Part shown: positions 1 to 64,000 of the stretch, one piece after another
How positions within the stretch are numbered: position 1 is the stretch's first letter
How the letters are laid out: each line of letters starts with the position of its first letter
From: a bacterium
GTDB lineage: Bacteria > UBP6 > JAFGXH01
Assembly: GCA_027064085.1 (NCBI GenBank)
Contig: JAMOQH010000188.1
Location: forward strand, 1-64,000
DNA length: 64,000 bases
Reading direction: 5' to 3'
Notes under the pieces: generated by a model
Seen by the model: only the letters and a program-made list of their open reading frames with translations
Told to the model about the DNA's origin: nothing
Database searches by the model: none
Position numbers and translations under genes: made by a program

Positions 1-242
1 AAATAAATTTTATTATCTTTAAGTTTAACACTCCAAAGTAAATCTTTTCTAAATTCTTTTAAGTCTTCTGATAAAAAATCTGTTTTTTCCTTTTTTAAAG
101 TTCTAAAATCTATATTTTTAACCCAATTTTCATTAATGAATCCTGTAATTAATTGTTTCATTAATATTTTATTATCTAAAAGCTCCTTTAAGATTTTATC
201 ATAACGGTTTTCTATTGTATTTTTTTTATCCTTATTTTTCAC
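1..242 (-). CDS. Rpn-family (PD-(D/E)XK, transposase_31-like) nuclease, N-terminal part, truncated by the window edge
   Basis: Not in the ORF track. The reverse complement from GTG at 242 reads VKNKDKKNTIENRYDKILKELLDNKILMKQLITGFINENWVKNIDFRTLKKEKTDFLSEDLKEFRKDLLWSVKLKDNKIYF. It has the 'RYDKIxKELL...DLLWxVK...IYF' pattern of Rpn/PDDEXK proteins. AGGAGG-type SD at about 250-256. Confidence 0.6.
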   Translation of the reverse strand, partial: MKNKDKKNTIENRYDKILKELLDNKILMKQLITGFINENWVKNIDFRTLKKEKTDFLSEDLKEFRKDLLWSVKLKDNKIY

Positions 243-505
243 TATTCAACCCTCCTAATAAGAGTATAACTTCTTTTATTTAAATGTGCAAGTGGAGAAT
301 ATAATTCATAATATGTAGTTTTTATGGAATTACAAATAGGGTAACGTGGTAAAAGATAAAATAAAGATGCTTCTTAAAAAACAAATTACGAATTAAAGTA
401 AGAGGAAGGATTTAAATATAAAATGAAGAAAAAAAATTATAAAAAAATGAATAAAAAACTATTCTTAAAGTCTAAAGTATATGTTTTAACTTTATTGGAG
501 GAAAT

Positions 506-1087
506 ATGAAAACATTATTAATGGGGTTTTTGTTATCAATAGTACTATTTGCAACTCCTGCATTTTCTGCAGATTATTATGGTCAAGAAGCTTGGCAAGT
601 ACCTATGGGGGTTAGTGTTGGTTTATCTGGTAATTATGGCGGTTGTACAGGTGATTGTGGAGAAGCTATCAAACCCGGTGTTGGAATTGGATTAAATATT
701 GCTTATAGGCCATCTATGAGCTTTGGTGTTTATTTAGAAGTTTTAGATAATTTTGTACATCCTGAGAATGAAGACGCAGATGTTGATTACACTTTTATAC
801 AAGCTAATTTGGGGTTAAATTTTTATTTATTTCCAGATAGCAAATTTCAACCTCTTGTTACTGGTGGTGTAGGTAATTTTCATATGAGAGCAGAAGATGA
901 TAATGGTAATGAATACGAAAGTGAAGAACAGCAAACTATTTTTCTAGGTTTTGGTGGAGAATATATTTTAAATGATAATATGACTATTCCTTTTAAATTA
1001 CAATATTCTAAAATTTTATTAAATGACAACGATACATCAAAAGATTCTCTTTGGAATGTTGTAGTTGGTTTTAACTATTATTTCTAG
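506..1087 (+). CDS. Outer-membrane beta-barrel-like protein with signal peptide
   Basis: N-terminal signal peptide (MKTLLMGFLLSIVLFATPAFSA), Gly/aromatic alternating strands, terminal aromatic F (FNYYF), SD GGAGG upstream. Confidence 0.6.
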   Translation: MKTLLMGFLLSIVLFATPAFSADYYGQEAWQVPMGVSVGLSGNYGGCTGDCGEAIKPGVGIGLNIAYRPSMSFGVYLEVLDNFVHPENEDADVDYTFIQANLGLNFYLFPDSKFQPLVTGGVGNFHMRAEDDNGNEYESEEQQTIFLGFGGEYILNDNMTIPFKLQYSKILLNDNDTSKDSLWNVVVGFNYYF

Positions 1088-1103
1088 TCATAATTTTAAA
1101 TAA

Positions 1104-1913
1104 ATGAACAAAATACTAAAAACTCAAAGACTTTACCCAAATGCAAAATTAAACTTATATCTTGAAGTAATTGGTCAAAGAGCTGATAATTATCATTTAC
1201 TTGAAACAATTATGGTTCCTATTTCGTTAAATGATGAGATACATATTACTATTTATGATAAAGGGGATATTTCTGTTAATACAAAAAATGTAGATATTCC
1301 ACAATCGGAGAATATAATATATAAAATATTAACAAGAGCTAAAAAAGAATTTAATTTAGAATTTGGAGCAAGAGTAATAGTTAAAAAATATATTCCTGCC
1401 GGGGCAGGGCTTGGTGGTGGAAGCAGTGATGGAGCATTTGTATTAAAGTTTTTAAATGAAGTATTGAATTTTGCAACAATAGAAGAGTTAATAAAATTTT
1501 CATCTGAAATTGGGGCGGATATACCATTTTTTATTATAAATAAACCTGCATTTTGTGAAGGAATAGGGGATATTATAACTCCCATTAAAATTCCCAAAAA
1601 TTTTTACTACTTATTTACCCCTAACTATCATGTAAATACGGCAAAAATATTTCAAAATAGAGCTAAGCTTATCTCTAAAAATGAGCTTTTTGGTAAATCT
1701 ATAGCTAAATACAAAGATAATATTTGGAATTACATAAAAGAAAATGATTTATTATATTTTAATAGATTAAGTGATTCTGTAAAAGCTATAGAGCCAAAAT
1801 TATTTAATATAGTTGAAGATAAATTTAATGAAGAGCTTTTTTTAACGGGAAGTGGTTCAACTTTTTATACTAATATTGCTAATAATGAACTAATTAAAGT
1901 TAATATTTTATAA
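1104..1913 (+). CDS. ispE: 4-diphosphocytidyl-2-C-methyl-D-erythritol kinase
   Basis: GHMP-kinase motif PAGAGLGGGSSDGA; N-terminal PNAKLNLYLEVIGQRADNYHLLETIMVPI; C-terminal LTGSGSTFY. Confidence 0.9.
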   Translation: MNKILKTQRLYPNAKLNLYLEVIGQRADNYHLLETIMVPISLNDEIHITIYDKGDISVNTKNVDIPQSENIIYKILTRAKKEFNLEFGARVIVKKYIPAGAGLGGGSSDGAFVLKFLNEVLNFATIEELIKFSSEIGADIPFFIINKPAFCEGIGDIITPIKIPKNFYYLFTPNYHVNTAKIFQNRAKLISKNELFGKSIAKYKDNIWNYIKENDLLYFNRLSDSVKAIEPKLFNIVEDKFNEELFLTGSGSTFYTNIANNELIKVNIL

Positions 1914-2900
1914 TCCGGCAGAATTTCTAAGTCTTTGCATTGTTTTTGAAGATATTTCTCTTGCCTTTAATGCTCCTTCTCTTAGCATTCTGTCAATTTC
2001 TGCTTTATCATTTATTATAGTATTATAATTTTCTCTATAAGGAGCAAAAACTTCTTCAAGTTTTTCAAAAAGGGTTTGTTTTGCGTTTCCCCAGCCCATT
2101 CCGCCTGCTTCATAGCGTTTTCTTAAATCATTTTGTTCACTCTTTGATGCAAAAAGTTTATAAAGTGCAAAAACATTGCATTCATCAGGGTTTTTAGCTT
2201 CTTCTATACCTTGAGAGTTTGTTTTGATTTTCATTACTAGTTTTCTAAGTTTTTTAGTTGGTAAAAATGGAGAAATTACATTGTTATATGATTTACTCAT
2301 TTTTCTTCCGTCTAATCCCGGTATTAATTCCATTGTTTGGTTAATTAATGGTTCTGGAATAGTTAAAATTTCTTTTTTATAGTTATAATTAATTGCCTGA
2401 GCGATATCTACTGCAATTTCTATATGCTGTTTTTGGTCTTTTCCAACAGGGACAACATTGGTATCAAACATTAATATATCTGCAGCCATAAGTACAGGAT
2501 AAGTAAATAATCCCATATTGATATTAAAATCATCGTCTTTGTTGTTTTCTTTATTTGCTGCAACAACAGCTTTATAAGCATGAGCCCTATTCATTAGGCC
2601 TTTTGCTGTAAAAGCAGATAAAAAAACAGAAAGTTCAAATATTTCAGGAATATCAGATTGTTTATAAAATAAAACTTCTTTAGTATTAAGTCCAAATGCG
2701 AGCCATGTAGCGGCAATTTCATATGTTAATTCGTTTAATGATTTTGGGTCTTTTATAGAATTAAGTGCATGATAATCAGCTATAAAATATCGTGCATCAT
2801 AATTTTTTGCAAGTTCTAGTGCTGGTTTAATTGCTCCAAGATAATTACCTATATGAGGAGTTCCTGTGGGCTTGATTCCTGTTAATGCTATTTTTTTCAT
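1908..2900 (-). CDS. trpS: Tryptophanyl-tRNA synthetase
   Basis: Class I aaRS motifs PTGTPHIGNYLGAI and GRKMSKSYNN. Start refined to MKKIALTG (ATG at 2900, SD GGAG) from ORF start 2927. Confidence 0.92.
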   Translation of the reverse strand: MKKIALTGIKPTGTPHIGNYLGAIKPALELAKNYDARYFIADYHALNSIKDPKSLNELTYEIAATWLAFGLNTKEVLFYKQSDIPEIFELSVFLSAFTAKGLMNRAHAYKAVVAANKENNKDDDFNINMGLFTYPVLMAADILMFDTNVVPVGKDQKQHIEIAVDIAQAINYNYKKEILTIPEPLINQTMELIPGLDGRKMSKSYNNVISPFLPTKKLRKLVMKIKTNSQGIEEAKNPDECNVFALYKLFASKSEQNDLRKRYEAGGMGWGNAKQTLFEKLEEVFAPYRENYNTIINDKAEIDRMLREGALKAREISSKTMQRLRNSAGL

Positions 2901-3114
2901 ATTTATCTCCATTTTAATCCATTTCAAAATAACAGATTTATATGTTTAACATAAACAAGATATCTTGTCATTTTATTTTTAATTATACTATAATATTTAT
3001 GTAAAAAAGAATCTTAAAATTTTGTTATAAAACACTTATAATCTAATAATAAAAACTTATAATAACTATAAAAATAGAAAAAAATAAAAAATAAAAAAAA
3101 ATATGAATATTTCC

Positions 3115-3143
3115 TTGACTTTTAGAAAAACTAATAATATAAC
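3115..3143 (+). promoter_or_regulatory. Sigma70-type promoter TTGACT-N17-TATAAC upstream of citrate synthase
   Basis: TTGACT at 3115-3120, TATAAC at 3138-3143, 17-nt spacer. Confidence 0.6.
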
Positions 3144-3187
3144 TTTTAAAGTTAGTTTATTTAATTTTTATATCTTTGGAGGATATG

Positions 3188-4495
3188 ATGAGTAAAATGA
3201 AAGATTTATTTGCAAGTAAAGCTATCCCTATGGGAAAAGAAATCAAAGCAATGTTAAAAGAACATGGTAACAAAGTTATTTCAGAAGTTACATTAGCTCA
3301 AGCTTATGGTGGAATGAGAGGTGTTAAAGGGTTAGTTGGTGAAACTAGTGCATTAGATCCATATAAAGGAATTCGTTTCAGAGGATATTCTATTCCTGAA
3401 CTTCAAGATAAACTTCCTAAAGCTCCTGGTGGAGAAGAGCCTTTACCTGAAGGATTATTTTATTTAATGCTTACTGGTGAATTACCAACAGAAGAAGATG
3501 TTAAAGGAATTACAAAAGATTGGGCAGAAAGAGCTAAATCTATACCTGCACATGTATTTACTCTGTTAGATTCTATGCCTACAGATGCTCACCCTATGAC
3601 ACAATTTATTGCTGCAATTGCTGCAATGCAAACAGATAGTACATTTGCTAAAAAATATAGAGAAGGAATGCCTAAAACTGAATATTGGGATCCTATGTTT
3701 GAAGATGCTCAAACTTTAATTGCAAGACTTCCTAGAGTTGCTGCTTATATTTATAGAAGAACTTATAAAAATGGTGAACATATTGAGCCTAATTATGATT
3801 TAGACTGGGCAGGAAACTTTGCACATATGTTAGGTTTTGGTGATAATAAAGAATTTACTGAATTAATGAGATTATATTTAACTATTCATGCAGATCATGA
3901 AACAGGTAATGTTTCTGCTCATACAACTAGATTAGTTGGAAGTGCATTAAGTGATGCTTATTTATCATTATCAGCTGCAATGGGTGGCTTGGCTGGTCCT
4001 TTACATGGACTAGCAAATCAAGAAGTTCTTCGTTGGGTTATGGAGCTTAAAGAAAAATTAGGTGGAACACCTAATCAAGAGCAAATTAAAACTGCACTTT
4101 GGGATACATTGAATAGTGGTCAAGTTATTCCTGGATATGGACATGCTGTATTAAGAAAGCCAGACCCTCGTTATATGGCTCAAAGAGAATTCGCACTTAA
4201 ACATTTACCAGATGATGAATTATTTAAAGTAGTTAGTAATATCTACGAAGTGGCTCCAAATGTATTATTAGAGCATGGAAAAGCTAAAAATCCATGGCCT
4301 AATGTTGATGCACATAGTGGTGTTTTACTTGTTCATTATGGTTTAACTGATTATGATTTTTATACAGTTATGTTTGGTGTTTCTAGAGCTATGGGTGTTT
4401 TAGCTTCATTAACATGGGATAGAGCTTTAGGATTATCAATTGAAAGACCTAAGTCTGTTACAACTGAATGGGTTAAAAATGAGTTCTTAAAATAA
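3188..4495 (+). CDS. gltA: Citrate synthase, eukaryotic (mitochondrial)-like type
   Basis: Long near-matches to mitochondrial citrate synthase: [97 protein letters not shown] 3188 follows GGAGG. Confidence 0.95.
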
Positions 4496-4515
4496 GAATT
4501 TAATTTTAAGTTAAT

Positions 4516-4545
4516 AAAAAAGGGGGGGTAAAACCCCCTTTTTTA
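4516..4545. terminator. Bidirectional rho-independent terminator between convergent gltA and tdh
   Basis: AAAAAGGGGGGGTAAAACCCCCTTTTTT inverted repeat with A/T tracts on both sides. Confidence 0.85.
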
Positions 4546-5583
4546 TTACCATTCTAAAATAACTTTCCCACTTTTCCCACTTTTCATAATATCAAAACCT
4601 TTTTGAAAATCATCTATTTTAAATTTATGCGTAATAATTGGAGAAATATCAAGACCGGATCTAATCATTTGTTCCATTTTATACCATGTTTCAAACATTT
4701 CTCGCCCATATATACCTTTTAGCTGTAATCCTTTAAATATTACATTATCCCATTCTATTCCTGTTCCATTAGGAAGTATTCCAAGCATAGCAATTTTCCC
4801 TCCATGATACATATACTGTAGCATATCATTAAAGCCTGCAGGAGAACCACTCATTTCAAGCCCCACATCAAAGCCATTACTCATACCAAGTTCATTCATA
4901 ACATCTTTAATCTTTTCACCCTTTTTAGGATTAACTACTCTTGTTGCCCCCATTTTTTTTGCTAAATTTAGCCTATAGTCACTTAAATCTGTTACTACTA
5001 TATGTCTTGCCCCTACAAAACGACTTATTGCAACTGCAATACTGCCAATTAATCCAGAACCCGTAATTAACACATCCTCTCCAAGCATAGGAAAAGAAAG
5101 GGCTGTGTGAGTTGCATTGCCAAAAGGGTCAAAAATACTCGCTAAGTCATCAGATATGTCAGGGTGTAGCTTTACCGCATTTCTTCCTGGAATAGATAAG
5201 TACTCCGCAAATGCCCCTGTTCTATTTACTCCAACACCAACCGTATTTGAACAAAGATGTTGTTGACCTTTTCTACAATTTCTACAAGAACCACAGGTTA
5301 TATGGCCTTCTCCTGTAACTCTATCTCCTATTTTTAAATTTCTTACACCGCTTCCAATTTCTACAATTTCACCAACATATTCATGGCCAGTTACCATAGG
5401 ATAAGGAATTGTTTTTTGAGCCCAATCATCCCAGTTATAAATATGTAAATCTGTTCCACAAATAGCAGTTTTTTTGATTTTTATCAAAACATCATTTATT
5501 CCAATTTCTGGAACATCAACTTCATCCATCCAAATACCTTCTTTAGGGTATTTTTTTACTAATGCTTTCATTTTGGTAGTCAT
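4546..5583 (-). CDS. tdh: L-threonine 3-dehydrogenase (Zn-dependent)
   Basis: [35 protein letters not shown]; structural Zn cysteines [15 protein letters not shown]. Confidence 0.9.
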
Positions 5584-5787
5584 AATTGCCTCATAAATAA
5601 ACTATGTAATTTATAATACCATTTGAGTAGTTATTCAAGTTTTTTGTATTTTTTATTGATTATGTAAAATTAATTTGCAAATTAAAGTTGCAAATTGCGA
5701 AGAAAACACTGTTGTTTAGGTTATTTCTAAGCTCTTGTTTGCTAGTAGCAGTGGTTGATGAGCCAAATAAATATTTAAAACAAGCGT

Positions 5788-7173
5788 TTAAGGCTTTAAA
5801 TCATAGTCTTTAATTTTCGTTAATAGTGTTTTATAGCTAACTTTAAGTATTTTTGATGCATTCGTCCTATTCCAATTAACAGATTTAAGAACTTTCAAAA
5901 TATGATGTGACTCAGCTTTTCTAATTGCATTTTCTGTAACAACTTGTAGTGGTGTTGTTTCTTCAAATTCTTCAAGTTCTTCAAATTCTTCTTTTTGGGG
6001 GTCTATAATTTCGTCTTGTATTTTAATTCCTAAAACATCTGTAGTAATTGTGTTATTTTCTGATAATATAACTGCTCTTTCTATTATATTTTTTAACTCC
6101 CTTATATTTCCTCTATATTTATAATTAAGTAATATGTTTTTTGTTTTTTCCGAAACAGTAACAATAGGTTTATTAAACTCCTTAGAAAACTGACTAATAA
6201 AGTAATCAATAAGTAAAAGTATATCCTCTTTTCTCTCTGAAAGAGTAGGGATTTTAATTGGTATTACAGAAATTCTAAAATATAAATCTTGTCTAAATTG
6301 CTTTTTATCAATCAATTCATTTAAATCTTGGTTAGTTGCACTTATTAGCCTAACATTTGTTTTAATTGCCTTTGTTCCACCTACTCTTAAAAACTCTTTT
6401 TCTTGAAGAACTCTTAATAGTTTAGATTGCATAAGAAATGGTAATTCTCCTATTTCATCAAGAAATATTGTTCCATTTTTTGCAACTTCAAATAAGCCAA
6501 TTTTAGTTGAATTAGCTCCTGTAAAAGCTCCTTTTTCATAACCAAAAAGCTCTGCTTCCATTAATTCTGAAGGAATTGCTGCACAATTTATTGCAACAAG
6601 AGGATATTTAGCTCTGTTGGATTTATAATGTAAGTATTTTGCAAAAACCTCTTTCCCAGTACCACTTTCACCATAAAATAACACTGAACTATTGGTTTGA
6701 CTAACTTTTTCAACAATTTTAATAGTTTTTTTGAATGCAGTAGATTCTCCAATAATATTAACTTCTTCATTAAACTTATTCAAAAAAGATTTCATTTTAT
6801 TATCTGACTTAAACTTACTAACTTTTAAAATTTGATTTATTTTGTATAATAAAAAATCTACTTCAAAGGGTTTTTCAATGAATTCTGTGATTCCAAATTT
6901 CATTGACTCTATTGCGTCTTGAACTTTAGCGTATGCTGTCATTAAAATAAATGGAATATTTAAATCTTTTTTTCTTATTACTTTAAGAAAATCAATTCCT
7001 GACATTTCACTCATTCTTAAATCAGAAACAATTAAATTAATGGTTTTATCAACCAGTGTTAATGCTTGTTCTGCTGATTTTGCAACAACAACTTCATAAC
7101 CTTCTATTTCAAGATTGGTTTTGAGCATTTTTCTCATACTTGGCTTATCATCTACAATTAAAATTTTTGCCAT
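5788..7173 (-). CDS. NtrC-family sigma-54-dependent response regulator (REC-AAA-Fis HTH)
   Basis: REC domain ([11 protein letters not shown]...[11 protein letters not shown]); [34 protein letters not shown]-terminal [20 protein letters not shown]. Confidence 0.92.
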
Positions 7174-7174
7174 A

Positions 7175-10100
7175 TTACTTAACTCTTATTCCGATATTTA
7201 AAGAATCTCTAAGCTCCAAATAGTTTTCAGAAACAGAATATTTAATTAAATCATCTGTCTTTTCTTTAAGTGGTAATTTAGAGAATGAGCTACTATCTTC
7301 TCTAATTACTTTAATTGCTCTATTAATATCACCACACATAATAAGTCCAACTCTATTGGCTGTTAATTCAATGTTGTTAAGCCATGGGTTTAAATCTATT
7401 GCACCTGAAGAAGAAAGTTTCTCTATTAGTGCTGCTGTATCACTTGGGGTTGATTTATTAAGTACTTTTTGTAATTTTGAATATTCTTTACCAACTTGTA
7501 TGCTTGGAACAAATACAGATAAAATTACTTTAAAAAATTCATGAATACCAATGCCTACACTGTCTGAAATATCTACAAGATAAAATTCTGATAGTAGATA
7601 AAATAGATGCCTTCCTAAATAGAATGATGTTTCAATATCATCTCTATCTGCAATCATGTCATTGCCAAGAACAATTACTGATTTAGGCTTAGTGTTTTCA
7701 ATTCTGATACCTTTAAAGCTAGCTGATTTATAAAAATCATAATTTGGTAATCCAATGGAATTCATAACATTTGCTGCAACTTTATAAACTCTACTTTCTT
7801 TTGACATTAAATCTCTTTTTGCATCAATATCAGCGATATGTTTTACTTTTTTCTTTCTATAAAAATTAGCAATAATACCTGAAACTCTAGAAAATACTTC
7901 ATTGATTGCAATTTGGGTATTAGCAGGATAAACATATTTTTCTAAAGTTGCACGGCTTAATGTTTGATTAATTTTTATTTGCATAATTGGTTTATATGAA
8001 TTATAAAAATTTGCCTCATCTTCGGTTGCTTTATTGGAATATGATAATAGAGCAGAATAACAAAATGCTCTATCATATTTCTTCTTTTCGCTATACAGTC
8101 TAACAAGAGAGTGTAGTGAGTCAAAATTTATTTCTGATTTTAGATTATTAAGATGTAAGTCAATTGCTCTATCATAATATTCTGGTAATCTTTCACATAA
8201 GTCAATTAATTTTTGTTTAACTTCACTATTATTAGAGTCTAAATTAATTAATTTTTCATATACATTAATTGCTTTTGCATAATTTTGTAATTGATTAGTA
8301 TATAGTACTGATAGTTTTTCATAAATATATTTAGATAAATCAATATCGGTAGGTGATAATTTAGAGAGAATATTAATATATATCTTTTCTAAATCAGCAA
8401 ATGCAGAAACATTGGTTAATAATTTTTCTATTGCCGTAATAACTTTTGAGTTTTTAAAGTTAAATTCTAAAATTTTTACTAAATATTTTAAAGAATTCTT
8501 TGTATCATTAATTTTATTATAATATAAATCTGCTAAACGATAATAAATTACTTCTTTTTCTTCATTTTGGTCAATAAAATTTAACTTATCCTCTAGAGTT
8601 ACTATGAAATTTTTAAAATCACCCAGTGCTTCATATATTTCTAACATGTGATTTAAAATAGTTAGGTTTTTTAAATTTTCCTGAATTAGAAATTCAAAAT
8701 GAGAAATGGCTTTTTTATTATTTTTCAATTCATTTTTATATATTAATGCAATTTCATAATGGATTTTTAATTTTTCATCATAGTCGTTAATTTTCTTTAA
8801 TATTTTATTATAATATTCAATTACCTTAGGCCACTGAGATGCCCTTTTATAGGAGTCAACAGCAAATTTTAAAGCATCAATATTATATTCATCAATAATC
8901 AAAGCTTTGTTGAAATATTTTTCACCCTTTTCAAACTCTTTTAAATCAGAGTATGAAACACCTAACTTAACATACATATCACCAAGAGTATTAACTTCAA
9001 TATCATCAAAATAATGAACAAGTCTTTGTTTTGCAACAGAAATTACCGTTTCGGATTTTCTGTTTTGAACAGAAACCTTATATAGTAATTCCAAATTCTC
9101 TTTAAATAATTTATTTAAATTAAATGCTTGTAAAGAATATTCATATACTAACTCTGCTTCTATATTCAAAAAGTTTTTAGCCATTGCTCTTCTAAAGTAG
9201 TGTAATTCTCTGTTTTCTCTATCACCTTCTAAAATAATTTCAAAATGAGTATCATACAATTTGTTTAGGTTATCGAAATCTTCTGCAATAAAATATAAGT
9301 TACTTAAACTCATAATAGCTTCTGGATTAGTTTGCAAGTTTAAACTTTCTTCAAATGCATATATCGCAGAAGACGGGTCATCTAATTTTTCAACATATAA
9401 TTTACCAATTTCATTGTTTAACTCAATTAGCTTAGTTTGATCTTCAATTAATTCCTTAAGATTTTCTAAATATGAAATAGTTGATTCATAATCTTCTAAA
9501 GTAAAAGAAATTTCCTTTAATTTTATAGCAGCGTTAATAAAATCATATTTATTGTTTAGTGCTAATTCAAATGCAGATTTTGCATCTTCTAGTGAGTTAA
9601 GTTGAGTTTCTTGTATTAAACCTATTTTATAAAATGCTTCTGCTGCTTGCTCTGTATCTTCAGTAGAATTTGCAACATCAGATAATAAATTAATAATTTC
9701 GCCCCAATCTTCTTTTGCCTCAAATATTTCAAATAATCCCTTTGTTGCTTCTTTACTAGCAGGGTTTTCTTGAAGAGCTAAATCAAAAAATTCCTTTGCT
9801 GTATCAAAATCTTGATATTCTTTTACATAAATATTTGCCAATGAATTAAAATAATTTACTCTTCTTATTTCATCATTCTCAAAATCAATTAATTTCCTGT
9901 ATAATTCAACGAGGTCTTCCCAATTGTTATTGGTGTTAAATATTCGAATTAAATTATCTGCAGCTTCAATATTTTCAGGCTCATATTCATTTATAACATT
10001 AAAATACATTGAAATAGCATCGTCTATTTTATCTTGTTTTTCTAATAAATTAGAAAGTTTTAGCATTGATACTATTTTAAAATTACTATCATTATTAATT

Positions 10101-13100
10101 AAGAAATTTAATAGAATTGACAACTCTTCCCAGTTTTCTTGTTTTCTATAGCTGTTTTCTAAAACATTAAAAGCATCTTCATTATTGATATCTAGTTTGA
10201 TAATTTCATTATAAGATTTTAATACTAATTGTTTATCAAACTCATTCGCAAAATCAATTACCTGTAACCACAAACTTATTTTTTCTTCATAATCATCAAT
10301 GTGCTTGATCTTTTTCTGATAAACATTAACAAGTTTAGGATAATTTTCAGTATCATTATAGATTCTATCTAGATTTTCTAAAGCATCAATCTCATCATCA
10401 TATAAATTTACTAACTCTTCAAGAACCTCAGATGCTTTCTCAATATTTTCTAAGTTTTCCTCATAATTAGATGATAGTTTATAATAGTATTCTTTAATAG
10501 TGGAGTCATCTTCTTCTAAATCTATTATTCTTTCCAGAATATTAGATAGTTCACTCCAGTTTCCTTCCTGTGAATATAGGGATTCTAGATTAAATAGTAT
10601 TTCTTTATTTTTAGGCTCTAAGTTTAATAATAATTTATATCTTTTTATTGAGTTTTCAATATCTCCTAGTTCATCTCTATAAACGCTAGCAATATTTTTT
10701 ATTAGAGAATTTTTTAAACTATCGTCAGTTAAAATATTTAATATTTTATCTGCAGTATCGATATATAAGTTCCAAAGTCCTGACTGTTCACCTAAACTAT
10801 TAAATATTTCTAATAATTCGGCATTATTTATAAACAATGCTAATGTTTTAGCAATATATTCAAAAGCTTTTTCATAATCGGCAATATTTTCTATTAAAAT
10901 ATTAATAATCTTTATATAGGTAGGATAATTATCATCTAAAAGAAGTATTTTTAATTCAAGCAAAGGAATGATTTGCTCCCAGTCATCAAGTCCTTCATAT
11001 AAACCAATAAGACTTTCAATTACTTCTAAATTTTTATCATCTAGTTCAATGATTGCCTTGTATGCCTCAATTGCTCTTTCTGAGTCTCCTATCTTATCAA
11101 GAGAAATATCTGCAATTCTCTTGTATAGAGCGAGTTTTTCATCTAATTCATTAACGGTAGAAAGTTTATCATCTAATATAATAATTAGTTCATCATACAT
11201 TTCTTGTGATTCATATATTCCAATTAAACGATTTAAAGTAGCGTTTCTTTTAGGAAAGAATTCTAAATCTCTACTTGCGATTTGAACAACTTCATCATAG
11301 CTTTCATATTCTATTAGTTTATTTTCAAATAAATCAAAGTTTTCAAGTAGTAAATCCTTAATGTTTAAATTTAATTCTTTGATATATTTAAGAATTAAGG
11401 AGTCATTATAAGATGAGTTAAAATCATCATAACCTTGTTCTAATGTTGAAATTAAAACTCTCATAATATCAAAAAATTCATCAATTAGAGCATTTTCTAA
11501 GAAAATATTTTTTAATTCTAGTAAAGCAGCAAGGTATTGAGGTTCTATTTCTAAAATTGCTTGAAATTTCTCAATTGCTTTATTGTAATTATTTAACTTT
11601 TCTTTATTATTATACAGTTCTGCCAAAGTATTAAAATAGGAAATTCTTTCATTATCTTCTAAATCTAAACCATATTCTAAAATATAGTTTTCATAATTTT
11701 CAGCTAATTTTTCTATGTTGTTATTAGTGGAGTATAATTCTATTAAGTTTAAGTATGCTTCTTTTTTTTCAAGATTAATATCTAAAATATTATTCCAAAC
11801 TTCTTCAGCTTCATCCCACTTACCTTCTTCTTTATATATTCTTCCTAGTTTTAATAAAACATCAACTCTATCATCTTCTTCTAGTTCTGTATTTAGAATT
11901 AGCTTGTAAATTTCTACTAATGCATCTTTTCTTCCTTCATTTAAAACTTCAAGCATCTTTAAAACATCAATATTATTTGGCGAAATTTCAATAATTTTAT
12001 TAAGAGTTAAAATAGTTGATTCTTTATCATTTAATTCGTATTCTTGAATTGTTGCAAGTTTTTGTAAAATATCTATTTTCTCTTCATCAACTTTAGACAG
12101 AACAGATAGTTTGTTGTAAATACCCTCTAAAGCCTTAAAATCTCCATTATTTTGATAAATAATTTCCAACTTTTGTAGAACATCAATATTTTCAGAATAA
12201 AGAGTATATTTCAAGAAATGTTCTTTAGCCTTTTCTAGATTATCCATATATTCAAAGTACAACTCACCAAGTTTTAGGTGTAATTTATCACTTAGTGTTT
12301 CATCTTTAATACTTTCAATATTTAATTCAATAAAAGATATAAAGTCTTCATAATTTGAAAGAGTATCTGTTAAGTCAATCAGCTTGTAACCTAAATCTGA
12401 ATCAAAATCAAGCACAAATGCTTTCTTATAGAAATCATATGCTTCTTCAAAATTACTTAAATACTCTTCATTTACTTTTGAGATATTAATATATAAATCT
12501 TTTTTATTTTCAGGTGTTTTAATAAAATCAACTTTCTTTTTTAGAATGCTTACATATCTATCCCAATCTTCTAATTTTAGAAAACTATCCTTTAGGGTTT
12601 CTAAGATACTATTTTTGATATCATTGTTACTTTCATCTAATTCATCAAAAATAATTTCTAATTCATCAAGAGCTAGACCATTATTGTAGTCAATTTCTAT
12701 TATTTTTTGATATGTTTTTACAGCCATTGACATATCATTAAGCATTTCTTTGTATATTTCTGAAATTCTATTGTATAATTCAATTTTTTCTTGAGGATTT
12801 TCGACTATTTCTGTTTGTTCTGTTAATAATTCAACTAATTGCTGGAAAAGTCCTAATTCACTTAAATATATAGCTAGCTTTTCATAATATTCTAGATTAT
12901 TTGGTTCTAGGTCTTTTAAATCATATAGTGCACTAATTACCACATTTTTATCTTCAATAAAATCTTCAGAAATATTTGATTTTTTAGTTAATAATAATAA
13001 TTTTAGTTCATAGGGTAATTTCTCATCTTTTGTTTCAAGAGTATCTGATTCATTAATCTCGTTAGTTTCATTGATTTCAGAATCAGAAACTTCACTGTTT

Positions 13101-16100
13101 TCTAGATTATCTTCTTCTGAAGTAATTTCTAGTTGATTTGTTGATAATATTTTATCAATTGATTTAATAAAGTCACTATAAGATTCTGTAATATCAAGTA
13201 AGCCTTCAATGTTAACAATCATTTCTTCATTACTTGGATTTTCTTCAAAGTATTTTAGAGCATAGACTAAGGATTTATCAAAAATATTTAAGTTTTCCTT
13301 GTAAATATTGCTTAGTTTACTATATATTTCTAGTTTTAGAGCCTTTTCAATATCTTGTTCTAATACTAGGTTATATAATTCAGCTAGCTCTTCCCATTTA
13401 GAGATTGTCTCATAAGTTGTTTCTAAGGTTTCATAAATGCTTAAGATTAAACTTTCTTCATTTAAAAATGCTTCTAGATACAATAGTGCATCTTCATTAT
13501 AAGGATTTAAACTTAGTAATAAAGTTAAGGATTCTATAGATTTATCTAAGTCTTTTAAGTTTTCTTTTGAATTTTTAGCTCTATTTAATAAAGCGATTTC
13601 TTTATCATCTTCTATAACATTTTCTATTTCTAGCTTATAAAGGGCGTCTAACTCTTCAAATTTATTAAGTTTTTTGTAAATGTCTATTAATTTATTATAG
13701 TTTTCTGCCTCTTGTTGTTCGTTTTCAATCATGATTTTTATAAATTCAATACTTGCTTCTAAGTCATTTAAAATATCAACATAAACACTTATTATTTTTA
13801 ATAGAAATTCTTTTTTACTATAATATTCATCTTCGAATTCAACTGCAAGTTTGTATAATTCAATAAGTTTATTCCAGTCCTCATTATTTTGATATATAGT
13901 TTCTAATGTTTCAAACATATCTATGGAATGATTTAGTTGATAGATTTTCATATAGGTTTCGGATGCAGAGTTAATATCTTTTATAAAGTCTTGCTCTATT
14001 GTTGCTGCTTCATTTAAAAGGGTTACTCTATCATCTAGATTTTCTTTGGATTCTGCTTTAAAGAGATATAAGTCTCTAATGATAAGATAATCTTCTTTTT
14101 TTTGATAAGTATCTAAAAGTTTTTCAAATAATTCGTCATTGCTTGGTTTATTTTTAAATGCTTTTAAGAAGTATAAATTAGCCTTTTCTGTATCATTGTT
14201 ATTTTGATATATTGTAGCAATTTCATTATAAATTAAGTAATCTCCACCTTTTTCTTGAGATATTTTATCTAACTTTTCAAGAAGTAAAACTTCTTCATCA
14301 AGCTCAAATGATAATATTTCTTCTAAAACATTTTCATTTTCATTTTCTGTTCCATATCTAAGCATCTTAAATAATGTATTGTAAATATTTTCCTTTTCAG
14401 CTAAATATTCGTTGTATATATTATAAATTAACTCATAATATGTCCTCTTTTCTTTATCTGTTTCAGAGAGTTCAATGATTAGGTTATAGATTTTTATTAA
14501 ATCATTCCATAATTTTCTATTTGTAAAAAACTGAACAATTGTTTCTAAGTTACTAAAAAGTAATTCTTTTTTATTTAACAATAGCTGAAAAATAATTCCT
14601 CTTAATTCTGCTCGTGAAGAATCAGACAGTGTATCATGCACATCTATGTAGTGTTCTAATGTTTTTTGAGTGTCATTTTCTATATTTGAATAAATTTCTC
14701 CCAATTCAGAGATTATTCCTACAATATAATCATCATTTGTTTTTAGCATATCTTCCATAGTCAGAAGAATTTTTATAATTTCATCATAATTTTCTAGTTT
14801 TCTATAAAACAATTTTTTAGTTTCATATGCTTCAATAATTGTTTCGTCTATATCTATAACTGAATCTAATAATTGAATTGCTTCTTCAAGTTTATTAAAA
14901 TAAAGTCCTTCTACTTTTGCTAAAGCTACTTTATTTAATAATTTTTCATTATCTGGTAATAATTTATGTTTTTTTAGTAAGATATCGTGTAGCATTTCAT
15001 AGTTTTCTGATTCCAAATATATCTTTTCAAGAGAATTTAATATTTCTAGATTATCACCATCTTCATCTAGTATGACATTGTAAAAACTTTGAGCCGTATC
15101 ATGTTCTTTCATATAGATATCGTATATCTTTCCTAGTCTTGCAAGAATATTTATTCTTACCATTTTATCGTCTACTTCATCTTTATATTGTCTTAGAATA
15201 GATATTAAATCAGAAAAATCATCAAGTTTATAAGATAATTCTTCTAATGAATTTAATATTTCATTATTGCTCAAGTCTTTTATATATAATTCTTTTTTGT
15301 ATTGGTATGCTAATTGATATTCTTCAAAAACATCTGAAAGCAAAGTTGAAAGTTTTAGTTTATATACAGCATGATCTGTTTCAGATAAATTAAAGTCGTT
15401 TAAAACCTTTTCTAATAATATTCTTATGGAGTTATAATCTTCTAATTTATTATGGTATTTTAGCAATAAGTTTAATAATGGTAAATATTTTTTATCAAAA
15501 AGAATTTCCTCAAGATGAATTAATTTTTCTTTAGTAACATTTAATTCAAATGCTAAATCAAAAAATTCTACGAATTTTTCTAAATTTTCTAAATTATTTA
15601 AATAAGCTTTAGCTATTTCAGTATATAGTATTTCAAGTTCATCATTTTCAACCAATTTTGTTTTACTAACCGCAACATCTACCCATTCTTGATATCTATT
15701 TTCAGAAAGATAGAAAAACATTAACATATTAATCGCTGTTAAATTTTTATCATCAATATCTAAAATCATTTTTAAATATAATACGGCTTTTTCTGTTTCT
15801 TTGTTTTTATTAAAAGAAATGCTTGCCATTTCCTTTAATAAATCAATTTTTTTATCTCCGGAGAGGAAGTCTAATTTTTTACTATAGATAACTACAAGAT
15901 TCTCATAGTCATCAAGTAGTGCAAGAAGGTCTATTAAGTTATCAATATATTTTAGCTGTGGTTTTAAGTTTATTAATTCAAAATATAGAGTTCGGCTATC
16001 TTCATATCTGTCTAATTCTGTATAAACAGCTATTGCTCTATTATATAATTCCTCAATAATATTTTCATCATCAATTTCTTTAATTAAATCTATTAAAGTA

Positions 16101-18784
16101 TTTACAAAAAGTTCTCTATTGTTTCCATCTATAGATAATTCATTTAAATTGTCTATAATAAACATATCTTTTGTTAATAAAAATTTTTCTTTTTCGTTTT
16201 GAAAAGCATCTTCATATCTTTCTTGCTCCATATAAAGATTTGTTAGCTCATCAAAAATTTCAATTTTTTCATTTTCTGTATTCACAAGAGCAATTTTTTC
16301 TTTTATTATAGGAAAAATTAAATCCAATTTATCTATTTCTCTATATATTTGTTGGATTTTATCTAAAATTTCAATACTATCATGATAATAATTATTGTAC
16401 TCAATTAAAGCGTATAGTAATTTTTCATTACTTTCTAGGTAGTTTTCTGAAATTGATATAGCCTTAAGTGCATATTCTTTTCTTTTATCACCATCTAGTT
16501 TGTTAATTATTTCTAATACAATCTCATAGTAAAAGTTAAAATCATTAATGATTTCAAAAAGAGAATCAATTTCTTCAAATCTTAATGATTCAAAATATAA
16601 ATCAACTAGGCGCTTTAAAATATCTTTATTATCTTGATTTAATTGAATAAATTCTAAGTAATAATTAATTGCATTTTCAAAAGTTTCGGGGGTGTCATAT
16701 ATCTTTGCAAGGCTTAAAATAATATCAGAGTTTTTATCTAACTCATAAAGCTTTAATAATGCCTCTAATTGTTTTTCTGTATTATTATCGTTTTTAGAGT
16801 TTTTTAGTATGTTTTTATATGCAAAAATATTGTTTTCATCTATTTCTAATATTTTATTAATTATAAAATCAATTCTTGTTTTATCATTTTTTAAATTATC
16901 AATTGTAAAGTGATAAAGTTCTTTTAACATTTCAACTTTACTGTCATCGCTTTGACTTAATTCAATCTCTTTTAGTGTTAGGTCATATAATTTATCATAT
17001 TTTTTAGAATTTTGATATATTTCCTTTAGTCTTTCTAAGGCATCACCGTTTTCTACATCAATATCTAAAACTTTTTCATAATAAAGAGCGGCTTCCAAGG
17101 ATTTTCTTAGGTTTTTAATGTATACATCTGCTATTTGAAAATAAATCTCTATCCTTTCAAAATCATCAACGGCTTCTGCTTTTTGTATTAAAACTTTGAT
17201 GTATTCATTCCAACGATTTTTTGAATAATTGAAGTCTAATAAGAAATTAAGTGCTGTTATATTTTTAGGGTCATATGTTAGTAGTTTTTTATAAAGATTA
17301 GTTGTATCTTGTTTTAATTGAGTTGCTGTTAAATCAATTATTTCTTCTTGTACAAAGATTATTTCCTCAAGGTTTTCTTCTAGGTTTTTTTCAAGATAAG
17401 AAATATAATCTTTAAGTAAACTGAGTAGTGCTCTCCACTTTGAACTATCTTTATAAATTCTTTTTAATGCTTCAATTGCATCTTTATCGTTTGGTTTAAT
17501 CTTTAATATAGACTTGTAGGAATCCGTAACCTTAAACATATTATTTGCTACTTCAGCCACTTCAGCCATTTCTCTATAGACTTCAATAATATCTTCTTCG
17601 TTTTCTAGTGCTTTAATTTTTTTGGTTAATATTTCAAAAACTTTTCTATTATTTCCTTTGTGTTTATAGAATTCTAAATAAATATAATCATACTTAAAGT
17701 TTTTAGAATCTAGGCCTTCTGATTTTTTTGCATAGAATTCAGCTTTATCTAGATTATCGGTATACTCGTAAATAAACTCGACTAAAAAGTTAGTTAAATA
17801 TAGTTGATATTCCTTGTTATTTACTTTCTTTAAAATGCTTTCAATTAATTCAATTAATTCTTCATGCTTAGCGTTTTCAACCGAATAATTGACAGCAGAC
17901 TCTAAGATATCTTTATTGTCTGGAGTTAATGATAACAATGCTTTATATATAGAAAATCCTTTCTTTTTTACAACTCTATTATCTATAAATAATACATCAA
18001 GTAATTTCATATAATCTTTTTTATTTTCTTCATCAGGGGTTTCTTGAAGCTTATCTAGGATAAAATCCACAATAGGATCAATATTATTATTATCAATAAA
18101 AATTCTTTTTATAAGAAGAGAAATTTCTTCATTTTTAGGGTTTAATTCAATTGATTTAATTAGAAATTCTTGTGCTTTTAGCATATCGCTAGAATGATTC
18201 AAGTGAATTTCTGCAATATTTAGAAAATACATTGACTTTATTGAGTTATCATCAGTTGAATTTAATTTAGATTCAAAATTTTCAATCATTTTTTCCCAAT
18301 TGTTTTTAGCCATTAGGATTTCATCAATATTTTCTTCCAGATTTTCATTGTCTGGATTTAACTCTAGTGATTTATTATAAAATTTTAATGCAACAGATGG
18401 CTGTAAAAGCATTTCATTATAGAAATCTCCTAGCTCTAAGTAAAGTTTTGCTTTACTATCATTATTGTCTAGTATCATTGAATAGTATTCAGTAAGCTGG
18501 ATTAATTCTTTATATTTTCCATGGGTTTCATAATGAGATTTTAATAAGTTAAAAAACTCTTCACTTTCATAATGTTCGAATAGTTTAATCAAACTTGCTT
18601 CATATAACTCTTGACTAACACTAGGTTGTAATTTTATTAATTCTGAAAGTAAAGGATATTTTTTATCCAAGCTTATTATATCTCTTTTTAATAATAAATT
18701 ATAGAGAGTAATTATATCTTTGGGTAATGCTTTTTCTACAAACTCTTGAATAGATAAATTTTCTTCTAATAATCTTTTAATCAT
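7175..18784 (-). CDS. Giant tetratricopeptide-repeat protein (3869 aa) with a myxobacterial-type C-terminal degenerate peptidase-like domain
   Basis: Continuous TPR/HAT-like repeats (e.g. KAIEKFQAILEIEPQYLAALLELKNIF; RAIEAYKAIIELDDKNLEVIESLIGLYE). Non-repeat C-terminal about 400 aa (LHSLVRLYSEKKKYDRAFCY...VIVLGNDMIADRDDIETSFYLGRHLFYLLSEFYLV...ELTANRVGLIMCGDINRAI). Confidence 0.9.
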   Translation of the reverse strand: MIKRLLEENLSIQEFVEKALPKDIITLYNLLLKRDIISLDKKYPLLSELIKLQPSVSQELYEASLIKLFEHYESEEFFNLLKSHYETHGKYKELIQLTEYYSMILDNNDSKAKLYLELGDFYNEMLLQPSVALKFYNKSLELNPDNENLEENIDEILMAKNNWEKMIENFESKLNSTDDNSIKSMYFLNIAEIHLNHSSDMLKAQEFLIKSIELNPKNEEISLLIKRIFIDNNNIDPIVDFILDKLQETPDEENKKDYMKLLDVLFIDNRVVKKKGFSIYKALLSLTPDNKDILESAVNYSVENAKHEELIELIESILKKVNNKEYQLYLTNFLVEFIYEYTDNLDKAEFYAKKSEGLDSKNFKYDYIYLEFYKHKGNNRKVFEILTKKIKALENEEDIIEVYREMAEVAEVANNMFKVTDSYKSILKIKPNDKDAIEALKRIYKDSSKWRALLSLLKDYISYLEKNLEENLEEIIFVQEEIIDLTATQLKQDTTNLYKKLLTYDPKNITALNFLLDFNYSKNRWNEYIKVLIQKAEAVDDFERIEIYFQIADVYIKNLRKSLEAALYYEKVLDIDVENGDALERLKEIYQNSKKYDKLYDLTLKEIELSQSDDSKVEMLKELYHFTIDNLKNDKTRIDFIINKILEIDENNIFAYKNILKNSKNDNNTEKQLEALLKLYELDKNSDIILSLAKIYDTPETFENAINYYLEFIQLNQDNKDILKRLVDLYFESLRFEEIDSLFEIINDFNFYYEIVLEIINKLDGDKRKEYALKAISISENYLESNEKLLYALIEYNNYYHDSIEILDKIQQIYREIDKLDLIFPIIKEKIALVNTENEKIEIFDELTNLYMEQERYEDAFQNEKEKFLLTKDMFIIDNLNELSIDGNNRELFVNTLIDLIKEIDDENIIEELYNRAIAVYTELDRYEDSRTLYFELINLKPQLKYIDNLIDLLALLDDYENLVVIYSKKLDFLSGDKKIDLLKEMASISFNKNKETEKAVLYLKMILDIDDKNLTAINMLMFFYLSENRYQEWVDVAVSKTKLVENDELEILYTEIAKAYLNNLENLEKFVEFFDLAFELNVTKEKLIHLEEILFDKKYLPLLNLLLKYHNKLEDYNSIRILLEKVLNDFNLSETDHAVYKLKLSTLLSDVFEEYQLAYQYKKELYIKDLSNNEILNSLEELSYKLDDFSDLISILRQYKDEVDDKMVRINILARLGKIYDIYMKEHDTAQSFYNVILDEDGDNLEILNSLEKIYLESENYEMLHDILLKKHKLLPDNEKLLNKVALAKVEGLYFNKLEEAIQLLDSVIDIDETIIEAYETKKLFYRKLENYDEIIKILLTMEDMLKTNDDYIVGIISELGEIYSNIENDTQKTLEHYIDVHDTLSDSSRAELRGIIFQLLLNKKELLFSNLETIVQFFTNRKLWNDLIKIYNLIIELSETDKEKRTYYELIYNIYNEYLAEKENIYNTLFKMLRYGTENENENVLEEILSFELDEEVLLLEKLDKISQEKGGDYLIYNEIATIYQNNNDTEKANLYFLKAFKNKPSNDELFEKLLDTYQKKEDYLIIRDLYLFKAESKENLDDRVTLLNEAATIEQDFIKDINSASETYMKIYQLNHSIDMFETLETIYQNNEDWNKLIELYKLAVEFEDEYYSKKEFLLKIISVYVDILNDLEASIEFIKIMIENEQQEAENYNKLIDIYKKLNKFEELDALYKLEIENVIEDDKEIALLNRAKNSKENLKDLDKSIESLTLLLSLNPYNEDALLYLEAFLNEESLILSIYETLETTYETISKWEELAELYNLVLEQDIEKALKLEIYSKLSNIYKENLNIFDKSLVYALKYFEENPSNEEMIVNIEGLLDITESYSDFIKSIDKILSTNQLEITSEEDNLENSEVSDSEINETNEINESDTLETKDEKLPYELKLLLLTKKSNISEDFIEDKNVVISALYDLKDLEPNNLEYYEKLAIYLSELGLFQQLVELLTEQTEIVENPQEKIELYNRISEIYKEMLNDMSMAVKTYQKIIEIDYNNGLALDELEIIFDELDESNNDIKNSILETLKDSFLKLEDWDRYVSILKKKVDFIKTPENKKDLYINISKVNEEYLSNFEEAYDFYKKAFVLDFDSDLGYKLIDLTDTLSNYEDFISFIELNIESIKDETLSDKLHLKLGELYFEYMDNLEKAKEHFLKYTLYSENIDVLQKLEIIYQNNGDFKALEGIYNKLSVLSKVDEEKIDILQKLATIQEYELNDKESTILTLNKIIEISPNNIDVLKMLEVLNEGRKDALVEIYKLILNTELEEDDRVDVLLKLGRIYKEEGKWDEAEEVWNNILDINLEKKEAYLNLIELYSTNNNIEKLAENYENYILEYGLDLEDNERISYFNTLAELYNNKEKLNNYNKAIEKFQAILEIEPQYLAALLELKNIFLENALIDEFFDIMRVLISTLEQGYDDFNSSYNDSLILKYIKELNLNIKDLLLENFDLFENKLIEYESYDEVVQIASRDLEFFPKRNATLNRLIGIYESQEMYDELIIILDDKLSTVNELDEKLALYKRIADISLDKIGDSERAIEAYKAIIELDDKNLEVIESLIGLYEGLDDWEQIIPLLELKILLLDDNYPTYIKIINILIENIADYEKAFEYIAKTLALFINNAELLEIFNSLGEQSGLWNLYIDTADKILNILTDDSLKNSLIKNIASVYRDELGDIENSIKRYKLLLNLEPKNKEILFNLESLYSQEGNWSELSNILERIIDLEEDDSTIKEYYYKLSSNYEENLENIEKASEVLEELVNLYDDEIDALENLDRIYNDTENYPKLVNVYQKKIKHIDDYEEKISLWLQVIDFANEFDKQLVLKSYNEIIKLDINNEDAFNVLENSYRKQENWEELSILLNFLINNDSNFKIVSMLKLSNLLEKQDKIDDAISMYFNVINEYEPENIEAADNLIRIFNTNNNWEDLVELYRKLIDFENDEIRRVNYFNSLANIYVKEYQDFDTAKEFFDLALQENPASKEATKGLFEIFEAKEDWGEIINLLSDVANSTEDTEQAAEAFYKIGLIQETQLNSLEDAKSAFELALNNKYDFINAAIKLKEISFTLEDYESTISYLENLKELIEDQTKLIELNNEIGKLYVEKLDDPSSAIYAFEESLNLQTNPEAIMSLSNLYFIAEDFDNLNKLYDTHFEIILEGDRENRELHYFRRAMAKNFLNIEAELVYEYSLQAFNLNKLFKENLELLYKVSVQNRKSETVISVAKQRLVHYFDDIEVNTLGDMYVKLGVSYSDLKEFEKGEKYFNKALIIDEYNIDALKFAVDSYKRASQWPKVIEYYNKILKKINDYDEKLKIHYEIALIYKNELKNNKKAISHFEFLIQENLKNLTILNHMLEIYEALGDFKNFIVTLEDKLNFIDQNEEKEVIYYRLADLYYNKINDTKNSLKYLVKILEFNFKNSKVITAIEKLLTNVSAFADLEKIYINILSKLSPTDIDLSKYIYEKLSVLYTNQLQNYAKAINVYEKLINLDSNNSEVKQKLIDLCERLPEYYDRAIDLHLNNLKSEINFDSLHSLVRLYSEKKKYDRAFCYSALLSYSNKATEDEANFYNSYKPIMQIKINQTLSRATLEKYVYPANTQIAINEVFSRVSGIIANFYRKKKVKHIADIDAKRDLMSKESRVYKVAANVMNSIGLPNYDFYKSASFKGIRIENTKPKSVIVLGNDMIADRDDIETSFYLGRHLFYLLSEFYLVDISDSVGIGIHEFFKVILSVFVPSIQVGKEYSKLQKVLNKSTPSDTAALIEKLSSSGAIDLNPWLNNIELTANRVGLIMCGDINRAIKVIREDSSSFSKLPLKEKTDDLIKYSVSENYLELRDSLNIGIRVK

Positions 18785-18786
18785 AA

Positions 18787-19896
18787 TTACTCTCCTTTAC
18801 CTTTATTTTCTTCATCAAGTTTTTTTTGCTCTTCTCTTTGTATTAATTCATCTAACTGTGAAACTTTTTTTCTTACATCAACAGATTCTTGCCCTTTAGG
18901 ATTATTTTTTAAAAATTTAGTTAAAACATCTCTTGCATCAACATATTCTCCAACAATTAAGTGAGACATTCCTAAATAATATAATATTTCTCTTTTAGTA
19001 GCTGCTTGTATTGTTTGAGAGGCTTTTGATGAAGGGTTTGTCAATGCATCGTTTAAATATTTTTTAGCTTTTACAATAATAGCATTTCTTTGAGCTTCAT
19101 TATAATCAAGTTTTTTTTGTAAATCTTTTAGAGTTTGTTCTTTAGCTTTTTTTAATCTTTTTTTAGCTCGTCCTCTTTTTTCTTTAATTTCCTCATTAAT
19201 TGATTCTATTTTATTTCTTGTTTTAAGCATTTCCACATGGTAGCGATTAGCTATTCTAAAAAGAGTTGCTCCGAGTTTTGCTATTACAAATGAGTTTTTA
19301 GTAAGTTTAGCCGCATCTGTTAATATTTGTTCAGCTTCTTTTAATTTATCAACAGCTAGTAATGAATCTCCAAGTAGACCATAAGTGTTACTTAGTAGTT
19401 TCTCATTGCTTAATGGAACCATTTTTGCTGCTTTTTTAAGCCATTTAATTGCATTTTCATAGTTTTGTTTCTTGTGATATGAATCACCGAGGTAGTAGTA
19501 TATTTCTGGGTTTTTAGGTGAAATGGATAGAGGTTCTAGTACCTTTATTGCTGCTTCGTACTGTTTTTCTCTAATAAAAACATAGGCTAAGTCTATACTA
19601 GCCTCTTCGTTTTTAGGTTTTATCTTTACTGCCTTTGATAGATAAATAATAGCATCTTTAAAGTGTTCTGTTTTTTTATATAAGCCTCCAAAAGCATAGT
19701 TAGCCTTAAAATGATTGGGGTCTTTCTTTAATGCTGCTTTAAATCTTATGCCAGCTTCTGTGTATTGTCCCGAGTTCATAAACCTGATACCTTCTTCAAC
19801 ATAAGTATCTGGATTAGTACTAATCATGGATGATAATTTGTCGCAACCAAATGTTACGAATAACGATAAAAATATTATAAACAGAATCTGCTTCAT
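18787..19896 (-). CDS. TPR-repeat lipoprotein
   Basis: Start refined to MKQILFIIFLSLFVTFGCDK (lipobox FGC) with a GGGGG SD; TPR repeats follow. Confidence 0.8.
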   Translation of the reverse strand: MKQILFIIFLSLFVTFGCDKLSSMISTNPDTYVEEGIRFMNSGQYTEAGIRFKAALKKDPNHFKANYAFGGLYKKTEHFKDAIIYLSKAVKIKPKNEEASIDLAYVFIREKQYEAAIKVLEPLSISPKNPEIYYYLGDSYHKKQNYENAIKWLKKAAKMVPLSNEKLLSNTYGLLGDSLLAVDKLKEAEQILTDAAKLTKNSFVIAKLGATLFRIANRYHVEMLKTRNKIESINEEIKEKRGRAKKRLKKAKEQTLKDLQKKLDYNEAQRNAIIVKAKKYLNDALTNPSSKASQTIQAATKREILYYLGMSHLIVGEYVDARDVLTKFLKNNPKGQESVDVRKKVSQLDELIQREEQKKLDEENKGKGE

Positions 19897-20027
19897 TAAG
19901 CCCCCTAAATTTAACTCAATAATGATAATATATCTAGGTTTAAAAAACAAATATTTTTGAATTTTATGTAACAAATTACACAATTTTTTTTACTTCAACT
20001 AAAACTTTGTTTTATTTTCCGTATTTC

Positions 20028-20051
20028 GGCTTATCTTTTAAAAGATAAGCC
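20028..20051. repeat. Perfect 24-nt palindrome
   Basis: GGCTTATCTTTT/AAAAGATAAGCC in the intergenic gap between two minus-strand genes. Confidence 0.8.
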
Positions 20052-20116
20052 TTGAAAAAAGTAACTTTTTATAAATAAAAATTTCTTTTTTTTTGATTAC
20101 ATAGATAAGAATAATA

Positions 20117-23100
20117 TTAATATGTAAATCTGCTTATAAAAACATCTCTTAATCCAAGAGATGTTTTATTATTTACATTAGTGGTGGGGTCAAAATCAGC
20201 AGTACCTTCAAATTCTCCTAAAATGTAAATCTCTCCATTATTACCAACTGAAATACATTTTCCCTGATCATTTAAGTCTCCACCAAAAACTTCTACATTT
20301 TCTACACTTAAATCTGTGTCTAATATAGTAAAAAATACATCATTTTTATTGCTATCACTACTAGAATTAGTAATTGTAGTTCCTTGGATATTTAGGCTGC
20401 CACTTATGTCTCCAATTAGATAAAGCCTGTTGTTGTAAACAAAACTATCCTTAATCATAGACGATGAATTTGTTGCAAGAAAGACTTCTTTATCTAAAAT
20501 CATACCATCATCATCAAGTCTAGCAATATAAATGCCTAATTGTTCTCCAGCATTTACTATATCTTGATTAGAGCTTGTATCAAAGTCGATATTACCTTGT
20601 AAAGTACCAATAATATAAGCATTATTATTTATGGTTTCTAGTCTTATTCCTTTTGAAACATCTACTGCTTCTTGAGGTTCTAGCACTTTTACCCAAATGA
20701 ATTGATTGTTTTTGGAAAGTTTTAGTATAAAGGCTTCGGATTTATTATTTGTAGAAATCATTCCTTGACTATCATCAGTTTCGTCAAAATCAATGTTATC
20801 GCCATATAGATAGCCTGTGACGAGGATATTATCATTTAAAACAACAATATCTAGAGCCCTATTATACATATCTGCTACGCCGAAAACTTTAGCCCAAATA
20901 TAGGAGCCATCAATGATATTAAATTTAGAAATAAATCCATCTTGCCTTCCTTTTATGGTAAAATTTCCTATATCTGAAGATTTGTCAAAATCTACATTAA
21001 TTGCAGTATGGGTATTTCCATATAAATATCCTGTTAAATAAATAGATGTATTATCTAGCTTAATTGATGTAACTGTTTCTGTTTCTTGACTTGCAATAGT
21101 TTGAATCCAGTTAAATTCACCATCTTTTGTAATTTTTAAAATAAAAATATCTCTACTACCGTCACTTCTTCTTAAAGACACTAAGCTTCCAGCATCAAAG
21201 TCAACTGAAGATGAAAAATATCCTGTAATATAGAGGTTGTCATAATTGTCTACAGCAATAGCACTTGCTCCATCTAAGCTAGATGCACCAATATGATAAG
21301 TCCAGGCATAAGAACTATCTGCATTTATTCTTGTTATGAAAATATCTTCTTCTCCTGAACTAATTTTTTCATCTGTATTGCTACTAGGGTCAAAATCAAC
21401 AGCTCCTTTAAATGAACCAACTAAGTATAAATTCCCATTTGAATCTATTGCTGAATCATTTACAATTTGTTCATTATCTCCCGATATTAAATCCGTATAG
21501 TTATACCCTTGTTCATAACCACATACAGCAAAACCGGAAGTATCACTGCATGAATTCAATATCTGTCCTGCGTCATTACAACTAATACTAGAACAATCAG
21601 GCAAACATGTTCCGTCTCTGTCATTATCCTGATAACTTGCATCACATTGGCAAACTAACTCTCCTGTACTGTCATTGCAGGCACTTGAGTTTGTTAAACA
21701 ACTAGAATCACATGATTTTTTACAAGTAAGGTCATTATTGTTATCTTGATAACCAGCATCACAGTTGCAACTTATGTTATTTAATCCCAACGCAACACAT
21801 TCTCCATGTTTACCACAATCTATATCTTCACATGGAGTAACACATTTATTAGAGTTTGGACTAACAAAATATCCATCATTACAAGAACAAACTATTTCAC
21901 CACTTGCATCATTACAAGAGCCTTCTTTACCACAAGTACTTAATTCAGGAGCAAGAGGGTCTATGTGACATTTTTCTTTACAACTACCGTTATGATCATT
22001 ATCCTGATATCCATACTCACAAATACAATTAATTACACCTGTGTCGTCAGTACATGTACCATTTCCACCACATGCTATACCATTAACTTCAGTTGATGCA
22101 CAATTAGGTAAACAGACTTCATCATTATCCTTATCTTGATACCCCTCTTCACAAATACAATTTATTTTTCCTAATGTATCATCACAAGTAGCATGCTCAC
22201 AACTTGTTTCAGAACAAGCTGGTTCACAAGTTTGATTATTATCATTATCTTGATAGTTTGCATTGCATTCCCATTCACAATCTGCAGGTATTTCCCAGCC
22301 ATTTGCTTCTGTCCAATGAATATCAAATTCAACATTTACTTGATGAGCATTACTTGGGGGAGTTATTGGGTTGCAAGAAACTCTTTTTTCATTTATTTTA
22401 CACAAATTATTTTCGAAATGATAATTATTATTACATAAACATTCAGTATTATCATCATTGGGTTTGGAATGTTCTATTATAGAGCAATCAAGTACACAAA
22501 TATTATTGTCCTCTATAAAACCAGTATCACATACACATTTTGCTTCATTGTTTTCAACTATACAATGAGCATTGTTATTGCACTCATAATTCAAACACTT
22601 AAAATCATCATTCTGAACACACCTACCATTATCCTTATGATATCCGTTATTACAATCACATGCATTATTGTCTTTGTTAACATGGGAATTGTCAATATCT
22701 GAACAATCAAACATACAGATGTTTTCAGCATTTAAGGTATAATTACTATCACAAACACAGATAGCTTTATTATCTTCTACAGTACAGTGAGAGTTATTAA
22801 TACATGTTTTGTCATTACAAGGGTTTGTTTCTCCATCTTTAATGCAGTTTAGTTCTTCATTGTGATAACCGGTATCACAAACACAGGTAGCTTTATCACT
22901 TTTCACTAAACATTTTCCTTTACTTGAACAAGTAATATCTTTACACAATTCATCTGTTTTGCATTCGCAAGATAGCCAAGCGTTGTCTTTGCATAATTTT
23001 TTACCATCACTACCGTCATCACATGTGCAAGATTGATGTTCACCGTAATTACAAATTATTTCATCTGTATTTTCGGATCTATCACATGAAATTAAAATAA

Positions 23101-23149
23101 AAGAAAAAAGTACCAATATAAATAACTTAGATATTGATTTATGATACAC
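20117..23149 (-). CDS. Large lipoprotein with tandem EGF-like Cys-rich repeats and a C-terminal SBBP/beta-propeller-like region
   Basis: Lipobox LFSFILISCDRS; repeated C-x-C-x-GY-x-D-x-C modules (CVCDTGYHNEELNC, CICEEGYQDKDNDEVC, ...); repeats of 'DSNGNLYLVGSFKGAVDFDPSSNTDEKISSGEEDIFITRINADSSYAWTY' type. Confidence 0.85.
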   Translation of the reverse strand: MYHKSISKLFILVLFSFILISCDRSENTDEIICNYGEHQSCTCDDGSDGKKLCKDNAWLSCECKTDELCKDITCSSKGKCLVKSDKATCVCDTGYHNEELNCIKDGETNPCNDKTCINNSHCTVEDNKAICVCDSNYTLNAENICMFDCSDIDNSHVNKDNNACDCNNGYHKDNGRCVQNDDFKCLNYECNNNAHCIVENNEAKCVCDTGFIEDNNICVLDCSIIEHSKPNDDNTECLCNNNYHFENNLCKINEKRVSCNPITPPSNAHQVNVEFDIHWTEANGWEIPADCEWECNANYQDNDNNQTCEPACSETSCEHATCDDTLGKINCICEEGYQDKDNDEVCLPNCASTEVNGIACGGNGTCTDDTGVINCICEYGYQDNDHNGSCKEKCHIDPLAPELSTCGKEGSCNDASGEIVCSCNDGYFVSPNSNKCVTPCEDIDCGKHGECVALGLNNISCNCDAGYQDNNNDLTCKKSCDSSCLTNSSACNDSTGELVCQCDASYQDNDRDGTCLPDCSSISCNDAGQILNSCSDTSGFAVCGYEQGYNYTDLISGDNEQIVNDSAIDSNGNLYLVGSFKGAVDFDPSSNTDEKISSGEEDIFITRINADSSYAWTYHIGASSLDGASAIAVDNYDNLYITGYFSSSVDFDAGSLVSLRRSDGSRDIFILKITKDGEFNWIQTIASQETETVTSIKLDNTSIYLTGYLYGNTHTAINVDFDKSSDIGNFTIKGRQDGFISKFNIIDGSYIWAKVFGVADMYNRALDIVVLNDNILVTGYLYGDNIDFDETDDSQGMISTNNKSEAFILKLSKNNQFIWVKVLEPQEAVDVSKGIRLETINNNAYIIGTLQGNIDFDTSSNQDIVNAGEQLGIYIARLDDDGMILDKEVFLATNSSSMIKDSFVYNNRLYLIGDISGSLNIQGTTITNSSSDSNKNDVFFTILDTDLSVENVEVFGGDLNDQGKCISVGNNGEIYILGEFEGTADFDPTTNVNNKTSLGLRDVFISRFTY

Positions 23150-23290
23150 GAAGACCTCCTACTAATAATATATTATATTCTAATATATATTTATAAAATT
23201 TACAAATAATAAAAAAAAGAAACAGCTTTGCTGATTACTTTTTTGCTTGTAATAGATTTTTTATAAAAAGCTATGAAAAGCCATATAACC

Positions 23291-24160
23291 TTAGAATAAA
23301 CCAACCCTTCTTAAAGTCATTCTTAGCATTCTTCTGTTTAATTCATTCATTTTAGTTAATGGAAGTCTAAATTCTTCTGCAATTTTATTAAGTTCAACAA
23401 GAGCCGTTTTGACAGGAATTGGATTCGTTTCTAAAAACATTGCTTTTGTCAATTCTATCATAATCTTATTTAATTCTATTGCTTTTTCATTTTCGTTATT
23501 CTTAAAGGTTTCATACAAGTCTACAACTAATTTTGGGGCAACATTACTAACAACAGAGATACAGCCATTGCCTCCAATTGCTAAAAAGGATAAAAATGAA
23601 CCATCATCACCTGATAAAAGGGATATATTAGGTAAAGCTGTTCTTATTTCAGCTCCAAATAGCATATTACCCGTTGCTTCTTTAATAGATACAACTCTTT
23701 CTAGTTTAGATAGTTTTATTATGGTTTCTAGTGATAAAGAAACTGCCGTTCTTCCTGGTACATTATATAGTATGATTGGAATATTACTATTGTCATGTAT
23801 TTCCTTATAATGATAATATAGCCCATCTTGAGTAGGTTTGTTATAGTAGGGAGTAACTAATAGAACTCCATCAATACCTATATTCTCAAAATATTTAGTT
23901 TCTTCAATAACATGTTTTGTTGAATTGGAGCCTGTTCCTAATATTATTTTAAAGTTTTCATCTTTAAATTCTAAGGCTATTTCAATTAAAATCTTTTTTT
24001 CTTCAATTGATAAGTTTGGAGATTCTCCAGTTGTTCCTGAAATTGCAATTCCTGAAATGCCACTATCTTTTTGTTCTTTTACAAGTTTTTTAAATGCAAC
24101 TCTATCTATTTTGTTTTCTAAAAAAGGTGTAACTATTGCGGTAAAAATTCCTTTAAACAT
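23291..24160 (-). CDS. dapA: 4-hydroxy-tetrahydrodipicolinate synthase
   Basis: GIAISGTTGESPNLSIEEK, YNVPGRTAVSL, SIKEATGN, LSGDDGSFL. Confidence 0.92.
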   Translation of the reverse strand: MFKGIFTAIVTPFLENKIDRVAFKKLVKEQKDSGISGIAISGTTGESPNLSIEEKKILIEIALEFKDENFKIILGTGSNSTKHVIEETKYFENIGIDGVLLVTPYYNKPTQDGLYYHYKEIHDNSNIPIILYNVPGRTAVSLSLETIIKLSKLERVVSIKEATGNMLFGAEIRTALPNISLLSGDDGSFLSFLAIGGNGCISVVSNVAPKLVVDLYETFKNNENEKAIELNKIMIELTKAMFLETNPIPVKTALVELNKIAEEFRLPLTKMNELNRRMLRMTLRRVGLF

Positions 24161-24172
24161 TAAAAACTCCTA

Positions 24173-25693
24173 TTATTTTTTCATACTTCCAGCAGAAGAG
24201 GAAAGTGAACCAAATGTTAAAACAGATTTAAGGTCATCATCTGTAAATGTTGCTCCAACACCTAAATAAAAATCTCGCCTATCATCTAAAAGATAAACTG
24301 AACCAAAGTTTATAAACCAAGAATCAAAAGGGTAATACCTAAATCCTACTTTAAAATTTGGAGCGGTATCATTACTAAACTCATTAATTCTGGCATTTAA
24401 AATAATACTATTTTTCAATAATGAAAAATCAATACTTGCTCCTCCCGTGCTATTAAATATACCATATTTAATAGTCATGAAGTATAGCCTATAAGCCATA
24501 AATGCGGTAAATGATATGGTATTCTCCTCATATATTCTTTCTTTAAAACTTGGTTGGTTTTCTGAGGCTTCTCCCCAATAGTATATTTTATTACTAGTAA
24601 GTACTTTATATGGGGCAGCCGTCACACCTAAGTAGTAATACTTATTGGGACGAGGTTTAATTCTTAAACCAACTTCATGATTTCCAGCAGAACTATTAAA
24701 TAGATATTCTGAATGAGCATCGATAATTAAATCAACACTAGATGCTTTACTCATTAAATCACTTGCTTCATCTGTGATATATTCAATATTATTATTAATC
24801 TTTTCTGATTTAAGTAGTTTTCCAACACTTCCTTTTCCTTCTTCAACACTTTTAACAATACGCTCTAGTGAAGCTGATACTTTTTCAAGATTTTTAATAG
24901 TACTATTTATATCTTTTGCTGGAGTATTATTCAAAATATTATTGGCAGACCCTAGTAATGTTTTCATTTGCTCTCTGTTTTCTCCAATAATATCTTTTAC
25001 AAGCTCTATTGATTTAGATGTATCGGATAGCATTTTATCAATTTTTCTATCATATTTTGATGGTATCATTTTAACAACATTAGTAAATTCCTTTACATTA
25101 TTCATTATTTGGTCAATATTATTATTATTTTTAGCAAGTAATTTATCGATTTTAATAGTAATTGCTTCTAATTTTGCAACAGTATTTTTTATTGAATTTG
25201 ATGTAGCCTGATTTGAAATCATTTCTTTTAGTGAAGTTGTCATTTCTTTTATATCAGATGCAATTCCATCAAATTTATTCATCATTCCGCCCATTGATGA
25301 TGTTTCTCTAACAAATTTAATTTCATCACCGTTTACTAAATCAGGTGGACGAATACCTGTTGTAAATTCTATGTAACTATCTCCAAGAATTGATGAATTC
25401 TTTTTTAAAGCAACTGCATCGGATTTAAGAATAGTTCCTTTTTTTAAAATTACTTGAACTTTGGCTTTATTTCCAGCTAAAGAAATATTATTGATTTCTC
25501 CTACATTTATACCTGCAATAGTTACTCTTGATTTAGATGTTAAGCCTGTTGCATCTCTTAAAAAAAAATATACTAAATAGTTTCCATCTTCTTTTTTTAG
25601 TTTACTTCTTACATTAACAGAAAAAAACATAAATGAAACTAGGGCTACAATTAGTAATAAGCCTACTTTAAAAGGCGAAAATAGATTATTCAT
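24173..25693 (-). CDS. MCE/MlaD-family protein with C-terminal beta-strand-rich region
   Basis: N-terminal TM then VYFFLRDATGLTSKSRVTIAGINVGEINNISL...ILGDSYIEFTTG (MCE domain); coiled-coil middle; C-terminal strand-like segments (GLRIKPRPNKYYYLGVTAAP, FYLGVGATFTDDDLKSVLTFG). Confidence 0.8.
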   Translation of the reverse strand: MNNLFSPFKVGLLLIVALVSFMFFSVNVRSKLKKEDGNYLVYFFLRDATGLTSKSRVTIAGINVGEINNISLAGNKAKVQVILKKGTILKSDAVALKKNSSILGDSYIEFTTGIRPPDLVNGDEIKFVRETSSMGGMMNKFDGIASDIKEMTTSLKEMISNQATSNSIKNTVAKLEAITIKIDKLLAKNNNNIDQIMNNVKEFTNVVKMIPSKYDRKIDKMLSDTSKSIELVKDIIGENREQMKTLLGSANNILNNTPAKDINSTIKNLEKVSASLERIVKSVEEGKGSVGKLLKSEKINNNIEYITDEASDLMSKASSVDLIIDAHSEYLFNSSAGNHEVGLRIKPRPNKYYYLGVTAAPYKVLTSNKIYYWGEASENQPSFKERIYEENTISFTAFMAYRLYFMTIKYGIFNSTGGASIDFSLLKNSIILNARINEFSNDTAPNFKVGFRYYPFDSWFINFGSVYLLDDRRDFYLGVGATFTDDDLKSVLTFGSLSSSAGSMKK

Positions 25694-26105
25694 TAGGACT
25701 CTCTATAAAGATAAGCTTATCTCCTATTTCTATATTTAAATTAATTAATGTTTTAGATCTTAACTCTACAACAAGACTACAGCTTTTATATATTTTACTT
25801 ATTCTTCGGCGTTTCATTGATACTATTTTATCAATAATAATGTTGTTTTTATCTAAAAAGAGAACATCTATTTCATATTTCATAAAAAACATATGAATAG
25901 AGTTCGTTTTTGTTAATATCAATCCTTCATCTTTCTCTAATGGGGAAGATAACATTAAGCCCTTGAACCTTTTAAAGAAAGTGTCTGCAACATAACAATG
26001 GCATAAAACAATATCCTTTCCGTCTATTTTTACTAAGTTTTTTTTATAATTTTTGATTATGACTAACTCCCATTCCAAAAATAGATACAGATATTTTTTT
26101 GCCAA
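25686..26105 (-). CDS. DUF192-family protein
   Basis: CHCYVADTFFKRFKGLMLSSPLEKDEGLILTKTNSIHMFFMKYEIDVLFLDKNNIIIDK...SCSLVVELRS matches the DUF192 pattern. Start uncertain. Confidence 0.75.
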   Translation of the reverse strand: MAKKYLYLFLEWELVIIKNYKKNLVKIDGKDIVLCHCYVADTFFKRFKGLMLSSPLEKDEGLILTKTNSIHMFFMKYEIDVLFLDKNNIIIDKIVSMKRRRISKIYKSCSLVVELRSKTLINLNIEIGDKLIFIESPNE

Positions 26106-26466
26106 ATATTTTATTTACTTCTTCTAATCTTTTTATTACCTTATCTTCATTTTTGATAATTATTCTTGAAGAGTTATTTGGCCTAATTCCTATTTTAAGA
26201 AATTCTGCAGAAAATGCATTATAGTTATTGTTTCCTTCAATTTCATATATATGTAAATAATAAATATTATTAACAATTATATCTAGATTTTTAATTGTAT
26301 CTTCACTAATATTACTTATTACAATATAATTTTGAAGATTATCTGACATTCCCTTTGATAGCTTTATTCCTAGCCCAATATCGGGTTTATATGAATATAA
26401 ATTATATCCTGAAGTTGCTATCAACAAAATATAAACTAAAATTAAAATTACTTTACTCATTAACAC
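26044..26466 (-). CDS. Hypothetical protein with N-terminal hydrophobic segment
   Basis: ORF with signal/TM-like N-terminus, between DUF192 and the TPR gene; probable start MSKVIL (26460). Confidence 0.55.
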   Translation of the reverse strand: MLMSKVILILVYILLIATSGYNLYSYKPDIGLGIKLSKGMSDNLQNYIVISNISEDTIKNLDIIVNNIYYLHIYEIEGNNNYNAFSAEFLKIGIRPNNSSRIIIKNEDKVIKRLEEVNKIFGKKISVSIFGMGVSHNQKL

Positions 26467-26494
26467 CTCTTAATTACATAATATATATTATATT

Positions 26495-29400
26495 TTATTT
26501 TTTATCAATTTTTTTATTAATTAGTTTAACTTTAAGTGAATTTAATAATGCAAAATAATTATCTTCTAATAAATACTTAAATATCTCTTCCAATTCTGGA
26601 ATCCGAGATAACTGCTCAATTATCTCATCAGAATCCATTATTAGATTATTAAGATTGTTAAATTTTAGGATTGCTCTAAGTAATATGTTGACATCTTCTA
26701 CAATAACTGCTCCTAAATTTAATGATGTTTTATATGAGGCGCCTATAAATTGCTTAAAATCAAAATCATTCCAATTAATAAAAGAGATAGTGTTTTTAAG
26801 GGAGTATAATTTTTTTCTAATAGTTCTTGATGTTCCTTTTGAAAATAATTTATGGTAATCATCTAAGCTATTATCATTAAATATTTTTTTCTCAGAAGTA
26901 TAGTTAATAATCATTTTCATAAATTTTATTAAACTGTCTACTGAATGATAGTTCAATAAGAAATTCATTGATTTTATTCTATCTAACTGAAGAACAATAA
27001 AATATGTTAATTGGGATTGATCCATATTTAACATAGAGTTGGGAAGAATAAGTGCTAAATTATCTGGATAAATAAAATTAAATTCTTTGTTTTCTAATTT
27101 ATTAATATATAAATCAATTCCTGTGATTTCTAATCTTTCCTTAATTTCTGTAAATGTTTTCCATATCTTATAGTTAGATTTTTGGGTAATTTTTTCAATA
27201 TTTTTATAGTCTGAAATTGTTTTTTTGGTTAATTTGCTTAATCCATGAATTGCTGTATATAGAATTTCTCTTAAAGCAAGGTTATCTTTATTAGACTTAA
27301 TAAAGATAAAATTATTATCACGATAAAGGTTATCTTTTTTAGGGTATTCTAGCTTTAAGCTTTGATAAATATTATTAGCATTTTTATTTTCTAGTTTTAT
27401 AGAATGTATAATTGATGCCATTATATATACTGGAATTTCCTTTTCTAATGACTTGTATATATAAAATAAATCATTTACTAAAAAAATATTATTCATATCC
27501 TTTTTGATGATTTCCGGATAATAAGTTAATACTTCTTTTATATATTTATCATCAGATGAAAAGATTTTTCTTAATTTATTAAGTGCAGCTAAGTTTCCAT
27601 TTAAATTAATTGCAAGTTTGTATTGATTAATTGCAGTATCAACTTTATTTAAATTTAAATTTAAATCACCAAGCCTTTTGTAAATAGACGATTTAATATT
27701 TTTATCATTAAATGTATCAATATTTTCTTCGAGTATAGAGATTGCACTTAAGTAATCAGAGCTATCAATAAAAAATTTAGAGTAATAATTTAATAATTCT
27801 ATTGATTTGGTTACCTGAAGCCAATGTAAGATTTTTTCCTGCCATCTTTCTTGATCTATACTTTTTTTAGATAATTCTAGGTATTCCAACATATAGTTAA
27901 TTTTATTGTCGCTATCATAACTAATTAATGAGAGCAATAATTCTAAAACTTGTTGTTTGTTTTTATTTCTCTTATAGATAGGTAAAAGACTATCCATTTC
28001 TTCAAACGACAATCGTTTTCTTTCTAGAAGCATGTCAGAGATTGACATAAGTTTATCAATCTGTTTCTCTATTAAATATGATTTAAATAGAAAATATAAT
28101 ACTTTTTGATAATTATCAACTCCGATATTTTTACTCGCAAGTTGTTCACCTAATTTAATGATTTCTTTATAATTTTGCTCTCTAAAATAAAAATTAATTA
28201 ATTTCATTTTTGCTTTAATATTATTAGGATTTAATTGAATTATCTTATTTAGAACAACAATGGATTCTTTTATGTTATTAGGATTTACCAAGAGTATAAT
28301 TTCAGATTTTTTTATCAACAAACTTTCTTTATAGCTTAAATCATTAACGGTAGTAACCTTATTGTCTATTATTTTTAATATTTTTTCATATTTATGGTTT
28401 ATTAAGTATAAATCATATAACTTATTAAAAGCTCTATCATCAGAAGGAGAGTCTTTGAGTATTTTTAATAATAAGTTTTCTGCATCATCATACTTATTAA
28501 ATTTTTCAATTAAAATAACGCTATTCTTATATAACATCTCATTTTTGACTTCAGGTAATAATTTATCATAATTTTCATTTTTTAACATTTTAATAATACC
28601 GTCAGTATTACCAGTTAGGTTATATAATCTGTTCTTACCTTGTAACGCTAAGAAGTGATTTTGTTCAAGATCAATAACCTTTTGATAGTATAAAAGAGCT
28701 TTTTCATAATCTTTTTTATAATATTCATAAACTAATGCAAGATGATAATTTAAATCTATTTCCTCTCTTTTATTTTTAATGTTCCCTAATCTAATTGAAA
28801 TTAAAGTTATTAAATCATTCCAAAGTGCATTTTTATACAATATATTGAAAAGCTTGTAGAAAACATGCGAACGAGTATTGTTATTAAATAGTAGAATATA
28901 TTCTTTTATTGGAAAATAGTTTATTTCATCATTATTCTCTGTAAATGAAATAATATATTGTAAAAATGCATATAACTCTTCGCCTTTTAATAATTCTATG
29001 TAATCATCTTTAATCAATATAACATTTTCAAATTTATTGTTATCAAAATACAATCTAATTAAAAAATCGTAATACTTTTTCTCTTTTTTTATGGACAATG
29101 CTTTTTTTAAATATTTTTCGGAATAAGCAAAATTATTTAAATATAGGTAATATAGCTGAGCAATATAAAAATTATTTTCAGAGTTTTTTCGCTCACCATA
29201 ATCCATTATAAGTGTTATAAGTTTTTTAATCTCTTTGGATTTTAAATAAAGGCTTTTTAATTCTTCAAAAGCGATTTTATTATCAGGATTATATTTTAGA
29301 GCTTCTTGGTATTTTTCAATAGCATCTTTAGGTGAATTCTCAGTATAATATTCTGCAATTTTACAACTATAGTCTGATTTTAAATTATTAGATGTTGAAT

Positions 29401-31459
29401 TGTCTATTTTCTCCCTTAACAAATCTATTAATTTATTATTTAATTTTAAACTATTATATATGTACTCTAATTCAGAAAAGACTTCAAAATTATTAATATC
29501 GTATTCTAGAGCTAATTCATAAAACTCCATTGCTTTTTCTAGATTATTTAGCTCTATTCTATAAATAGTTGCAATTCCCTTTAATAATATGGATTTTTTT
29601 TGATTTGAGGAGATAAATTCTATTTCGTTTAAGTTTAGTTCTATTAGTTCTTCCCAATTTTTAGATTCTTTATAGATGGCACTTAATTTCTGTAAAGCAG
29701 GAATATAGTTAGGCGAAATATCTAAAACCATTTTTAAATATGGAATAGAGTTGTTTTTATTTTTTAGGTTATTCACAAAAATATCTGAGATATTCATTAA
29801 TAAATTTATTTTATCATATTGATCAACAATATGATTGAGTTTAAAGTCATATAGATTAACTAAATCATCCCAAAAGCTACTTCTTTTATAGAGTTCTTCT
29901 AAGTAATTTACTACTTCCATATTATAGCCGTTATCATCTATAATAGTTTTAAATATTTTTATTGATTTACCAAAATCTTGTAATCTTTTAAAATATAACT
30001 TTCCTATCTCTATCTTTAAAGATAATACTTTATCTGGATCAACAGAATCTTTTATCACAACATTTAATACATCAATAACCTTATTCCATTGTTTGTTTGC
30101 ACGATAAAGTTTAAGTATTGATCTTGTTGCTGGGTAATATGAATCGTCAGTATTTCTTGATTTTAAATAATAAGTTTCAGCTAGTTTATAGTCTTTATTT
30201 TTTAGATATATTTCAGCAATTTTAAAATATAAAATTGCATTTAAATTATCATCATTGCTAATAAGTATTTCTTTAAGATGATAATTTACAAGATCGTTTA
30301 TATTATTTTCTAAATATGCGATTTTACTTAATGCTCGAATTGTGGAGAGATTATTGTTTAATAACTCTAATGATTTAGAATAATATTTTTTAGCATTTTT
30401 TATGTCATTTAATTTTGTTAGAAAGATATCTCCAACCTTATAGAATAAATTAGATCTTTCCTTATCTGTTTCAAGTAGGCTAAATTTTTTCTTTTGTATT
30501 TCAATTAATTTTTCCCAATTATAATTTTCGGCATAGTGACTTTCTAATTCACATAAAAGTAAGAAATTATCTTTAATATTTTGATAGTTTCCAATAAGAA
30601 TTCTATTTGCTTCTGATTTATTTTTAAGAATATCTTTGTATGTTCTATAAAGGATGTACAGATTATTAGCATTAAACTCTTTATTTTGATCAATTTCTGC
30701 TCTTAATTTTTTAGCAATAGCACTCCAGTTAATATTATAGCTAGGTATATTTAATTTTTTATTAAGTAAAAATAACTGTTCAATATAATAAGAAATATTT
30801 TCTTTAGATTTATATCTTCCTTGAAGAACGAGGGTAATTATATCTATTAGAATAGCTTCTTTAAAATCATTTGTTTTTGCATGGCTAAGTAAATCTTCTA
30901 TTAAATTACCATATTCATTAAATTTATTGTTTTTAAATAATAAAGACTTTAGTTTTCTTACAACAAAAAATTGTTCGTCATCATTGCTATTTAAATAATC
31001 AAGCAATGTTTTTTTGGAAAGTTCAAAATCATTTTTATAATTATTTATAATTTCACTTTTTAAAATAATTAAATATAATTTTTCATTTTTGTCTTCAATA
31101 TAACTTAATTCTGTATTTATTATATCTAAAACAAAATCCCAATTTTGCTTAGATATAAAAATTTCTCTTACGGCTTTTAAATTTGGTAAATAACTATTAT
31201 CAGCTTCATAAGATTTTTGAAAATTTACTATAGCTGATCTTGTATCCCCAACTTGATCTCTCCAAATCAATCCTATTTCATAGAATAAGGTAGCCTTTTC
31301 TTTATTAGATGTTAAGAACTTTATCTTTTTTTCAATATCTCTTATATGTATTAAGAGCTTTTTTTGTATGTTTTCATCCGGAATAGAACTTTTAGGCTTA
31401 CTCTTTCTTGTACTTTGTAATAAATTATTTAAATTATCATGAGAAATCTCGAATTTCAT
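26495..31459 (-). CDS. Second giant TPR-repeat protein (1654 aa), paralogous in architecture to 7175..18784
   Basis: Tandem TPR units (KAMEFYELALEYDINNFEVFSELEYIYNS; KALLYYQKVIDLEQNHFLALQGKNRLY) plus a non-TPR C-terminus (LALILPNSMLNMDQSQLTYFIVLQLDRIKSMNFLL...GASYKTSLNLGAVIVEDVNILLRAIL). Confidence 0.88.
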   Translation of the reverse strand: MKFEISHDNLNNLLQSTRKSKPKSSIPDENIQKKLLIHIRDIEKKIKFLTSNKEKATLFYEIGLIWRDQVGDTRSAIVNFQKSYEADNSYLPNLKAVREIFISKQNWDFVLDIINTELSYIEDKNEKLYLIILKSEIINNYKNDFELSKKTLLDYLNSNDDEQFFVVRKLKSLLFKNNKFNEYGNLIEDLLSHAKTNDFKEAILIDIITLVLQGRYKSKENISYYIEQLFLLNKKLNIPSYNINWSAIAKKLRAEIDQNKEFNANNLYILYRTYKDILKNKSEANRILIGNYQNIKDNFLLLCELESHYAENYNWEKLIEIQKKKFSLLETDKERSNLFYKVGDIFLTKLNDIKNAKKYYSKSLELLNNNLSTIRALSKIAYLENNINDLVNYHLKEILISNDDNLNAILYFKIAEIYLKNKDYKLAETYYLKSRNTDDSYYPATRSILKLYRANKQWNKVIDVLNVVIKDSVDPDKVLSLKIEIGKLYFKRLQDFGKSIKIFKTIIDDNGYNMEVVNYLEELYKRSSFWDDLVNLYDFKLNHIVDQYDKINLLMNISDIFVNNLKNKNNSIPYLKMVLDISPNYIPALQKLSAIYKESKNWEELIELNLNEIEFISSNQKKSILLKGIATIYRIELNNLEKAMEFYELALEYDINNFEVFSELEYIYNSLKLNNKLIDLLREKIDNSTSNNLKSDYSCKIAEYYTENSPKDAIEKYQEALKYNPDNKIAFEELKSLYLKSKEIKKLITLIMDYGERKNSENNFYIAQLYYLYLNNFAYSEKYLKKALSIKKEKKYYDFLIRLYFDNNKFENVILIKDDYIELLKGEELYAFLQYIISFTENNDEINYFPIKEYILLFNNNTRSHVFYKLFNILYKNALWNDLITLISIRLGNIKNKREEIDLNYHLALVYEYYKKDYEKALLYYQKVIDLEQNHFLALQGKNRLYNLTGNTDGIIKMLKNENYDKLLPEVKNEMLYKNSVILIEKFNKYDDAENLLLKILKDSPSDDRAFNKLYDLYLINHKYEKILKIIDNKVTTVNDLSYKESLLIKKSEIILLVNPNNIKESIVVLNKIIQLNPNNIKAKMKLINFYFREQNYKEIIKLGEQLASKNIGVDNYQKVLYFLFKSYLIEKQIDKLMSISDMLLERKRLSFEEMDSLLPIYKRNKNKQQVLELLLSLISYDSDNKINYMLEYLELSKKSIDQERWQEKILHWLQVTKSIELLNYYSKFFIDSSDYLSAISILEENIDTFNDKNIKSSIYKRLGDLNLNLNKVDTAINQYKLAINLNGNLAALNKLRKIFSSDDKYIKEVLTYYPEIIKKDMNNIFLVNDLFYIYKSLEKEIPVYIMASIIHSIKLENKNANNIYQSLKLEYPKKDNLYRDNNFIFIKSNKDNLALREILYTAIHGLSKLTKKTISDYKNIEKITQKSNYKIWKTFTEIKERLEITGIDLYINKLENKEFNFIYPDNLALILPNSMLNMDQSQLTYFIVLQLDRIKSMNFLLNYHSVDSLIKFMKMIINYTSEKKIFNDNSLDDYHKLFSKGTSRTIRKKLYSLKNTISFINWNDFDFKQFIGASYKTSLNLGAVIVEDVNILLRAILKFNNLNNLIMDSDEIIEQLSRIPELEEIFKYLLEDNYFALLNSLKVKLINKKIDKK

Positions 31460-31661
31460 TTTTATACCTAAAAAATAACAACTAACTCATATTACAAAAT
31501 AATCACCAATTTGTCATCTTTTTTTTTATTTTAAATGATTTTTTTTAACTTAGTTAAAAAAAGAATAATTAGCTCTGTACGACAAATTTACTACAGATAT
31601 TTTAAGTTAAATTATAAAAAGATTTATTGCAAATAATTATGCATAGAAAGTAATTAACGAA

Positions 31662-31937
31662 TTATTGCCATCCGTTATCAGTAGCTTCTGTGTTTTTAGC
31701 AAAACTATTAAGGTCTTTGTGAGATGCTTTGTTGCCTTGGTCATCAGCAATATGTCTTGTTGCTGATTCATTACCACTTAAAGCAGAAGCAGAAGCACCA
31801 AACATATCTCTGATATTATCACCAAATAATGTTACAACACCAATTGCAGCAACTGCAATAAGAGCAACGATAATAATATACTCAGTCATACCCTGTCCAG
31901 CTTCATTTCTTAATGTTCTTGTTAATTCCTTTTTCAT
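31662..31937 (-). CDS. Flp/type IVb-like pilin precursor
   Basis: EAG/QGMTEYIIIVALIAVAAIGVVTLFG: prepilin site with Glu at +5 followed by Tyr and a hydrophobic helix; hydrophilic C-terminal tail; SD GGAGG. Confidence 0.75.
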   Translation of the reverse strand: MKKELTRTLRNEAGQGMTEYIIIVALIAVAAIGVVTLFGDNIRDMFGASASALSGNESATRHIADDQGNKASHKDLNSFAKNTEATDNGWQ

Positions 31938-32016
31938 GATTCCTCCAAAATAAATATCATACTTTATATTATATGATAAAAAGTAAAAATTAATCGGACA
32001 TATTACCTATATTTAA

Positions 32017-33924
32017 TTATTTTTTTATTTTTAAGTACTTTAAGTAATTCTTTTTAAATTCATTAAAACTTTTTTGAAGTTTTTTCTTTTTGTATTTATC
32101 ACTCATAACTGTATCATCAAAATTCATGTATTTTTTAATTTTGAAAGATTTTATATTCATTATGTTATTAGATTCTGATTCAATTAAAATTTTTCCATAT
32201 TTATTAACTAAAGCAATGGTATCTTTCAAACCCATAAATTTAAATGATACCACCAGAAAATAACGATTTTTTCTCATGTTTCTACTAAACAAAGAAATTC
32301 CATCAAAATAATTCTTTATATCCTCAGATGTTATATTTGTAATATAATCAAGTAATGTAATTAAAATATCAAGATGAGAGGAAATTTTTACCTTAATATT
32401 ATTTTTTAAACCTGGAATATAAAAGAGAAAGGGTATATTTATTAACTCTTTGGTATATGTAGGTTTAATATGCCCAAAAAAACCATTTTCCCAGAATTGT
32501 TCTCCATGGTCACCAATAAATATAATTATGGTGTTCTTTTTATCATCATTACTAAGAGTATTTATGATTTCTTTAAAAAAATAATCAGTATAAAAAACAC
32601 TGTTTTTATATCTGTTAATTAATTTTCCTCTATAAGCTTTGTTCATTTTACTTGCATGATAAGTAATGTCCTTTCTATGTAAATATGGTTTATATTTTAC
32701 CATCTTTTTAGTAAAGTGGTATGAATAATGTGTTGCTTTAAAAAAAATCATTGTTAAAAAAGGATTTTTTTTATTTCTTTTTTTATATGATTCCTTAAAA
32801 TAAGTTAACATTAATTCATCATGCTTAAATCTTTTATATTTCTTAAAAGCAGTAGTCGCCTCTCTTATTCTTGAATAAGACGGTGTTAAATATGATGCTG
32901 TAAGAAAAGAGGTATCATATCCAAGCTTATTAAATATTTCTATTGGTATAGATTTCTTATAATTTTCAGAACTAAATAAAGCTTTATAGTGGTATGCTGA
33001 AATTGAATACCAGAGAGAAATTATAGCAGTTAAGGTAAAATGTCCACCAGGAGAATGATGTTCTGATTTAATAAATCCATTGTGAGATTCAATAAAATTA
33101 AACACATTGGGCATATTTTCTTTATTAAAAACATCTTTTCTAAAAGATTCAGCAATAATAATTAATACATTCTTTTTATTTTTTATTTTTATTTTACTAA
33201 TATCAAAACCATCTCCGTAATTCGTTTCAAATTTGGTGTCAATATTTGAATTATCAAGATAACTCCACATAGGAATAACAGCGAACTCCCCATAAAGATT
33301 AATCCAAAAATACATAACACTAAAAAATGAAAGAAACACAAGTATTATCAAAAATAAATAAATTTTTTTCAAAATAGCAGAAATATTTATTTTTTGGGAA
33401 ATATAGACAATAACATAAAATAAAATAATGATAAGCAAAATATGTAGAATAGGTATTATTAAATATTCTAAAAACTGCTTGGCACTAAGCGACACATCAT
33501 TATCAAGGTCTTTTTTATTAATAGCCCTCATTACAATGTCATTATAAAGATGCACTCCCATTAATTTATAAATTTGTAAATCACTGTAAATAAAAATATA
33601 AAATACAGATTCTATAAATATCGTAAATCCAAATAATAACTTTTTTTTATATATAGTAAAGTTTCCAAATAAAGTAAAAATTAAAAATGCTGTAAAATTA
33701 ACCAATAAAAACAACACTCCCAAAAATGATAGTGCAAATATTCCATAAATAAAATACACACTCCAAACATAGTTATCATCTTTAAAGGTCATGAAAATAT
33801 TAGAATAACTTGATAAATATAAAATTAAACCACTATAAGTAAAGAAAATTGTTAACTTTGCTAAATTATCATTATTTTTAATATAATTATTGATATTTTT
33901 TGATAAGCCTTCAATTAGTTTCAT
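32017..33924 (-). CDS. Membrane sulfatase / LTA-synthase-like alkaline-phosphatase-superfamily protein
   Basis: N-terminal TM helices; NVLIIIAESFRKDVF, SPGGHFTLTAIISLWY, IIIFIGDHGEQFWENGFFGH. Confidence 0.82.
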   Translation of the reverse strand: MKLIEGLSKNINNYIKNNDNLAKLTIFFTYSGLILYLSSYSNIFMTFKDDNYVWSVYFIYGIFALSFLGVLFLLVNFTAFLIFTLFGNFTIYKKKLLFGFTIFIESVFYIFIYSDLQIYKLMGVHLYNDIVMRAINKKDLDNDVSLSAKQFLEYLIIPILHILLIIILFYVIVYISQKINISAILKKIYLFLIILVFLSFFSVMYFWINLYGEFAVIPMWSYLDNSNIDTKFETNYGDGFDISKIKIKNKKNVLIIIAESFRKDVFNKENMPNVFNFIESHNGFIKSEHHSPGGHFTLTAIISLWYSISAYHYKALFSSENYKKSIPIEIFNKLGYDTSFLTASYLTPSYSRIREATTAFKKYKRFKHDELMLTYFKESYKKRNKKNPFLTMIFFKATHYSYHFTKKMVKYKPYLHRKDITYHASKMNKAYRGKLINRYKNSVFYTDYFFKEIINTLSNDDKKNTIIIFIGDHGEQFWENGFFGHIKPTYTKELINIPFLFYIPGLKNNIKVKISSHLDILITLLDYITNITSEDIKNYFDGISLFSRNMRKNRYFLVVSFKFMGLKDTIALVNKYGKILIESESNNIMNIKSFKIKKYMNFDDTVMSDKYKKKKLQKSFNEFKKNYLKYLKIKK

Positions 33925-35930
33925 TTTAACCTTTTATTGATTAAACTATCTAGTATTTTATCGCTTGTAAGATATGGTGTTGTTACTTTATATTTATCAT
34001 TATAATCATTATTAAATTTTTTTACAGTATCAAGAGCATTTTGGTTTCTAGCCCATGACCTTCTTGATACTCCAACCATTACATCCCAGAAGAACGCTTG
34101 TTTTAATATTTCATCAACTCTATCACTTCCATCTAAAACCATTCCAAAACCTGTGTTGCTGACTTTACCTATTCCAACACCTCCACCATTATGTAGTGTA
34201 ACCATGGTCATGCCCCTAGTTGCATTACCGGCAAAGCATTGAACAGACATATCAGCAGTGATGTTAGAACCATCTTTAATATTTGATGTTTCTCTAAATG
34301 GGCTATCTGTTCCGCCCGTATCATGATGATCTCTTCCAAGCATAATTGGGCCAACTTCTTTATTTCTCACCATTTTATTAAATTTCAATGCAATATTTAA
34401 CCTGCCTTCTGCATCTTGATATAAAATTCTTGCTTTTGTTCCAACAACTAATTTATTTTTCATTGCATCTTTAATCCACACATAGTTATCTCTATCCTGA
34501 TACCTTCTTTCAGGATTGATTATTTCCATGGCTGCTTTATCTGTTTTAATTAAATCACTTTCTTTACCACTTAAGCAAACCCATCTAAAAGGACCATAAC
34601 CAAAATCAAATAGTTCAGGCCCTAAAATATCTTCTACATAAGATGGAAAAATAAATCCATCGTAAGTATTATCAGGTTTTTTAGATATCTCCTTGACGCC
34701 TGCATCATAAACAGCTTTCATAAAGCTGTTTCCATAATCAAAAAAATATGTTCCTCGTGAAACCAGTTTTTTTATTAAATTAAAATGTTTTCTTAAAGAC
34801 TTGTCAACTTCGACTTTAAATTTATCTCTATTACTATATAAAAGCTCTGTTCTTTCTTCAAAATTAAGAGTATTAGGGCAATATCCACCTTCATAAACAG
34901 CATGACAGGAAGTTTGGTCTGATAAAAGGTCTATTTTAATATTGTTTTCAATTGCATATTCTAATAAAGTTATAACATTTCCATGATAGGCAATTGATGT
35001 AGAATTTCCAGTATTTAAGCTTTGTTGTGCTAAATTAAAAGCTTCTTTTGGAGATAAAGCAATTTTACTAACCCAGCCCTGATTATATCTTGTCTCAATC
35101 CTTGAATAATCTACTTCTGCAATAATTCCAACTCCATTCGCTATTTCTACAGCTTTTCCTTGTGCTCCACTCATTCCTCCAAGGCCACTAGTTACAAATA
35201 ATTTCCCTTTCAAATCACCATCATTTGCAATTCCTAAATTTAATCTTCCCGCAATAAGTAGAGTATTATAGGTTCCGTGAACGATTCCTTGTGGTCCGAT
35301 ATACATCCATCCACCTGCTGTCATTTGACCATAATTTGTTACTCCTAATGCTGCTAATCTATTGAAATTTTCTAAATCATCAAATTCACCAATTAATAGC
35401 CCATTAGTCATAATTACACGAGATGCATTTTTATTTGATTTAAATAAACCTAATGGATGTCCACTCATCATAACTAAGGTTTGGTCTTCTTGTAATTCTT
35501 CAAGATATTGTTTTGTGAGCCTATATTGCATCCAGTTTTGAAAAACTTGTCCTGTTTCTCCATAGGTTACTAGTTCATAAGGATATAATGCTGTTTCAAA
35601 ATCAAGATTGTTTTCTATCATAACCTGTATTGCTTTTCCTTCTAATATTTTACCCTTATATTCGTTTATAGCTTTTCCATAAATTCTACCTTTAGGTCTA
35701 AATCTATAACCGTAAATTCTACCCATAGTTAATAATTCTTCTAAAAACTCAGTCGCTAAGTTTTCATGAAATTCTTCGGGAATATATCTAAGAGCATTTT
35801 TTAAAGCTAATTTAATTTCTTTTTTAGTTAAATTTAATTCACGCTTAGGGGCCCTTCTAATTCCTTTTTGAAATTTAGGATAATCAGGTAGTCCGTTTTC
35901 CAGATTTAATGTTTTATAAATATTATTCAT
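33921..35930 (-). CDS. hutU: Urocanate hydratase
   Basis: SGHPLGLFKS, TNYGQMTAGGWMYIGPQGIVHGTYNTLL, GLGGMSGAQGKA, DQTSCH, GRDHHDTGGTDSPFRET, LHNGGGVGIGKVSNTGFG. Confidence 0.93.
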   Translation of the reverse strand: MNNIYKTLNLENGLPDYPKFQKGIRRAPKRELNLTKKEIKLALKNALRYIPEEFHENLATEFLEELLTMGRIYGYRFRPKGRIYGKAINEYKGKILEGKAIQVMIENNLDFETALYPYELVTYGETGQVFQNWMQYRLTKQYLEELQEDQTLVMMSGHPLGLFKSNKNASRVIMTNGLLIGEFDDLENFNRLAALGVTNYGQMTAGGWMYIGPQGIVHGTYNTLLIAGRLNLGIANDGDLKGKLFVTSGLGGMSGAQGKAVEIANGVGIIAEVDYSRIETRYNQGWVSKIALSPKEAFNLAQQSLNTGNSTSIAYHGNVITLLEYAIENNIKIDLLSDQTSCHAVYEGGYCPNTLNFEERTELLYSNRDKFKVEVDKSLRKHFNLIKKLVSRGTYFFDYGNSFMKAVYDAGVKEISKKPDNTYDGFIFPSYVEDILGPELFDFGYGPFRWVCLSGKESDLIKTDKAAMEIINPERRYQDRDNYVWIKDAMKNKLVVGTKARILYQDAEGRLNIALKFNKMVRNKEVGPIMLGRDHHDTGGTDSPFRETSNIKDGSNITADMSVQCFAGNATRGMTMVTLHNGGGVGIGKVSNTGFGMVLDGSDRVDEILKQAFFWDVMVGVSRRSWARNQNALDTVKKFNNDYNDKYKVTTPYLTSDKILDSLINKRLK

Positions 35931-36065
35931 ATCGATCTCCTTAAACCATTAGCTTATAAGATAGTTAATTTTTATTATTAAATCAAATATATTTTACAAA
36001 GTTTTTAAATAAAGTTGAAAACAGAGGCTATAAAATTATAGAATAATGTTTTTAATGGTTCAAGT

Positions 36066-37964
36066 ATGGGTTATGTTAAGAGGAAGTTTACAAAGTTAAC
36101 TTATGACAACAAAGATTTATTATATTTTATTTTATTTTTCTTTCTTTTACAAAACTTATTTTTTGTGATTAATTATTCTGATTTAAATTTTACATTAGGA
36201 GTAGAAACATCATCTTTTTTTTCTTTTTTTGTATTTTTCTCCACTAGTTTATCTATTAATTTAATTTATTTTATATTTTTATCTATCATATTAACAATAT
36301 TGGGAAATTTTAGAAAACTTAGTGTATTTATAATACTTTTTTTAGAGCTAGTTTACTCGATTTTTATATATTATGATATTAAGATATATAAAATTTTAGG
36401 AGTACACTTATATAATAACTCTGTATTAGCATTTTTGAATAAAAAATCCTTAAAAAATGATATACTAATGAAATCAGATTTACTAGATTTCAAAACAATA
36501 TTATATTTTTCAATAATAATGATTTTAACAATGATTTTAACAATGATTTTGTTTCATTTAAGTAAAAAAGCCTCTAAGTTTTTTAACTTTTTGTTTATTA
36601 TTAAGCAAATTATTGCATTTTCTTTGTTGCTTGTGGTGTTTTCTTTATATGCAAATCTAAGAGGATATCCTATCATTTCAGTGCTACCATTTTATGATCT
36701 TTTTGAAAATGATATAAATCTTGAATGGATAACTCCAAATTATCCAAATAAAATAACAGAAAAATTTAATTTAAAGAATAAGCCTAATATCGTATTATTG
36801 TTATCAGAATCAACAAGAAGTACTATGTTTACTAAAGAATTAATGCCTAATATTACTAGTTTTGTAGATAATAATAGTAATTGTATTACTTCTAAGCATA
36901 ATTTTTCAGGAGCACATACTACATTTCCATCTTTATTTTCTATTTTGTTTGGCATATATGGTTATAATAATTTATTTTTTAATAATCAAGTAACAGAAAC
37001 AGAGCCTATAACATTAAAATTTTTAAAAGAAAATGGTTATCAAACTATAATGTTAACGGCTTCATCATTTGAAGCATCTTACGGAATTAAAAAATTAATG
37101 AAGTTTTTTGATATATATAAATTTTTTAAGTATGAAAAAAATGGTAAAGTTGACATAAATATGATTAATTGGTTTGAAAATTATTATCAAGAAAACCTAA
37201 AAAATAAAGAAAAGCCTTTTTTTGTAATAATTTTTATGAGAAGTCCGCATTATGCTTATGATTATCCCAAAAAATTTGAAAAATACAAGCCTACAATAAG
37301 TTTAGATGACAAAAATATAGCTTTTGATAGTAAGTATATGAGTAAAAAATATAAAAAACAATTATTTAATAGATATAAAAATAGTATCTTATTTATAGAT
37401 GATTTATTTAAAAAGATTACTGTGATACTAAAACCAGAATTAGATAAGAATAATTTAATTTTATTTTATACAGGAGACCATGGTGAGGAATTTTGGGAAC
37501 ATGGTAAATTTGGACATTTTAATACATCTTTTGTTAAAGAAAAAGTTGAAACGCCACTTTTATTTTGTTTACCGGAAATTGATAAAAAAAACTTCTTTCT
37601 TACATCAAGTATAGATTTTTTTCCAACAGTTATTGATTATTTAACAAATCAAAAGATTAAGGATATAAAAAAATATTTTGATGGTGTTTCACTTTTAGAT
37701 GAAGTTAAATCAAATAACCGTTCTATAATTATTTCAACACATTCCATTGCCGGGACAAACAGCAAAATGGCATTAGTAAATAAATATGGTAAGCTTAATA
37801 TAAAATATAGCTCTAAAAAAATATCTAAAGTTGCAAAATTTAGATATTATAACTTTCTTGATTTTAATGATAAAATAATTAAAGATAAAAAAAGAGTTAG
37901 GAAGTTATTAAATGACTTGAAGATATTTGAGTATGAATATACAAGGTTTATAAAATTTAAATAG
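36066..37964 (+). CDS. Membrane sulfatase / LTA-synthase-like protein, paralogue of 32017..33924
   Basis: TM N-terminus; NIVLLLSESTRSTMF, HNFSGAHTTFPSLFSILFGIYG, LFYTGDHGEEFWEHGKFGHF. Confidence 0.82.
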   Translation: MGYVKRKFTKLTYDNKDLLYFILFFFLLQNLFFVINYSDLNFTLGVETSSFFSFFVFFSTSLSINLIYFIFLSIILTILGNFRKLSVFIILFLELVYSIFIYYDIKIYKILGVHLYNNSVLAFLNKKSLKNDILMKSDLLDFKTILYFSIIMILTMILTMILFHLSKKASKFFNFLFIIKQIIAFSLLLVVFSLYANLRGYPIISVLPFYDLFENDINLEWITPNYPNKITEKFNLKNKPNIVLLLSESTRSTMFTKELMPNITSFVDNNSNCITSKHNFSGAHTTFPSLFSILFGIYGYNNLFFNNQVTETEPITLKFLKENGYQTIMLTASSFEASYGIKKLMKFFDIYKFFKYEKNGKVDINMINWFENYYQENLKNKEKPFFVIIFMRSPHYAYDYPKKFEKYKPTISLDDKNIAFDSKYMSKKYKKQLFNRYKNSILFIDDLFKKITVILKPELDKNNLILFYTGDHGEEFWEHGKFGHFNTSFVKEKVETPLLFCLPEIDKKNFFLTSSIDFFPTVIDYLTNQKIKDIKKYFDGVSLLDEVKSNNRSIIISTHSIAGTNSKMALVNKYGKLNIKYSSKKISKVAKFRYYNFLDFNDKIIKDKKRVRKLLNDLKIFEYEYTRFIKFK

Positions 37965-37974
37965 AGATTATTTA

Positions 37975-39123
37975 ATGAAATGGAAGGCAATAAGTAAATC
38001 TGATACAATCATTTATAAGGGGATTGGAATTTTAATGATTGTTGTACATAATTTCATGCATATATTTCCAAATATAAAGCAAAATGAGGACTTTTTCTGG
38101 CCAGGAAGATTTTATAATTATTTAAAATATATGTGGGCTCAACCACAAAATTCAATAGAATATAGCTTTTCTTTTTTTGGACATTTTGGAGTACAAATTT
38201 TTATTTTTTTAAGTGCTTATGGATTAACTAAAAAATATAAAAATACTAAAATAGAATATTCTGTTTTTATAAAAAATAGAGTTCTTAAGATTTATCCAAT
38301 ATTTTTATGGGCAATTTTATTTGCATATATAATAGTTGGGACATATTTTGGTGGACTTACAGGTTCTGTTGTATTATTTTTAAACACCGCAGATGCTGTT
38401 TTATTAAAGATACTTTTGCTCTCAAATTTTATACCTGGTTATACTTTTTTACCTATTGGACCATGGTGGTTTATTCCATTTATATTTCAATTTTATTTTA
38501 TATTTCCATTTTTGTTTTATTGGTATAAAAGAAAAGGAAATTCAATATTAATTATTCTTTCACTAATTACAATAGGGTTTTCTTTTATCACACACACACA
38601 TGTTGGAGGAGTTTCTTTTTATCAAAATATAATTGGACATTTCCCTGAGTTTGCCTTTGCAATATATATTGCAAATAATGATGAAAAAGGAATTAATTTT
38701 CCTAATTGGATAATATTTACTAGTGTTTTTATATTTATTCTTGGAAATTTTTATGAGTTTTTTTGGTATTTTAATCATTTAACAGTTATAATTATTTTTT
38801 TATCAGTATTAAATCTACTAAAAGATAAAATATATAAACTAAAACTAGTAAGTAATTTTCTTTATTTTGTTGGAAGTATCTCAATGGCTTTATTTTTGGT
38901 CAATGGATTTTTAAGAGCACCTTTTGTAACATGGGCTATGGAAATAAATAATCCATTAATAACTATACTTTTATCTTTACTTTCATTAATTATTGCTATC
39001 TTGGTTTCAATATTATTAACAAAAACAGAGAGTTATATGAGGAATAAAGTGGGTAAAAAAACTTTTATATTTGTATTTATAGTTATTTTATTAGCATCAA
39101 TAAAGAAGTACTTAAATGTTTGA
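37975..39123 (+). CDS. Acyltransferase 3 (OafA-like) membrane protein
   Basis: YKGIGILMIVVHNFMH (acyltransferase-3 His motif), HFGVQIFIFLSAYGLTKKY, about 10 TM segments. Confidence 0.75.
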   Translation: MKWKAISKSDTIIYKGIGILMIVVHNFMHIFPNIKQNEDFFWPGRFYNYLKYMWAQPQNSIEYSFSFFGHFGVQIFIFLSAYGLTKKYKNTKIEYSVFIKNRVLKIYPIFLWAILFAYIIVGTYFGGLTGSVVLFLNTADAVLLKILLLSNFIPGYTFLPIGPWWFIPFIFQFYFIFPFLFYWYKRKGNSILIILSLITIGFSFITHTHVGGVSFYQNIIGHFPEFAFAIYIANNDEKGINFPNWIIFTSVFIFILGNFYEFFWYFNHLTVIIIFLSVLNLLKDKIYKLKLVSNFLYFVGSISMALFLVNGFLRAPFVTWAMEINNPLITILLSLLSLIIAILVSILLTKTESYMRNKVGKKTFIFVFIVILLASIKKYLNV

Positions 39124-39249
39124 GAATGTAAATATCTTATTTTAGTATAAGCGTGGCTAATCTTTTTTTTTGCGCATAATAAGAAAAAATAATAAATTAC
39201 TTGCAAAATAATAATTAAAGGAGTAAGTCTTTTATTTTAAGGAGTCATT

Positions 39250-41505
39250 ATGATTACCAAAGAAGACGCTCTTAATTATCATTCTAAAGGAAGAAAGGGA
39301 AAAATTGAAGTTGTTTCAACAAAACCATTTCACACGGCAAAAGATTTAGCAATGGCTTATACCCCTGGAGTCGCGATTCCTTGTTTGGAAATAGAAAAAA
39401 ACCCAGAAGATGCTTATAAATATACTGCAAAAGGTAATTTAGTTGCGGTTATCTCCAATGGTACTGCTGTTTTAGGCCTTGGTAATATTGGAGCATTAGC
39501 AGGAAAACCAGTAATGGAAGGAAAAGGTGTTTTATTTAAAAAATTTGCAGATGTTGATGTTTTTGATATAGAAGTAAAGCAAACAGATCCTGATAAATTT
39601 TGTGAAGTTGTAGAAGCTCTTGAACCTACATTTGGGGCAATAAATTTAGAGGATATAAAGGCTCCTGAATGTTTTTTAATTGAAGAAAGATTAAAAAAAA
39701 CTATGAATATTCCAGTAATGCATGATGATCAGCATGGAACTGCAATTATTACAGGAGCAGCATTAATTAATGCTCTTGAAATTGTTAAAAAAGATATCAA
39801 AGATATAAAATTATTTGTAAGTGGAGCAGGGGCAGCCGCATGTGCTTGTACTAAAATGTATGTTCAACTTGGTGTAAACATAGATAATATTATAATGGCT
39901 GATATTAATGGTATTTTAACAAAAGATAGAACTGATTTGTCTATAGTAAATAAACAATTTGCTACAGATAAAAATATAAAAACCTTAGAAGAAGGAATAA
40001 AAGATGCAGATGTTTTTTTAGGACTTTCCGCAGGAGGAGTATTAAAGCCATATATGCTTAAGTCTATGGCAAAAGACCCTATAGTGTTTGCAATGGCTAA
40101 TCCAAATCCCGAAATAACCTATAATGATGCAATTAATACAAGAGATGATGTTATTATTGCAACAGGAAGAAGCGATTATCCTAATCAGGTTAATAATGTT
40201 TTAGGTTTTCCTTTTATTTTTAGAGGAGCTTTAGATGTTAGAGCAACGAGTATTACTGAAGGAATGAAAATTGCTGCTGTAAAAGCTATTGCAAACTTGG
40301 CAAAAGAAGATGTTCCAGATGATGTTATTGAAGCTTATGGTGGAAAACATTTTAAATTTGGAAGAGAATATTTTATTCCTAAACCATTTGACCATAGAGT
40401 TTTATTATGGGTTGCTCCTGCTATTGCACAAGCTGCAATGGATGAAGGTGTTGCACAATTACATATTGACATTGATAAATACAAAGAAGAATTAGAGAGA
40501 AAGATATCTCCGGAAAAAGGGATAATGCGTTATATGATGAATAAAGCTAAAAATAATCCTAAAAAAATAGTATTTCCTGAAGCTAGAAATATAAAAGTAT
40601 TAAGAGCCGTTCAACAAATAGTAGAAGAGGGTATTGCTGTTCCCATATTACTTGGTAATAAGGCTAAAATAAATAAACTTGCTGAAGAAAATGAGGTTAG
40701 GTTAGATGGAGTTGAAATAATAGATTATCTCCATTCAAAAATTTACGATAAATACTCAAACTTACTCTATGAACTAAGACAAAGACATGGTTACACTGAA
40801 GATGAAGCATATCATGCTCTTAAAAATCCAAATTACTTTGCAATGATGATGCTTAAAAATCATGATGTCGATGGAGTTATAACTGGACAAACTACAAGAT
40901 ATTCTGTTGCAATTAAGCCTGCACTAGAGGTAATTAAAACTAAAGAACATATTAATAAAGTTTCTGGAATGCATTTAGTTGTATCAAAAGATAAAATTAA
41001 ATTTTTTACAGATACAACCGTTAATGTTAAACCTAATTCTGAAGATTTAGCAGATATTGCAATTTTAACAGCAGATACAGTAAAAAATAGTTTTGGTATT
41101 ACTCCAAGAGTTGCGATGTTATCATTTTCAAATTTTGGCTCAATTAGAGCAGGGTCCATGAATAGGGCAAAAACTGCAGCTAAAATAGTAAAAGAATTAA
41201 GGCCTGACATTATGATAGATGGAGAAATGCAGGTAAATGTAGCTCTTTCTACAGAATTACTACAAAATAATTATAAATTCTCCTCTTTAAAAGAAGAAGC
41301 TAATATCTTAGTGTTTCCTAACTTATCAAGTGGAAATATTGCATATAAAATGATGGATACTCTAGGAAATGCTCAAGTAGTTGGACCTATCTTACTAGGA
41401 ATGAATCAAGCTGTTAATGTCTTAGAGCAAAATAGTACAGTGGAATCAATTTTAAACCTTACTGCAATTACAGCCGTCCAAGCTCAAGGTGATTTATTAA
41501 ATTAA
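39250..41505 (+). CDS. maeB: NADP-type malic enzyme with C-terminal phosphotransacetylase-like domain (MaeB), copy 1
   Basis: [85 protein letters not shown] domain C-terminal. Confidence 0.92.
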   Translation: MITKEDALNYHSKGRKGKIEVVSTKPFHTAKDLAMAYTPGVAIPCLEIEKNPEDAYKYTAKGNLVAVISNGTAVLGLGNIGALAGKPVMEGKGVLFKKFADVDVFDIEVKQTDPDKFCEVVEALEPTFGAINLEDIKAPECFLIEERLKKTMNIPVMHDDQHGTAIITGAALINALEIVKKDIKDIKLFVSGAGAAACACTKMYVQLGVNIDNIIMADINGILTKDRTDLSIVNKQFATDKNIKTLEEGIKDADVFLGLSAGGVLKPYMLKSMAKDPIVFAMANPNPEITYNDAINTRDDVIIATGRSDYPNQVNNVLGFPFIFRGALDVRATSITEGMKIAAVKAIANLAKEDVPDDVIEAYGGKHFKFGREYFIPKPFDHRVLLWVAPAIAQAAMDEGVAQLHIDIDKYKEELERKISPEKGIMRYMMNKAKNNPKKIVFPEARNIKVLRAVQQIVEEGIAVPILLGNKAKINKLAEENEVRLDGVEIIDYLHSKIYDKYSNLLYELRQRHGYTEDEAYHALKNPNYFAMMMLKNHDVDGVITGQTTRYSVAIKPALEVIKTKEHINKVSGMHLVVSKDKIKFFTDTTVNVKPNSEDLADIAILTADTVKNSFGITPRVAMLSFSNFGSIRAGSMNRAKTAAKIVKELRPDIMIDGEMQVNVALSTELLQNNYKFSSLKEEANILVFPNLSSGNIAYKMMDTLGNAQVVGPILLGMNQAVNVLEQNSTVESILNLTAITAVQAQGDLLN

Positions 41506-41712
41506 GGGGTTATAATCTCCTACTTCCACTATTGTGGTTTTTTATAGTCTAAAAAATTAAAATAATATTTATTTATTTGATGTGATACAAGAGAAAAAAT
41601 AATAAAAATGATATAATTATAAAAAATACTTATAATTTCTTTACAACTATAATTTTTAAATGCTAAAAATACATTGTTTTATTTTTTAATTTATTGTTTA
41701 GGAGTTTAGTTT

Positions 41713-43968
41713 ATGATTACAAAAGAAGAAGCATTAGAATATCACTCGAGAGGTAGAAAAGGAAAAATTGAAGTTATTGCAACAAAACCATGTGATACAG
41801 CAGAGCAATTATCACTAGCTTATAGCCCTGGTGTTGCAATTCCATGTTTGGAAATTGAAAAGAACCCTGATGATATTTATAAATATACAGCAAAAGGTAA
41901 TTTAGTTGGAGTAATCTCAAATGGTACTGCAGTTTTAGGCCTTGGAAATATTGGGGCAGGAGCAGGAAAACCTGTTATGGAAGGTAAGGGTGTTTTATTT
42001 AAAACTTTCGCAGATATTGATGTTTTTGATATTGAAGTTAATGAATTGGATGTTGATAAATTTTGTGAAACTGTTGAAAGATTAGAGCCAACATTTGGAG
42101 GAATAAATTTAGAGGATATTAAGGCTCCTGAATGTTTCTTAATAGAAGAAAGGCTTAAAAAAACAATGAATATACCGGTATTTCATGATGACCAGCATGG
42201 AACAGCAATTATAAGTGCAGCTGCTCTTATTAATGCATCTGAAATAGTAAAAAAAGATTTAAAAGATTTAAAAGTTGTTTTTAATGGGGCAGGGGCAAGT
42301 GCTATGGCTTGTGCAAAACTTCAAATGAGAATGGGAGTTGACCCTAAAAATGTTATTATGTGTGACTCAAAAGGGGTAATATATGAAGGTAGAATAGAAG
42401 GAATGAATGAATTTAAGGAGTTTTTTAAAGTTAAAACTGATGCAAGAACTCTTGAAGATGCAATAAAAGGAGCTGATGTTTTTATGGGGCTTAGCAAAGG
42501 TAATGTTTTATCAAAGGAAATGGTTAAAACTATGGCTAAAGACCCTATTATCTTTGCTATGGCAAATCCAGACCCCGAAATTACTTATCCTGATGCAAAA
42601 GATGCAAGGGAAGATGTTATTATGGCAACGGGAAGAAGTGATTATCCTAATCAGGTTAATAATGTTTTGGGTTTTCCTTTTATTTTCAGAGGTGCTTTAG
42701 ATGTTAGAGCAACAAGTATTACAGAAGGAATGAAAGTTGCAGCGGCGAAAGCCTTAGCAAAACTTGCAAAAGAAGATGTACCAGATGATGTGATTGAAGC
42801 TTATGGTGGAAAATCTTTTAAATTTGGTAGAGAATACATTATACCTAAGCCATTTGATAGAAGAGTTTTGTTATGGGTTGCACCAGCTATTGCACAAGCA
42901 GCTATGGATGAAGGAGTTGCACAAAATAATATTGATATAAATAAATATAAAGAAGAATTAGAAAAGAAAATTTCACCTGAAAAGGGAATAATGCGTTACA
43001 TTATGAATAAGGCAAAAAATAATCCTAGAAAAATTGTTTTTCCTGAAGGTGAAAATTTAAAAATATTAAGAGCAGTACAACAAATTGTTGAAGAAAGTGT
43101 TGCTTTTCCGGTGTTGCTTGGTAATAAGGCAAAAATAATTAAACTTGCTGAAGAAAACGAGGTTAAATTAGATGGAGTTGAAATAATAGATTATCTACAT
43201 TCAGATAAATTTGATGTTTATGGAAATTCACTCTTTAAATTAAGACAAAGAAATGGATATACTAGAGCTGAAGCGTATCATAAATTAAGAACTCCTAATT
43301 ACTTCGCAATGATGATGCTTACCCATGGTGATGTTGACGGTGTTATTACAGGTCAAACAGTAAGATATCCCGTAGCAATCAAACCAGCTCTTGAAATAAT
43401 AAAAATGAAGGACGGAATTAATAAAGTTTCAGGAATGCATATGGTTGTTTTAAAAGATAAAATAAAATTTTTTACCGATACAACAGTTAATATTATGCCT
43501 GACGCTGAAGATTTAGCTGATATTGCAATTTTAACAGCAGATACAGTTAAAAATAGTTTCGGAATAATCCCAAGAGTTGCAATGCTTTCATTTTCAAACT
43601 TTGGTTCAATGCGAGCCAACTCAATGAACAGAGCAAAAAATGCCACAAGAATTGTCAAACAAAAAAGACCTGATATAATGATAGATGGTGAAATGCAAGC
43701 AAATATAGCTTTATCTCAGGAACTTTTAGATGGAGAATATAGTTTTTCATCTTTAAAAGAAGAAGCCAATATTTTAGTGTTTCCTAATTTATCAAGTGGT
43801 AATATTGCATATAAAATGATGGACACATTCGGACAAGCTCAAGTTGTAGGTCCGATGTTACTTGGAATGAGAAAAGCTGTTAATGTTTTGGAACAAAACT
43901 CAAATGTTGAATCAATTTTAAACCTTACTGCAATAACTGTTGTACAAGCACAGGGTGGATTGAGCTAG
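41713..43968 (+). CDS. maeB: NADP-type malic enzyme with C-terminal phosphotransacetylase-like domain (MaeB), copy 2
   Basis: Same length (751 aa) and motifs as 39250..41505, highly similar along its whole length. Confidence 0.92.
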
Positions 43969-45206
43969 TATTTCTTTCCCCTTACAAGATTAATAATAGT
44001 AAAACTAACAGTAGAACTCATCATAAGCCCAGAAATTAATAAAGTTAAAGAATTATCATAATAAAAACCTATTTCTATCGTAATTATGGAGCTTACTCCA
44101 ATAAATAATTGTATAAAAGCTAATTTTAATTGCTTGTTTGATAGCATCTTTTTAAAACCTTCTTGTAGCTCTTGTGTTGAATTGTTTTTTTGTATTGTTG
44201 GGTAAATAGCATAAATCATACCTATAAATGAAAGAGTTATCCATCCTAAAAGAGCTGCATGAGTATGAGACTTATATATCCACATATTTATATCTGCTAA
44301 TCTTGAGCCATATTCTCTACCTTGTAAGTAGTAAATATTCATAACTCCAAAAACTCCTGTTAAGAGCAGTAAGCTTACTCCTGAAATTAAGAATAAAAAT
44401 GTTGGATGTTTAAATTTTTCTTTATAAAATTTAATTAAAAACTTTAGTATAATTAAAAATATAATTAAAACTCCAAGTATTAAAATATTGCTAGAAATCA
44501 TCATACCTAAATATAAATCCATTAATATTAGTACTAAGAATAATAATACTCCTCCAACAAAAGTATAAAACCAATAATCAAAGAACTTTTTCACTATTCC
44601 TTTTTTATTATTTTGTATACTATATGAATAAATAAAACCCATAGTTGAAATTGATAAAGGAAATGACGAACCTAAAAAGTATGTTGACTCAGTAATAAAG
44701 AATGGTATTAGTGATAAATCAGGAAATTGTTCCTTTAAACCTAAAACAAATAACCCTAATGCAGCATTTAGTAAAAATATTACATCAAAAATATAATATC
44801 TAGCTGAAATATCTTTCCAAATTTCAGAAATACTCAATACTTTAAATATTTCATATAGTGCATGAGAAGAAGAGGCCATTAGCATTAAAGCAACAACTAT
44901 TTTAAGTACATTAATTTTAAATACGATAGCAAAAGTTATTAACACTAATGAAATTAAGATATTTATAATGTATAAAATTTTAGTTTTAGTGTTTATTTTA
45001 AGTTGTGGATAAATTGAATTTGTTAAATAACGATTTAATATTAGTATGGATAAATTTCCAAAACCAATAAAAAAAATGTATGGGTGTAATAAAAGCAGAA
45101 TCTTGCTATTCAAATAGCTTCCCAAAGCTCCTAGGGTTATTGCAGTAGAGGCAATATAAACTGCTAGTATTACATAAATTTTAAATAATTTTTTTTCAGT
45201 TATCAA
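43965..45206 (-). CDS. Polytopic membrane protein, possibly heme-copper oxidase subunit I-like / NnrS-like
   Basis: About 12 hydrophobic segments; [26 protein letters not shown] and [15 protein letters not shown] resemble His-bearing helices of cbb3-subunit-I-like proteins. Confidence 0.45.
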
Positions 45207-45371
45207 AACTCCTCCTATTTAACTACCTGAATATAACAAAAAAAATGAATAAATTAAACCAAATAATCAAGGCATAATAAAATCTAATATTATTTCGGAG
45301 TAAATATAATTTTATCAAACTTGAATATTTTTATAGTAAATGATAGTCTAATTTATATTTTGAGGTTCGAT

Positions 45372-46634
45372 ATGTATAAAATAACTCTATTTTTACTAGT
45401 ATTTGTTAATATTAATGCGTTTTCAAAAGAAATTACCCAAAAAGATAAGGAATTAATCTTTAAAAAAGCTGATGATATTATGTTAAAAATAGCCACTTAC
45501 GGCCAGAGAAAGCCAAATTTAACGGTAAAAAAGGCTTTAACTTCTAAGCAGGGTGTAAAATTATATCTAGATGTTGAATTAAAAAAACAATATAAAGGAA
45601 ATCAGTTTTTAGCAGAAGAACAGGTTTTAAAACTTATGGGACTCATAAATCATGATATTGATTATGAAAAAGCAATAAAAAATGTTTTATCCAAAGAAGT
45701 AGCAGGATATTACAACCCTAAAAATAATACTATGTATATAGCAGATTGGCTCCCTTTGTCTCAACAGGAAATTGTGCTTGCACATGAATTATTTCATGCT
45801 GTTCAAAGGCAAAATTATCCAGCTATGGAAAAAATGATGGATGAAGATAATTCAAATTCAGATTCCAAACTTGCAATATCATCTATATTAGAAGGTGAAG
45901 CTACTGCTATTATGTTGGATTATGAAGGTGTTATAAAAAGAAAATCAAATATGTCATTTGATAAAATTCCTGCACTTGAATTCTTTTTTAATATGTCTAT
46001 GGCAATGAACCCAAGTCAGTCTTTTAAAAAATACTCAAAATATCCTCAGATTATGATGGGAATAATGATATTTCCATATATTAAAGGTTTAATTTTTCTA
46101 AAGTATTTTAAGCAACATGGAGGCTGGAAAGCAATTGATAATGTTTACAAAAGACTCCCTCTCTCTACAGAACAAATTATACATGTAGATAAATATCTTG
46201 CAAATGAGAAGCCAATTATTATAACGCTAGATAATAAGGAAAATATTTTAAGTGGGTGCAAATATATTGATAAATCAATGTTTGGAGAGGCTTTCTTGTA
46301 TACAATTTTTAAAAATGATATGCTCAATAAAACTAATATAGAAGATGCAGAAGGTTGGAATGGTGATAAAATTTTTATTTATAAATGTGATAATCAGTAT
46401 TCTGCAGTTTTTATTTCAGAATGGGATACCCCAAAGGATGCCAAAGAATTTTTTAGAGCAATTAAGTATTTCTTTAAAGATTCTACTAGTGGCAAATTAA
46501 TAAAAAATCAAAAAAGAATGTTTAAAATCAAAAAAGCAAAAAATAAGTACTATGTTGCTAAAATAAAGAATAAAAAAGTTGTTGTATTTTTAAATATCAA
46601 TAAGGAGCTTCTTAAAAAATTACCAAATTTCTGA
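45372..46634 (+). CDS. Secreted putative zinc metallopeptidase
   Basis: Signal peptide MYKITLFLLVFVNINAFS; HExxH motif in EIVLAHELFHAVQRQNYP; downstream SILEGEATAIMLDYE. Start refined from 45321. Confidence 0.65.
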   Translation: MYKITLFLLVFVNINAFSKEITQKDKELIFKKADDIMLKIATYGQRKPNLTVKKALTSKQGVKLYLDVELKKQYKGNQFLAEEQVLKLMGLINHDIDYEKAIKNVLSKEVAGYYNPKNNTMYIADWLPLSQQEIVLAHELFHAVQRQNYPAMEKMMDEDNSNSDSKLAISSILEGEATAIMLDYEGVIKRKSNMSFDKIPALEFFFNMSMAMNPSQSFKKYSKYPQIMMGIMIFPYIKGLIFLKYFKQHGGWKAIDNVYKRLPLSTEQIIHVDKYLANEKPIIITLDNKENILSGCKYIDKSMFGEAFLYTIFKNDMLNKTNIEDAEGWNGDKIFIYKCDNQYSAVFISEWDTPKDAKEFFRAIKYFFKDSTSGKLIKNQKRMFKIKKAKNKYYVAKIKNKKVVVFLNINKELLKKLPNF

Positions 46635-46710
46635 AATTACTGAGTAGTGCTTGACATATAGTAATATATATAATAATGTTGAATATAAATAGCTTTTAAA
46701 TAGAGGGACT

Positions 46711-48576
46711 ATGGATGTTGATAATATTTATTTAGACTTTTTTCGTAAAACTAGCAATGCTGTTCTTATTGTGAAGAATGATTCTGTTTATTATGCAAAT
46801 CCGCCCCTACTTGAATTATTTGAATACACTGATGATGAAATTAGAGCTTTACATCCATCAGATTTGTCGCCTCTGCGTCAAGAAAATGGAAGATACTCTA
46901 TTGTTGAATCAGATAGGATGATTTCAATCGCAATAAATGAAGGAAATAATATCTTTGAATGGAAACATAAGAAAAAAGATGGAACTATATTTCGGACAGA
47001 AATAATTCTTACTTCTATAGTAGAGGATGGTGATATTTATATTTTTGCTTTTATAAAAGATATAAGTAAGAGAAAGATTTATCAAAAAGAATTAAAAATG
47101 ATTTTGGATGAACAAAATTTTTTAATCAGTAATATTGCTGATTTTATCTATAAAATAAATAAAAAAGGAGATATTACTTATGTTTCCAAATCAGTTATAA
47201 ATTTAACCGGTTATACATCTGAAAATTGGAAAAAAAATAGTAATAGTTATTTAACAGATGCAAAGAGTAATGAAGTAATTAAATATAATAGAAAAAAAAT
47301 CTTAAAAAATAAAATAAAAAATAAAAAATTTAATATAGAGATCTTAAATAAAAACGGTAATAAATTAATCCTTGAATTAGTAGAGTCATATTATAATAAT
47401 AATTCTAAAGAAGAAATTATTGGAGTTGCTAAAGATATTACAGAAAGATATCAAAATGAAATGATTCTTTTAAAAAGTCAAAAAATGGAGTTAATATCAA
47501 GTCTCTCTTCTGGTCTAGTACACGAGATAAATAATAGTCTTTCTATTATATTAGGTAATACGGAACTATTAAATAAAAAACTGATAAAAGAAAAAGAATT
47601 GGTAATGGAGAATATCTCTAATATTAAAACAGCAACCCAAAAGGCTAATGAAACATTAAATCATCTGCTTACAATTTCAAATAAGCAAACTAACTCTTTT
47701 AAGAAAATAGATTTAAATGAATTAATTATGGATGTTTTCTCGATACTTAGAAATAGTTTTGTTAAATCCGTAGATTTAAATTTAAGAATAATAGAACAAG
47801 AAGCTATCGTAAATGGAGATTTATCACAGTTACAGCATATGTTACTAAATATTTTGATAAACTCCTATCAGGCTATTTTAAATAAAGGAAGTTTTCATGG
47901 GAGTATTAATTTAGAAATGAGTAAAACTCAAAAAGAAAACACAAACTACTGGAAGATAGAAATAACAGATAATGGAGTAGGTATCCCTCCTAATATCATA
48001 CCTTTGATTTTTGATTCATTTTTTTCAACTAAAGAAAATAGTAATGATTTAGGCTTAGGGCTAACTTCAAGCAAAAATATACTAGAGACCCATAATGGAT
48101 TTCTTGAAGTAGAATCAGAAGAAAACAAGGGTACAACCGTTAAAATCTTCATTCCTGTTGATAATTCTATTGTTCAGGAACAGGGTGAAACCAAAGAAGA
48201 ACATACTGAAAACAAAACAATTTTAATAGTAGATGATGAACCACTTGTTTTGACAACAGCAAAAGCAATACTTGAAGAATTTGGACATACTGTATTAGCG
48301 TCACTAAGTGGAGATGAAGGAATTTATTTATATAAGAAGAATATTAATGATATTGCCTTAGTTATTCTAGATATGGACATGCCTAATAAATCAGGAAAAG
48401 ATGTTTTTTATGATTTAAAAAAAATAAATAATGATGTTAAAGTTATAATATCATCAGGATATGAGAATGATGAAAGAATAAGAGATGTTCTTAAGAATGG
48501 TGCTAAAGAATTTATAGCCAAACCTTATGGAATATCAAGTTTTATTAGTAAAATAAATAATGTTTTGGCCAACTAA
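46711..48576 (+). CDS. Hybrid sensor histidine kinase (PAS-PAS-HisKA-HATPase-REC)
   Basis: Two PAS-like modules; H-box LVHEINNSLSIILGNTELL; LQHMLLNILINSYQA, ITDNGVGIPP, LGLGLTSSKNI; REC ILIVDDEPLV...LDMDMPNKSG...AKPYG. Confidence 0.92.
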   Translation: MDVDNIYLDFFRKTSNAVLIVKNDSVYYANPPLLELFEYTDDEIRALHPSDLSPLRQENGRYSIVESDRMISIAINEGNNIFEWKHKKKDGTIFRTEIILTSIVEDGDIYIFAFIKDISKRKIYQKELKMILDEQNFLISNIADFIYKINKKGDITYVSKSVINLTGYTSENWKKNSNSYLTDAKSNEVIKYNRKKILKNKIKNKKFNIEILNKNGNKLILELVESYYNNNSKEEIIGVAKDITERYQNEMILLKSQKMELISSLSSGLVHEINNSLSIILGNTELLNKKLIKEKELVMENISNIKTATQKANETLNHLLTISNKQTNSFKKIDLNELIMDVFSILRNSFVKSVDLNLRIIEQEAIVNGDLSQLQHMLLNILINSYQAILNKGSFHGSINLEMSKTQKENTNYWKIEITDNGVGIPPNIIPLIFDSFFSTKENSNDLGLGLTSSKNILETHNGFLEVESEENKGTTVKIFIPVDNSIVQEQGETKEEHTENKTILIVDDEPLVLTTAKAILEEFGHTVLASLSGDEGIYLYKKNINDIALVILDMDMPNKSGKDVFYDLKKINNDVKVIISSGYENDERIRDVLKNGAKEFIAKPYGISSFISKINNVLAN

Positions 48577-48921
48577 TTATTTTTTAGTGCACTCATATAC
48601 AATTGTTGTTTCAGGAATAAAAGAGCCCCAAAATGTAAAAATTGTTAACATTGCATCTGTAAATGTTGTTGTTACTTCTATTTTAACTGGTTTATTTACA
48701 TCCGTAAGAAGAGATGATGTTAATACCTTCTTTTCTCCAAGATTCGCCAAGCCCCAAAAATAATACCAATCTCTTCTTTCTGCTGTTTTTACACATTTCA
48801 TATCTGAAGTTGCAAGAATTACTGGTTTATCTGGAGCTGCTACAATTTTTTGAGAACTACAAGAAGAAAATATAAAAATAGACATTATTAAAATTAAAAT
48901 ATATTTCATTATAAACCTCAT
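48577..48921 (-). CDS. Small lipoprotein, paralogue of 48918..49247
   Basis: Lipobox IFIFSSCSS; YYFWGLANLGE and a VTTTFTDAMLTIFTFWG segment shared in pattern with its neighbour. Confidence 0.65.
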   Translation of the reverse strand: MRFIMKYILILIMSIFIFSSCSSQKIVAAPDKPVILATSDMKCVKTAERRDWYYFWGLANLGEKKVLTSSLLTDVNKPVKIEVTTTFTDAMLTIFTFWGSFIPETTIVYECTKK

Positions 48922-49247
48922 TTAGTAGTATTGCATTTATAGACATTGCTTGTTCTAATACTATAAAGACCAAGTAATGATATCACAGAAACAAATCCAT
49001 CAACAAATGTAACTTCTGTTTCAACTCTAACGGTGTCACCATTTTTATATAATGTTTCAGGTCCTTCTCCAATTTGAAGTAATCCCCAAAAAAGATAGTG
49101 ACTTTTCTTATAATCAACATATTTACAACCATCTGTATTTTCTGTTAAGTAAACTTTTGTATTTGGTTTAGCAACGATAGTTTGTTTAACACAAGAAGTG
49201 GCAAATGTAATTATTAACATAATAATTATTCCATGAATTAATTTCAT
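48918..49247 (-). CDS. Small lipoprotein, paralogue of 48577..48921
   Basis: Lipobox ITFATSCVK; HYLFWGLLQIGE; ETEVTFVDGFVSVISLLG. Confidence 0.65.
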   Translation of the reverse strand: MKLIHGIIIMLIITFATSCVKQTIVAKPNTKVYLTENTDGCKYVDYKKSHYLFWGLLQIGEGPETLYKNGDTVRVETEVTFVDGFVSVISLLGLYSIRTSNVYKCNTTK

Positions 49248-49358
49248 ATAACCTCCAACATAATAAATTTACTCTAACACTTTAAAATATATAATGTCAA
49301 AAATTTTGTTTTTTTTGCTTAAGATAACTTGAATTAATAAAAAAATGGATAAAAAAAC

Positions 49359-49386
49359 TTGACTTGACTTTTTATTTATGTATAAT
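49359..49386 (+). promoter_or_regulatory. Sigma70-type promoter TTGACT-N16-TATAAT upstream of rplM
   Basis: TTGACT 49359-49364 and TATAAT 49381-49386. It lies inside the ORF-track extension of rplM, supporting the shorter start at 49418. Confidence 0.65.
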
Positions 49387-49417
49387 CACTAGGCTTATAG
49401 AGTTTTGGGAGTACAAA

Positions 49418-49855
49418 ATGAAAACCTTCTATGCTAAAAACGAAAATATAGAAAGAAAATGGTATGTGGTAGACTTAAAAGATAGAACTTTAGGTCATGT
49501 TTCAGTTGAAATTGCAAATATATTAAGAGGTAAGAATAAGCCTACTTATACACCTGGTGTTGATACTGGTGATTTTGTTATTGTGATTAATGCTGATAAA
49601 ATTAAATTAAGTGGTAATAAATGGAATAATAAGAAATATTACTTCCATTCAAAATATGTTGGACATATGAAAACATTTACTGCTACAGAGTTAATTAACA
49701 GAAGACCTGAGCTAATGGTAAGAAAAGCTATTACAGGAATGTTGCCTAAGAATAAATTATCAAGAAAGGTTTTAAAGAAACTTAAAATTTATGCTTCAGA
49801 AACTCATCCACATGTAGCTCAAAACCCAGAAGTTCTTGAGTTAAATACAAAATAA
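49418..49855 (+). CDS. rplM: 50S ribosomal protein L13
   Basis: KWYVVDLKDRTLGHVSVEIANILRGKNKPTYTPGVDTGDFVIVINADKIKLSGNKWNNK...RPELMVRKAITGMLPKN. Confidence 0.96.
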   Translation: MKTFYAKNENIERKWYVVDLKDRTLGHVSVEIANILRGKNKPTYTPGVDTGDFVIVINADKIKLSGNKWNNKKYYFHSKYVGHMKTFTATELINRRPELMVRKAITGMLPKNKLSRKVLKKLKIYASETHPHVAQNPEVLELNTK

Positions 49856-49866
49856 GGGAGTAGATA

Positions 49867-50256
49867 ATGTCTGAAAGATTGTTCACTACAGGAAAAAGAA
49901 AGTCTTCAATAGCTCGTATTATCATGACTAAAGGTAAGGGAGACATCGAAGTTAATGGAAGGAAATTGACTGATTATTTTACAAGAGATACTTCAATTCT
50001 TATTTTGAAGCAACCACTTGTGTTAACGAATCATGAAAATAGTTTTGATATTAAAGTTAATGTTCAAGGTGGTGGTTTGACTGGTCAAGCTGATGCGATT
50101 AAACATGCAATAACAAAAGCTTTACTTGCATATGATAAAGAATTAAGGGCTACTCTTAAAGATGCTGGCTTTATTACTCGTGATGCTAGAATTAAAGAAA
50201 GAAAGAAACCAGGGCAACCAAAAGCTCGTAAAAAATTCCAATTTTCAAAGCGTTAA
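49867..50256 (+). CDS. rpsI: 30S ribosomal protein S9
   Basis: TTGKRKSSIARIIM...GGGLTGQADAIKHAITKALL...DARIKERKKPGQPKARKKFQFSKR. Confidence 0.96.
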   Translation: MSERLFTTGKRKSSIARIIMTKGKGDIEVNGRKLTDYFTRDTSILILKQPLVLTNHENSFDIKVNVQGGGLTGQADAIKHAITKALLAYDKELRATLKDAGFITRDARIKERKKPGQPKARKKFQFSKR

Positions 50257-50527
50257 GATTTACTTCTTACACTCTGTTCAAAATTTGGGTTTCCTTAAAG
50301 CCTATTAATTATAGCTTTTATGCTATGTCTATATGTGGTTAAAGAAACTATATTTTTAGTTATTGTAAAACCTAGTGTCTAGTATCTTCAATAAATTTAT
50401 GTTTTGATTGTTATCAATACAATAATAGTTGTTTATTTTGTCTTTTTGGTCACATAAGATTTTTAAAAGAAAATTTTTTGACATATAATCATTTATAGGT
50501 TATCTTTGTTTATCTATTGAGGTAAAT

Positions 50528-53026
50528 ATGAGTGATATAGGGAAAATGCTAAGTGAAATTGATAATCTTAAGAATAAACTAGATAAGAAATACTCTAAGA
50601 AGATAACTATAATGTTTACTGATATTAAAGACTCTACTGTATATTTTGAAAAACATGGAGATATGAGTGGGCGAATGATGGTTGAAAAACATAACACACT
50701 ACTATTTCCTATTGTAAGTAAATATGGTGGAGTTGTAATTAAAACAATTGGTGATGCGATTATGGCTAAATATGATTTTGCCGTAAATGGAGTTAAGGCT
50801 GCAATTGAAATGCAAAGAACTCTTAAAGAGTACAATAAAACTGCAAGAGATAAAATTAGAATTAGGATTGGTTTACATACAGGCAAGGCAATTGTTGAAG
50901 AAAATGATGTATTTGGTGATTCTGTTAACTTAGCTGCTAGAATTGAAGCTGGAACAAAAGCTGAATTTATAACAATTTCTAAAAATACATTAGAAGAAAT
51001 TTCTGCATATAAAAACATTAAAGTTATACCATTAGGTGTTGTTAAATACAAAGGAAAAGAAGAAGAGATTGAAACTTATTCTGTTTTATGGGATAGTTCA
51101 ATTTTAGAAAAAAGAGTTAGAGGTGAAAATACCTGGTTACACGATAGCCTACTGATAAAAGTAACTCTTGAAAGCAATAAAATTAAAGTAAGATACAGAT
51201 ACTATTTAAATGAAAATAAAAAAGAAGAAATTTTTGAAAATATTGATAAAAGATTAATGTCTAAATTTTTAGAATATTTAGAACAACTTCGTTCATCAAC
51301 ACTACAAAAAAATTCTACAAAATTTGATTTTGAAAATTTTAAAAAGGAAAGTCAAAAAATATATAAAGAATTATTTTCAAGTAGTATTAATGAAATTTTT
51401 AATAAATCAGACTTGAAATATTTAGTTATAGATACAGATAGAAATTTTTCTTTTTTGCCTTTTGGTCTTTTACATGATGGAACAAATTTTTTAGGGTTAA
51501 AATATCCAATTTTTAGGCTAATAGACCATTTCAATAAAGTAGATGCTCAATATACATATTTTACATTTTTAGATTATACTCTTGATGAAGAGATAGAACA
51601 AGAGCATGAGTTTTCAATTATAAATAGCATATTTAAAGAAAATAATCTTGAATTATATGCTCCTAAAAAAGAATATGCTAAATTAGATGATTTAATAAAA
51701 ACATTAAATAGTATAGGGAAAAAATCAACTCATTTGCATTTTGCTTTTCATAATTTATTTTCAATAAATTTTGATGATATAAAATTTAAGAATACCTCAA
51801 TACAGTATAGAGATATAATAAAATCAAACTATAAATTAAGGTATATAATTGCAAATTCATGCAAAACAATACCAATTTTAACAAAGTTCATAGGTAAAGA
51901 TAATAATTTCTTATCATTTTTAAATGATGCAAATATAAAAATATATTTAGGTAATTTTTTTAATATTTATGATGAAGTTGGATTATATTTTAGTGAAATA
52001 TTTTATAGTTATATGCTTAAAGGCTATAGTTATCCAGAAGCCTTGTTTAAGTCTAAACTAAAATTAAGAGATAAATATGGTGAAAAAAGTTTAATATGGG
52101 CATCTTATGCTATTTTTGCAGATTCTGTTGAAACAGTTCTTGAAGCTATGATTGAAAATATAATAAATGAGGCTAGAGAAACAGTCACTGAGTTAAAAGA
52201 GCCTGAAAAAATTCATAATAAAGAAAAAATCAGGGGGGGGGCTGAAGTAGTTATTGACTCTTCTGTTTCTCTAAATACGAGCAAGAGTATTAACAGATAT
52301 TTATTTCTAGTAATTTTCCTGATTTTAATTTCTATAGTAGGTCTTTATATATTAAAACATAATGAAGGTGGTGGTGTAGGTGGAAAATTACCCATTACTA
52401 TGGATAAAAAAGAAATAAATAAAGAATCTGATAAAGTAATTAGAGCTGAGCCACACAATAGTGTGGTTCAGAAAAACGGAGATAATAAAAATAATGAAAA
52501 TAAGCTTCTAATGTATAAAGGAGTGCAACAAAGTGATGTTGTTAAGGATAATAATGTTGCAATAAAAAAGAATAATAATATAGCTGTAGATAAATCTTTA
52601 AATCGTTTGGTGGTTTTGTATTTTGATAATAATTCAAATAATAAGAAACTAAATCCTTTGAGAAAAGCTTTGGCAGATATGCTTATTGCTGATATTAGTG
52701 ATATAAAAAATGTAAATGTTGTGGACAGGGAAAAACTTGAAGATATAATAAGAGAGTTAAATTTATCAAAAACCAAGTATATAAAGCGTTCATCGGCCCT
52801 TAAAATAGGAAGAATGCTTAGTGCTAAATATATTATGGTTGGTTCTTTTATAGACCCTCCAATAGAAGGATTACCATTGAGGATAGATGCTAAGATAATT
52901 GATGTTGAAACAAGTGAAATAAAATGGGCAAAGGGTGTTACGGGTGATAAAAGGAAACTATATAAAATGAAAGATAAATTGATGGAAAAATTTAGAAAAA
53001 GTAAATTTTTAAAGGGGTTAAAATAA
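50528..53026 (+). CDS. Class III adenylate cyclase - CHAT (caspase-like) - TM - CsgG/TolB-like fusion protein
   Basis: Cyclase: ITIMFTDIKDSTVYF, GVVIKTIGDAIMAKY, VFGDSVNLAARIEAG (Lys and Asp at adenine-specifying positions). CHAT-like: LHFAFHN...LRYIIANSCKT...SLIWASYAIFAD. TM: YLFLVIFLILISIVGLYIL. CsgG-like: NRLVVLYFDNNS...VVDREKLEDIIRELNLS...LGxxLSAKYIMVGSF-type segment. Confidence 0.8.
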   Translation: MSDIGKMLSEIDNLKNKLDKKYSKKITIMFTDIKDSTVYFEKHGDMSGRMMVEKHNTLLFPIVSKYGGVVIKTIGDAIMAKYDFAVNGVKAAIEMQRTLKEYNKTARDKIRIRIGLHTGKAIVEENDVFGDSVNLAARIEAGTKAEFITISKNTLEEISAYKNIKVIPLGVVKYKGKEEEIETYSVLWDSSILEKRVRGENTWLHDSLLIKVTLESNKIKVRYRYYLNENKKEEIFENIDKRLMSKFLEYLEQLRSSTLQKNSTKFDFENFKKESQKIYKELFSSSINEIFNKSDLKYLVIDTDRNFSFLPFGLLHDGTNFLGLKYPIFRLIDHFNKVDAQYTYFTFLDYTLDEEIEQEHEFSIINSIFKENNLELYAPKKEYAKLDDLIKTLNSIGKKSTHLHFAFHNLFSINFDDIKFKNTSIQYRDIIKSNYKLRYIIANSCKTIPILTKFIGKDNNFLSFLNDANIKIYLGNFFNIYDEVGLYFSEIFYSYMLKGYSYPEALFKSKLKLRDKYGEKSLIWASYAIFADSVETVLEAMIENIINEARETVTELKEPEKIHNKEKIRGGAEVVIDSSVSLNTSKSINRYLFLVIFLILISIVGLYILKHNEGGGVGGKLPITMDKKEINKESDKVIRAEPHNSVVQKNGDNKNNENKLLMYKGVQQSDVVKDNNVAIKKNNNIAVDKSLNRLVVLYFDNNSNNKKLNPLRKALADMLIADISDIKNVNVVDREKLEDIIRELNLSKTKYIKRSSALKIGRMLSAKYIMVGSFIDPPIEGLPLRIDAKIIDVETSEIKWAKGVTGDKRKLYKMKDKLMEKFRKSKFLKGLK
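52233..52241 (+). repeat. G9 homopolymer inside the cyclase-CHAT gene, between CHAT and TM
   Basis: ATC AGG GGG GGG GCT read in frame at 9 G. 10 G gives AGG GGG GGG GGC TGA; 8 G gives AGG GGG GGG CTG AAG TAG. Confidence 0.95.
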
Positions 53027-53141
53027 AACCTAACTAAAATTAATCGGGTTCAATAATTAGTAGCGAAAAGCAGAGTATTTTAATTGATTTTATGTATAAA
53101 AAGTAAAATATTATGAACTTTTTTATTTAAAAACTGTTCAA

Positions 53142-53170
53142 TTGAGTTTTATTTTAAATAATGCTATAAT
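53142..53170 (+). promoter_or_regulatory. Sigma70-type promoter TTGAGT-N17-TATAAT upstream of the tcmP cassette
   Basis: TTGAGT 53142-53147, TATAAT 53165-53170, about 100 nt before the tcmP start. Confidence 0.6.
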
Positions 53171-53270
53171 TTTATGCTAATTTTGGAGGAATTAAAAAAT
53201 AGAGTTTGATATGTACTCCGTTTTTTAGGCAGATTAAATAGGATACACATCATAGTAAACTGGGATTATA

Positions 53271-54392
53271 ATGGCAAAAGATATAAACAAAAAACAATTC
53301 GATGAAACAACAAAGCTAAAACTAGATATATTCGGAGAATGTTTTGAAGAATGGCTACCAGTTTTTATTCATGATAGATACACTTCAGATATTTATATTT
53401 TTGACTTTTTTGCAGGAAGTGGTAAAGATATTGAAGATAACTTAGGAAGTCCTTTGATACTTCTAGATAAAGCTAAAGGAAACAAACTCCAATATTGTTC
53501 AAATACAAAAAAAGAAATAAATTTCATATTTAATGAAGCTAAACCTAGAAAAAGTAAAAAACTTGAAGAAAATGTAATAAATTATATTGAAGAATGTAAA
53601 AGTAAAAATAATTGTGAGACATGTTCATATAATTATGAAATTAAAAACTTTGAATTTAAAGATATTTTAAATGATGCAAATATAAAATCTATTTTAAAAA
53701 ATAAAGAATTTGGAAAATTTGTTATTTTAGACCAATATGGTTTTAAAGAGGTAGATGATGATATATTTAGGCAATTAATATCTTTTCCTAAAGCTGATTT
53801 TATATTTTTTATTACATCTTCATCTATAAATAGATTTAAAAAACATCCAAATATTATAAAATATATAGATACATCAAAAATTGAATTTGATGACCCTAAA
53901 GAAATACATAGAGCTGTAACAAAATATTTTAGAGACTTGATTCCTAAAGGTAAGGAGTATTATCTTCATAATTTTTCTATTAAGAAAGAAAATAGTGGTA
54001 ATTATTATGGATTAATATTTGGTTCTAATCATACTTTAGGAATGGAAAAATTTCTAAAAGTTTGCTGGAAACATGATAAGCTTTCAGGTGAAGCAAACTA
54101 TAATATTGATGATAACTTTGAAAAGGGGACTTTATTTTATGAAAAACAAAATATAAAAAAAGATCTTATAAGTAAAGAAATAGAAAATGAAATTTTATCA
54201 GGAAGTATAACTAGTAATATTGATGGTTTAAAGTATGCTATGCTAAAAGGTTGTGAACCAAAATTATTTACAGAAGTTGTTAAAAAACTTGAAAAAAACA
54301 ATAAAATAGAAAGGCTTGGAGATAAAAACTATAGTTCTACAAATATACATAGAGTAAAAAAATATAAAATAGGGATAAAAGATGAAACATAA
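53271..54392 (+). CDS. tcmP: Three-Cys-motif partner protein TcmP
   Basis: KLDIFGECFEEWLPVFIHDRYTSDIYIFDFFAGSGKDIEDNLGSPLILLDKA; FVILDQYGFKEVDDDIF. Paired with the adjacent DUF5131 gene. Confidence 0.85.
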   Translation: MAKDINKKQFDETTKLKLDIFGECFEEWLPVFIHDRYTSDIYIFDFFAGSGKDIEDNLGSPLILLDKAKGNKLQYCSNTKKEINFIFNEAKPRKSKKLEENVINYIEECKSKNNCETCSYNYEIKNFEFKDILNDANIKSILKNKEFGKFVILDQYGFKEVDDDIFRQLISFPKADFIFFITSSSINRFKKHPNIIKYIDTSKIEFDDPKEIHRAVTKYFRDLIPKGKEYYLHNFSIKKENSGNYYGLIFGSNHTLGMEKFLKVCWKHDKLSGEANYNIDDNFEKGTLFYEKQNIKKDLISKEIENEILSGSITSNIDGLKYAMLKGCEPKLFTEVVKKLEKNNKIERLGDKNYSSTNIHRVKKYKIGIKDET

Positions 54393-55131
54393 AATAGAAT
54401 GGACAGAAAAAACATGGAATCCTTCAGCAGGTTGTACTAAAATGAGCTCTGGTTGTGAAAATTGTTATGCAGAGGTAATGGCGAATAGATTACAAGCTAT
54501 GAGTGTAAAGGGGTATGAAAATGGCTTTGAATTCAATATTGTTCCTGATAGATTAAATGACCCTTTAAAAAGAAAAAAACCAACTGTTTATTTCGTTAAT
54601 TCAATGAGTGATATATTTCATAAAGAAATGCCTCTTGATTATTTAAATAAAATTTTTGATATTATTGAAAAAACTCCTCAACATACATATCAAATTTTAA
54701 CTAAAAGAGCAGATAGAATGTTTGAGTATTTTGAAAATAAAAAAATAGCAAAAAATATATGGCTTGGTGTTACTGTTGAAAATAAAAAGGATGGAATACC
54801 AAGAATAGATAAATTAAGAAATCTTAAAGCTAGTGTATTATTTCTCTCTGTTGAACCATTACTTGAAGATTTAGGTAAGATAAACTTAAAAAATATTAAC
54901 TGGGTTATTGTTGGTGGAGAGAGCGGGCATAAAGCTAGGCCAATGGACGAAACTTGGGTATTAAATATTAAAGAACAATGTAAAGCTAGTAATGTTGCAT
55001 TTTTCTTTAAACAATGGGGAACTTGGGGAGCTGATAAAGTAAAAAGAAACAAAAAAGATAATGGAAAAGTATTAAAAGGTAAGATTTGGCAAGAATATCC
55101 TGAATTTATAAAAAAACAATATACAATATAA
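54382..55131 (+). CDS. Phage Gp37/Gp68-family (DUF5131) three-Cys-motif protein
   Basis: IEWTEKTWNPSAGCTKMSSGCENCYAEVMANRL, VYFVNSMSDIFH, YQILTKRADRM, NIWLGVTVENKKDGIPRIDKLR, NWVIVGGESGHKARPMDETWV, FFFKQWGTWG. Overlaps the tcmP 3' end by 11 nt. Confidence 0.9.
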   Translation: MKHKIEWTEKTWNPSAGCTKMSSGCENCYAEVMANRLQAMSVKGYENGFEFNIVPDRLNDPLKRKKPTVYFVNSMSDIFHKEMPLDYLNKIFDIIEKTPQHTYQILTKRADRMFEYFENKKIAKNIWLGVTVENKKDGIPRIDKLRNLKASVLFLSVEPLLEDLGKINLKNINWVIVGGESGHKARPMDETWVLNIKEQCKASNVAFFFKQWGTWGADKVKRNKKDNGKVLKGKIWQEYPEFIKKQYTI

Positions 55132-55140
55132 GGATTAATC

Positions 55141-55660
55141 ATGAGTGAAATAAGAGCAGGTTTAATTGAGTCTAAATTAAAAATATATGTTTTTTTGGGG
55201 GGGGGAGAAAATGATACAAAATAAAAAAACAAAAAAATATCAATTGAATCTATCAATGTCAGCTTTAATAGATCAAGAAAAATATGAAAAATGGCTTAAA
55301 AATAAGGCAAGAACTCATTTAAAGCGTGACAAAAAACGAGGAAACATAAGTTCAACATATGAGTCATATAGAGTTGCAATACATGAAGCTGTTATTAATT
55401 CAAATGGTAAAGACGCTTATACTGGTGAAAATTTAGATTGGTCTTTGATAAATGAATATAATAATAAGGATTCTAAAAAATATGGAAGAGATTATAAAAA
55501 GAGGTTTGCTCTATTACCAACTATTGATCATGTTGGAGATGGAAAGGGGAAAGCTAATTTTAAGATTTGTTCTTGGCGGACAAATGATGCGAAAAATGAT
55601 TTATCCTATGAAATATTTTTAGAATTATGTAATAAAATTGTAAATTATTCAAAGAATTAA
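55141..55660 (+). CDS. HNH-endonuclease-like protein; apparent native start at 55141 is out of frame with the body across a G9 tract (as sequenced, translatable from 55187 or 55211)
   Basis: Body: DAYTGENLDWSLI...FALLPTIDHVGDGKGKANFKICSWRTNDAKNDLSYEIF (HNH-like spacing of YTG, DH, C..N..K). ATG 55141 has SD AAGGA and reads MSEIRAGLIESKLKIYVFLGGGENDTK* at 9 G, but MSEIRAGLIESKLKIYVFLGGEKMIQNKKTKKYQLN... at 8 G. Confidence 0.6.
55197..55205 (+). repeat. G9 homopolymer at the 5' end of the HNH-like gene (preceded by T7)
   Basis: GTTTTTTTGGGGGGGGGAGAAAATG read directly. Confidence 0.95.
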
Positions 55661-55724
55661 AGTAATTAAGAGGAGAATATTAAATGAAGCATTATTTGAA
55701 AATGATGAACTAAGTATTCTGTAT

Positions 55725-55756
55725 AAAAACTATATAATAAAAGTTATATAGTTTTT
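55725..55756 (+). terminator. Rho-independent-like terminator closing the tcmP cassette
   Basis: AAAAACTATATAA-TAAAAG-TTATATAGTTTTT: 13-bp perfect stem ending in a T tract. Confidence 0.7.
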
Positions 55757-55777
55757 AATTAAGAAAAGGAGGTTAAA

Positions 55778-57078
55778 ATAAAACCTAATACTTTCGGAAA
55801 CAGATTTAAAATAACAACTTTTGGAGAAAGCCATTCTGTTGCAATGGGTGTTTTAATAGAAGGTATTAAGCCTAATGTTAAAATAAGTATTAGTGATATT
55901 CAAAATTTACTTGATAAAAGGAAGCCAAAGGGAAAATTAACAACTAAAAGAAAAGAAAATGATGAGCTTGTAATTTTATCAGGTGTTTTTGAAGGAAAAA
56001 CACTTGGAAGTCCTATTGTTGCTATTGTTTATAATAAAGATGCTAAATCAAAGGATTATACCGATATTAAAGATGTGTTTAGGCCGTCTCATGCTGATTT
56101 TACATTTTTTAAAAAGTATGGAATAAGAGATTATCGTGGTGGTGGTAGAAGTAGTGGCCGTGAAACTGTGAGTAGGGTAATAGCAGGAGCTGTGGCAATT
56201 TCATTTTTAAGTGACAAGTACAATATAGAAATAATCTCAAAAATAACTCAAATTGGTCCTTTTAAAACTGATAAATGGGACAAAACTAGTGATAATCTTC
56301 CATTTGCCGATGAAACTCAACTTAAAGATATTGAAAAATATATTAATTCACTCCATGGGGATAGCATTGGAGCAATCATAGAATCCCGAATTGAAAATTT
56401 ACCACTAGGCATAGGGGAACCCGTTTTTGAAAAATTAGAAGCGAATATTGCAAAAGCAGTTTTAAGTATTGGTGCAACCAAGGGGATAGAATTTGGAGAT
56501 GGTTTTGATTTTGCAAATAAAAAGGGAAGTGAAGTAAATGACCAGATGGATAAAAGAGGTTTTTATCAAATCATTCAGGTGGAATACTGGGAGGAATATC
56601 AAATGGAGAAACGGTTGTATTTAGAACAGTGATAAAACCTACTCCATCAATATCGAAAGAACAAAAAACAGTTAATGAAAATAATCAAGAAGTAAAAATA
56701 AAGATAAATGGACGACATGACCCTTGTATTGCAATAAGGGTAATACCCGTAATAAACAGTATGGTTGCATTAAGTTTACTAGATTTAATAGGTGATAGCC
56801 GTTTAGTAGAACCAAAAGAGAAACTTGAAGTATTAAGAGATGATATCTCGGAAATAGATAAAAATATTTTTTTATTGCTTGATGAACGATTTAATATAGT
56901 AAAAAAAATTATAAAATATAAGAAAAAGAAAAATATAGCTATAGAAAATAAAAATATAGAACAAAATTTAATAAATAAAATACAAAAATTAGAACTAAAA
57001 AATTTAACAAATGACTTCATTAAAAAATTATATAATAAAATTTTTAATGAATCTAAAAGGATACAGAAAGATGATTAA
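55778..57078 (+). pseudogene. aroC: Chorismate synthase fused to an AroQ-type chorismate mutase domain; ATA in the start position and one frameshift
   Basis: Frame read from ATA 55778 (SD AGGAGG 55767-55772): IKPNTFGNRFKITTFGESHSVAMGVLIEG...FRPSHADFTFFKKYGIRDYRGGGRSSGRETVSRVIAGAVA...; frame shifts at T5 56560-56564; continues [29 protein letters not shown]...GRHDPCIAIRVIPVINSMVALSLLD, then LEVLRDDISEIDKNIFLLLDERFNIVKKIIKYKKKKNIAIEN...IFNESKRIQ (AroQ). Confidence 0.85.
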
Positions 57079-58066
57079 AATACATATATTACTAATTTTA
57101 AGTTCTTTTTTTATGTTTTCATGTGATAAAACAATGAAAAAAGAAGAGAATAAAGAAATAATACCAGATAGAATACTAAAAAAATGTATAAAAAAGAATT
57201 TTAAAGGTAAATTAACAAAAAATAATTTACTTAAAGTAAAAAAATTTTCATGTACAGGAAAAGATGGATTAATAAAAAATTTTAAGGGAATTAAGTTATT
57301 AAAAAATGTCGAATATTTTAATATGAATAGCCAAAATTTAGTTGATTTGGATTTAGTTGAAAATATGGTTAAAATTAATAATTTAAACTTATCATATAAC
57401 CATATTGTTGATATTTCAAAAATTAAAAAATTGCTCAAAATTAAAAAATTGAATTTAAAATATAATGAAATAAAAGATATTACTGCGTTTATCCATTTAA
57501 AGAATTTAGGGTATTTAAATATTGAATATAATATGATTAAAGATATTAGTCCACTAAGCAAAATGATAAATCTAACTAAAGTAGACTTAGAATATAATAG
57601 AATTAAAGAAATTCCTGATTTTAGTAATTTAAAAAAGTTATCGTGGCTTGATTTAACTACTAATGAGTTAAAAAAATTAGATAATTTAAAAACACTAGTA
57701 AATATTACATCTTTATACTTATCCGAAAACAAATTAAATAATATTCCTGATTTATCAGATTTGGCAAAACTTAAAACCCTAAATGTTCAATTTAATAATT
57801 TAAAAAATCTAGAATTTATAAAAAATAATATAAATCTAGAGCATTTAGATTTAGAAGCTAATAAATTTAAAGATATTTCATATTTAAGTAATTTTAAAAA
57901 ACTTACATGGCTTGATTTGGATGATAATAATGTAGAAGAAATTACTCCTTTATTGAGTTTAGAAAAGCTAAAGAAGTTGTATGTTAAAAATAACTGTATT
58001 AAAGATTTTAAAAATTTAAAAATAAGGTATATAAAAGGAAAAAAAGAACAGAAAGACTGTGAATAA
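57071..58066 (+). CDS. Leucine-rich-repeat (internalin/SDS22-like) lipoprotein
   Basis: Start refined to MIKIHILLILSSFFMFSCDK (lipobox FSC); about 10 repeats of 'LKNLGYLNIEYNMIKDISPLSKMINL' type. Confidence 0.85.
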   Translation: MIKIHILLILSSFFMFSCDKTMKKEENKEIIPDRILKKCIKKNFKGKLTKNNLLKVKKFSCTGKDGLIKNFKGIKLLKNVEYFNMNSQNLVDLDLVENMVKINNLNLSYNHIVDISKIKKLLKIKKLNLKYNEIKDITAFIHLKNLGYLNIEYNMIKDISPLSKMINLTKVDLEYNRIKEIPDFSNLKKLSWLDLTTNELKKLDNLKTLVNITSLYLSENKLNNIPDLSDLAKLKTLNVQFNNLKNLEFIKNNINLEHLDLEANKFKDISYLSNFKKLTWLDLDDNNVEEITPLLSLEKLKKLYVKNNCIKDFKNLKIRYIKGKKEQKDCE

Positions 58067-58153
58067 TGATTTTGTTTATACTGTTTTCTTTAAAATATTT
58101 GATTTAAGGGTTTATATATCTTATTATCTTTATCAAGTTGTTAGGAGTTAAGT

Positions 58154-60649
58154 ATGAAGAAATATAAAGTAAAAATTAAAGATTTAAGAAACTCATTTGA
58201 TGAAAAAAATTTAAAGTTTAAAAATACATCTGAAATTGAACCACCTATAAGACCTTTTGGGCAACACAGAGCTATTGAAGCATTAAATTTTGGTTTGTCG
58301 GTTAAAAATAAAGCTTTTAATATTTATGTTACTGGCCCAACAGGAACAGGGAAAACATCAATTATTAAAAAAGTATTAAAAGAATTTGTTAAAGATAAAG
58401 AGGCAAGTAATGATATTTTATTTTTAAACTGTTTTGAAGACCCTTCAAAGCCTATTTCTATTGTTTTACCAAGGGGCGAAGGGCGTAAATTTAAGAAAGA
58501 TATGGAAACTTTTATTAATGATATAAAAATTGAAGTTCCAAAAGCAATGAATAGTCCCCTTATAAATGAAAAGAAAATGAAAATAGTGGATAAATATCAA
58601 AAATTGGAATCCTCTATTTATCAGGAAATATCTACCTTTACTAAAGAAGTAGGATTTGCTCTTGAAAAAACGCAAGCAGGTATTGTTGCTAAGCCGGTCA
58701 ATAGCGATGGTTCATTTATGACAGAAGAACAATTTACTGCACTTACTGAAGATGAAAAAAATGAAATTGGAGAGCGTCAAGCTAAAATTCAAAGTAAAAT
58801 GGATGCTGCTGCTCAGCAAGAAACTAAAAATGAAAAAAACTTTAAAGAAGATATGTCTAAATTTGAAGATGCTGTTGTTGTTTCTGTAGTGAGTCCAATA
58901 ATTGCATCAATTAAAAAGAACTATAAAAATAAAAAATTAACAAAGTATTTTAAAAATTTAAAAGAAAATTTAGCAAAACATAAACAAGTATTTTTATTTA
59001 AAGAAAAAGATGCCTCTAATGAGAAAGCACAAGCTTATTTAGAATATGTTTTTGCCCAATATAATGTTAATTTGTTTATTGATAGTTCAGAAACGACAAA
59101 TGCCCCTATTGTTTTTGAAAGAAATCCAACATTTAATAATTTATTTGGTTGGATAGAACACGAAGAGAAGAATGGATATTTATCTACAAATTTTACTAAA
59201 ATAAAACCTGGTTCTATCCATAAAGCAAATGGAGGTTATTTAGTTATTCAAGTACTTGATTTACTAAAAAATCAATTGGCTTATGATGAATTAAAGAGAA
59301 CTTTAAGGAATAAAACATCAAAAGTTGGAGAGAATCCATTTGCAATGTATTCTCTTAAACCATTAAAAAAGCTTGAGCCAGAAGATATAGACTTAGATAT
59401 TAAAGTTATTTTAATTGGTTCAAGTCAGTATTTTGCTATGCTTAATAGATATGATGAAGAATTTTCTAGATTATTTAAGGTGAAATCTGATTTTGACCAT
59501 TTTGTTTGTAAAAATGAAGAAAACTTAGATCAATTTTTCAAGTTTTTAAAAATGAAAACAGAAGAAAAAGAAATTATGTCCTTAAATAAAGGTGCTGTAG
59601 CAGAGTTAATAGATTATAGTACTAAATTGGCAGGTCAACATAATAGATTAACCTCTCGTTTAAGCAAGCTTGAAGATATACTTTATGAAGCTAATTATAT
59701 TGCTAAAACTAAGAATAAGCGTGTTATTTCAAGGGAAAATATTGAAGAAACTATTAAAAATAGAGATTTTCGTAATGGTAAATTTAAGCAATTAATTCAT
59801 GATTCAATACATGAAGGAACTACTTTAATTAATATTAAAGGGGAGTCTGTTGGTGAAATTAATGGTTTAGCTGTTTATTCAATAGATGATTTTTCTTTTG
59901 GTATTGCAAGTAAGATAACTGCAAGATCTTATGCAGGAAAGCGGGGGGTTATAAATATAGAAAGAGATGCTAAATTGAGTGGTAAAATTCATGATAAAGG
60001 AATAGGAGTTTTATCCGGGTATCTATCTGGTTTATTTAGGGATATTACTCCATTGAGTTTGTCTGTATCTATTTCATTTGAACAAAATTATGGTGGAGTA
60101 GATGGTGATAGTGCTTCCTCTACTGAAACTTATGCTATTTTATCTTCATTATCTGGTTATCCTATTAAACAAAGTATTGCCGTTACTGGTTCAGTAAATC
60201 AAATGGGATTTATTCAACCGATTGGGGGGGTGAATAATAAAATAGAAGGATTTTTTGCAATTTGTCAACATGGGGGATTAACAGGAGAGCAGGGCGTTAT
60301 CATTCCTATTCAAAATGTTAAAAACCTGATGTTAAGTAAAGAAGTTGTGGAAGCTGTTAAAAATGATGAGTTTCATATTTATGCTGTTTCAAGAATAGAA
60401 GAAGGAATAGAGATTTTAACTGGTAAGAAATTTGGTAAAGAGCTTAAAGATGGTGGATATACTAAAAACTCAATTCTGGATAAGGCTTATAAAACTCTCA
60501 TGAAATTTGTAATTCAATCTTCAGATCAAGTAAAAACAGCAAAAAAAGCACTTGGTATTAAAGATGATGAAGAAAAAGAAGGGGATAAAAAAGAAAAAGT
60601 TGAAAAAAAACCTAAAAAAGAAAAGAAGCCCAAAAAATCCAAGAAATAA
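58154..60649 (+). CDS. Lon-family ATP-dependent protease (LonB/AAA_32-type)
   Basis: Walker A TGPTGTGKTS; Lon proteolytic Ser in YGGVDGDSASSTETYAILSSLSG and Lys in QPIGGVNNKIEGFF; Lys-rich C-terminal tail. Confidence 0.88.
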   Translation: MKKYKVKIKDLRNSFDEKNLKFKNTSEIEPPIRPFGQHRAIEALNFGLSVKNKAFNIYVTGPTGTGKTSIIKKVLKEFVKDKEASNDILFLNCFEDPSKPISIVLPRGEGRKFKKDMETFINDIKIEVPKAMNSPLINEKKMKIVDKYQKLESSIYQEISTFTKEVGFALEKTQAGIVAKPVNSDGSFMTEEQFTALTEDEKNEIGERQAKIQSKMDAAAQQETKNEKNFKEDMSKFEDAVVVSVVSPIIASIKKNYKNKKLTKYFKNLKENLAKHKQVFLFKEKDASNEKAQAYLEYVFAQYNVNLFIDSSETTNAPIVFERNPTFNNLFGWIEHEEKNGYLSTNFTKIKPGSIHKANGGYLVIQVLDLLKNQLAYDELKRTLRNKTSKVGENPFAMYSLKPLKKLEPEDIDLDIKVILIGSSQYFAMLNRYDEEFSRLFKVKSDFDHFVCKNEENLDQFFKFLKMKTEEKEIMSLNKGAVAELIDYSTKLAGQHNRLTSRLSKLEDILYEANYIAKTKNKRVISRENIEETIKNRDFRNGKFKQLIHDSIHEGTTLINIKGESVGEINGLAVYSIDDFSFGIASKITARSYAGKRGVINIERDAKLSGKIHDKGIGVLSGYLSGLFRDITPLSLSVSISFEQNYGGVDGDSASSTETYAILSSLSGYPIKQSIAVTGSVNQMGFIQPIGGVNNKIEGFFAICQHGGLTGEQGVIIPIQNVKNLMLSKEVVEAVKNDEFHIYAVSRIEEGIEILTGKKFGKELKDGGYTKNSILDKAYKTLMKFVIQSSDQVKTAKKALGIKDDEEKEGDKKEKVEKKPKKEKKPKKSKK

Positions 60650-60732
60650 TAAAATGTAGGAATAAGTTGATAACTTGTCTTGTAGAATTATTATTGTGAG
60701 GGATAGATTATTTGAATTAAGAGAGAATAGAT

Positions 60733-61332
60733 ATGAATAAAGTAGGTTTAATCGCAAATAACGAAGTGTTATTTAATAAAATAGTTAAGAAAATTGGAGA
60801 AGAAAATAAAAAACATATAGAAATAGAATTTTTAGATGATAATTTACTCCAAATTGAATCAGTATTGAAAAAAATAAGCTTATTAAATGATAAAAAAGTA
60901 GATTTCATAGCAATAGATAATATTGATTCCTTTTTGGAATTTGAAGATTTGCAAAGTAAAAGTCCCTTGCTAATATTGCACCCTATAGATACATTAGTTT
61001 TAAAACTAGGTGGAGAGTTAAATCAATTTCCATTATGGATATTAGAAAATAAATTAGCGAAAAGATTATTAGATTTACATGGATTTTCATATCAAGTTGC
61101 TGATAAACAAACAAAAGAAAATTTGTTAAAACTAAAAAATAAAAACTTAACAAAAGAGCAGATAGAAAATATAATCAAAAAAGAAGTTCAACGATACAAG
61201 CCTTATGGTGTGGATTCTATTGTTTTTACTCATGATTATAATACCTTAGGCATTAAACAAGTTGAAGAGCTAGATCTATACAAGATAGAAGACTCTTATG
61301 TAAGAGAAATTATTAATTTATTAAATAAATAG
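60733..61332 (+). CDS. Hypothetical protein, possibly a degenerate Asp/Glu-racemase-like fold
   Basis: ORF with SD; MNKVGLIANNEVLFNKI and GVDSIVFTHDYNTLG only loosely recall racemase segments. Confidence 0.5.
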   Translation: MNKVGLIANNEVLFNKIVKKIGEENKKHIEIEFLDDNLLQIESVLKKISLLNDKKVDFIAIDNIDSFLEFEDLQSKSPLLILHPIDTLVLKLGGELNQFPLWILENKLAKRLLDLHGFSYQVADKQTKENLLKLKNKNLTKEQIENIIKKEVQRYKPYGVDSIVFTHDYNTLGIKQVEELDLYKIEDSYVREIINLLNK

Positions 61333-61342
61333 AGAGGAAGTG

Positions 61343-62833
61343 ATGAAAACTAGAGATGCTGGAGTCCTTTTACATATCTCATCTTTACCTGGGAAGTGGT
61401 TTATTGGTGATATGGGAAGCGATGCATATGAATTCATAGATTTTTTGAATGAAAGTGGTTTAAAATATTGGCAGATTTTACCAACAGGTATTGTTGGAGC
61501 AGGAAATTCACCTTATCAATCAATTTCTGCGTTTGCCGGGAATCCTTTATTTATTAATATTCCCAAATTAGTAGAAATGGGTTTTTTACTAGAAAGTGAC
61601 ATAAGTAATGTCAAACTTAAAAAAACGGATAAATCTGATTTTCAAAAAGCTGAAGAATTAAAGCAGCCTTTTCTAAAAAAAGCATTTGAAAATTTTAAAA
61701 ATATGGATGAAAGTAACAAATGGGATTGCTATCGATTTTGTGATAGTCAATCATATTGGATAGATGATTATGCTATCTTTAAGGCATTAAAAGATAAGTT
61801 TGATGGTAAACCATGGTATGAGTGGGAAGAAAATTTAAAGAATTATAACTATGATGAAATTGAAAATAAGCGAGCAGAGCTAGGAGAAGAGGTTTATTTA
61901 AATAAATTTATTCAATACTTATATTTTAAGCAGATAAAAGAGTTGAAAGATTATGCAAACAAAAAATCGGTTAAGTTAATTGGTGATATTCCTATATTTG
62001 TTTCTTATGATAGTGCAGATGTTTGGAGCAAATCATATTTATTCCATCTAGATGAAAATAAAGAAAGAACTGTTGTTGCGGGGGTTCCTCCTGATTATTT
62101 TTCAGAAACAGGTCAATTATGGGGAAATCCTCTTTATAATTGGAGCTCTATGAAATCTGATGACTATTTATGGTGGAGATTTAGGTTTGAGTCATTAATG
62201 TTACAAACAGACCTAATAAGGCTTGACCACTTTAGAGGTTTTGAAGCTTATTGGGAGGTTCCTGCTAGCGAAGAAACGGCAATAAATGGAAGATGGGTTG
62301 AAGGCCCCTCTTTTAATTTTTTTGAAATCTTGCAAAAATATTTTAATAAACTGCCTATAATTGCCGAAGATTTAGGGGTTATAACAGATGAAGTAGAAAA
62401 CTTAAGAGATAGTTTCGGGTTTCCTGGAATGAAAATTTTACAATTTGCCTTTGGTGATAGCCCTCGAAATCCATTTTTATTACATAATCATACATATAAT
62501 AGTATTGTCTATACCGGAACACATGATAACTCAACCACTTTGGGCTGGTATAAAGATGCTAAGAAGAATAATAAAAAAATAATAAGTGATTTAAAAAATT
62601 ATTGTATTTTAGATGAGAAAGATCCTGCTTGGTCTATTATAGAAACAGTGCTTTCTTCTGTTGCTAAAACCGCAATAATACCAATGCAGGATTTTTTAAA
62701 CTTAGATGATAATTCAAGAATGAATACCCCTGGAACACCAACTGGAAATTGGCTTTGGAAAATGGATAAACAAGCTGATAAAACTTTATCAAATAAAATA
62801 TATAAATCTTTAGTTAAGTTTAATAGAATATAA
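61343..62833 (+). CDS. malQ: 4-alpha-glucanotransferase (amylomaltase)
   Basis: RDAGVLLHISSLPGKW, WQILPTGIVGAGNSPYQSISAFAGNPLFI, LIGDIPIFVSYDSADVW, RLDHFRGFEAYWEVPA, PIIAEDLGVIT, YTGTHDNSTTLGW. Confidence 0.93.
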   Translation: MKTRDAGVLLHISSLPGKWFIGDMGSDAYEFIDFLNESGLKYWQILPTGIVGAGNSPYQSISAFAGNPLFINIPKLVEMGFLLESDISNVKLKKTDKSDFQKAEELKQPFLKKAFENFKNMDESNKWDCYRFCDSQSYWIDDYAIFKALKDKFDGKPWYEWEENLKNYNYDEIENKRAELGEEVYLNKFIQYLYFKQIKELKDYANKKSVKLIGDIPIFVSYDSADVWSKSYLFHLDENKERTVVAGVPPDYFSETGQLWGNPLYNWSSMKSDDYLWWRFRFESLMLQTDLIRLDHFRGFEAYWEVPASEETAINGRWVEGPSFNFFEILQKYFNKLPIIAEDLGVITDEVENLRDSFGFPGMKILQFAFGDSPRNPFLLHNHTYNSIVYTGTHDNSTTLGWYKDAKKNNKKIISDLKNYCILDEKDPAWSIIETVLSSVAKTAIIPMQDFLNLDDNSRMNTPGTPTGNWLWKMDKQADKTLSNKIYKSLVKFNRI

Positions 62834-62835
62834 AA

Positions 62836-63291
62836 TTATTCTGGTAATATAACACCTAAAGAAACAACTCTTTTGGCAAGTTTACCAGTATGTTTTATTA
62901 AAAAATATGGATTTAGTCCTTCTGATTCTAATATTTCCCAAAATTCAAGCAAAAGCTCATCTCTTATTATTTCTTTTGATAAATAATAAGATTTTTCGGT
63001 AAAGTCATTTATTACTAGTAGTTGGAATAAATCTATTGCTTCATATCCAGGATACTCTTGTGAATATAGTCCTTCTGCAGGATGTGTTACTTCTGGAATA
63101 TCTAAAAGTTCATAGTTTCCTATTCGGCCCTGATTAACTTTTTCTATTAAAATAGACTCAAATCCTTCAATTAAGTTATCAATTATCTCTTGGAATTTTA
63201 TTTTGGAGTCATTGTAATACCTTTTCTTAGTTTCTTCTTGTTCTTCAAGGTAATTGGCTCTTTCTTGTTGTAAATCTTGAAATAAACTCAT
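62836..63291 (-). CDS. Hypothetical protein
   Basis: ORF following on from the upstream 63295 gene on the same strand; no recognised domain. Confidence 0.5.
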   Translation of the reverse strand: MSLFQDLQQERANYLEEQEETKKRYYNDSKIKFQEIIDNLIEGFESILIEKVNQGRIGNYELLDIPEVTHPAEGLYSQEYPGYEAIDLFQLLVINDFTEKSYYLSKEIIRDELLLEFWEILESEGLNPYFLIKHTGKLAKRVVSLGVILPE

Positions 63292-63294
63292 ATA

Positions 63295-63957
63295 TTATTT
63301 ATTTTCCAATAAGAAATCTGTTGATGCATCCCATGATGATATTTTATTTTTATCATTTAGGGTGCCATAAACATGGAATAATCTTAGATTATTGTTTTCC
63401 ATATCTTTAAATATTTCATTTTTAGCAGAAATTTTATCATAAAAATCAACAATAGAATCACCTAATTCTGTGATAATTGTGAGTCTATTGGATTGAGATA
63501 ATTCATTATCTACTTGCTCAATTGTTTTTAATCCATAATTTTTAACATCTTTTAATTCTAAATCAAAACTTGATAAAACATAAATATCTGTTTTTAATTT
63601 TGGACTATCTTTAAATATTCTTAATGGAAATGCAGCACTATCTGCTTCAAGTGATAAATATATAGGTTGAACACTACCTTTTTTAGCAATAAAACCTTTT
63701 TTAGTAACATATTTTACTACAACAAAAGACCACGACCTATCAATATAATATTTATAGTCATTAAATGATAATTCATTATATCCATTTTTTTTGAGGTATT
63801 CGTTAACCTCATCAAAAGCTTTTTTGCCTAATTGAGCCGGTTTAAAAACATTTTGAACAACAACTTTAAATCTATTGTTAATTCTTCTCATTTTTCTAGG
63901 TAATTTTTTCTTTTTTTTCACATTTGGCATTTTTTCAGGTAATGTAGAATTGTACAA
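63295..63957 (-). CDS. Hypothetical protein
   Basis: Long ORF, adjacent and probably co-transcribed with 62836..63291; no recognised domain. Start uncertain because it is near the window edge. Confidence 0.5.
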   Translation of the reverse strand: MYNSTLPEKMPNVKKKKKLPRKMRRINNRFKVVVQNVFKPAQLGKKAFDEVNEYLKKNGYNELSFNDYKYYIDRSWSFVVVKYVTKKGFIAKKGSVQPIYLSLEADSAAFPLRIFKDSPKLKTDIYVLSSFDLELKDVKNYGLKTIEQVDNELSQSNRLTIITELGDSIVDFYDKISAKNEIFKDMENNNLRLFHVYGTLNDKNKISSWDASTDFLLENK

Positions 63958-64000
63958 GTCTTTAAAAATGGTGTTTTTTTGTGTTTTCCAGGATGTTATT

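Follow-up and report, generated by a model that had tools for sequence, protein, structure and literature searches.

A class III cyclase fused to a divergent CHAT-like region and a CsgG-like arm, and its relatives beside ECF sigma and anti-sigma factor genes

The gene and its reading frame

The window (the whole stretch of DNA that was analysed, 64,000 nucleotides long) carries on its forward strand a gene that opens with ATG and runs through 832 open codons, and the strand opposite is rich in stop codons. The earlier note on this DNA had described a cyclase, a CHAT-like region, a transmembrane helix and a CsgG-like arm joined in one ORF, and Pfam searches, hydropathy, a family alignment and a fold search all bear this architecture out (Table 1). 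The gene stands isolated, with rpsI about 270 bases upstream and the nearest downstream ORF 245 bases away, and the window neighbours that were examined comprise ribosomal protein genes, the candidate defence pair PDC-M30 and a chorismate synthase-like gene.

A genome from the same family (G001) encodes a full-length homologue 46% identical to the window protein, and in another genome of that family (G002) the homologue is present as split pieces. Between these sister copies, dN/dS was 0.03 for the cyclase and 0.11-0.13 for the CHAT region, and the highest value, 0.44, was that of the extracytoplasmic linker. The cyclase and CHAT values indicate that the sister branch is maintained, and the existence of a full-length copy at 46% identity together with the CHAT value shows that the window gene is neither an ORF that is open by chance nor a piece of decaying sequence.

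Table 1. Positions in the window of the cyclase/CHAT-like/CsgG-like gene and of its domains and candidate functional residues.
Feature	Residues	Position	Strand	Basis
Whole gene (cyclase, linker, CHAT-like, TM, periplasmic linker, CsgG/LpoB-like)	832 aa	50528..53026	+	ORF, Pfam, family alignment
Class III adenylate/guanylate cyclase domain	21-185	50588..51082	+	Pfam Guanylate_cyc 2e-21
Metal Asp (FTDI)	D32	50621-50623	+	sequence motif
Metal Asp (GDAIM)	D76	50753-50755	+	sequence motif
Strand/helix linker between cyclase and CHAT, common to family	190-295	51095..51412	+	alignment, model
CHAT-like caspase/separase-fold region	about 296-545	51413..52162	+	26-sequence alignment, Foldseek
Gly at the predicted S1 acid of the PWEL motif (Glu in all 25 other aligned members)	G313	51464..51466	+	alignment
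H-F-A-F-H, candidate catalytic His = H408	H404-H408	51737..51751	+	both His invariant 26/26
Candidate catalytic Cys (ANSC)	C445	51860..51862	+	invariant 26/26
Invariant acid after GTFW-like strand (GNFF in window protein)	D482	51971..51973	+	26/26
Single TM helix	about 586-607	52283..52348	+	hydropathy; helix in model
Low-complexity, low-confidence extracytoplasmic linker		52349..52597	+	pLDDT <50; highest sister-pair dN/dS 0.44
CsgG/LpoB-like domain	693-801	52604..52930	+	Pfam CsgG aa 693-775 2e-9; LpoB aa 694-801 9e-6

The cyclase domain

That the N-terminal part is a class III cyclase with metal-binding Asp and adenylate-type Lys/Asp residues, as the earlier note had it, is confirmed by the Pfam match, by the best PDB match of this part (the Ma1120 cyclase, 2e-20) and by the residues themselves: D32, K72, D76, D127, N134 and R138 are all present in the window protein and are invariant in the four full-length homologues aligned. 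By analogy with other class III cyclases we take D32 and D76 to be the metal ligands, K72 and D127 to be the adenine-type pair and N134 and R138 to be the transition-state residues, which makes the class III adenylyl cyclase set (two metal Asp, adenine Lys/Asp, Asn/Arg) complete, and judged by its sequence the window cyclase would produce cAMP. It shares both catalytic residues and sequence family with class III adenylyl cyclases such as the Ma1120-like catalytic domain, but unlike them it is one part of a larger protein that also has a CHAT protease and a CsgG-like arm.

Among the relatives described below, the cyclase is missing at four loci (L049, L052, L060 and L070) and degenerate at two (L054 and L059). 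The cyclase is thus an optional module, with the CHAT protease as the family's conserved core.

The window's own genome also holds a paralogue (L002, a region that is also L046) in which the same cyclase head, 51% identical, is joined through a TM segment to NlpC/P60-like repeats. Its close neighbourhood includes an ECF-like sigma factor and a TM-bearing zf-HC2 anti-sigma.

The CHAT-like region

Neither Pfam, NCBIfam nor PADLOC returned a CHAT match on the window protein, and Pfam CHAT (PF12770) has no match elsewhere in its genome; the window domain is too divergent for direct detection by Pfam. The full-length structure model has a pLDDT below 50 over much of this region and was used for the cyclase, TM and CsgG parts only. 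A model of the CHAT region, itself of moderate confidence (pLDDT 67, pTM 0.67), retrieved Csx29 as its best Foldseek match (5e-7), followed by separase (1e-5) and SAVED-CHAT (2e-4). The comparison with CHAT, separase and caspase folds that the earlier note had proposed therefore came out in favour of the fold, with E-values down to 5e-7, but the protein itself goes unmatched by the Pfam CHAT profile. A sequence search for solved CHAT relatives gave one weak match, the SAVED-CHAT structure 8tl0, and the same search with single relatives as query gave nothing useful.

The region can be aligned with those of its relatives (26 sequences), and in this alignment H404, H408 and C445 are invariant in all 26, so that the His of the HFAFH motif and the Cys of the ANSC motif, both suggested in the earlier note as candidate catalytic residues, lie at homologous positions kept throughout. 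With a predicted clan CD caspase/separase fold and a candidate His-Cys dyad at homologous positions, the CHAT reading is right on two grounds: the family alignment with its invariant His and Cys, and the fold matches to Csx29, separases and SAVED-CHAT.

The window copy nevertheless departs from the family. The acidic S1 residue of Arg-specific clan CD proteases (separase/gingipain-like), at a site set by motif, is absent, the position being G313. F407 replaces the Gly before H408, and several other family-wide residues are changed. Both same-family genomes keep the His/Cys dyad, and G001 also keeps the S1 Glu.

The transmembrane helix and the CsgG/LpoB-like arm

A single TM helix is seen both in the hydropathy profile and in the model, and the C-terminal domain matches two Pfam profiles above their cut-offs (CsgG, 37.3 bits against 20.8; LpoB, 26.1 against 22.3), again in line with the earlier note. 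By its inferred topology, the window protein is probably a single-pass inner-membrane receptor, with the cyclase head and CHAT region in the cytosol and the CsgG/LpoB-like domain outside; as a class, "transmembrane sensor/effector" was the right term for it. A separate CsgG-TPR protein of the same genome (L003) is 43% identical to the window CsgG/LpoB-like domain.

A family of relatives in several phyla

When 85,462 species genomes were scanned once, 28 loci with the same domain order and strong CHAT matches emerged. They come from metagenome-assembled genomes of Desulfobacterota, Nitrospirota and Nitrospinota, under titles that include Deltaproteobacteria, Desulfobacterales, Nitrospirae, Nitrospinia and others, and the domain order of the window protein recurs across family loci in several phyla. 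Among 23 aligned members, Pfam detects CHAT in 20, the cyclase in 20 and CsgG in 20. A protein from another phylum (G066) has the order cyclase, CHAT, TM and TPR, with a CHAT match of 3e-42, and its C-terminal part aligns with the window CsgG region. We consider it probable, as part of the joint estimate given below, that the window protein is a divergent, stand-alone member of this transmembrane CHAT protease family.

Two of the cyclase-less relatives are followed directly downstream by a further TPR-CHAT protein that looks canonical and begins like a lipoprotein (L049, 6986-9979; L052, 7078-9618).

ECF sigma and anti-sigma factors beside the relatives

Counting the loci with at least 1.5 kb of upstream sequence, 16 of 19 have an ECF sigma factor and a soluble zf-HC2 anti-sigma upstream on the same strand. 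The anti-sigma gene is immediately upstream of the CHAT gene, and at L049 and L052 the ECF gene lies some kilobases further upstream. At L050, L053 and L069 the pair went undetected despite the CHAT protein. Many loci have, before or after the CHAT gene, a protein that resembles a lipoprotein and combines TPR, Ig-like and CsgG domains. Across a sample of 594 genomes from two phyla, the CHAT protein occurs in 23 and a full-length anti-sigma in 15, all of which are among those 23, and in 14 of the 15 both genes are on the same contig. The hypergeometric probability of this co-occurrence, 2e-24, is rough and overstated because the genomes are related and the query loci were drawn from some of those sampled.

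Conserved neighbours of this kind point to regulated transcription. The earlier note had hinted instead at immunity or programmed death. Spelled out, such a reading would have the cyclase sense or signal infection and the CHAT domain kill the cell. CHAT proteases and Pycsar cyclases do occur in defence, and caspase and cyclase domains are known in conflict systems, partly as alternatives in the same component. At the window gene itself, however, PADLOC gives only weak PycC matches (1e-7 at best), which generic cyclase homology explains, and no Pycsar effector was identified next door. A candidate defence pair, PDC-M30A/B, does lie just downstream, but it was seen beside the window copy only, and a defence-island reading was rejected on that account; the neighbourhoods of the sister copies yielded no defence partner, and what is conserved beside the relatives is the sigma factor with its soluble anti-sigma. 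Evidence that the protein acts in immunity or cell death is weak, the hint is not supported, and we regard an immune effector as very improbable.

The window copy as an orphan

The operon of CHAT, anti-sigma and ECF genes found in those 16 relatives is absent at the window copy. No soluble anti-sigma was found in the window's genome or in the two genomes of its family, nor was a linked ECF factor, and the 64-kb window has no ECF or anti-sigma HMM match. Membrane-bound zf-HC2 anti-sigmas from these three genomes were rejected as partners, as they match in the zinc finger alone. The window copy is a derived orphan that lost these neighbours.

With no sigma/anti-sigma pair found for it and Gly in place of the S1 Glu, the window copy probably signals through cAMP; its protease activity may be lost or, if retained, is probably directed at a different, new substrate. 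The more radical version, a degenerate protease whose CHAT region serves as a scaffold or dimerisation module, with cAMP as the sole output as in the paralogue with NlpC/P60-like repeats, would account for the lost S1 Glu, the lost Gly beside the His, the other changed family-wide residues and the invisibility of the domain to Pfam, as well as for the partner anti-sigma not being found in the window genome. That paralogues combine this cyclase head with different sensors, and that the cyclase of the sister pair is under stronger constraint than its CHAT region, also agree with it. Against this, the window protein retains the two invariant His and the Cys, and the sister copies keep the dyad (one of them the Glu too), with their CHAT region under purifying selection. 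We consider outright degeneration a minority possibility, though a serious one, and prefer to read the window copy as a divergent member of the receptor family.

An invariant arginine in the anti-sigma linker

In the anti-sigmas of the relatives, a linker joins an RsiW-like zinc-finger part to a C-terminal part whose sequence looks beta-rich, and 25 of 26 have no TM segment. One linker Arg is invariant in all 26 non-redundant anti-sigmas, whose mean pairwise identity is 24%. The residue after it is G (16), S (6), N (3) or A (1), and the one before it is V, L, I, A, F or M. The zinc ligands are present in 24 of 26, and no other column in the stretch from 30 residues before the Arg to 12 beyond it exceeds 16/26. 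The L057 and L065 anti-sigmas retain the Arg, their zinc ligands being gone.

Clan CD peptidases mostly favour a basic P1 residue, and separases accept Arg (PMC4357240, PMC4626109); in a published separase model, an acid just after the first strand recognises P1-Arg (PMC4626109). Placed by motif, the Glu of the family's PWEL sequence, which is invariant except in the window protein, would sit at the site of this separase S1 acid. The invariant linker Arg and the predicted S1 Glu thus agree as enzyme and proposed substrate.

It is also conceivable that the CHAT protein of the relatives regulates sigma without cutting the anti-sigma, the Arg being structural or needed for binding and the proteolysis directed at another protein. 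Cleavage of the anti-sigma is predicted rather than observed, and the C-terminal part of the anti-sigma has two further invariant columns, an Arg and a Ser. The linker Arg, however, stands in an otherwise poorly conserved stretch, has a small residue after it in 26/26 and outlasts the zinc ligands, and the protease has a separase-like acid at its predicted S1 site. We therefore find regulation without a cut unlikely and favour cleavage after the linker Arg.

Comparison with known systems

The nearest parallel is the type III-E CRISPR system of Csx29, Csx30 and CASP-sigma, in which a CHAT protease is likewise tied genetically to an ECF sigma factor and a protein inhibitor, and Csx29 is also the best structural match of the window CHAT region. 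In that system, Csx29 cuts Csx30, the inhibitor of the ECF factor CASP-sigma, and inhibition is relieved (PMC10028731). In contrast, the family protease is membrane-bound and usually fused to a cyclase, its CsgG arm is extracytoplasmic, and no CRISPR gene was noticed beside it. Its inhibitor, unlike Csx30, is a zf-HC2 anti-sigma, and no sequence link between the two was found; no Cas7-11/Csx30 partnership was seen among the window neighbours examined. CalpL, CalpT and CalpS of type III CRISPR are a protease, an anti-sigma and an ECF factor in which CalpL cuts CalpT (PMC11417357), but CalpL is a Lon-SAVED protease, Lon-type and cA4-activated, without a CHAT fold.

ECF54 sigma factors have CHAT, carboxypeptidase and subtilase neighbours, and proteolytic control has already been proposed for them (PMC8999054). 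A general link between ECF factors and CHAT genes is thus not wholly new, as that review notes CHAT genes near ECF54. By description, which is the basis of our comparison, ECF54 resembles the family in having an ECF factor next to CHAT genes but is said to be free of anti-sigmas, whereas the family has a dedicated soluble one beside the CHAT gene. Systems of the RseA/DegS and RsiW type likewise pass an envelope signal to an ECF factor through the cutting of an anti-sigma, and the zinc-finger part of the family anti-sigma is RsiW-like; the family differs in having a soluble anti-sigma and a receptor that carries its own protease.

The earlier note knew of no described system with this exact architecture, and our literature search agrees within its reach, which covered a minority of subscription papers: no paper was found that treats a CHAT domain and CsgG together, and none of those containing "CHAT domain" and "adenylate cyclase" describes the window fusion, judging mostly by their titles. 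Two things appear new: the cyclase/CsgG fusion, and a dedicated anti-sigma that is soluble and has an invariant Arg.

Proposed mechanism

The relatives look like protease-triggered gene switches, because their neighbours are a stress sigma factor and an inhibitor in which the protease could cut at an invariant Arg. In these relatives, an envelope signal would reach the CsgG arm, acting as sensor, and activate the cytosolic CHAT domain, which would then cut the soluble anti-sigma after the invariant linker Arg and so free the ECF sigma factor; the cyclase would be an optional second output or input. Cleavage is proposed on the precedent of Csx29/Csx30 and CalpL/CalpT, and trigger, sigma release, cAMP production and topology are likewise what we infer. 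For the explanation as a whole (a receptor family, anti-sigma cutting and ECF release in the relatives, and a divergent window copy) we estimate a probability of roughly 0.6.

We would give even odds to a broader proposal: a CRISPR-independent class of transmembrane receptors with an Arg-cutting CHAT arm, often with a cyclase, that converts an envelope signal into sigma release by one anti-sigma cut, is possibly related to the source pathway of the type III-E Csx29/Csx30/CASP-sigma arm, and has the window lineage as a rewired orphan branch. If this is right, CHAT protease-to-sigma switching is not a CRISPR peculiarity but also serves envelope sensing in several mostly uncultured phyla, and a CHAT family so far known as annotation only gains a substrate, a specificity and a predicted cut site that can be tested.

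Other genes in the window

The PDC-M30 pair directly downstream of the gene (53271-55131) consists of PDC-M30A (1.5e-113) and PDC-M30B/DUF5131 (9.5e-117), both called by PADLOC, and is followed by a small ORF (55187-55660) with no Pfam match. At 55844-57078, chorismate synthase seems split across two overlapping frames near 56560-56630, likely by a frameshift or assembly error, and a chorismate-mutase-like segment may come after it. Upstream of the gene, two small lipoprotein-like genes lie in tandem at 48577-49247, with weak to clear Lambda_Bor matches. Further away, the window encodes a TPR repeat-rich ORF of 3869 aa (7175-18784) and another TPR protein of 1654 aa (26495-31459).

Follow-up and report, generated by a model that had tools for sequence, protein, structure and literature searches.

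Does the run of nine G in the gene of a four-part cyclase-CHAT protein act as a phase switch, which by single-base slippage would detach the cyclase and CHAT parts from the membrane, as a preliminary description held likely, or is it a run that slips without having been selected to do so? The question was examined in a window of 64,000 nucleotides (positions 1 to 64,000 of the forward strand of contig JAMOQH010000188.1, assembly GCA_027064085.1) from a bacterium of the lineage Bacteria; UBP6; JAFGXH01, whose genome (3.65 Mb, 27% GC) is represented by a metagenome-like assembly of 195 contigs. With a probability of about 0.62, we favour the second answer: the run would have expanded recently in a linker that tolerates it, would slip mildly, and would be a passive frameshift hot spot rather than a selected switch.

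The cyclase-CHAT protein and the reading frames at the tract

The gene is intact and its product consists of four parts (Table 1), of which the cyclase domain also matches solved cyclases, e.g. Ma1120. The CHAT match was obtained when the middle region was scanned alone (there was none with the full-length protein), and the orthologous protein gave no CHAT match of its own when scanned; H408 and C445, located in the CHAT-like motifs HFAFHN and ANSCKT, respectively, and both conserved in the orthologue, are, judging from these motifs, the likely catalytic pair. The TM helix was predicted from hydropathy, with a maximum of 2.9 at aa 591-609, and in the topology that we infer, the cyclase and CHAT parts are cytoplasmic and the CsgG-like part lies outside. 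An AlphaFold model of the protein (pLDDT 31.5, three sequences in the input) was too poor for use. The protein resembles bacterial class III cyclase and CHAT multi-domain signalling proteins in that the cyclase match is far over the Pfam cut-off and the CHAT match just over it, but differs from them in the combination of cyclase, CHAT, TM and CsgG, whose full span occurs, among the 118 relatives searched, only in genomes of its own family. The literature search made here gave no paper on a cyclase-CHAT-CsgG combination. An assignment of the cyclase to Pycsar was not adopted, given that the Pycsar cyclase profiles match weakly (29 bits). On contig C32 of the same genome, there is a paralogue (cyclase domain, 51%) which has no G run and in which, in place of CHAT and CsgG, the cyclase domain is followed by a TM-like segment and, at the C-terminus, by two repeats that resemble each other.

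Table 1 Features of the cyclase-CHAT gene (window positions) and further long G tracts of the genome (by contig).
Feature	Position	Strand	Basis or remark
ORF, 832 aa, cyclase - CHAT - linker with G9 - TM - CsgG/LpoB-like	50528-53026	+	intact, open at 9 G
Class III adenylate/guanylate cyclase catalytic domain, aa 21-185	50588-51082	+	PF00211, 76.7 bits vs cut-off 21.9, E = 2 × 10−21
CHAT (caspase-like) region, aa 358-530	51599-52117	+	PF12770, 25.9 bits vs cut-off 24
G9 tract, codons AGG GGG GGG GCT = R569 G570 G571 A572	52233-52241	+	unconserved linker
TGA, stop after gain of one G (572 aa)	52243-52245	+	sequence, frame simulation
TAG, stop after loss of one G (573 aa)	52248-52250	+	sequence, frame simulation
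Single predicted TM helix, about aa 588-609	52289-52354	+	only strong hydrophobic segment (hydropathy)
CsgG/LpoB-like domain, aa 693-775 (LpoB match to 801)	52604-52852	+	Pfam
M50B peptidase, G9	contig C12		in frame, near C-terminus
MlaE permease, G9	contig C65		in frame, 35 codons ahead of end
AAA+ protein, G9	contig C141		in frame
Beta-helix secreted protein, G12	contig C175		in frame
G9 between kinase-like and histidine ammonia-lyase-like ORFs	contig C141		non-coding; putative names, read from translations
G10 tract	contig C179:7277-7286	minus	broken frame

The G9 tract was confirmed exactly where the preliminary description had placed it, in an ORF that is open at nine G, 38 aa past the PF12770 match and 17-20 aa ahead of the TM helix; because the domain matches and the TM segment flank the tract, it falls into the CHAT-TM linker. 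The consequences predicted for a slip likewise held when the frames were simulated for tract lengths of 6 to 12 G. The frame is open at 6, 9 and 12 G (831, 832 and 833 aa, respectively); at 10 G, the TGA follows directly (572 aa), and at 8 G, the TAG comes after two codons (573 aa), so that a single slip ends the protein between CHAT and TM, and at 7 and 11 G, the ends are at 571 aa (TGA) and 574 aa (TAG). Thus, near-identical truncated proteins would result from any single or double slip.

The closeness of the two off-frame stops had been put forward as a sign of a switch, an argument that carries little weight when compared with the rest of the genome. At 25% of the coding sites, both off-frames meet a stop within 5 codons, and a pattern as tight as that of the G9 site occurs at about 6%; in the shifted frames, a stop follows after a median of 4-6 codons, and at 99.6% of sites both are closed within 60 codons. 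Because DNA with 27% GC yields early stops anyway, the tight stops at G9 add little. At the RNA level, hairpin pairing is possible at the tract (z = −1.65), and 13 of 200 shuffles were as good, that is, the structure is not significant when compared with these 200 shuffles.

Long G runs across the genome

Pattern searches of both strands for runs of exact length yielded 99 runs of G6, 22 of G7, 5 of G8, 6 of G9, one of G10, none of G11 and one of G12. The step ratio from G6 to G8 is about 0.23, and extrapolation gives about 1.5 runs of at least nine G compared with the 8 seen (Poisson, p about 2 × 10−4); the counts break above length 8, with no fall from G8 to G9. Two of these 8 tracts, both G9, lie in the window (52233-52241 and 55197-55205), which also contains 8 overlapping G7 matches where 0.28 are expected from dinucleotides. 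When synonymous codons were permuted (130,339 codons), about 0.3 coding runs of at least nine G were expected per genome, compared with four in-frame G9 and one G12; runs were also counted on 444 kb of stretches, from contigs that were partly picked for holding tracts, which biases the long-run counts there. Taken against these expectations, long G runs are in excess through slippage, selection or both. Runs of nine G are rare in such AT-rich DNA, as the preliminary description says, but they are more numerous than chance would give, and the tract is unique neither in the genome nor in the window.

The genes that hold such tracts are of different kinds. The secreted protein of C179 and the beta-helix protein of C175 fit the surface, defence or other variable genes that would be expected to hold switching tracts, whereas the MlaE permease, the M50B peptidase and the AAA+ protein do not, and switching in the MlaE and M50B peptidase genes is implausible. 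In MlaE relatives, the same Gly-Gly-Ala is spelled GGT GGA GCA, so that the G run of MlaE is likewise a local event. At the G10 tract of C179, a frame of 41 codons with a signal-peptide-like start, MKLLLLLFSFSLVAQ, stops just past the tract, and a frame of 1378 codons for a secreted protein continues in another phase; tract lengths of 8 and 11 would join the two, and in a sister genome, a single unbroken frame, signal peptide included, encodes the homologue (30-34% identity). Judged from these frames, C179 appears to carry, in the OFF state, the gene of a secreted protein of about 1400 aa that is subject to phase variation, a plain inactivating mutation being the alternative; as a contingency candidate, its tract ranks above the G9 of the cyclase-CHAT gene. 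The survey thus shows a genome with housekeeping tracts and one good switch candidate.

Several further observations concern the runs themselves. The context A-G9-CTGA recurs in three of the six G9 runs (those of the cyclase in the window, MlaE on C65 and the AAA+ protein on C141), all encoding Arg-Gly-Gly-Ala, and at all three, gain of one G produces an immediate TGA; no common origin of these three sites is visible, and the genes are unrelated. Contig C175 (5.9 kb, 33% GC), with its G12 and a beta-helix protein with a secretion-tail-like C-terminus, is possibly foreign to the bin; leaving it aside, 7 runs of at least nine G remain. The sister genome G001 has G9 runs as well, in genes for NhaA-like antiporter and methyltransferase-like proteins. 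A run of about 50 G on a contig of another relative (G010:C147:24055-24104) is probably an assembly artefact.

Orthologues and the downstream neighbourhood

Among the 118 relatives searched, none of which is a second genome of the same genus, full-span orthologues were found only in G001 and G002, which belong to the same family and to another genus. The orthologue of G001 (contig C353) is full length, with 46% identity, that of G002 is split across two contigs, and both have the same four-part architecture; two of the three orthologue contigs also occur as metagenome-assembled records. Two further scans of genome contigs gave, in the first case, nothing and, in the second, only the orthologue records of G001 and G002 together with distant CsgG matches. 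The CHAT-TM linker varies strongly in length and sequence between the orthologues, and the linkers of the two relatives, ETKKRETLNKNNELSKDND... and VIKKRESPNENSKLSIEN..., contain neither Gly-Gly nor a G run; on the orthologue contigs of both genomes, there is no run of G6 or longer. The linker is free to change, so that a G run could arise there harmlessly. According to the preliminary description, orthologues with Gly-Gly in mixed codons and no G run would speak against a switch; the result comes close to this, although at 46% identity the comparison is too distant to speak for the species. Neither of the two sister-genus orthologues shows a sign that the run is ancestral, and both are too distant to date its origin.

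Downstream, the ORF at 53271-54392 encodes TcmP (PADLOC PDC-M30A) and the ORF at 54382-55131 a DUF5131 protein (PDC-M30B), a candidate phage-defence pair that, together with a small ORF ending at 55660, makes up a candidate defence cassette. This small unannotated ORF (55211-55660) has plasmid homologues, one of which, in Paraburkholderia sabiae, stands immediately behind the brxL gene in a BREX locus. The second G9 of the window (55197-55205), about 3 kb downstream of the first, has T7 before it and AGAAAATG after it; it overlaps a short frame from 55141, which at nine G is out of phase with the small ORF. A role of this tract as a frameshift switch of the small ORF is not favoured: since the plasmid homologues begin at about the ATG past the tract, the second G9 lies in the leader, or Shine-Dalgarno region, of that ORF. 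Further on, aroC (chorismate synthase, 55780-57078) has ATA at its proper start, with no ATG, GTG or TTG, a frameshift near 56560-56575, GESHS in place of the usual GESHG, and a remainder fused to a chorismate mutase domain; by these features, the gene looks decayed.

Origin and possible function of the G9 tract

Starting from the directly observed sequence, frames, domains, rarity and absence from the sister-genus orthologues, we envisage the following course. The G9 would be a recent in-frame run in a fast-changing, tolerant linker, probably grown by ordinary slippage together with synonymous drift, and would make the cyclase-CHAT gene a mild frameshift hot spot. A slip of one or two bases would end the protein at 571-574 aa, just ahead of the TM helix, and could leave a soluble cyclase-CHAT product; such truncation would most likely be of the loss type, a mutation tolerated when at low frequency, and not a selected ON/OFF device. 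A passive hot spot is favoured because the genome-wide excess of runs of at least nine G fits a general slippage effect, and because the orthologues lack the run, G9 also occurs in ordinary genes, MMR is intact (MutS, with 864.6 bits, and MutL are both present at full length) and early off-frame stops are usual. Against it, the strong excess over the codon-usage expectation could reflect selection on some tracts, the C179 frames suggest that at least one tract of the organism may switch, and nine G is about the average length of the known meningococcal contingency tracts (PMC4085013).

Published figures make G9 a plausible yet not certain switch. In MMR-proficient meningococcus, model tracts switch at median rates of 2.4 × 10−8 (G8 to G9) and 1.2 × 10−7 (G10 to G9), with rates of 10−2 to 10−5 cited for other loci, strains and species (PMC4085013), and surveys of Campylobacter set the tract cut-off at 7 G/C upward (PMC6321876). 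The literature search made here gave no paper on phase variation by poly-G tracts in uncultured genomes. With the poly-G/C tracts of Campylobacter, Neisseria and Helicobacter (PMC6321876, PMC4085013 and PMC2823697), the G9 shares a pure in-frame run of known switching length, truncation at both +1 and −1 and an ON state at multiples of three; it differs in that it is absent in relatives and known here from one assembled length, in that its gene is not a surface, LPS, flagellar or restriction gene, and in that there are just about 8 such runs in 3.65 Mb, some of them in housekeeping genes. In Helicobacter canadensis, where homopolymer tracts are reported to switch C-termini (PMC2823697), a slip likewise changes the C-terminal part and leaves the N-terminal domains intact, but at G9 the alternative frames add 0-2 residues, and the C-terminus is lost rather than exchanged. 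Of the properties of contingency loci, the G9 has a tract of switching length within an ORF, a product altered by gain and loss of one unit (an effect to be expected of almost every tract in coding DNA), and over-representation, but the tract is not kept in the two sister-genus orthologues.

That the tract is a selected contingency locus, at which reversible slippage toggles between a sensor anchored in the membrane at 9 G and, at 8 or 10 G, a protein of 572-573 aa that is soluble or inactive, appears unlikely to us, even though it retains some weight because the C179 G10 looks like an OFF allele. Its position between CHAT and TM, the stops within two codons in both off-frames, the rarity of G9, the known biology of poly-G contingency (PMC6321876) and the G10, probably in the OFF state, that this genome carries in the gene of a secreted protein argue for such a locus, and the preliminary description was right about the anatomy and the effect of a slip; its further step, to a likely phase switch, goes beyond the sequence facts, and against it stand the lack of conservation in the sister genus, equal tracts in housekeeping genes, intact MMR and the nature of the gene, which belongs to intracellular signalling and is not a typical surface or restriction gene. 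We also doubt, more strongly, that AGG GGG GGG GCT was chosen by drift, purely by chance and with slippage not raised at all: nothing forbids the peptide R-G-G-A, with GGG accounting for 8% of the Gly codons and AGG for 15% of the Arg codons, but 4-6 coding runs of at least nine G are seen where about 0.3 are expected per genome, and the counts do not drop from length 8 to 9.

It is very unlikely that the true homopolymer length is other than nine through an assembly or sequencing error. The metagenome-like assembly and the frameshifted aroC 4 kb downstream would be compatible with an error, but the assembled length precisely keeps the 832-aa ORF and its conserved C-terminal domain open, whereas errors more often break frames, and aroC also lacks a standard start codon, which points to a decaying gene rather than a read error. 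Least probable of all is non-genetic slippage, in which a single allele would give both forms through slips of RNA polymerase or of the ribosome on the G run; such a mechanism would use a slippery homopolymer, a stop close by in both alternative frames and possible hairpin pairing, but the fold is not clearly stronger than those of the shuffles and the tract is not conserved.

It is improbable that an uncultured AT-rich lineage here uses a few poly-G contingency tracts, one of which toggles a cyclase-CHAT protease between membrane-anchored and soluble forms; if true, this would be phase variation of second-messenger signalling rather than of a surface structure. Should the tract switch, the population would contain both anchored and soluble cyclase-CHAT, and contingency loci would extend to internal signalling, here within an uncultured group. 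If it does not switch, the locus calls for caution: in AT-rich DNA, phase variation is only weakly indicated by a G9 whose off-frame stops are tidy, because such stops are to be expected and G9 is also found in housekeeping genes.
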